Below, piece by piece: positions 1-28,850 of a stretch of DNA of 28,850 bases. Source of the DNA: a virus. Below the pieces are notes generated by a model. It saw nothing but the letters and a program-made list of their open reading frames with translations. It had not been told where the DNA came from and searched no databases. The stretch spans positions 1-28,850 of the IMG/VR virus record IMGVR_UViG_3300004463_000602. One strand, given 5' to 3'. Within the stretch, counting starts at the first letter, position 1. The number at the start of each line of letters is the position of its first letter. A program made the translations under genes and the position numbers.

Positions 1-1
1 C

Positions 2-124
2 TACCACAAGGAAGGCTGGTACAGGGACGCCGAGAGCTTCACGCACGTTCACTACTCGGACACGACCAGCTTCTTCACGGCGGACACCGTAGAGGCGGCA
101 TACGCCGCAGCGCTCGCTGCCTGA
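2..124 (+). CDS. C-terminal end of an unidentified protein (cut by window edge)
   Basis: The first bases continue an open frame that ends at TGA 122-124, giving about 40 residues of C-terminus. The fragment is rich in aromatic residues and His near its start and ends in an Ala-rich helix-like tail. The stop overlaps the ATG of the next gene by one base (TGATG), so it belongs to the same transcript. The 5' part lies outside the window, and too little is left to name a function. A virion protein is likely only by position. Confidence 0.6.
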   Translation, partial: YHKEGWYRDAESFTHVHYSDTTSFFTADTVEAAYAAALAA

Positions 125-1056
125 TGGCCTTCCCGACCACCTCCGTTCTCACGACCTTCACCGGAGCGGACGAGGATCCCCTCTCCGAGGGCGGCAACTG
201 GTCGGGGCCGATCAGGGCGGCGCGTGGGAGGGGTGTGCGTAATACCAACCAACGCCGCCCCGGAGCGACCGGGAACGCGACCAAACAGGACTACTGGACG
301 CCCGCGACGTTCACCGATACCGAGGTTTTTTACACGCTCGTGAACAAGCCCGCCTCGGGCTACGTGGACCTGATCGCGCGCATCTCCAGCCCGAACACAG
401 CAACTCCCACCATGTACGAGTTGGAGATCACCATTGCCGCCGGCACCGACACCTGGGAGCTGTACCAGATCAGTGCCGGAACGGGAACGCTCATCAACAC
501 CTTCACAGCCACCGAGCTCGCAGCGGGGGATCAGGTGGGCATGGAGGTTCTCGGCACGGGCGCGACGGTCACGATCAACGCCTGGCACAAGCCTTCCGCT
601 GGAGCTTGGACGCTCATCGGAACCTATGCCGACACAAGCGCGAACCGCATCACCTCCGCTGGCTACATCGGTATCGAGTCGAACCAGAGCCTTCAGCAGA
701 TAGACGACTTCGGCGGCGGAGAGGTCGTCTCTACCGTTACCGGCCTTCAGTACAAACGTCTGAGCGGTCCGGAGCAGCTCACGACCTCGGCTGCCACCAT
801 CTACACCGTCCCCACCGGCAAGCGCGCACGCATCCTGCACACGCACGCTTCCAACCCCACCGGCTCGCTGGTCGATCTCACCATGTCCATCGGAACGGAC
901 GCTGCCGGTACGCGCGTGCTGGACGGCTACCCGACTCGGGTGGACAGGGTGTGGGATGACTTCACGCCCTACGACCTGGCCGCCGGGGAGACGCTGCAAG
1001 CCTTCGCCGGGACCGGGAGCGCGCTCGTGCTGACGGTCACGGGCTACGAAGTGTGA
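124..1056 (+). CDS. Two-domain virion fibre/decoration-like protein
   Basis: A 310-residue protein. Residues about 1-205 look like a beta-rich lectin/LamG-type jelly roll, with many Thr, Gly and Trp residues and a late stretch of the form W..IG.Y.D......AGYIGIE that recurs in such folds. Residues about 215-310 match, by eye, the separate 106-residue protein at 17698-18018, sharing the block SIGTDAAGTR followed by DGY/DGF and a closing Q.FAGT....LT. It is therefore a modular protein with one duplicated domain. The ATG overlaps the previous stop, and the stop overlaps the GTG of the first glycosyltransferase. A role as minor tail or capsid-surface protein is inferred from composition and neighbours. 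No enzyme motif is visible. Confidence 0.65.
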   Translation: MAFPTTSVLTTFTGADEDPLSEGGNWSGPIRAARGRGVRNTNQRRPGATGNATKQDYWTPATFTDTEVFYTLVNKPASGYVDLIARISSPNTATPTMYELEITIAAGTDTWELYQISAGTGTLINTFTATELAAGDQVGMEVLGTGATVTINAWHKPSAGAWTLIGTYADTSANRITSAGYIGIESNQSLQQIDDFGGGEVVSTVTGLQYKRLSGPEQLTTSAATIYTVPTGKRARILHTHASNPTGSLVDLTMSIGTDAAGTRVLDGYPTRVDRVWDDFTPYDLAAGETLQAFAGTGSALVLTVTGYEV

Positions 1057-1724
1057 TCGACGTACTGGTTCCCATCCTCGGCCGCTCGCCGCTCGAGATG
1101 CTGCGTACGCTGGGGGAGACGACGACCGTGCCCCACGCGGTCTTCTTCATCTGCTCCCCCGGAGACGAGATGGTCGAGGTCTGCCGTTCCACGGGGCATG
1201 TGACCTGGGTGGTGGAGTGGGAGCCCGGTCGGGCTGACTTCGCGCGCAAGATCAACTGGGCCTACGAGCACACCGAGTCACCCTGGATCTTCCAGGGGGC
1301 AGACGACATCCGCTTCTACCCCAACTGGGACGTGGCCGCGATCTCGGTGGCCTACGAGAAGGGCGCGCAGGTGATCGGGACCAACGATCTGCACAACCCC
1401 GGCGTCAAGGTGAGGGCGACCTCCACCCATACCCTGATCGCCCGCGAGTACATCGAGCGCTGTGGTGGCACCTGCGACGGCACGGGCGCGATCTTCTCGG
1501 AAGCCTACGACCACCAGTTCGTGGACAACGAGCTGATCGAGCTCGCCAAGCTACGCGGCACCTGGGCCTTCGCGGAGCACTCGATCGTCGAGCACCTGCA
1601 CCCGGTCTGGAATCTGGCCGAGTGGGACGAGACGTACCTGAAGGCGTTCCGAGAGACGGAGGAGGACACGCGCCTCTTCAACCAGCGCCGGCGGATGTTC
1701 AAGAGGGCTGCCCTCAGACGGTGA
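1053..1724 (+). CDS. Glycosyltransferase-like protein (GT-A fold)
   Basis: A 223-residue protein starting at GTG 1053, overlapping the previous stop by four bases. The N-terminus (IDVLVPILGR) fits the first strand of a GT-A nucleotide-sugar fold. Residues 83-85 (ADD, in GADDIRFYPNWD) sit where the metal-binding DxD motif of family-2 transferases is expected. A later His/Glu-rich segment (EHLHPVW) resembles the C-terminal metal or acceptor region. It probably moves a sugar from an activated nucleotide to an acceptor in the cytoplasm; donor and acceptor are unknown. It opens a run of four related genes. The DxD is imperfect, so activity is less certain than for the gene at 1974. Confidence 0.65.
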   Translation: MIDVLVPILGRSPLEMLRTLGETTTVPHAVFFICSPGDEMVEVCRSTGHVTWVVEWEPGRADFARKINWAYEHTESPWIFQGADDIRFYPNWDVAAISVAYEKGAQVIGTNDLHNPGVKVRATSTHTLIAREYIERCGGTCDGTGAIFSEAYDHQFVDNELIELAKLRGTWAFAEHSIVEHLHPVWNLAEWDETYLKAFRETEEDTRLFNQRRRMFKRAALRR

Positions 1725-1730
1725 TATACT
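1722..1730 (+). promoter_or_regulatory. Possible extended -10 promoter, leaderless start
   Basis: TGATATACT (TG-N-TATACT) ends seven bases before the ATG at 1738, and no Shine-Dalgarno sequence precedes that ATG. The arrangement matches the -10 spacing of leaderless transcripts, in which transcription starts at the A of ATG. A 5-bp dyad GAGGG-CTG-CCCTC (1703-1715) occupies the -35 area. AT-rich hexamers are rare in this GC-rich window, which supports the call, but no -35 box is seen. Confidence 0.4.
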
Positions 1731-1737
1731 CCTGCCC

Positions 1738-1977
1738 ATGAGAATCTTCGGAGAGTGGCGTTACGTAACATCGCTCCTCAACCTCGCTCGCAGGCAGAAC
1801 AAGATCATCTCCCGCCTGCGCGCCGAGAACATCGAGCTCCGCCGTGACTGCCTCGATCTCGCCTGCGCCTGGCGCATATCCATCGAGCGCCCCGAAGTGG
1901 ACATCCGAGACGACCTGAGCGCGATGATCGACAAGCTCAAAGACGAGCTGTCCGTGCTCGAGGAGCACTCCGTTTGA
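1738..1977 (+). CDS. Small helical (coiled-coil-like) protein of unknown function
   Basis: A 79-residue protein beginning at ATG 1738. Residues 12-35 and 58-76 show regular spacing of Leu/Ile with charged residues, suggesting two helices that could pair as a coiled coil; two Cys lie at about residues 38 and 43. No known domain is recognised. It sits inside the glycosyltransferase run and is the only gene there that has its own promoter-like sequence and lacks a ribosome binding site. Codons 8-10 carry the palindrome GTTACGTAAC. Its stop overlaps the TTG of the next transferase. It could be a regulator or a partner subunit for the transferases; neither is shown by sequence. Confidence 0.6.
   Translation: MRIFGEWRYVTSLLNLARRQNKIISRLRAENIELRRDCLDLACAWRISIERPEVDIRDDLSAMIDKLKDELSVLEEHSV
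1760..1769. repeat. Palindrome GTTACGTAAC, copy 1
   Basis: Perfect 10-bp inverted repeat inside the 79-residue gene, starting 22 bases after its ATG and about 30 bases after a promoter-like -10. It has the form of a dimeric protein binding site. See the finding on the four copies. Confidence 0.6.
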
Positions 1978-2597
1978 ACGTCTCCATCATCATCGCCACC
2001 TACGGCGATCCATCCTGGCTGACGATGGCCGAGGAAAAGGCTCTGCCATCAGCCGAGGCACAGGATCCTTTCCATGTCATCATCGGGCACCGGGAAGAGG
2101 GGACGATCGCAGAGGCTCGGAACCGTTTGGCTGGGGAGGCCAGAGGTGACTGGCTCTGCTTCCTCGACGCAGACGACGAGCTTGGCCCTGGGTACATCCA
2201 GGCCATGCAGCGGGCTTACGAGCAGAGGGGTCGAGACGACGGCACTCCTCCTCTGCTCACGCCCGCCGTCTCCTACGTGCGCAAGGGACGCAAGTACCCG
2301 CCTCAGTTCAACGACCGTGGCATCCCACTGACCAAGGACAACTGGCTGGTGGTCGGCACGCTCGTTCACCGAGATCTCTTCATGCAGGTGGGCGGCTTCT
2401 CCGACTATCCGCATGGCTTCGAGGACTGGAGCCTGTGGGCGAAGTGCTGGAAGGCCGGAGCGGAGATCGTCAAGGTTCCCCAGGCCGTGTACATCGCTCA
2501 CTTCAATCCTCGCTCCAAGCACCGCCTCCAGTGGCGTGACCGGCGCTGGCAGGTGGAGATGCACAACAAGGTGGCAGCGGAGCTGTTTCCAGAATGA
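1974..2597 (+). CDS. Family-2 type glycosyltransferase
   Basis: A 207-residue protein with a clear GT-A pattern. It opens with NVSIIIATYGDP (first beta strand and donor loop), carries a run E.RN.LA..A.GDW before the metal site, and has DADDE at residues 65-69 as the DxD motif. A later FEDW segment around residue 148 supplies the acidic catalytic-base region typical of family 2. The start is TTG at 1974, overlapping the previous stop as TTGA, consistent with the overlaps throughout this block. It should transfer a sugar from a nucleotide donor in the cytoplasm; specificity cannot be read. It has no membrane segment. The next gene encodes a tiny membrane peptide that could tether it. Confidence 0.85.
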   Translation: MNVSIIIATYGDPSWLTMAEEKALPSAEAQDPFHVIIGHREEGTIAEARNRLAGEARGDWLCFLDADDELGPGYIQAMQRAYEQRGRDDGTPPLLTPAVSYVRKGRKYPPQFNDRGIPLTKDNWLVVGTLVHRDLFMQVGGFSDYPHGFEDWSLWAKCWKAGAEIVKVPQAVYIAHFNPRSKHRLQWRDRRWQVEMHNKVAAELFPE

Positions 2598-2701
2598 GCT
2601 ACAAGCGCTACCCGCCGAGGATGAACTGCGGCACCTGGACTCTCTTCATGATGGGTCTGTGGGGGCTCGTCATCTGCCTCTTCTGGTGGTTGTGGCTGTG
2701 A
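2594..2701 (+). CDS. Tiny single-span membrane peptide
   Basis: A 35-residue reading frame, ATG 2594 to TGA 2699-2701. The first dozen residues are basic and polar (SYKRYPPRMNCG) and the rest is a continuous hydrophobic, Trp-rich helix long enough to span a membrane, giving a positive-inside orientation. Both ends overlap neighbouring genes by four bases (ATGA with the upstream transferase, GTGA with the downstream one), which argues that it is translated. No family is recognised. It could anchor the glycosyltransferases at the membrane, or be a small holin-like peptide. Confidence 0.55.
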   Translation: MSYKRYPPRMNCGTWTLFMMGLWGLVICLFWWLWL

Positions 2702-3333
2702 AGCTGCACACGGTCTTCATCACCTACAACCGGCTCGAGTTGACCAAGCAGGCGATCGAGAGTTATCTGGACACGGTGAGCGTCCCAAGCACGATCTGCG
2801 TGGTGGACAACGGCTCGACGGACGGGACGCAGCAGTGGTTGAAGACGACGCCGTACCTGACGCTCCTCTTCCCCGAGAACAAGTACCCCGGCTTCGCCTG
2901 CAACGCAGGCTGGGAGATGGCACCCCCTGACTGCAAGTTTCTGCACCGGGCCGACAACGACCACGGCTTCCTGCCCGGCTGGTGGGAGGAGGTCGAGCGC
3001 ATCTTCGGCTCGGAGAAGGTGGGGCAGGTGGGCCTGCGCATGGATTCCGAGGAGCCGAGCGGCCACTACAACGTGGGCGGCAACAACGTCATTCGCAAGC
3101 TGCTCTGGGACAAGGGGCTGCGCTACGACGAGCGCCCCTGGCCCGAGTACCCACCGGGCTACTCCGAGGACTCCTTCTTCTCTCCCGCCGTCGAGCAGAT
3201 GGGCTACACCTGGACGCGCGTGAAGCGTCCCTGCATCCGGGAGCTGGAAGCTGCGAACGCGGACGATCCCTACTACCGGCACTCCTGGGGAGCCAGGCGC
3301 ATCTACGGCTTCGGCCTGGAGCACACGAACTGA
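2698..3333 (+). CDS. Family-2 type glycosyltransferase
   Basis: A 211-residue protein read from GTG 2698, which overlaps the upstream stop; a longer reading from 2413 would bury the previous two genes and is rejected. Motifs are typical of family 2: VFITYNR at the N-terminus, VVDNGSTDGT with D37 in the donor-binding loop, and HRADNDH (D86 and D88) as the metal-binding motif. An acidic SED stretch near residue 160 may hold the base. The C-terminus carries RHSWGARRIYGF. It is a soluble cytoplasmic enzyme by appearance. The close chain of transferases suggests stepwise building of one glycan, but donor and acceptor are unknown. Confidence 0.85.
   Translation: MKLHTVFITYNRLELTKQAIESYLDTVSVPSTICVVDNGSTDGTQQWLKTTPYLTLLFPENKYPGFACNAGWEMAPPDCKFLHRADNDHGFLPGWWEEVERIFGSEKVGQVGLRMDSEEPSGHYNVGGNNVIRKLLWDKGLRYDERPWPEYPPGYSEDSFFSPAVEQMGYTWTRVKRPCIRELEAANADDPYYRHSWGARRIYGFGLEHTN
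3318..3332 (+). promoter_or_regulatory. Shine-Dalgarno plus probable CTG start
   Basis: GGAG (3318-3321) lies eight bases before CTG (3330-3332), and that CTG overlaps the upstream TGA as CTGA. No ATG, GTG or TTG is available in frame near this point, and the protein homology begins right here, so CTG is the best start. Confidence 0.55.
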
Positions 3334-3896
3334 TCTCGATAGTCATCCCGACGATCGAGGGTCGGGAGAACTTCCTCGGCCGTGCCATTCGCTCCCTCAC
3401 CGACTTCAAGCCGCCGGCGCACGAGTACGAGTGGCTGATCTACCACGACCGGCCCACCTGCAACATCGCCTGGAACGAGGGCGCGCTCGAGGCCCAGGGC
3501 GACTACATCCTCTTCTTCGCGGACGACCTGGAGGCGCACGCGAACTGGGCGGAGACGGGGATTGCCTGGGTCGATTCCGGATACCTTCCCTGCGCGCGCA
3601 TCCTCAACCCGGACGGCACGCTTCAATCCTGCGGAGACGATGCCTACGAGAAACCGACCTGGACGCCTGCGCAGGTGGCCCGCGTTCCTTTCTGCACTCG
3701 GGAGCAGATGCAGGCGATCTTCCCGGTCATGCCGACCCAGTACATGGGCGACTACCACTTCTCGCACTTGGGAGCCAAGCATGGTTGGCCCACGGTGGTC
3801 GTGCGCGAGTTCGTCTTCACGCACCATCTGACCGATGTGGGAAGATTGCACACGCTCCGTGACGACTACGAACGCTTTCTCGAAGTGATCCGGTGA
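3330..3896 (+). CDS. Glycosyltransferase-like protein with probable CTG start
   Basis: A 188-residue protein. The N-terminus ISIVIPTIEGRENFLGRAI is the first strand and helix of a family-2 transferase, and FADDLEAH (D65, D66) is in the metal-site position. It is shorter than typical family-2 enzymes. A C-terminal FTHHL segment may contribute metal or acceptor contacts. The only in-frame ATG lies about 350 bases upstream, inside the previous gene in another frame; the natural start is CTG 3330, giving the same four-base overlap with the previous stop as the other cassette genes. Its own stop overlaps the GTG of the epimerase. Function is assigned by fold pattern and context. Confidence 0.7.
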   Translation: MISIVIPTIEGRENFLGRAIRSLTDFKPPAHEYEWLIYHDRPTCNIAWNEGALEAQGDYILFFADDLEAHANWAETGIAWVDSGYLPCARILNPDGTLQSCGDDAYEKPTWTPAQVARVPFCTREQMQAIFPVMPTQYMGDYHFSHLGAKHGWPTVVVREFVFTHHLTDVGRLHTLRDDYERFLEVIR

Positions 3897-4792
3897 AGGT
3901 CATCATCACCGGGGGCGCTGGCTTCCTCGGGAGCCACCTCGCCTTCGAGCTGGAGCAGTCCGGGCACGAGGTGGTCGTGTTCGACCTTCAGGTTTCTCGC
4001 TACCACGATCTCCGCTTCCCCGAGCTCGTCGAGCAGCGCTTCGAGGAGCACAAGGACGCGGACATCTGCGTCCACCTGGCGGCGAAGGTGGGACGGCTGT
4101 TCGGTGAGGAGGATCCGATGGAGACGATCACCGACAACGTGGGCATCACCGCGCTCGTCGCCCAGGCGTGCGGCAAGCACAAGATCCGCCTGGCCTACGC
4201 CTCCACCTCGGAGATCTACGGTGACAACGGCGAGGCCGTGTGCGACGAGTACGCCGGCCCCTTCTCCTGGCCGCACAACCTGTACGGGATCTCCAAGTAC
4301 TTCGGGGAGCAGGTGTGCCAGCACTACGCGCCCAGGAATCTCAACATCTTCCGCTTCTCGATGCCCTACGGGCCCGGGCTACCCGCAGGCCGGGGCCGAG
4401 CGGCGATCATCAACATGCTCCACCAGGCGCTGCACGAGAAGGCCATCCCCGTTCACGATGGGGCCGAGCGCTCCTGGTGTTACGTAACGGACACCGTGCG
4501 CGCAGTGCGGATGGTGCTGGAGCGCAAGGAGGGCGGCATCTACAACATCGGTCGGGACGACGCGGCGGTGCCGATGAAGCGCGTGGCCGAGCTCGCCTGC
4601 AAACTGGCCGACGCCCATCCCTTCCTGATCGAGATCGTTCCCGCGCCCAAGATGCAAACCGTGGTCAAGCGGCTGGCGACCGAGCGCATTCGCTCGATCG
4701 GCTGGAAGCCAGAGGTCGATCTGGAAGAGGGGATGGTTCGGACGCTGGAATGGGTACTCACCCTTGACGAGACGGGAGCAGTCGCAGCCTGA
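3893..4792 (+). CDS. NAD-dependent NDP-sugar epimerase/dehydratase
   Basis: A 299-residue extended short-chain dehydrogenase. It starts with KVIITGGAGFLGSHLA, the Rossmann NAD(P)-binding loop GxxGxxG at residues 7-13, with an acidic D at the end of the second strand (VVVFDLQ). TSEIYGD around residues 105-110 and the catalytic YGISK (Y131, K135) complete the triad seen in UDP-galactose 4-epimerases and related dehydratases. It interconverts or modifies a nucleotide sugar in the cytosol; the exact substrate cannot be read. It is linked by a GTGA overlap to the transferase cluster, so it most likely supplies a donor sugar to those enzymes. Length is usual for the family. Confidence 0.85.
   Translation: MKVIITGGAGFLGSHLAFELEQSGHEVVVFDLQVSRYHDLRFPELVEQRFEEHKDADICVHLAAKVGRLFGEEDPMETITDNVGITALVAQACGKHKIRLAYASTSEIYGDNGEAVCDEYAGPFSWPHNLYGISKYFGEQVCQHYAPRNLNIFRFSMPYGPGLPAGRGRAAIINMLHQALHEKAIPVHDGAERSWCYVTDTVRAVRMVLERKEGGIYNIGRDDAAVPMKRVAELACKLADAHPFLIEIVPAPKMQTVVKRLATERIRSIGWKPEVDLEEGMVRTLEWVLTLDETGAVAA
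4479..4488. repeat. Palindrome GTTACGTAAC, copy 2
   Basis: Perfect inverted repeat within the epimerase gene, spanning the codons for C-Y-V-T. It is identical to copies 1, 3 and 4. Confidence 0.6.
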
Positions 4793-4806
4793 GGAGGAGG
4801 TGAGTC

Positions 4807-4956
4807 ATGGCAGCCAAGAAGAAGTCCGCATCCACGAAGAAGGAGCCGGAGCTGGTGGTCGAGGACGGCCAGTACTACATCGTCGATGGCAGTAAGAAGA
4901 TCGACGTGGGCCGTAGCCGCATCTACGCCGAGAGGATGCTCGCGGAGCACAAGTGA
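4807..4956 (+). CDS. Small Lys-rich protein, unknown function
   Basis: A 49-residue protein with a strong ribosome binding site (GGAGGAGGTG) a few bases before ATG 4807. The first 15 residues are Lys/Ser/Ala-rich and basic, followed by a short beta-like segment (GQYYIVDGSKKIDVG) and a charged helix. No domain is recognised. Its stop overlaps the GTG of the lysin gene, so the two are probably translated together. The basic tail might bind nucleic acid or an acidic cell-wall polymer; this is speculation. Confidence 0.6.
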   Translation: MAAKKKSASTKKEPELVVEDGQYYIVDGSKKIDVGRSRIYAERMLAEHK

Positions 4957-6527
4957 TCGATCTCTTCCAGCCGGGGATCTACCTTCGCTGCCCCGGCGGG
5001 AACGTCGAGCGCCCCGATCTGCACAAGCTCGCCGCCAAGTGGGGAGCGCTCAACATCGGCACCGACGCCTGCGTGCAGCCGGCGGATGCCTGGGACAAGC
5101 AGCGTGAGCTGTACCGCGCGGCCAGCTTCCCCTTCTTCCCCTGGCGCTACTGCCACTCGATAGCCGAGGTCGAGAATCTCATCTCCACCGCCGTCCTCTG
5201 GAAGTCGCCCGCGATCGGGCTCAACCTGGAGAACGTGGCCGGAGAGAAGCTCGACCTGCGCGAGGTGCGGGATGTGGTGCTCGACTTCTGGGTGCAGCCG
5301 CACGGAGGCCAGGTGCACATGGCGACTCTGCCCTGGGTCCAGAACGAGCAGGGCTGGGGCAATCTCGACTTCGCCGTGGCCGCGCTCGAGATCTTCCCCG
5401 ACGAGCAGAACATCTGGCCGAACGGGAAGTTCGACGCCAAGATCCTGAACGACTGCATCGAGCACGCCTTCGCCGAAGGATTGAAGAAGGTGACGCTGAT
5501 GCTCAAGACCAAGGACTACGTGCAGTCCGAGTACGGCTCGGCCGTCTCTATCTGCCGCTCGCTTTACACTGCCGACGATATACAGGTGAGCGTTCCTGCC
5601 TGGGAGGGCTGGGCACAGGCGCAACCCTGTACCCGCTTACAGGAGGCTCCCGTGACCGACCCCTGGTATCTGAAGCCGTACAAGAAGGGCACGGCGATCG
5701 GGCCGACTCATCTGCCCCGCGTGCTCAAGCCACCGGCGGATGGGAACGTGATGGCGGGAGACGACGTGACCGCGATCAAGCGCACCGTTTCCCACGCCCA
5801 GCGTTGGCTCCCCTGGCAGCCCTCGCAGTGGGACAACCGCTACCGGGAGTCCTTCGCGATGGGGGCCGGGGGCGGGCGGGTGGCGACCTCGGGCGTGCGC
5901 GGCTTCCAGCGCCAGGAGGGACTGCCGCAGACGGGGATCGTCGATGACGTGACCTACCAGCGGATGCGGCGAGCTCTGATCCCGGTCGGCCCGCGCGAGG
6001 GCGACCACATCTTGGACGCGATGTCGATCAAGCTGATTAAGGAGGCGATCGAGGAGTTCGGGCCGGCAGGGAAGCGGGAGAAGGTGCGCGCCGCGATCAC
6101 GGAGTTCTGCGTGCAGGCAGAAGGTGCCGAGGAGGTCTGGCACTACTCCCAGCAGCGCCCCTATACCGGGCTCGGGCTCGCCCCCGAGCGCGAGCAGTGG
6201 GCCGACTGCTCCTCCTACGTCATCAAGACGTACTGGGCCGCGCGTCAGAAGACGGGCATCCTTATCCCTGATCCCTCCAAGTACCGCTACTCCGGCTACG
6301 GCAACACCTGGGACGATCTGGACGGACACCCGCGAGTGACGAGCGGCAACTACCTGGTCGGGGACCTCGCCCATTACGACGGGCACGTCACCCTCTGCCG
6401 CAAGGCCGGGAACGCAGCAACCTCGGTCTGGTCGAGCCACGGAGCAGAAGGTGGCCCAGAGGCGCTGCCGCTCTACTACCGGGGCGACTTCCGCTTCGTC
6501 TGCCGTCCTCCGCTCCTTCCCTCCTGA
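4953..6527 (+). CDS. Three-domain peptidoglycan hydrolase (lysin) with NlpC/P60-type end
   Basis: A 524-residue protein. Residues 1 to about 235 look like a TIM-barrel glycosidase-type domain (strands such as ALNIGTDAC, AIGLNLENV, VTLMLKTKDY). Residues about 265-345 match a peptidoglycan-binding repeat, with GVRGFQRQEGLPQTGIVDDVTYQRM. Residues about 375-520 fit an NlpC/P60 cysteine peptidase: Cys419 in WADCSSYV, His478 in YDGHVTLC, and a possible third residue around His496. It should cut peptidoglycan, either for lysis or, as a virion part, during DNA entry. The start is GTG 4953, overlapping the small Lys-rich gene. Placement beside the portal rather than with the late membrane genes leaves both roles open. 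Confidence 0.75.
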   Translation: MIDLFQPGIYLRCPGGNVERPDLHKLAAKWGALNIGTDACVQPADAWDKQRELYRAASFPFFPWRYCHSIAEVENLISTAVLWKSPAIGLNLENVAGEKLDLREVRDVVLDFWVQPHGGQVHMATLPWVQNEQGWGNLDFAVAALEIFPDEQNIWPNGKFDAKILNDCIEHAFAEGLKKVTLMLKTKDYVQSEYGSAVSICRSLYTADDIQVSVPAWEGWAQAQPCTRLQEAPVTDPWYLKPYKKGTAIGPTHLPRVLKPPADGNVMAGDDVTAIKRTVSHAQRWLPWQPSQWDNRYRESFAMGAGGGRVATSGVRGFQRQEGLPQTGIVDDVTYQRMRRALIPVGPREGDHILDAMSIKLIKEAIEEFGPAGKREKVRAAITEFCVQAEGAEEVWHYSQQRPYTGLGLAPEREQWADCSSYVIKTYWAARQKTGILIPDPSKYRYSGYGNTWDDLDGHPRVTSGNYLVGDLAHYDGHVTLCRKAGNAATSVWSSHGAEGGPEALPLYYRGDFRFVCRPPLLPS

Positions 6528-6538
6528 AAGGAAAGACG

Positions 6539-6703
6539 ATGAAGGTTCAGATCTTCAAGGGCAACGGGCGACAGCCCTGGTACATCCGGCTCGTCTCCGG
6601 CAACGGCCAGATCCTCAACATCAGCGAGGGCTACTTCTCCAAGTGGAACGCCAAGCGCGCTGCGCGCAAGGTCTTCCCTGACATCAGAATCGAGGTTGTG
6701 TGA
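6539..6703 (+). CDS. DUF1508-like small protein
   Basis: A 54-residue protein with a GAAAGGAAAG ribosome binding site before ATG 6539. The sequence F.GN.RQPWYIRLVSGNGQIL followed by SEGYFSKWNAKRAARKVF resembles the DUF1508 (YegP-type) motif, in which an NG....SEGY core is followed by a Lys/Arg-rich helix. These small alpha/beta proteins are widespread, and their molecular role is not established. It sits directly after the lysin and its stop overlaps the next ATG as TGATG. Assignment rests on the motif alone. Confidence 0.6.
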   Translation: MKVQIFKGNGRQPWYIRLVSGNGQILNISEGYFSKWNAKRAARKVFPDIRIEVV

Positions 6704-6789
6704 TGCTGGCAGACGGCGGCGTGTACATCTCGGGCGGACTGCTCGTTCTCATTCTCATCATCGTTCTGATCGTCTACATCGTTCGATGA
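6703..6789 (+). CDS. Single-span membrane peptide (holin-like)
   Basis: A 28-residue frame that is almost wholly one hydrophobic Leu/Ile/Val helix, with a short polar N-terminus (LADGGVYISGG) and a terminal Arg. It overlaps the previous stop by one base and the next ATG by four, strong grounds for it being translated. Its size and position just after a lysin suggest a holin-type or holin-regulating peptide, although no family is recognised. A simple membrane tether is another possibility. Confidence 0.5.
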   Translation: MLADGGVYISGGLLVLILIIVLIVYIVR

Positions 6790-7121
6790 ACATCCCCGAC
6801 TGGTGGGAGGCAGCGCTGCTAGCGCTCGCTGCCTGGCGCATCTTTCAGCTCATCGCCTTCGACTCGATCCTCGACCAGCCCCGCCGTTACGTAACGCGGC
6901 TCGGGAAGAAGTGGGAGAAGGAGGGCGATGCGCTGCCCAAGGAGTACCGGATGAAGTGGGCGCTCTTCATCAACTGCCCCTACTGCCTGGGCTTCTGGAT
7001 CACCCTCCTCTGGTGGGTGGCGTGGCAGATCTGGCCGCATGGGACACTCATCGTCGCAGCCCTCTTTGCTCTCCATGCGGGCATGATCGCTGGTCACAAA
7101 CTTCTGTCGTCCGACGAGTGA
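6786..7121 (+). CDS. DUF1360-like membrane protein
   Basis: A 111-residue protein; the start ATG 6786 overlaps the upstream stop as ATGA, so the longer reading from 6696 is not needed. Residues about 8-25 and two segments near residues 58-75 and 78-95 are hydrophobic. The motif INCPYCLGFWITL and the upstream LDQPRRYVTR are the hallmarks of DUF1360, a family of small phage and bacterial membrane proteins of unknown biochemical role. Next to a lysin it is a candidate lysis-accessory or membrane-pore protein. Codons 34-37 contain the palindrome GTTACGTAAC. Confidence 0.65.
   Translation: MNIPDWWEAALLALAAWRIFQLIAFDSILDQPRRYVTRLGKKWEKEGDALPKEYRMKWALFINCPYCLGFWITLLWWVAWQIWPHGTLIVAALFALHAGMIAGHKLLSSDE
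6886..6895. repeat. Palindrome GTTACGTAAC, copy 3
   Basis: Perfect inverted repeat, extended to 12 bp here (CGTTACGTAACG, 6885-6896). It lies inside the DUF1360-like gene, about 240 bases upstream of the possible promoter at 7125. Confidence 0.6.
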
Positions 7122-7124
7122 CGC

Positions 7125-7130
7125 TAAGAT
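7125..7130 (+). promoter_or_regulatory. Possible -10 element (TAAGAT), leaderless start
   Basis: TAAGAT stands exactly seven bases before the ATG at 7138, the same geometry as TATACT before 1738, and both are followed by a C-rich spacer ending GCCC. No Shine-Dalgarno is present. A promoter here would serve the portal-capsid block. The -35 region (TTCTGT at 7102-7107) is weak. Confidence 0.3.
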
Positions 7131-7137
7131 CGCGCCC

Positions 7138-7194
7138 ATGTGCGGTTGTAGAAAGCCCAAGCTCCCCGCAAGCCCGACACCACCCCCCAAGTAG
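7138..7194 (+). CDS. Very short Cys/Pro peptide (possible)
   Basis: An 18-residue frame: CGC near the N-terminus, a basic stretch, then a Pro-rich end. It lies between the DUF1360-like gene and the portal gene and has no ribosome binding site but a possible leaderless promoter. Such CxC micro-ORFs before structural genes are plausible in phages, but at this length chance is a serious alternative. It may instead act as a leader for the portal gene, whose GTG follows six bases after its stop. Confidence 0.3.
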   Translation: MCGCRKPKLPASPTPPPK

Positions 7195-7200
7195 GAATAC

Positions 7201-9018
7201 GTGGCGCTACCGACCCGGCGCGTCCAACGACGTGCTCTGACGGCTTCTGCCGTCAAGGTCGGTAGCCGAACTGACTCTTCCTACGTCAAGCGGCTCGAGG
7301 AGCCGTGGCAGGGTCGTGCATTCACTTACTGCGACACGATAGGCGAGTGCCGAGCGGCCTCGCAGTTCATCGCTCGCATGATGAGCCGCGTCTCCTACTA
7401 CCCCGCTTTCCGCTCCTCGGACGGGAAGCTGAGTGAGATCAAAGAAGGCCCGCCGGTTGAGCGCCTGAACCGCATCCAGGATCCGGGCGGTGGGCGCACC
7501 CGGCTTCAGTTCGACTACGGGCGGCTGATGTGGATCACGGGCGAGGGGATGCTGTTCGGCTACCGGCTCGAGCAGGAGGACGAGCGCTGGCGCTTCCTCT
7601 GGAACGAGGAGATCAAGATCCGCGAGGACGGCACGGCCGTTCGCCTGGACGCGAACAAGAAGGAGACGGAGGATGTGGGCGTGGCCTACCGCCTGTGGAC
7701 TCCCTCGCCACAGCAGTCCGAGTTTGCCGACTCCCCGATGAAGCCGATCACCGACATCGCGGAGGAGCTGATCTGGCTCACCAAGTCCGTGATGTCGACG
7801 GCCGTGAGCCGGATGACGAACGGCGCGGTGGTGATGGCGCTGGAGGCGATCCCGGAGGATCCGATCCAGCCGCAGGGCGGAGAAGAGGATCCCGAGAACA
7901 ACACATTCCTCAAGGGCTACATCGAGCACGTCACCAACCAGATCGAGAACCCGATGTCACCGGAGGCGCGCGTTCCCTACCTGTACACGCCGCCGGCTGA
8001 GTTCGCGGAAGCGTTCAGGTGGGTCAAGATGCACGACCCCGCTACCGACTACTTGGAGCGCGAGCTGCGCAAGGAGTGCATCGAACGGCTAGCGCTCGCC
8101 TTCGACATGCCCCCGGAGGCGCTCCGGGGGATGACGGACGCCAACCACTGGACGGCCAAGCAGGTCATGCACGACATGTGGCGCTCGTACGGGATCGTCA
8201 AGGCGCAGCAGTTTGCCGACGAGCTCGGGGAGGCGTACCTGCGGCCTGGCCTGGAGATGGACGGCTTCGAGCGCTGGAACGAAGTGGTCATCGGGCTCGA
8301 CGACTCGCAGGTGGTCATCTCCCCCGATCGCACCGAGGATGCAGACCAGGCTGCGGACCGTGGCTACATCAACGACGAGGCATACCTCAAGCTCAAGGGC
8401 ATGGAAGACGACATGGCCGCGACCGAGGACGACAAGCGGATCTGGCTGGCGGTCAAGCTGCGCAACCCGGCGCTGCTCAAGGGCACACCCTACGAAATCG
8501 ACGATCCGCAGCCGACCGGCTTCGACGGGCCGGCCCCTTCCTCGAACGGAAACGGGGATGCGGCAGACGGGCCTCGCGATCCGGGCACGCGACTCGTCTC
8601 CAGGCAAGAGTCCCGTACCGCTTCCGGTGAGGTGCTCGGTGCTGCCAGGATGGCGCTCCTGCGCTGCCGGGAAGCCGCCGGCGCACGCCTCCGACGCTTG
8701 CAGCAGGACTGCGACGAGTGCAAGGAAGAGACGGACGGAGTGCCGAACGCGGTCGTGGCCTCCGTACTGGGAGTGAAGCGCGTGGGCGAGATGTGCGATC
8801 CCATGCGGCTCGTCTCAGGCACGGCCGAGGGATTCCGCACGCTGCTCGCCTCCTACGGCTTCGACGGGACGCAGGCGCACTCACTCGCGCAAATGATCGA
8901 GGTATACGCGGCCCGCACCCTCTTCGACAAGACTCTTCCCGATCTGCCATCCGGCTTCGTCGCCCAGGTGGAGAAGGCAAAGGAGATCTCGAGTGCCCTG
9001 GTCAATACAGCGGCGTGA
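7201..9018 (+). CDS. Portal protein
   Basis: A 605-residue protein of the size and pattern of siphovirus portals. The segment starting at residue 163 (YRLWTPSPQQSEFADSPM) fits the conserved W..P.P...E.DSP portal motif, and residues about 301-320 (FDMPPEALRGMTDANHWTA) fit the conserved FG/FDMP.E...G....N.W.A stretch before the stem and wing. A Cys-containing, charged C-terminal region (about residues 470-600) may face the capsid interior. Twelve copies would form the ring through which DNA is packaged and ejected. The start is GTG 7201 with only a weak ribosome binding site. The protease gene begins 26 bases before the portal stop. The large terminase gene usually found upstream is not in this window. 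Confidence 0.85.
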   Translation: MALPTRRVQRRALTASAVKVGSRTDSSYVKRLEEPWQGRAFTYCDTIGECRAASQFIARMMSRVSYYPAFRSSDGKLSEIKEGPPVERLNRIQDPGGGRTRLQFDYGRLMWITGEGMLFGYRLEQEDERWRFLWNEEIKIREDGTAVRLDANKKETEDVGVAYRLWTPSPQQSEFADSPMKPITDIAEELIWLTKSVMSTAVSRMTNGAVVMALEAIPEDPIQPQGGEEDPENNTFLKGYIEHVTNQIENPMSPEARVPYLYTPPAEFAEAFRWVKMHDPATDYLERELRKECIERLALAFDMPPEALRGMTDANHWTAKQVMHDMWRSYGIVKAQQFADELGEAYLRPGLEMDGFERWNEVVIGLDDSQVVISPDRTEDADQAADRGYINDEAYLKLKGMEDDMAATEDDKRIWLAVKLRNPALLKGTPYEIDDPQPTGFDGPAPSSNGNGDAADGPRDPGTRLVSRQESRTASGEVLGAARMALLRCREAAGARLRRLQQDCDECKEETDGVPNAVVASVLGVKRVGEMCDPMRLVSGTAEGFRTLLASYGFDGTQAHSLAQMIEVYAARTLFDKTLPDLPSGFVAQVEKAKEISSALVNTAA

Positions 9019-9916
9019 TGGCCGCTACTGCGTGGTCAAGGAAGGCGGCGAGACGGTCAAGTGCCACGCTCGGCGCACGGACGCGATCAAGCACCAGCGA
9101 GCGCTGTATGCGAATGAGCCGTCAGCGAGGAGGGCTAGCATGAGCGACGTGAGCGATAACGCTCTGAACCTGAAACAGATCCAAGCGGGTTTGGATGGGT
9201 TGAGATACCTCCTCACCAATACAGCCAATACCAGCACCGCCGGTTTGACTGCTGCTTCGGTCGCTCCGCTCAAGCCGGCGCGCGCTCTCTTCGAGCGCCC
9301 CGAGCCCGACCGTGTGATGCCCATGACCTACGAGGACGGAGGTGCCGTCTATGGACATCTGGCTCCCTGGGAAAGCTGCCACGTCGGGCTCTCCGGAGGT
9401 GCCTTCGACGAGTGCGTTGTGGCTCCCCGGTCAGCAACTGACTACCAGCAGTTCCATCTCGGCCAGCTCGAGACTGCCGAGGGGGACACGATCGCAGTCG
9501 GCAAGATCGTTCTTGCCACCGGGCACGCATCCGCAGCAGCAGACCTCCAGGCCGCTACCCGTCATTACGATCACACGGGCTCCGTAGGCGCGTTCATCCG
9601 CGCTTCCAACGGCAGGCACGGGATCTGGGCCTCGGGCGTACTCCGTTCCGACCTCACTCCCGAGCAACTGCGCGACCTGCGCGCGAACTCCGTCTCCGGT
9701 GACTGGCGCGCTTTCAACGGCGTGCTCGAGCTGGTGGCCGCGCTTGCGGTCCCGGTGCCGGGATTCCCGATCCCGAGAGCGCAGTTGGCGCTCGCTGCCT
9801 CCGGTGAGATCCAGACCCTGATCCTCACTCCGGAGCCGGTCATTGCTTCCTACAGCGCGAGCCAGCGCCGCAAGCGCAAGCGCCTGACGGCTGAGATCGA
9901 CTCGGTGTGCTCCTAG
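8993..9916 (+). CDS. Capsid maturation protease with N-terminal accessory domain
   Basis: A 307-residue protein read from GTG 8993, which has AAGGAG upstream. Residues 1-48 hold the phage head-protein motif CVVKE....KCH...TDA..HQ.ALYA.E. The main domain has His191 (TRHYDHTG) and Ser235 (SGDWR) 44 residues apart, the spacing and context of prohead serine proteases, together with the flanking GKIVLATGHA and a C-terminal PVPGFPIPR. It should cut scaffold and capsid precursor during head assembly. Its position between portal and capsid genes agrees. The acidic third catalytic residue was not identified. An internal ATG at 9140 with a strong ribosome binding site may make a second, shorter product. 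Confidence 0.7.
   Translation: MPWSIQRRDGRYCVVKEGGETVKCHARRTDAIKHQRALYANEPSARRASMSDVSDNALNLKQIQAGLDGLRYLLTNTANTSTAGLTAASVAPLKPARALFERPEPDRVMPMTYEDGGAVYGHLAPWESCHVGLSGGAFDECVVAPRSATDYQQFHLGQLETAEGDTIAVGKIVLATGHASAAADLQAATRHYDHTGSVGAFIRASNGRHGIWASGVLRSDLTPEQLRDLRANSVSGDWRAFNGVLELVAALAVPVPGFPIPRAQLALAASGEIQTLILTPEPVIASYSASQRRKRKRLTAEIDSVCS
9127..9142 (+). promoter_or_regulatory. Strong internal ribosome binding site and ATG
   Basis: GAGGAGGG (9127-9134) stands five bases before ATG 9140 inside the protease gene, in frame (codon 50). It is a better initiation site than the annotated GTG and separates the N-terminal accessory domain from the protease domain. Confidence 0.5.
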
Positions 9917-10548
9917 CACGCATCCAGGGCCACCCCGCTCGCAGCCACCTCCATCAGCCGCTCGCTGACTCGCTCGGCCTCCCCACGGAGGTCTTCCTGC
10001 ACGCGAGCGACCCGCCCTCTCCCTGGGACGGCTACAAGCAGTGCCTGCGCGATCTGCCCGATGGGCACGTCCTGATCGTTCAGGACGACGTAGAGGTTGC
10101 CTCGAACTTTGCACCGGCCGTTGAGCGAATCGCCGCCAGCAACCCGGACATGCCGGTCGTGCTCTTCCTCGCCAAGCTGCCGCAGCGAGTTGCTACCCAG
10201 GCGCTAAGAGCCTCGCTGCGCAAGGAGTGCTACGTGGCGATCAACTTCCGGCAGATGGAGTTCTGCCCGGTGGTGGCCGTGCTCTGGCCGACCCAGATAG
10301 CGCGCTCGTTCCTGGACTGGACGGAGCAGAACCCTCACCGTCTGGGCCATCCCGCTCCCCGCTCGGACGACGGAGTGATGGGCCGCTGGGCTGCCTTCGC
10401 TCAGCAGACGATCCGTTTCACGGTGCCCTCGATCGTAGAGCATCCCGACCGTGAGGCATCCCTGATCGGGCGCAGGGCGATGTGGGGGAAAGACAAGGGA
10501 CGCTGCGCTCTCCTGCTCGCAGCAGACGCATCCGACTACAACTGGTAG
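9907..10548 (+). CDS. Capsid-module glycosyltransferase-like protein
   Basis: A 213-residue protein starting at GTG 9907, overlapping the protease stop. Conserved-looking blocks are WDGYKQCLRDLP, the metal-site candidate VQDDVEV (D60, D61), PVVAVLWP, RSDDGVMGRW (residues 152-161) and PSIVEHPD. This pattern recalls a family found next to capsid genes in actinobacterial phages and commonly annotated as glycosyltransferase. It would use a nucleotide sugar to modify a protein, with the capsid or another virion protein as likely target. It differs from the family-2 enzymes at 1974 and 2698 and is probably a separate lineage. The molecular function is inferred, not demonstrated here. Confidence 0.65.
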   Translation: MLLARIQGHPARSHLHQPLADSLGLPTEVFLHASDPPSPWDGYKQCLRDLPDGHVLIVQDDVEVASNFAPAVERIAASNPDMPVVLFLAKLPQRVATQALRASLRKECYVAINFRQMEFCPVVAVLWPTQIARSFLDWTEQNPHRLGHPAPRSDDGVMGRWAAFAQQTIRFTVPSIVEHPDREASLIGRRAMWGKDKGRCALLLAADASDYNW

Positions 10549-10662
10549 CGCCGTCCGACCCGATCTGCTTTACTCCGCGCAGCGCGAACGGCCACATGCC
10601 ACCCGCGCAGGAGGTTCCATACGAACCCTCCGTTACGTAACGCTACGTAAAGGAGCAGTTCA
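10549..10662 (+). promoter_or_regulatory. Leader region upstream of the major capsid gene
   Basis: This 114-base gap is the longest non-coding stretch on the + strand. It contains a repeated octamer CCGCGCAG (10575-10582 and 10603-10610), a hairpin GGAGGTTC/GAACCCTCC with one bulged base (10610-10631), the palindrome CGTTACGTAACG (10631-10642), a half-like CTACGTAA (10643-10650) and the capsid ribosome binding site AAGGAG (10649-10654) eight bases before ATG 10663. The dyad abuts the ribosome binding site, so protein binding or RNA folding could control capsid expression. A weak -10-like TGCTTTACT is at 10566-10574. Confidence 0.5.
10632..10641. repeat. Palindrome GTTACGTAAC, copy 4
   Basis: Perfect inverted repeat, extended to 12 bp, and the only copy outside a gene. 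It ends 21 bases before the capsid ATG and is followed at once by CTACGTAA, a partial second copy. Confidence 0.65.
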
Positions 10663-12444
10663 ATGGAACCGCTGTTTCCCGAGATTCAGGAAGATCTCTC
10701 GGGCCTCACCGACGAGGAACTGACGACTCTGATCTCGGAGCACCGCGACGCGGCTGCCCTGATCGAGGAGGAGGACGAGAAGTTCACGGCCGGTCTGAGC
10801 GCCGACGAGATCGTGGCCGAGCTGGACCGAGGACTGGAGCAGGCCAAGAAGCTTGTCGAGCTCCAGGCTTCGCGCGTCCAGGAGGCCGAGAACTTCCAGA
10901 GCGAGAAGAGCAAGCGCACGAGCGCCTTCACCGAGCTGTTCGCGCAGCCGGAGGAGACGATCACCGACGCCGATCCCGGCGACGAGGGCGCTCCGCTCGA
11001 GGTGACGGCCGAGGACGAGCCGGAGCCGGACCCCGCCCCCGACCCTGAGGACGAAGGAGAAGAAGTGGCAGAGCCGGAGCGCGAGCTGGTGCTCGCAGAC
11101 GCAAGCCCGGCCGAGCCGGTGAAGATGCGGCGCACGACCCCTCCGCCTTCGGCCGACAGGCTGCCGGCGGTGGCAGAGAAGCCCGCGACTCCGCTTCTCC
11201 CCTTCGGCCCGATGGCCCGCTCGAACGCCGAGCCCCTGACCCCCGACAGCCTGGCGGCTGCCTGCCAGGACGCGATGCGCTCGATCCAGCACATCCCCAA
11301 GACCCCGGACGGCGGCGGCTACCGCGAAGGCGGCTACGCCGTCTCCGTGGCACGGGCCGAGTTCTCCTGGCCGGAGGACCGGACGCTGACCGAGAACGCG
11401 ACCGAGAACGCGAAGAAGCTGGCCGAGGTGATCGTGGCCTCGATCCCCGGCGGGATCGGTGAGTACTCGCTGACCGCCTCCGGTGGTCTGTGCGCACCGG
11501 CCACGCCCTTCTACGACATGGTGAACTTCGCAACCGACGCCGAGCCGGTGTGGGATGCGCTGCCCAAGTTCAGGGCCGCGCGCGGTGCGGTGTCGATCCC
11601 CGAGTCCACCTACATCGCGGACATCACGACCGCGATCTCGAACATCACGGCAGCGAACGACGCGCTCGGCGGAACCTTCGCCACCAAGTCCTGCCAGGAC
11701 CTGGACTGCGCCGAGTACACCGATACGGCGGTGCAGATCCTGGCGCACTGCCGCGAATACGGCAACCTGAACGCCATCTCCTGGCCGGAGCGGATCCGCC
11801 ACGAGAACCAGCTCACGATGGCCGCTCTCTCGCGCACGAGCGAGACGTTCATGCTGGACAGGCTGAAGGCGCTCTCGGTCAACGTGACCAACGGTGCCGA
11901 GACGCTCTCTGCCCTGATCTACTTGGTCGACGCGATCGTGAAGGCCAAGTTCGGGATCATGGGGCGCTTCCGGATGCCGGCCGGCTCACGCTTCGCGGCC
12001 TACATCCCCTACTGGGTCCCGGACATGCTGGCCCTGGACACGATCCAGACGATCGACGGCAACCGCTTCCGCTCGAAGGGTGAGCTGGTCGGTTACCTCC
12101 AGTCGCTCGGGATCGACCCGGTGTTCTACCTGGACAGCCCCTCGGATGGCACCACGCAGCTTCCGGATGCCTCCCAGACGGCGGCTGCGATCGACGCCCT
12201 GCCGGACAACGTGCAGTGGGCGATCCACCCCCAGGGCGCGTTCATCGGTCTGGACATGGGGAGCCTGGAGCTCGGAGTCGTTCGTGACTCCACCCTCAAC
12301 TCGACGAACGACTTCCAGGTCTTCGGAGAGAGGTTCCGCAACGTCGCCCGAGTGGCCCCGGCACAGAGCGCCTACTGGGTCACCAGCGACATCTGCGCAA
12401 TCGGTCAGTTCCCGCCCGCCGGGACTGCCAGGACCTGCGACTGA
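10663..12444 (+). CDS. Major capsid protein with N-terminal scaffold-like region
   Basis: A 593-residue protein. Residues 1 to about 105 are highly charged and helical, and residues about 105-180 are acidic and Pro-rich; this resembles the scaffolding delta domain fused to HK97-type capsid proteins and should be removed by the protease at 8993. From about residue 183 the sequence follows the actinophage capsid pattern: GGLCAP.TP.YDM near residue 274, a Cys-bearing loop CQDLDCAEY near residue 346, then YGNLNAISWPER and the RFAAYIPYWVPDML stretch. It should form the HK97-fold shell. The ribosome binding site AAGGAG fixes ATG 10663. The cleavage site cannot be pinned, but the LLPFGPMARSNAEPL area is a fair candidate. 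Confidence 0.85.
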   Translation: MEPLFPEIQEDLSGLTDEELTTLISEHRDAAALIEEEDEKFTAGLSADEIVAELDRGLEQAKKLVELQASRVQEAENFQSEKSKRTSAFTELFAQPEETITDADPGDEGAPLEVTAEDEPEPDPAPDPEDEGEEVAEPERELVLADASPAEPVKMRRTTPPPSADRLPAVAEKPATPLLPFGPMARSNAEPLTPDSLAAACQDAMRSIQHIPKTPDGGGYREGGYAVSVARAEFSWPEDRTLTENATENAKKLAEVIVASIPGGIGEYSLTASGGLCAPATPFYDMVNFATDAEPVWDALPKFRAARGAVSIPESTYIADITTAISNITAANDALGGTFATKSCQDLDCAEYTDTAVQILAHCREYGNLNAISWPERIRHENQLTMAALSRTSETFMLDRLKALSVNVTNGAETLSALIYLVDAIVKAKFGIMGRFRMPAGSRFAAYIPYWVPDMLALDTIQTIDGNRFRSKGELVGYLQSLGIDPVFYLDSPSDGTTQLPDASQTAAAIDALPDNVQWAIHPQGAFIGLDMGSLELGVVRDSTLNSTNDFQVFGERFRNVARVAPAQSAYWVTSDICAIGQFPPAGTARTCD

Positions 12445-12470
12445 GTGATGACTGAGGAAGGGGGCTCGAG

Positions 12471-13304
12471 ATGAGCAATCTGGCGGTAGGACCGGCCTAT
12501 GCCATCGACGGCCCCCTTCCGCGTCCTCCCGAGTACCGCCTGCTCTCCGTTCCCGGAGTGCTACAGACAGGCGGAAGGGAGCTGAATGGAGTGAGCGTAT
12601 GGGGGTATCCCTGCGATACCCCCTCGCTCTGGGATCCCTGCTTCACCGAGGGAACCTTCGGGACGAAGCTGGACAGCTCAACCTCGCCATCGGCCAACTT
12701 CTTCCCCTTCGCTGCCTACCTGCCCTTCACCTGCTCGACGATCACGGCTGATCCAGCCGAGTTCGCGCGCAGGGCGGAGCGGGTGATCGAGGCGACGATC
12801 TCCCACGCCGTCGAGCAGGCACTCGCTCACGGCGTCATGGGATCGAGCAACCCCTACTTCGGGGACGGAAACATGGTGCCCCTGGGAGGGGGTGGCGTGC
12901 TCGCTCCTGACTATGCGCTCTCCTACCTGGAGGACGCGATCGGAGGCACGGGCAGGCAGGGGATCATCCATGCCACACCTGGCGTGGTGGCAGCCTGGGG
13001 CTTCAACAAGCTGGAGACGGGCGAGGTCTTGAGAACGACCAACGGCACCATCGTCGTCTCCGGTTCCGGATACCGGGGAGCACAGCCGGCGGCAGGAGAT
13101 CCCGGAGACGGGCAGGACTGGGTGTTCGCAACCGGCCCGGTCGAGGTCTTCATGGCGGATGGCCCGACGCCCACCGTCTCCGAGTTCGTGGATCGCTCGG
13201 ACAACACCGCTACCTACAGGGCAGAGAGATTCGTCGTCGCAGCCTGGGACACCTGCCTGCAAGCCGGAGCGCTGGTCGACTGGGGCAGCGCCGTAATCGT
13301 ATGA
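12471..13304 (+). CDS. Virion structural protein following the capsid gene
   Basis: A 277-residue protein with a purine-rich ribosome binding site (GAGGAAGGGGG) before ATG 12471. It contains WDPC, FPFAAYLPFTCST, a long helix AERVIEATISHAVEQALAHGVMG, a Gly-rich loop, and a mixed beta region ending in AAWDTCLQAGALVDWGSAVIV. No enzyme motif is seen. A protein of this type after the capsid gene is common in actinobacterial phages and is usually a virion component; capsid vertex, minor capsid or connector roles are all possible. The layout of a helix followed by a beta domain is reminiscent of capsid-type folds, but this is only an impression. A strong hairpin lies in its coding sequence at 12601-12623. 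Confidence 0.55.
   Translation: MSNLAVGPAYAIDGPLPRPPEYRLLSVPGVLQTGGRELNGVSVWGYPCDTPSLWDPCFTEGTFGTKLDSSTSPSANFFPFAAYLPFTCSTITADPAEFARRAERVIEATISHAVEQALAHGVMGSSNPYFGDGNMVPLGGGGVLAPDYALSYLEDAIGGTGRQGIIHATPGVVAAWGFNKLETGEVLRTTNGTIVVSGSGYRGAQPAAGDPGDGQDWVFATGPVEVFMADGPTPTVSEFVDRSDNTATYRAERFVVAAWDTCLQAGALVDWGSAVIV
12601..12623 (+). other. Perfect 9-bp hairpin inside a coding sequence
   Basis: GGGGGTATC and GATACCCCC flank the five-base loop CCTGC, about 130 bases after the start of the gene at 12471. There is no T-run after it, so it is not a typical terminator. It could slow translation or protect RNA, or be chance. Confidence 0.4.
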
Positions 13305-13332
13305 CGAACGTGATCCGAGAGGAGGGTCAGTA

Positions 13333-13989
13333 GTGGCGTCAGTTTGTGGAGTTTCGTTCGGAGCGTGCCTCGTGCGGATCACGAAGGTCGACGAGAACGG
13401 CAACGTGATCGCGGGCAACACTGCGTACGTCTCCGACAAGTTGGTTTCGGTGGGGGTCAATCCCAACATCGAGACGGGGGACAGCTTCTCCGTGCGCAAC
13501 GGCTGCGGGTGCTCCATCGCCCGCCGCGCATTCCCCGACACCTTCAACTGGTGGGAGATCGCCATGAGCGCAGCCGCGCTCGAGCCGAACATGATCGCAT
13601 TCATGCTCGGCGCAGAGACGATCGAGGACGGCGCAGACGTGGTGGGAGTGGCATGGCCCTCCGCGCTCGCCTGTGACGAGCAGTCTCCGCTCGTGGCCTT
13701 CGAGTTCTGGACCGAGAACACGGTCGGCTCCGGGCTCGATGCGACCTACCCGTACTTCCATCACGTCTACCCCGCAGTCTCCTTCGTGATGGGCGACAAC
13801 ACGTTCGAGGCCGGCCCCGCGCAGCCGACGCTGAACGGGAAGTCGAAGACGAACGGCAACTGGGGAGCCGGTCCCTACGGAGACGGTCCTCCGGACGGGC
13901 AGGACATCAGTGAGGGTGGCTTCTGGGCCACCGCTGATCCGCTGCCCACCGCCGCTTGCGAGCCCGCAGCCGTCACCTCGACGAGCTAA
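13333..13989 (+). CDS. Probable major tail (tube) protein
   Basis: A 218-residue protein starting at GTG 13333 behind GGAGGG. The central block VNPNIETGDSFSVRNGCGC, followed by an amphipathic helix and strand ending EPNMIAFMLG, matches the layout of actinophage tube proteins (a polar loop with NG.G, then a helix and strand leading to a LL.G-type end). FEFWTE and a C-terminal NWGAGPYGDGP segment also fit. Many copies should stack as the tail tube. Tube genes usually follow the connectors, whereas here the gene precedes them, so a head-decoration role cannot be ruled out. Confidence 0.6.
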   Translation: MASVCGVSFGACLVRITKVDENGNVIAGNTAYVSDKLVSVGVNPNIETGDSFSVRNGCGCSIARRAFPDTFNWWEIAMSAAALEPNMIAFMLGAETIEDGADVVGVAWPSALACDEQSPLVAFEFWTENTVGSGLDATYPYFHHVYPAVSFVMGDNTFEAGPAQPTLNGKSKTNGNWGAGPYGDGPPDGQDISEGGFWATADPLPTAACEPAAVTSTS

Positions 13990-16961
<2,972 letters not shown>

Positions 16962-17687
16962 ATGGCCTTCCCGACCATCCAGACGGCGGACACGCAGTCA
17001 AACCACGTTACGAGCAACTCGAACTCGTGGACGCTGACCTATCCGACGAATCTCGCCAGCGGCGATCTGATCCTGTGTTTCATGGCGATCGACGGCGCTC
17101 CTTCGGCCACCTTCCCGGCCGACTGGATCAAGACTGGTGATTTTGGCTCTGGTGCCATTCAGAGGGTCATGGCCAAGAAGATCAGTCTTGGCAGCGAGAG
17201 CGGGAACTTTACTGTCAGCCTCGGTGCAACCGAGCAAGGCTCCTGGATTGTCTACCGCATCACCGGCTGGGAAGGAACGATCGGAGCGGACTTCGGCAAC
17301 GGTGCCAGCTCGGGCGCCGTGGTCTCGAACAACTCCGTCCAGTCATCCAGCAATACGCCAGATCCTCCGAACCTCGATCCTGCGACCTGGGCCACCGAAG
17401 ACACGCTCTGGTTTGCGGGCTGCGCGGTTGACACAAGCCGTACCGTCTCGATCTTTCCGCTGCCTGACAACCAGTATTCCGATCCTTCGGGCGGATCGAA
17501 CGGCGCGACGCTTGCCGTCTGTACAACCAATAGTGCCGTCTCCGCACTCGATCCCGGCACCTTCACCATTTCCGCCTCGGATGACTGGATCGGGATGACG
17601 GTGGCGGTGCGACCTGCTGCTGATGTTCCTGTCGTCTACGTTCCCCGCCATCCTGCCCACGACTACGGATCGGTAACCAACTTCTAG
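16962..17687 (+). CDS. Beta-rich virion surface protein, unknown
   Basis: A 241-residue protein beginning MAFPT, the same first five residues as the protein at 124. It is rich in Ser, Thr, Asn and Gly with alternating hydrophobic strands (DLILCFMAIDG, SWIVYRITGW, WIGMTVAVRPA), a pattern of phage and environmental proteins with jelly-roll or immunoglobulin-like folds. The ATG follows the previous TAG directly. The C-terminus ends in a short polar tail (PRHPAHDYGSVTNF). It lies between the collagen fibre and the small decoration-like gene, so a head or tail appendage role is likely by context. No enzyme motif is seen. Confidence 0.55.
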   Translation: MAFPTIQTADTQSNHVTSNSNSWTLTYPTNLASGDLILCFMAIDGAPSATFPADWIKTGDFGSGAIQRVMAKKISLGSESGNFTVSLGATEQGSWIVYRITGWEGTIGADFGNGASSGAVVSNNSVQSSSNTPDPPNLDPATWATEDTLWFAGCAVDTSRTVSIFPLPDNQYSDPSGGSNGATLAVCTTNSAVSALDPGTFTISASDDWIGMTVAVRPAADVPVVYVPRHPAHDYGSVTNF

Positions 17688-17697
17688 AGGAGGAGAA

Positions 17698-18018
17698 ATG
17701 GCACGTACACCTACGAGGTTCGCCGGGCCGGCGCTGGTGTCGAACACGGCGGCGACCAAGTACACCGTCCCCGGAGCGACCACGGCTCTCGTCCGCTCGA
17801 TCCACGTCCAGAACCCGTCCGCCTCGGCCGTCGACTTCACGCTCTCGATCGGCACCGATGCGGCGGGCACTCGGCTCTACGACGGCTTCTCCATAGCCGC
17901 CGACTCGGCCAAGACGTTCTGGTGCTATCACGCGCTGACGGCGGCGGAGATCATCCAGGCGTTCGCCGGAACCAACAACATCCTCACGCTCACGATCGAC
18001 GGAGACGCCATCACGTGA
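17698..18018 (+). CDS. Small decoration-like protein, paralogue of the C-terminal domain at 124-1056
   Basis: A 106-residue protein with a strong ribosome binding site (GAGGAGGAG) before ATG 17698. It aligns by eye along nearly its whole length with the last 95 residues of the protein at 124-1056: TKYTVPGA versus TIYTVPTG, the identical SIGTDAAGTR, DGFS versus DGYP, and IIQAFAGTNNILTLTIDG versus LQAFAGTGSALVLTVTG. Such all-beta small domains are common among phage decoration and fibre-attachment proteins. It probably forms oligomers on the virion surface. Its stop overlaps the GTG of the next glycosyltransferase, so the two are co-translated. Confidence 0.6.
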   Translation: MARTPTRFAGPALVSNTAATKYTVPGATTALVRSIHVQNPSASAVDFTLSIGTDAAGTRLYDGFSIAADSAKTFWCYHALTAAEIIQAFAGTNNILTLTIDGDAIT

Positions 18019-18845
18019 TCGGGCTCGTCCTGATCGTGAAGAACGAGGCCGCGTTCATCGAGCGCTGCCTGTCATCGGCCAAGCCGCTGATCTCGCACTG
18101 GACAATCGTGGACACCGGCTCGACCGATGACACGAAGAAGATCATCCGCCGGACGCTGAAGGGCATTCCCGGCAAGCTGCACGAGCGCGAGTTCGTGGAC
18201 TTCGGGCACAACCGGACAGAAGCGCTCGAGCTGGCGAAGGGAACGGGCGAGTGGCTGCTCGAGCTCGACGCGGACATGACCGTGGAGGCGCACGAGGGGC
18301 TACTCGAATGGCTGGAGAAAGACCCGGACCCCGACGTGGCAGCCTGGCAGGTGGAGATCGTGGACTCGGGAACGCTCTGGCGCTTGCCCAGGCTCATCCG
18401 AGGAAATCTGGACTGGCGCTACATCGGCCCCGTCCACGAGTACCTCGATCCTGCGGGGAGAAAGCAGCGAGCGCTGCTCGGGCTGACGATCACCCATCAC
18501 GGATCCTCGCGGCATCCGATCCAGAAGTTCGACCACTACCTGCGCCTGCTCAAGCCGGGGCTGGATGCAGGTGATCCGCGTGCGGTCTTCTACTCCGCCG
18601 AGTGCCTGCGCTTCCTCAACTGCATCCCGGCTGCGATCGAGCTGTACGAGCAGCGGGCGGGGATGAACTCCTTCGAGGAAGAGGCATGGTATGCCCAGTA
18701 CATGGCTGCCAGGCTCCGCCGTAACGTAACGGATCTGTTGAAAGCCTACGAGCGCCGTCCGCACCGGCCCGAGCCCCTGTGGGCTGCGGCCGACATCGTT
18801 CGTACCATGCCCTCAGACGACGTTCTCTTCAAGGAGCTGCGATGA
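18015..18845 (+). CDS. Family-2 glycosyltransferase with helical C-terminal domain
   Basis: A 276-residue protein from GTG 18015, which overlaps the upstream stop. IGLVLIVKNEAAFIERCL and IVDTGSTDDT (D33) give the nucleotide-sugar site, and LDADM (D85, D87) the metal site, a textbook GT-A pattern. The family includes TPR-linked members in which helices like the C-terminal RRNVTDLLKAYERRPHRPEPLW recur, here from about residue 175 on. The helical part could bind a protein acceptor. It sits right after the fibre and decoration genes, which makes those proteins the natural substrates. Soluble and cytoplasmic by appearance. Confidence 0.85.
   Translation: MIGLVLIVKNEAAFIERCLSSAKPLISHWTIVDTGSTDDTKKIIRRTLKGIPGKLHEREFVDFGHNRTEALELAKGTGEWLLELDADMTVEAHEGLLEWLEKDPDPDVAAWQVEIVDSGTLWRLPRLIRGNLDWRYIGPVHEYLDPAGRKQRALLGLTITHHGSSRHPIQKFDHYLRLLKPGLDAGDPRAVFYSAECLRFLNCIPAAIELYEQRAGMNSFEEEAWYAQYMAARLRRNVTDLLKAYERRPHRPEPLWAAADIVRTMPSDDVLFKELR
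18721..18730 (+). repeat. Direct-repeat variant of the palindrome half-site (GTAACGTAAC)
   Basis: Two GTAAC half-sites stand head to tail inside the glycosyltransferase gene, whereas the four GTTACGTAAC sites carry them head to head. It may be unrelated. Confidence 0.35.
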
Positions 18846-19966
18846 GCTGCGAGATCGGCCCCGGACTCCCCGGATCGGTCATGGAGGCGTATGCCGAGGG
18901 CTTCGCTTGCGGCTTCGCCGGAACGATCACGGTCACGATCGACGACTCCGAGGGCAACAACGTGCTCGGCCCGACCACGGCCGACATTATCGAGATCGAG
19001 TGCACGGTGGACGACTACGGCGTCTACCGCTACGTGGGCACCTTCCCCCTCGATCCCAGTCTCAGCCCCTACGTCATCACCTGGGAAGGGCCGTCCGGCA
19101 CTGACCCGGACATCATCACCACCGCTTCCGAGGAGATCTGTGTCTCCTCCGAGCTGATCGCCGTTCCCTCCAACCTCGGTCCCTGCACTCCCTGGATCAC
19201 CGGGGACGACGTGGCCGCCTGCTGTGGAGTGGAGGTGTCCTCGGGCGTGGTCTACGACGACGTGGCTACCCAGGCCCAGAACCTGCTGCACCAGCTCTCG
19301 GGGAAGAAGTTCCCCGGCCTGTGCGGGCCGGTCACTGTCCGTCCCTGCCGGGACAACTGCTCCTGCTTCCCCTTTCAGCGCCTGGCCTACGCAAGCGGCG
19401 GCTCGAGGCTGATCTGGACGGGAGAGTTCTGGGGCTGGGGGAACGGGAGCTCCAACTGCGGCTGCGGCTGTCTCTCGCAGGTGCTGCTCTCGGGCTACCC
19501 GGTGCAGATCATCACCCAGGTCAAGGTCAACGGCGAGGTGGTTGCTCCCTCCGAGTACCGGCTGGACGAGAACCGCTACCTCACCCGCGTCAACGGCAGC
19601 TTCTGGCCCTCCTGCCAGGATCTGTCCCTTGCTGACACCGAGGAGGGCACCTTCTCCGTCTCCTATGCCTACGGAGCGAGCGTTCCCACGGAAGGCGAAG
19701 CCGCCGCCGCCCAGCTCGCCTGCGAGCTGTACAAGGAATGCGCGGGGCAGACCTGCGCGCTTCCCAAGGGCGTAACTCGTGTCTCCAGGCAGGGGATCGT
19801 GATCGAGAAGATGGCCTTTACGCGCTGGGCCTTCTCCAGCGTCCAGGGCTGGAACACCGGCCTCCCTCTGGTCGACGCCTTCCTGAACGCCCATAACCCG
19901 TACGGCTTCCGCCGCCCGCCGATCTTCTGGGGACCGGGGCGCAGGTACGCGAGGCCGCTCGCGTGA
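18842..19966 (+). CDS. Head-to-tail adaptor with an extra N-terminal domain
   Basis: A 374-residue protein from ATG 18842 (ATGA overlap). From about residue 115 it follows the actinophage adaptor pattern: PWITGDDVAACC, a helix AQNLLHQLSGKKFPGLCGPVTVRPC, YPVQIITQVKVNGEVV, YLTRVNGSFWP.CQDL, LACELYKECAGQTCALPKGVTRVSRQG and a final VDAFLNAHNPYG. Adaptors of this type bind the portal ring and extend the DNA channel. Residues 1 to about 105 are a separate beta-rich domain (GTITVTIDDSEGN, a DDYGVYRYVGTF strand) of immunoglobulin type. The many Cys residues (19 or so) are typical of the family. The stop overlaps the GTG of the next gene. Confidence 0.75.
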   Translation: MSCEIGPGLPGSVMEAYAEGFACGFAGTITVTIDDSEGNNVLGPTTADIIEIECTVDDYGVYRYVGTFPLDPSLSPYVITWEGPSGTDPDIITTASEEICVSSELIAVPSNLGPCTPWITGDDVAACCGVEVSSGVVYDDVATQAQNLLHQLSGKKFPGLCGPVTVRPCRDNCSCFPFQRLAYASGGSRLIWTGEFWGWGNGSSNCGCGCLSQVLLSGYPVQIITQVKVNGEVVAPSEYRLDENRYLTRVNGSFWPSCQDLSLADTEEGTFSVSYAYGASVPTEGEAAAAQLACELYKECAGQTCALPKGVTRVSRQGIVIEKMAFTRWAFSSVQGWNTGLPLVDAFLNAHNPYGFRRPPIFWGPGRRYARPLA

Positions 19967-20268
19967 CCGTCACCCTGAACGAAGCCGCGATCAGCCGCTT
20001 CTTCTCTGATCCCTCCGGGCCGCTCGCACAGGACATCGAGCGCCGCGCTCAGAACGTCACCAACCTCGCCCGTCAGAACGCACAGCTCATCATCGAGAGC
20101 TTCCCCGTCTCCTCCATGATCGGCTATCGCATGGAGCAGGGGCCGGACGGCATCCAGGCCGTGATCGGAGTGACCGAGGACGGGCGCATGGCGCGCTACC
20201 TGGACGAGAAGGAGCAGCGCGAGCGCATCTGGCTCACTCCCGCCCTCAGGGACGGCTTCGATCTCTGA
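19963..20268 (+). CDS. Head-tail connector (neck) protein, HK97 gp10-like
   Basis: A 101-residue protein starting at GTG 19963, overlapping the adaptor stop. It has an N-terminal strand (VTVTLNEAAISRFF), a long helix (QDIERRAQNVTNLARQNAQLII), then a strand-turn-strand (YRMEQGPDGIQAVIGV) and a polar C-terminus. The helix flanked by strands fits the gp10-type neck proteins that join adaptor and tail terminator. Its place between adaptor and terminator genes is the expected one. Weak sequence similarity keeps certainty moderate. Confidence 0.6.
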   Translation: MTVTLNEAAISRFFSDPSGPLAQDIERRAQNVTNLARQNAQLIIESFPVSSMIGYRMEQGPDGIQAVIGVTEDGRMARYLDEKEQRERIWLTPALRDGFDL

Positions 20269-20795
20269 TGGCGGGCACCGGCCCCGGAGATCTGCACGAC
20301 ACCTGTTTGGATCTGCTCACGGCTGCCGCCCAGGCGCTGGACACGATCCCCGTCTTCGCTCCGGGGCTTGCGGGTGCTCCGGAGCGAAGGTTTGTCTCCG
20401 CCGGCACCCCGGTACTCGACTGCTGCGATCAGCTCACGGTGCATATGGGGCCGATCGCAGAGGATCCTCTTTCTCCGTCGAGTCCTGCTTCGGGGCAGAG
20501 AGCACGCCTCGACGCTCGCAAGAACGCGGTCACGCTTCTGCTCACCCTCGGTCGCTGCATGGATCTGAGCGCCCTTCCGAACCCCCCTCCGGTGGACGTG
20601 CTCGAGCTGGACGGAGAGCAGCACAACGCCGATGGCTGGGCGCTCTGGAACGTGCTCTGGAACCAGGTGCGCTCCGGTGACCTCTTTACACTCTGCGCAG
20701 ACTCCAAGCCCGAGCTCCGGCCCCTGGCACCCTCCGGCGGCTGCTCCGGATGGGTGATGGCGTACCGGATCTGGCTAGAAGGCTACGAGGAGTAA
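20268..20795 (+). CDS. Tail terminator-like protein
   Basis: A 175-residue protein whose ATG shares one base with the previous stop (TGATG). CDQLTVHMGPIA, an R..VTLLLTLGRC segment and PSGGCSGWVMAYRIWLEG at the C-terminus follow the pattern of actinophage tail terminators, which cap the tail tube and join it to the neck. Gene order (neck, then terminator, then chaperones) agrees. A loop rich in Ser and Pro near residue 65 is likely an insertion. Confidence 0.6.
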   Translation: MAGTGPGDLHDTCLDLLTAAAQALDTIPVFAPGLAGAPERRFVSAGTPVLDCCDQLTVHMGPIAEDPLSPSSPASGQRARLDARKNAVTLLLTLGRCMDLSALPNPPPVDVLELDGEQHNADGWALWNVLWNQVRSGDLFTLCADSKPELRPLAPSGGCSGWVMAYRIWLEGYEE

Positions 20796-20820
20796 CCCGC
20801 AACCCGCACAGGAGGCAGAC

Positions 20821-21213
20821 GTGCTCAGAGAGTTCAGCAAGGAACTGGCAGAGGACCGGGACTTCGAGTTCGGAGGCGAGGTCTTCAAGTTCCGCTACCC
20901 GCATTGGGAGGAGGGCGCGCAACTCTTCGACGAAGACCTGGAGGCCGCTGACAAGAACGGCAACTTCTCCTGGAAGGCCGACACCGAGCTTGCGATCAAG
21001 CGCATCCCCACCTTCCTCGATCCCGCCAACGAGGCGCACGAGCGCTTCCAGGCGCTCGTCGGCCGCAAGACGAACCCCGTTCCCAGACACCAGATCGTGG
21101 AGCTCTACCGCTGGCTCGTGAGGGTGACCTCCGACCTCCCTACGCAGCAGCCATCGGTCTCTGGGCCGTTGGCTGGGGACAGCGCCGACTCCTCTGCGGA
21201 AGAATCGTCCTAG
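20821..21213 (+). CDS. Tail assembly chaperone 1
   Basis: A 130-residue protein from GTG 20821 behind AGGAGG. It is acidic and helical, with FEFGGEVFKFRYPHWEEGAQLFDEDLEA and a conserved-looking HQIVELYRWLVRVTSDLPTQQPS segment near its C-terminus that resembles the first tail chaperone of actinophages. Such proteins bind the tape measure during tail assembly and are absent from the virion. In most such phages a fraction of ribosomes shifts by -1 to join a second frame; here the -1 frame is open through to the next gene (see finding). Confidence 0.65.
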   Translation: MLREFSKELAEDRDFEFGGEVFKFRYPHWEEGAQLFDEDLEAADKNGNFSWKADTELAIKRIPTFLDPANEAHERFQALVGRKTNPVPRHQIVELYRWLVRVTSDLPTQQPSVSGPLAGDSADSSAEESS

Positions 21214-21233
21214 CGGGAGGCGACCCGGACAGG
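21120..21233 (+). other. Open -1 frame joining the two tail chaperone genes
   Basis: Read one base back from chaperone 1, the sequence is open from 20952 to the stop at 21447-21449 and encodes AIGLWAVGWGQRRLLCGRIV, then AGGDPDRMSLRDFL across the ATG at 21234. This looks like protein rather than noise. No textbook X-XXY-YYZ heptamer was found; CTGGGGAC (21173-21180) is a weak candidate. Confidence 0.4.
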
Positions 21234-21449
21234 ATGAGCCTCCGTGACTTCCTGAACGCCTCCTACGCTCTGCTCGTCGAGGGCTACACCTCGGTCGGTC
21301 ACAACCGGATCGGGCTGATGGAGGCGATGGAGAAGCTGAACGGGCTGATCCCGCAGGAGGAGAAGCCGGCCATCCCCTCCGCTCCGCCCGTCTCCCCTGA
21401 GCAGCAGATGAGGGCACTGCTCGCGAACGTGAAGGGTGCTCCGGTGTGA
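21234..21449 (+). CDS. Tail assembly chaperone 2 (frameshift partner)
   Basis: A 71-residue frame from ATG 21234, or read as the C-terminal part of a frameshift product. It starts MSLRDFLNASYALLVEGYTS, runs through a helix NRIGLMEAMEKLNGLI and ends Pro-rich. It lies directly upstream of the tape measure gene, whose GTG overlaps its stop (GTGA), the standard place of the second chaperone. A GGGAGG motif 14-20 bases before the ATG is poorly spaced, which favours production by frameshift over independent initiation, but both may occur. Confidence 0.55.
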   Translation: MSLRDFLNASYALLVEGYTSVGHNRIGLMEAMEKLNGLIPQEEKPAIPSAPPVSPEQQMRALLANVKGAPV

Positions 21450-24400
21450 GCGACTTCTTCGCTACCGCCGAAGTTCTCGTCCGCCCGGTAACGACCGGCT
21501 TCCGTGCAGAGCTGGAGGCACAGGTGGCTCTGGCAACCGCCAAACCGATCCCGGTCCCGGTGCAGGTGGTGCCGGTCACGGGAGGAGTTACGGGAGCGGC
21601 AGCAGCCACCACGGCGGCGTCGAGAGAAGTGGCTGCGGCGATGGAGGTACAGGGGGCCGCCGCTGTTCGGACTGCGAGTGCAACCACCGCTCTGACCCGT
21701 GCTGAGACTGCTGCTGCCACAGCAGCGCAGCGGCTTGCTCTCGCTCAGTCCGAGGTTGCGAACGCGGCCTCGGCGGTCGGTGCTGCACAGATCAGGGCCA
21801 GTCGCTCGGAGGCAGCTTTGACCGCTGCCGAGAGATCACTGACTGCTGCCCGTCTGAGCGGAAATGCTGCTCGAATCAGAGCGGCTGAGGGAGAACTTGC
21901 TCTGGCTGTTGCACAAGAACGGGAGGCATCGACAGCATTGGTAGCAGCGCGTGCGCAAGCGGCTCATGCAGCGAGCCTGGCGCAAGTGAGTCAGGGTGCT
22001 CTCGCAAGTGGTCTTTCTCTGGGTGGAGTGCGGGGAGCGACGTTGGCTGCCAGTAAGGGCTTCCTAATCGGAACGGCAGCGGTCGTAGCTTTCGCTAGAG
22101 GCATTCAGGCTGCGGCTTCGCTCGAGCGCGAACTCAACGTCTTCCGTATAACTGCTCAGGCCACGGGAGAAGAGATGGCTCGCGTGCGCGAGGAGGCGGT
22201 AGCGCTTGGGCGCGATGTTTCTCTGCCTGCTGTTTCGGCTGGAGATGCAGCCGAGGCGATGACCGAACTCGTGAAGGCTGGTCTGGCCGTCGAGGACTCC
22301 CTTGCCGGCGCGCGTGGCGTGTTGCAACTGGCAACCGCAGCCCAGCTTGACAATGCGGCGGCCACCGAACTCGCAGCGAACGCGCTCAACGCTTTCGGCC
22401 TAGCTGGGGATCAGGCGACTCACGTGGCCGATCTACTCGCCAATGCCGCCAACGAGTCCCAGGGCTCGATCGCGGACATGGGGATCGCTCTCCGCCAGTC
22501 GGCAGCGGTGGCAAACCAGCTTGGACTGTCGCTCGATGACACTGTTGCTCTGCTCACCATCCTTGCTCGCGCAGGACTCTCTGGCTCGGACGCAGGAACC
22601 TCGCTGCGTGTAGCTCTCACCCGCCTGATTGCACCCACCGACAAGGCCGCGAATGCGCTTGGGCGGCTCAACGTCAACCTTCGTGATGCACAGGGGAACT
22701 TGCGGTTGGACGTGTTCGCACAGATGGGTCGAGCGATGGAGGATCTGGGCAGGCAGGAGCGAGCCCAGATCCTGTTCGAGATCTTCGGCCAGGATGCGCA
22801 GAGAGCCGCTTCGATCCTCTCCACGCAGGGTGTTCCCGCGCTTGAGGACACGACAGCCGCGCTCGGTCGGCAGGGAGCAGCGGCAGAGTTGGCGGGCGCA
22901 AGAACAGAGGGTTTCCTCGGATCGCTGGAGGGGCTGTCCTCGGAGTTGGAGACGGTGGGAACGAACCTGGAGTTCCTGCTCGTTCCGCTCACCGGAGTTG
23001 TCTCTCTCTTCTCTGCTCTGGCCGAGGGAGTGAACATCGGGTTCGACGCATTTCGATCTTTCGGCAGGGAGGTCGACAAGCAACTCGAGCCTGTCCGTGG
23101 CTTCTTCGGCAGCATCAAGGAAGCGAGTGACACTACCGATGACTTCGTGGGTGGACTGCTGGGTCACGTTCCCGGAGTCAAGGCTTTCGGAGACGCGCTC
23201 GGATCTATCGGTGGTGAGAGCGCCCCGCAGCAGATCGCCAATATCCGCTCCCTCTCACAATCACTCAGCGACATCGGGAGCATCCTTGCGGGGGACACGA
23301 AGTTCCTCAACGAGATCATCACCAGGCTTGGTCGTCTGCCGACCGATGCGGAGATCGTGCGGATTGCTCTCGATCCGAGCCAGGCGAACAAGGTCCTGAA
23401 CGATCTGGTCGAGGAGGCACGCGACAAGGGAACGCTGAGCGCAGATGCGCTTGCGGAAGCATTCCGGCGCGAGTCTCAGGCCGCTTCGGGAAGGATGACC
23501 GAACCACTCCGCCGTGGCCTGAGCGACTTCACCGAGGCGGCGCGCGAGGAAGGACGGAGAGCGGGCGAGGCGCTCATCGAGTCCTTTACCCAGTCTCAGA
23601 TCCGAGGACAGCTCCAGCTTCAGAAGACGGCCGTGGCACAGGCGCAAGCATTCGGGGAGACGGGACTGGAGGAACTTCTGGCCGAGCGCGATCGGATCGA
23701 CCGCATTCTCAACTCCCGGCGGCGACCTGTCGGACCCGCGCTGGAGAGCCTGCTCAACGAGCGCAAGGCGGTCAACTCCCAGATCGAGAGCATCGAGAAG
23801 GAGGCCGCAGCCGACCGAGAGCGTGCGGCGGACGAGATCGTCAAGGCACGCAACGAGGCCGACCAGAAGTTCCTGAAGGCGCTCTCCGTGCGCGAGCAGG
23901 CGCGCACGAACCAGGTCATCAAGGCTCAGTCCGACGAGGACCTGAAGAACGATCTGGAGGCGCAGATCGCGTTGCGCAACTTCTACAAGCGCTCGATCGT
24001 CGAGATCAGGCAGACGGTCCGGGACGCGGAGGCGCGCAGGGATGCCATCGCCTCTGCCACCCAGGATCTGATCCGTGCCGAGCAGGAGGTAGCAAACCTC
24101 CGTCAACAGTTGCGCGTGCAGCGCCAGCGCGAGCGCCAGGACAGGATCCGTGAGCGCCAGGAGTCCCTGGAGCTCGACCTCCAGATCGCGCAGGCAACCG
24201 GCAGCGTGGCTGCGCAGCGCCGCGCGCTTCAGGCCGAGATCAAGTTCTTCAAGGAACGCATCCGGGCTACCCGCGAGGGCTCTCTCCAGCGCAAGCGCTG
24301 GCTGCTCGAGCTGCGCCGCGCCCAGGCCGAGCTACGGGATCTGAAGAAGGAAGCGGTCAAGACCAAGAACGCCTTTGCGGAGTTGTCCTTCGAGTTCCTG

Positions 24401-24691
24401 ACCGCGCAGCAGGGCTTCGCTGCCAACCTGTTCGGGAACCTGATCCCGACCAGCTTCACGGGCCTGGTGGGCACTCCTTCGCCCTCCGGTCCGGACCTGA
24501 GCAGGGGTGTCCCGCAGGCCGCAGCGCTCAAGGAGGCCATCGGTGGTGGGGTCACCCGTGGGCAGGGGGAGACGCAGATCGAGATCCTGAAGCGGCAGTT
24601 GGCGGAGCTCCAGGCGATCCGACTCGGACGCTCGCACCCGGAGGCAACCTTCCAGAAGCATCAGACCGCAGGGGCAATGGAGACGCAGTAG
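21446..24691 (+). CDS. Tail tape measure protein
   Basis: A 1081-residue protein, the longest gene here. Residues 60-200 are an Ala-rich helix, residues 200-220 are hydrophobic (GFLIGTAAVVAFARGIQAA), and residues about 222-410 match the TP901-type tape measure domain (LNVFRITAQATGEEM, AMTELVKAGLAVEDSLAGARGVLQLA, LSGSDAGTSLRVALTRL). A second hydrophobic segment is near residue 510 (FLLVPLTGVVSLFSALAEG), and residues about 700-980 are coiled coil, rich in Arg/Glu/Gln. It sets tail length; at about 0.15 nm per residue the tail would be roughly 160 nm. It starts at GTG 21446, overlapping the chaperone stop. Confidence 0.9.
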   Translation: MSDFFATAEVLVRPVTTGFRAELEAQVALATAKPIPVPVQVVPVTGGVTGAAAATTAASREVAAAMEVQGAAAVRTASATTALTRAETAAATAAQRLALAQSEVANAASAVGAAQIRASRSEAALTAAERSLTAARLSGNAARIRAAEGELALAVAQEREASTALVAARAQAAHAASLAQVSQGALASGLSLGGVRGATLAASKGFLIGTAAVVAFARGIQAAASLERELNVFRITAQATGEEMARVREEAVALGRDVSLPAVSAGDAAEAMTELVKAGLAVEDSLAGARGVLQLATAAQLDNAAATELAANALNAFGLAGDQATHVADLLANAANESQGSIADMGIALRQSAAVANQLGLSLDDTVALLTILARAGLSGSDAGTSLRVALTRLIAPTDKAANALGRLNVNLRDAQGNLRLDVFAQMGRAMEDLGRQERAQILFEIFGQDAQRAASILSTQGVPALEDTTAALGRQGAAAELAGARTEGFLGSLEGLSSELETVGTNLEFLLVPLTGVVSLFSALAEGVNIGFDAFRSFGREVDKQLEPVRGFFGSIKEASDTTDDFVGGLLGHVPGVKAFGDALGSIGGESAPQQIANIRSLSQSLSDIGSILAGDTKFLNEIITRLGRLPTDAEIVRIALDPSQANKVLNDLVEEARDKGTLSADALAEAFRRESQAASGRMTEPLRRGLSDFTEAAREEGRRAGEALIESFTQSQIRGQLQLQKTAVAQAQAFGETGLEELLAERDRIDRILNSRRRPVGPALESLLNERKAVNSQIESIEKEAAADRERAADEIVKARNEADQKFLKALSVREQARTNQVIKAQSDEDLKNDLEAQIALRNFYKRSIVEIRQTVRDAEARRDAIASATQDLIRAEQEVANLRQQLRVQRQRERQDRIRERQESLELDLQIAQATGSVAAQRRALQAEIKFFKERIRATREGSLQRKRWLLELRRAQAELRDLKKEAVKTKNAFAELSFEFLTAQQGFAANLFGNLIPTSFTGLVGTPSPSGPDLSRGVPQAAALKEAIGGGVTRGQGETQIEILKRQLAELQAIRLGRSHPEATFQKHQTAGAMETQ

Positions 24692-25153
24692 ATGGCCGAC
24701 CTCGTTACCACCTACACCTACACCACCTCCGGCGGGACGATCATCTTCAACAACGGCTCCCTCGGAGACGGCACGGACAAGTTCTGGATCCAGACCATCT
24801 CCGGCCTGGATGGGCCGGTCGTGCGTGCTCCCACCGATGACGTGCCGATGGGCAACGGCAGCCTGCTTCATCCCTTCTTCCTGGGAGGGCGGGAGCCTGT
24901 GCTGGAGGGAGTGCTCCTGATCGAGTCCGTCGCCCTCAACTCCGCTGCTTGCAACACCGCCCTGAACGTGATGGAGGCTGCGCTCAACGCTGCTGTCCTC
25001 TCCAACGTGCAGGCGAGCGCCACCCTCGCCTGGGGCGCGCACTCGCTGACCGTCTACCACAACGGGCAGCCTCGCCTGGACATCGTTCCGATCGAGAACT
25101 ACCACCTGCGGCAGTTCACGTTCGGGCTGAAGTCGGCCTCGGGAACGCTGTGA
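24692..25153 (+). CDS. Distal tail (Dit-like) protein
   Basis: A 153-residue beta-rich protein whose ATG follows the tape measure stop without a gap. GGTIIFNNGSLGDGTDKFWIQ, the GREPVLEGVLLIES strand and the QFTFGLKSASGTL end fit the N-terminal Dit domain that forms the hexameric ring at the tail tip. The order tape measure, Dit, then baseplate hub is the usual one in siphoviruses. It is short and lacks a carbohydrate-binding insertion, so receptor contact is expected from other proteins. Confidence 0.6.
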   Translation: MADLVTTYTYTTSGGTIIFNNGSLGDGTDKFWIQTISGLDGPVVRAPTDDVPMGNGSLLHPFFLGGREPVLEGVLLIESVALNSAACNTALNVMEAALNAAVLSNVQASATLAWGAHSLTVYHNGQPRLDIVPIENYHLRQFTFGLKSASGTL

Positions 25154-26352
25154 GCCTGGCGGTTGCGATCGACGGGAGCGATGTCTCCACCGTCTCCGTG
25201 TCCGGCTCGGTCACTCGCCGCCTGAACCGTCCCTCGCAGGCACAGGTGCGCATCCCCTATGACTCCGCCATCGGCGGTGCCGGCTCCAGGCTCAAGGTTA
25301 CGATCAACGGCACTCTCGTCTTCCACGGCTTCGTGCTCCTGTGCGAGCTCGACACCGCCGAGAACATGGGCTACGTGGTCTACAACGCCCAGGATCCGAT
25401 GGAGCTGTGGCGCTGGCGTCCGGCCAGGGACGGTGCGGCCTCAGGGGATCCGGGAGACTTCTCCAATCCCACCTTCATCGAGCGGGTGAAGTTCGCGCCC
25501 TCGATCATGGAGGAGATCATCACCCAGTCGCTGGACGACTCCGATCCGGCCAAGGGAGAGGGGCCGCTCTTCCTCGACATCGGCACCGTCGAGTCCACCA
25601 CGACGGACGTGAGCGGAGCGCCTACCGACTGGCCGATGACGATCGCTGAGATCCAGTCCCTGCTCTCGAACGCGGGCGTGCTGGATTCGGTCATCACCCC
25701 GACCGATCCCGGCGGCGGTGTCATGGGCACGGTCGACTTCTACAAGGGCGACTTCGGCTCCGATCTCTCCGGCTCGGTCGTGTTCGAGTACGCGACCGGC
25801 GCTCAGAACATTCGCAACGTGCGCTGGAACGACGACATCACGAACATGTGCAACAAGCTCTGGTACTACCTCGGTCCCAGGGTGGGAACGGCCCAGGATC
25901 CGGCCGGCGACCAGCACTGGTGCGCAAACGTCACCGGCACCTCCGTCTTTCCCTCCACCGTGATCTCGGGCGGGGATCTGACCTCGCTCCTCTCCGAGCG
26001 CTCCTCGAGCCAGTCCTCCTACGGCGTGCGCATGGACATCAAGATCTGGGACGCGCAGGGTGACTGCTCGGTGCCGATCATGGGTTATGACCTGTACAAG
26101 CGCCTGTGGGTGATCGAGTCCCGCCTGCGTCAGCGGGTGCTCCGCTTCGTCCACATCACCCCCACCAGGAACACGGCGATCAACTCCTTCGGCATCGGTG
26201 ATCTGGTGCAGGTGAATATCGACTCCTCGATCCTCGGCGGCGTCTCCGCCAAGCAGCGCGTGTACGAGTACACCGTCTCCTGGGATGCGGACGGCCCCTT
26301 CTACCTGAACGAGCTCGTCACCTCCCCCACGCAGGAGGGCTTCGGTTCATGA
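25150..26352 (+). CDS. Baseplate hub / tail-associated (Tal N-terminal-like) protein
   Basis: A 400-residue protein read from GTG 25150, which overlaps the Dit stop; the longer reading from 24949 is unneeded. The N-terminus is beta-rich with SVTRRLNRPSQAQVRIPYDSA, typical of hub domains that pack onto the Dit ring. A conserved-looking middle (FEYATGAQNIRNVRWNDDITNMCNKLWYYLG) and the late FGIGDLVQVNIDSS strand match phage hub proteins of the gp27/Tal group. No lytic domain is present, unlike many tail-tip proteins; the lysin lies elsewhere at 4953. Confidence 0.65.
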   Translation: MSLAVAIDGSDVSTVSVSGSVTRRLNRPSQAQVRIPYDSAIGGAGSRLKVTINGTLVFHGFVLLCELDTAENMGYVVYNAQDPMELWRWRPARDGAASGDPGDFSNPTFIERVKFAPSIMEEIITQSLDDSDPAKGEGPLFLDIGTVESTTTDVSGAPTDWPMTIAEIQSLLSNAGVLDSVITPTDPGGGVMGTVDFYKGDFGSDLSGSVVFEYATGAQNIRNVRWNDDITNMCNKLWYYLGPRVGTAQDPAGDQHWCANVTGTSVFPSTVISGGDLTSLLSERSSSQSSYGVRMDIKIWDAQGDCSVPIMGYDLYKRLWVIESRLRQRVLRFVHITPTRNTAINSFGIGDLVQVNIDSSILGGVSAKQRVYEYTVSWDADGPFYLNELVTSPTQEGFGS

Positions 26353-26450
26353 AGCGCTGTCCGCGTTGTAAGGAGCATAAGCCACTGTCAGTCCGCTGGC
26401 TCTGCACGCGATGTCATGGCCGCGTCCACGTAGAACTGAGGTCAGCATGA
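26349..26450 (+). CDS. Zinc-ribbon microprotein
   Basis: A 33-residue frame, ATG 26349 overlapping the hub stop and TGA overlapping the next ATG. It has two CPRC/CTRC pairs separated by 15 residues, the classic zinc-ribbon layout, plus a basic surface (Lys, Arg, His). The four-base overlaps at both ends argue for real translation. Such tiny ribbons often bind nucleic acid or a protein partner; in a tail-gene block its job is unknown. Confidence 0.6.
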   Translation: MKRCPRCKEHKPLSVRWLCTRCHGRVHVELRSA

Positions 26451-27064
26451 CCCGCAACATCGGCGAGCCATCCATCTCCAAGGAGCAGGGATCTCAGGAC
26501 TTCGGGATCCGGCAGCTCTTCCGCCGACCGGCTCCCGTCTCCTCCGGGGACTTGATTCAGTACTTCCGCGCCTATCGCTACGTCTCGAACATCGTCCGCT
26601 CGAGCGGTGGCTCGAGGACGCTCGTGCTCTGGGACTTCTGGGAATACTGCGACACGGATGTCTTCTCTCCTCTGGATGGGACCGGGAATCCCCCCGATCC
26701 GGGCGTCGATCAGCTCCAGGAGGTAGTGCTCGAAGCGGCCGGCCGCTACACCATCTACTTCGGCGCGCGCGCATTCCCCGTGGCGAACGGTTCCGTGGAG
26801 CTTGCGATGCACGACGATGACTCCACCTGGGGCGAGCCAGATGTTGTCTACCACGTGGCGAACACGGCCTATGGGGGAGGGTTCATGGTGCTTCAGGTCG
26901 ATCGCGTGTACCCGATCGCGGACCCAGCGGGAGGAACGCCCGCCACCCCCATCATCGCCTTTACCGTGGCTCAGATAACGGGCTCGAACATGATCTTCAA
27001 CCCTCTCTGGATGGAGATCCAGTACGAGCCAAACGTCAACTTCTGCGAGCCGGGATCTTCATAA
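26447..27064 (+). CDS. Tail-region protein of unknown function
   Basis: A 205-residue protein from ATG 26447. It has an N-terminal polar section with Gln/Phe/Arg, then strands such as RTLVLWDFWEYCDT, YTIYFGARAFPV and GGFMVLQVDRVYPI, suggesting a beta-sandwich. Trp, Tyr and acidic residues are frequent (FWEYCDTD, HDDDSTWGEPD), which would suit carbohydrate binding or metal sites. No known family is recognised. It follows the hub, so it may be a tail-tip receptor-binding or adhesion component. It has no export signal or membrane span. Confidence 0.5.
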   Translation: MTRNIGEPSISKEQGSQDFGIRQLFRRPAPVSSGDLIQYFRAYRYVSNIVRSSGGSRTLVLWDFWEYCDTDVFSPLDGTGNPPDPGVDQLQEVVLEAAGRYTIYFGARAFPVANGSVELAMHDDDSTWGEPDVVYHVANTAYGGGFMVLQVDRVYPIADPAGGTPATPIIAFTVAQITGSNMIFNPLWMEIQYEPNVNFCEPGSS

Positions 27065-27096
27065 GTGGATCACGGGAATCGAGAAAAGGGGAAGGG

Positions 27097-27276
27097 GTGT
27101 CACGAAAGCCACCGTGGAGACTGCGGCTCTCCCGAGATCTTGTGCTCTTCACAGTTGGCCTTATAGGTGTTCTGCATGAGACGCTCTTCTACCAGGCTGG
27201 GGAAAGGCCGAGCCTGCTCATCATGTTCGCGGCCATGATGGGGCTTCCCTTGTATCTGAACAGGAACGGGAAGTGA
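27097..27276 (+). CDS. Small two-span membrane protein
   Basis: A 59-residue protein, too short to be an obvious gene but with a good ribosome binding site (AAAAGGGG) about six bases before GTG 27097. A basic N-terminus (SRKPPWRLRLSRD) precedes the first hydrophobic segment (LVLFTVGLIGVLHE), and a second segment (LLIMFAAMMGLPLYL) ends in NRNGK. The pattern recalls small membrane proteins common near the ends of late operons in actinophages. Its stop overlaps the next GTG. It could be a holin or a partner of one. Confidence 0.6.
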   Translation: MSRKPPWRLRLSRDLVLFTVGLIGVLHETLFYQAGERPSLLIMFAAMMGLPLYLNRNGK

Positions 27277-27587
27277 AGTCCTTCTTCGTTCGCAACAAGG
27301 GGGTCATCAGCTATCTCGTGGTGGTGATCGCAGCAGTAGTAGCTGTCGACCTCCATCACACGCTCACTACCAACGAGCTTCGTGACAACGCACGTATGAC
27401 CTGTGTGGCGCTGGAGGAGGTTACCGAGAACCAGGAGTTCGTGATGACCACGCTTACCTACATCATCGCGCGACAATCAGCGATTGATCCGACCCCGGAA
27501 CTTCTAGACCGGCTCGGGGAGATCGCCGCTCGTATCCAAAGACTTCCGAAGTACGATTGCCGCTCCGATTTGAGGCAGGTGAGATGA
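27273..27587 (+). CDS. Single-span membrane protein with an external helical domain
   Basis: A 104-residue protein from GTG 27273. Residues 12-26 are a hydrophobic span (ISYLVVVIAAVVAVD) after a short basic N-terminus, giving a signal-anchor with the C-terminus outside. The outer part is helical with two Cys (about residues 44 and 95) that could form a disulfide. It is flanked by other membrane or exported genes with four-base overlaps. The layout is that of spanin-like or holin-regulating proteins, but no family is recognised. Confidence 0.55.
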   Translation: MKSFFVRNKGVISYLVVVIAAVVAVDLHHTLTTNELRDNARMTCVALEEVTENQEFVMTTLTYIIARQSAIDPTPELLDRLGEIAARIQRLPKYDCRSDLRQVR

Positions 27588-27994
27588 AGGCTGCACTGGT
27601 TGTCGCCGTCCTCTCCGTGCTCGCCTTCGCTGCCGGCTCCAGGTCACAGCCGAGCGCTCCTTCCTGTGGCCCTGCCGGGGCTGCTCAGGGCTTTGCCACC
27701 ATTCGTCCCTTCCCTGCCAATGCTGCCGGGCGCATCCAAGGATCCTTCAGCCGCAATCCCTTCTTCTTCATCCGGCGCTTCAACTGCAAGGGGCGTGGAG
27801 TCGAGGTTCGCCATATCGCCCTCGGCGTCTATGACGTTCGCTTCCCCGGTCTTCGCCCACGAGCTATCTCCGGCGTTGCCCTCACAGAGGGAGCGGTGAG
27901 CGCAGCCATGCAGCCACTCTCTGACATCGTGCGAGTTCGTCTGTTCAACGGGAAACGACCAGTAGACGGCGCATTCAGCGTCGTCGTGTACTAA
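27584..27994 (+). CDS. Exported protein with signal peptide
   Basis: A 136-residue protein from ATG 27584 (ATGA overlap). The first 20 residues are a short, clear signal peptide (KAALVVAVLSVLAFAAGS) with likely cleavage in the Ser/Ala-rich area near residue 20. The mature part is basic and beta-rich, with two Cys (about 28 and 68) and no recognised domain. No lipobox is seen, so it is probably free or envelope-associated. In this end-of-operon block it may help lysis or exclude other phages. Confidence 0.55.
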   Translation: MKAALVVAVLSVLAFAAGSRSQPSAPSCGPAGAAQGFATIRPFPANAAGRIQGSFSRNPFFFIRRFNCKGRGVEVRHIALGVYDVRFPGLRPRAISGVALTEGAVSAAMQPLSDIVRVRLFNGKRPVDGAFSVVVY

Positions 27995-28003
27995 GGAGGA
28001 CAG

Positions 28004-28291
28004 TTGACCGACCTCGAGATGTGGTCCCTGCTTGTCGGGGCTCTCATGCCACCGCTGGTTGCACTGGTCATGCAGCCACGCTGGCCCAACTGGTTCAGGG
28101 CGGCGGTGGGAGTCGCATCCTCCATCGTCGCCGGAGCGGTTACCACCTACCTCGTGCTCGAGGACGCCCTCTGGGAGCAGGGCATGGTCCACGCCATCCT
28201 GCTCGTGGCAGTCGCTTCCTGGGGCAGCTACCGCAACTTCTGGAAGCCGACCACGGTAGCTCCCGTCATCGAGACGAAGACGGCGATCTAG
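28004..28291 (+). CDS. Multi-span membrane protein, holin candidate
   Basis: A 95-residue protein from TTG 28004 behind AAGGAGG, a strong ribosome binding site. Three hydrophobic segments (about residues 7-23, 31-50 and 61-74) with short charged loops and a polar C-terminus (YRNFWKPTTVAPVIETKTAI) give the size and topology of a class I holin, and it ends the late transcript before a strong terminator. Holin is an inference from size and topology only, and the lysin at 4953 is far away. Confidence 0.6.
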   Translation: MTDLEMWSLLVGALMPPLVALVMQPRWPNWFRAAVGVASSIVAGAVTTYLVLEDALWEQGMVHAILLVAVASWGSYRNFWKPTTVAPVIETKTAI

Positions 28292-28295
28292 AAAG

Positions 28296-28331
28296 AGGAA
28301 AGGCCCGGGATATGGGCACCGGGCCTTTCCT
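28296..28331 (+). terminator. Rho-independent terminator
   Basis: A perfect 13-bp GC-rich stem (AGGAAAGGCCCGG, 28296-28308, with CCGGGCCTTTCCT, 28319-28331) around a ten-base loop, followed by TT. The left arm carries a purine run opposite the pyrimidine run, so it may stop transcripts from both sides. It stands between the last + strand gene and the facing - strand gene. Confidence 0.85.
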
Positions 28332-28359
28332 TTACCACGAGAGGATCGAACGAGCTGAG

Positions 28360-28380
28360 TATAGACCGTTGCGGTCTATA
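28360..28380. other. 9-bp dyad overlapping the stop of the - strand gene
   Basis: TATAGACCG and CGGTCTATA flank TTG. The repeat runs into the stop codon of the zinc-finger gene (28376-28378). It is AT-flanked, unlike its surroundings, and has no T-run, so it could be an operator, an mRNA-stabilising end, or part of the terminator area. Confidence 0.5.
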
Positions 28381-28681
28381 TATCAACTCCGTTGAGAAAC
28401 GCCCTCTTCTTGACCTCGGCCATGATCTCGTTCTGCTGTTCCTTGCTCATGTCAGGCTGGCGGAAAGAGGAGGGGTTGGCCTGTCTGCGGTAGCGCTTCG
28501 GGCGCAGGTTCGGATGTGCCTCCCTGCGGTGCTGAGCGGCCTTCTCCCGCCCTTCAACGGAGGAGCCGGTAAAGGACCACTCCGGACAGAAGCAGCAGCG
28601 CTCGACCACGGGAAGCGCGTTCCAGCGCGCGAGCTCACGCTCTCGGTACTCGGCCGCTGAGAAGCCGCGTGTCTCGCTCAC
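28376..28681 (-). CDS. C2H2-type zinc-finger protein
   Basis: A 101-residue protein on the - strand, starting at GTG (28679-28681) with GAGAGAA about eight bases upstream. Cys29 and Cys32 (CCFC) and His51 and His56 (QHRREAH) give a C2H2 zinc site with a 19-residue loop. The C-terminal half is basic and helical (Arg/Lys/Gln-rich), suited to bind DNA or RNA. It is the first gene of the opposite strand and faces the late operon, so it may belong to the early or regulatory arm. Its function is not known. Confidence 0.65.
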   Translation of the reverse strand: MSETRGFSAAEYRERELARWNALPVVERCCFCPEWSFTGSSVEGREKAAQHRREAHPNLRPKRYRRQANPSSFRQPDMSKEQQNEIMAEVKKRAFLNGVDI

Positions 28682-28712
28682 TGTGGGTTCTCTCGCCGAT
28701 TCGAGGTCGGGC

Positions 28713-28787
28713 TCACCGTGTCACCGCCAGGCAGAAGATGAGCGCACCAACGACGGCGAGCGCGAAGAAGAACTCAGCCACGGTCAC
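28713..28787 (-). CDS. Micro membrane peptide (possible)
   Basis: A 24-residue frame on the - strand, almost wholly one hydrophobic helix (AEFFFALAVVGALIFCLAV) with polar ends. It may start at GTG 28785-28787 or, with better spacing behind AGGGAA, at GTG 28779-28781. It lies 31 bases upstream of the zinc-finger gene start on the same strand. Composition strongly suggests a membrane span, but the length is small enough for chance. Confidence 0.35.
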   Translation of the reverse strand: MTVAEFFFALAVVGALIFCLAVTR

Positions 28788-28850
28788 TTCCCTGCACAGT
28801 CATTCCGAGGTCGAGTAGCCGCGGTCTCGGAGCGGGGCCTCCCACTTTCC

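Follow-up and report, generated by a model that had tools for sequence, protein, structure and literature searches.

To our knowledge, few phages have been described in which dispersed operators work at positions other than promoters. The genome of phage phiC31 carries conserved inverted repeats (CIBs) bound by its repressor, and the OB operator of the plasmid protein KorB is a dispersed palindrome. The cluster A stoperators (L5, Bxb1) are 13-bp asymmetric sites, mostly in one orientation, that number up to ~30 per genome and are bound by the immunity repressor (PMC6550527). Among the SAS/ESAS repeats of cluster K mycobacteriophages, the SAS is an asymmetric 13-bp element associated with start codons (PMC3203893). 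KorB of plasmid RK2 is a ParB-type protein that, when bound to its operators, represses transcription both nearby and at a distance (PMC11790492); among the titles listed in our literature search on the 10-mer described here and on ParB-like phage regulators, this KorB paper alone was relevant. Here, we describe a dispersed palindrome, GTTACGTAAC, in a 28,850-nucleotide stretch of viral DNA (the window) that belongs to a family of actinobacterial-type phages (Table 1).

Table 1. Palindrome sites and neighboring features of the window
Feature	Positions	Strand	Description
Site 1, GTTACGTAAC	1760-1769		codons 8-11 (RYVT) of small ORF 1738-1977
Site 2, GTTACGTAAC	4479-4488		inside NAD-dependent epimerase gene, peptide CYVTD
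Site 3, CGTTACGTAACG	6886-6895		inside DUF1360 gene, peptide RRYVTR
DUF1360 membrane protein gene	6786-7121	+	PF07098, E 2.5e-10 for reading frame 6603-7121
Portal gene	7201-9018	+	tblastn to annotated portal genes; query for finding relatives
Predicted structured 5' leader of capsid mRNA	10613-10655	+	hairpins 10613-10627 and 10628-10655; fold z-score -3.5
Site 4, CGTTACGTAACG	10632-10641		capsid leader; first base 31 bp 5' of capsid ATG
Partial copy, CTACGTAA	10643-10650	+	beside site 4
Major capsid protein gene	10663-12444	+	phrog_777, E 7.9e-45
Site 5, one-mismatch GTAACGTAAC	18721-18730		RNVT; glycosyltransferase-like gene 18015-18845
Tail block, site-free	19964-28291	+	seven relatives' tail blocks empty too

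A first-pass annotation of the window had reported four copies of GTTACGTAAC, the extension of two of them to 12 bp, Tyr-Val-Thr encoded by each of the three genic copies, a partial repeat beside the copy that precedes the capsid ribosome-binding site, and a variant at site 5. We found all of these in place, the variant being a one-mismatch form. The annotation's statement that no copy follows 10.7 kb holds for exact copies but not for the set, because site 5 recurs unchanged at the corresponding codons of the closest relative (G001, position 23886) and is therefore a real member. Beyond sites 1 to 5, the window has no further copy within one mismatch of GTTACGTAAC, and the only three YVT or YIT tripeptides in its proteins are those at sites 1 to 3.

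The sites are not randomly placed. The annotation's hand estimate of ~0.01 chance copies, which had assumed ~63% GC, was a fair one for a window with a computed GC content of 64.8%: four exact copies were found versus about 0.002 to 0.01 expected, the lower value being the second-order Markov expectation. Among words seen at least four times, GTTACGTAAC was the window's most over-represented 10-mer. When one mismatch was allowed, five sites were found versus a shuffle mean of 0.06 and a maximum of 1 (100 shuffles), and for the three coding copies a synonymous-codon null gave a mean of 0.023 and never more than one (1,000 shuffles). Motif-bearing records (373 kb) contained 19 exact and 31 one-mismatch sites versus 0 and 2.7 expected; two-mismatch forms were not enriched. 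Comparison records (483 kb) contained 0 exact sites and 1 one-mismatch site versus 0 and 2.3 expected.

Relatives were found in IMG/VR by using the portal protein as the query; the capsid protein alone returned no close relatives there, and a scan of 84,980 species genomes of bacteria and archaea yielded no prophage relative. When the motif was sought in related phages, a check that the annotation had proposed, it proved to be conserved clade-wide: related phages had about 67 sites with at most one mismatch, and six near-complete related genomes (44 to 54 kb) had 5 to 7 sites each. Three related records of 71 to 101 kb had zero sites, and distant actinophage isolates whose capsid is related lacked the motif, except for one copy in Atuin. 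The consensus is a 12-bp dyad, YGTTACGTAACR, whose outer Y/R was not part of the selection criterion. These unselected flanks were symmetric (35 C and 8 T at position -1, 37 G and 6 A at position +10), which implies a dimeric DNA binder. The palindrome has no orientation of its own, and its asymmetric variants are biased by codon constraints.

Individual sites could be followed among the relatives. G001 has GTAACGTAAC, one mismatch away, at the codons of site 1 (RNVT, position 4922), and G008 has GTTACGTGAC at those of site 2. The counterpart of site 4, with at most one mismatch, lies 28 to 32 nt 5' of the capsid start in G001, G014, G017, G020, G030, G033, and G034. For site 3, further records with protein identities of 36 to 87% have copies within one mismatch at the corresponding codons; the DUF1360 peptides at the motif are RYVT, RYIT, and RHVT, and other relatives have RRWVLR, RARLLR, and similar peptides. 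Selection here acts on the DNA: the motif is kept while the DUF1360 protein diverges, and it imposes an RYVT peptide. The annotation had counted loss of the motif with retention of the protein as evidence against its reading. This was seen at the epimerase site, where G001 and G004 have lost the motif and kept the peptide, and clearly not at the DUF1360 site. We regard GTTACGTAAC as almost certainly a selected DNA-binding site.

Many sites are located within early, terminase, and head genes, and the tail block of eight genomes had none in 78.9 kb versus 13.2 expected. Sites were not linked to start codons (16 of 61 within 40 nt versus 21% of random positions, p 0.2), their link to -10-like sequences was weak (24% versus 10%), and a sigma-70 promoter scan of the window gave no score above shuffles. 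Because there is no general start-codon link and the -10-like link is weak, a target of repression is not visible.

Next, we consider the protein that may bind these sites. In a presence/absence scan of all predicted genes of two reference genomes (G008 and G014), exactly one gene was present in all six motif-bearing genomes and in none of the three motif-less ones; these genomes are related, so the split does not represent nine independent events. The gene encodes a ParB-type protein of 150 to 170 amino acids with a predicted ParB/Noc-type helix-turn-helix (HTH). The annotation had recommended a search for a DNA-binding protein, and relatives supply a single co-occurring candidate. Three contigs retrieved by the ParB-type protein alone had 6, 5, and 5 sites, and most such contigs bear the motif; G035, a 19-kb fragment with the gene, has no site, and the same stretch is empty in its relative G034 too. 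The Pfam HTH_ParB match (E 4.5e-4) falls under the curated cut-off and is the sole ParB domain among the protein's Pfam matches, which do not include the ParB N-terminal CTPase domain, and a PDB sequence search with the protein's profile gave spurious matches only. With an AlphaFold2 model (pLDDT 83), the first 23 PDB matches in Foldseek were all Spo0J, ParB, Noc, or SopB chains, including the isolated Noc DNA-binding domain, with probabilities mostly above 0.8 but weak E-values (0.1 to 1). The predicted fold therefore supports a ParB-type HTH that is marginal by sequence. No PF13614 (ParA) match was found in the six genomes and no ParA-type Walker motif among the predicted proteins. No integrase was found in the phage family, which makes a lysogeny-repressor role doubtful. 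The gene lies in the leftward early region of relatives, and the window ends before it; by synteny, this phage's copy should lie ~7 to 10 kb past the right end of the fragment.

We propose that GTTACGTAAC (in full, YGTTACGTAACR) would serve as a dispersed DNA operator whose dyad is recognized by a dimeric protein of the phage itself, the small ParB/Noc-type HTH protein being the most likely one. Because the ParB-type gene alone co-varies with the palindrome, the copies are very probably sites for its product, and we consider this protein the probable binder. The early ParB-type protein would bind its sites, dimerize, and block elongation, a stoperator-like roadblock that would restrain transcription through the initial portion of the rightward late operon and through some early genes. 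A roadblock is the most likely action because many sites lie in early, terminase, and head genes and none in the tail block; we lean slightly toward roadblock or repression as what the sites do, and we give about even odds to the whole explanation of dispersed operator, ParB-type binder, and roadblock action. More tentatively, a stand-alone ParB-type domain might have become a genome-wide roadblock system, stoperator-like and evolved independently of cluster A repressors, in phages that have neither a detectable integrase nor a detectable ParA. Where head and early genes contain dyad sites, these would then impose the protein sequence, and tail genes would need no sites because they lie downstream.

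Alternatives to a DNA operator were weighed against the same data. It is exceedingly improbable that the sites reflect chance, codon bias, or a conserved Tyr-Val-Thr peptide that the proteins have in common. YV does belong to the YVxD region that epimerases naturally contain; however, the excess held under every null (dinucleotide, Markov, and synonymous-codon), some copies are noncoding, and the DNA is conserved where the peptide has changed. Chance and codon bias are ruled out by the shuffle, synonymous-codon, and record-wide counts. The sites might instead act in RNA, the palindrome being a small hairpin that is bound by protein or shapes translation, and its place in the capsid leader fits such a role. 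In the second leader hairpin, the ribosome-binding GGAG (10652 to 10655) is predicted to be paired, and UACGUAA of CTACGTAA RNA pairs with UUACGUA of site 4. Capsid leaders throughout the family are structured (mean z -1.67, compared with -0.08 in 236 control leaders; p 1.7e-7, without correction for relatedness). Their outer stem covaries and contains the ribosome-binding site, and the palindrome forms the tip hairpin; because MAFFT misaligns the leaders' 3' arm, the covariation was judged from an RNAalifold run on eight sequences together with a table made by hand. We nevertheless hold action in RNA to be improbable, since most copies lie elsewhere, many in genes and without start-codon preference, GTCACGTAAC, GTAACGTAAC, and GTTACGTTAC break the RNA pair and keep one perfect DNA half-site, the fold is kept in relatives with an unrelated tip sequence, and an Rfam search gave no match.

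Other alternatives accept binding to DNA and differ in the binder or its purpose. The same protein-site pair could organize, compact, or segregate the phage genome rather than control transcription, much as the linear plasmid-prophage N15 has a dispersed centromere. A ParB/Noc-type HTH and palindromes dispersed in genes without a tie to gene starts are consistent with such a role, but we think it unlikely, given that neither ParA nor the ParB CTPase domain was found, that neither an integrase nor any other hint of plasmid maintenance was seen, and that segregation leaves the empty tail block unexplained. A double ribbon-helix-helix protein (RHH-like match) encoded near the ParB-type gene in G001, G005, G008, and G033 is a poor candidate for the binder: it was not found in G014 (7 sites) and G034 (5 sites), and G027 and G018, which lack the motif, encode a weak relative. 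Least credible among the DNA-bound alternatives are sites for a host transcription factor in phages of one host group, which the annotation had raised and nothing supports: the motif is absent from the related phages G018, G025, and G027, it tracks one phage gene, and the distant isolated actinophages that were scanned have zero or one site.

Because sequence has identified the sites, one candidate for the binder, and natural genomes that have or lack the pair, it becomes directly testable whether stoperator-like control has arisen repeatedly. The predicted DNA-binding sites override protein sequence, and the results suggest that stand-alone ParB-type HTH proteins have a role in phage biology.

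The annotation's central proposal, sites through genes and leaders bound by a DNA-binding protein, is well supported by clade-wide conservation, dyad symmetry, and the single co-occurring gene, and its two comparisons hold in part. Like cluster A stoperators, these are short sites dispersed over the genome, many of them outside promoters, whose sequence differs between related clades. Unlike the 13-bp asymmetric stoperators, the sites here are perfect 12-bp dyads with symmetric flanks that number 5 to 7 per genome, many are genic, and the partner is a ParB-type HTH protein in phages with no integrase found, so that the stoperator reading stands as an analogy only. One copy here, just before a ribosome-binding site, recalls the cluster K SAS among actinophage repeats, but the sites have no start-codon preference. 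phiC31 is likewise an actinophage with many copies of one perfect palindrome; its sequence differs, and our k-mer scan found 15 CCTACTCACGTGAGTAGG-type copies, 14 of them intergenic, whereas three of the four exact window copies are genic. We rejected any homology between the ParB-type protein and the phiC31 repressor (hhalign probability 0.3%). KorB parallels our candidate as a ParB-type protein with operator sites but has an N-terminal CTP-binding clamp domain and slides to repress at a distance; our searches detected no clamp domain in the candidate, which is therefore expected to bind only statically. The parS-like reading gains partial support, which was unexpected, from the HTH fold shared with ParABS and Noc in the structure search; the palindromic site with its ACGT center also resembles parS. 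Against it, there is no ParA and no N-terminal CTPase domain, and the sites, although palindromic, are dispersed rather than clustered near the gene as parS is near parAB. The sites are neither cluster A stoperators nor canonical parS.

The window spans an entire IMG/VR-type virus record (28,850 bases) and covers part of the genome of a tailed phage akin to actinobacteriophages. It carries at least four glycosyltransferase-like genes and one epimerase, with one glycosyltransferase-like gene between protease and capsid, a set suggesting that the phage decorates the virion or host surface. All four copies of the palindrome GTTACGTAAC marked in the first-pass annotation were borne out at their coordinates, and one single-mismatch form was found. 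Under a second-order Markov model, 0.002 exact copies are expected in the window; for copies with up to one mismatch, shuffled sequences gave an expectation of 0.06. When synonymous codons were shuffled with proteins held fixed, the coding part yielded a mean of 0.023 exact copies and at most one in 1,000 shuffles, versus the three observed. Only three Tyr-Val/Ile-Thr peptides occur in the window's proteins, all at palindrome sites.

Coordinates of features in the window and in related records
Feature	Record	Position
GTTACGTAAC, exact	window	1760, 4479 (epimerase), 6886 (DUF1360), 10632 (capsid leader)
GTTACGTAAC, single mismatch	window	18721
Glycosyltransferases and epimerase	window	1974-4792
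Glycosyltransferase-like genes and epimerase, full set	window	1053-4792, 9907-10548, 18015-18845
DUF1360 protein	window	
Portal	window	
Protease	window	
Capsid	window	
Major tail protein	window	
Collagen-like tail fibre	window	
Adaptor	window	
Tape measure	window	
Capsid leader element	window	10611-10665
CTTCTCA...TGAGAAG copies	G027, oriented	1378, 78756, 88810-100149, others
28-bp perfect palindrome GAGGCGGCCGTTACGTAACGGCCGCCTC with a site at its centre	G005, oriented	~3379-3406

Portal searches yielded 31 related virus contigs; the relatives are metagenomic throughout, with approximate gene calls. The motif was present in many and absent from others, and records G018 (77 kb), G025 (71 kb), and G027 (101 kb) lack it. 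Nine motif-bearing records (373 kb) held 19 exact and 31 one-mismatch sites versus 0 and 2.7 expected, with no excess of two-mismatch forms, and ten comparison records (483 kb) held 0 and 1 versus 0 and 2.3 expected; because the genomes share ancestry, p-values overstate independence. From 44 nonredundant sites we obtained the consensus YGT(T/c/a)ACGT(A/g/t)ACR, whose outermost pair lay outside the search pattern and was symmetric (left, 35 C and 8 T; right, 37 G and 6 A), the expected product of a protein dimer on double-stranded DNA. Most asymmetric forms still had one perfect half-site.

Like the window, 13 records (one a near-duplicate) preserve the DUF1360 site to within one mismatch, at protein identities of 36 to 87%. 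The peptide at this site varied among RYVT, RYIT, and RHVT, and most motif-less relatives had W-V-L, R-L-L, or similar residues there. Since the DNA is kept while the peptide varies, the site shapes the protein, and selection here acts on DNA rather than protein. The reverse was seen in the epimerase gene, where two records lost the motif and kept the peptide, implying that sites turn over individually. A few other genes read the site in another frame as Leu-Arg-Asn/Asp, using codon TTA, which serves 1 of 703 leucines in the window.

End overlaps (127 bases in G008 and G033, about 180 in G014) indicate complete or almost complete genomes of about 44 kb for these relatives. Genes of G008 and G014 were predicted with a home-made caller, and each served as a query against two sets of records, six near-complete ones with the motif and three long ones without it. 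A single gene occurred throughout the first set and nowhere in the second. This gene, the candidate for the binder, lies in the leftward early region, outside the window, and encodes a ParB-type HTH protein of 150 to 170 residues. Scanning with this protein alone found four new contigs at 55 to 66% identity, three of which carried sites (6, 5, and 5); the fourth (19 kb) had none, and the same stretch is likewise empty in relative G034. Remote homologues (32 to 35% identity) had zero or one site. The HTH_ParB match fell below the curated cutoff. Among PDB matches to the protein's model (pLDDT 83), each of the top 23 was a Spo0J, ParB, Noc, or SopB chain; probabilities were high for most, and E-values were weak (0.1 to 1.1). 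A domain search found no ParB CTPase domain in the protein, and searches of the six motif-bearing genomes were negative for ParA, tyrosine recombinase, and resolvase.

The sites fall within the early region, near the terminase, and in glycosyltransferase, DUF1360, portal, and capsid-leader positions, extending as far as the adaptor. The tail block behind the adaptor contained none in 78.9 kb from eight genomes, versus 13.2 expected from the remainder, a count that leaves out a G014 site lying no more than 100 bp from where the adaptor gene ends and comes from related genomes whose effective number is smaller. Sites were no nearer start codons than random positions and somewhat commoner near −10-like sequences. 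This placement fits early sites in a long transcript being enough to halt it; it is not what a packaging or compaction signal predicts. The dyads are probably bound by a dimer of the early ParB-type protein, which would probably hinder transcription of the early, terminase, and head genes, either as a roadblock or as a repressor. The best rival binder is a double ribbon-helix-helix protein, encoded near the ParB-type gene; however, it was not found in two motif-bearing genomes.

An RNA role was weighed for the capsid-leader site; eight records have it, with a single mismatch at most, 28 to 32 nt before the capsid start. Capsid leaders of the family are unusually structured as RNA: their mean z was −1.67, and that of 236 other leaders was −0.08 (p = 1.7e-7, uncorrected for relatedness). 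The outer stem contains the ribosome-binding site and shows compensatory changes (e.g., GGGGUUCC/GGAACCCC, AGGGUUCU/AGAACCCU, and GGGACUCC/GGAGUCCC); the palindrome forms the tip, where relatives such as G003 have another hairpin. The fold predicted for the window pairs the site with its partial copy CTACGTAA, closing GGAG. On this model the capsid-leader copy may have two roles; an RNA leader role gives no account of copies inside genes. The leader, also found before the capsid gene in 17 relatives, is not in Rfam and is a candidate translation-control element. The isolated Gordonia phages Phendrix, Sixama, and GMA2 (loci L002-L004) share another conserved block before the capsid gene, GTTTACTGT..(T)CGAGCGCCCG.

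Other repeats were seen in relatives. G027 (L072-L077) and G018 carry the palindrome CTTCTCA(ATAT/GGAC/GTCC)TGAGAAG, with 12 exact and 9 variant copies in G027, many directly preceding ribosome-binding sites of leftward genes. Its stem is conserved and its middle four bases vary, which leaves two readings, an RNA hairpin or another operator. In the 40-kb phage G037 (L111-L112), where a remote ParB-type homologue is encoded, about 23 to 33 CGCTACGGAGGTCCGCG-like words occur; G005 (L020-L022) has about 20 CCCTGGCAGCGTCCC-like words, which match AARDAARA-type low-complexity coding at contig ends.

The phage phiC31 (L120) serves well as a positive control in searches for dispersed operators: simple k-mer enrichment recovered 15 perfect CCTACTCACGTGAGTAGG-type palindromes from it. 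The first-pass annotation had likened the window sites to mycobacteriophage stoperators. The likeness holds for the proposed way of working, as it does for the phiC31 inverted repeats, and the sites belong to neither system. A stoperator site is 13 bp and asymmetric (PMC6550527), whereas the window sites are dyads. In the window most copies lie inside genes; in phiC31, 14 of the 15 are intergenic. For the ParB-type protein, which is unrelated to the phiC31 repressor, the closest counterpart among proteins is the ParB-type repressor KorB (plasmid RK2), whose action at a distance requires a CTP clamp (PMC11790492).
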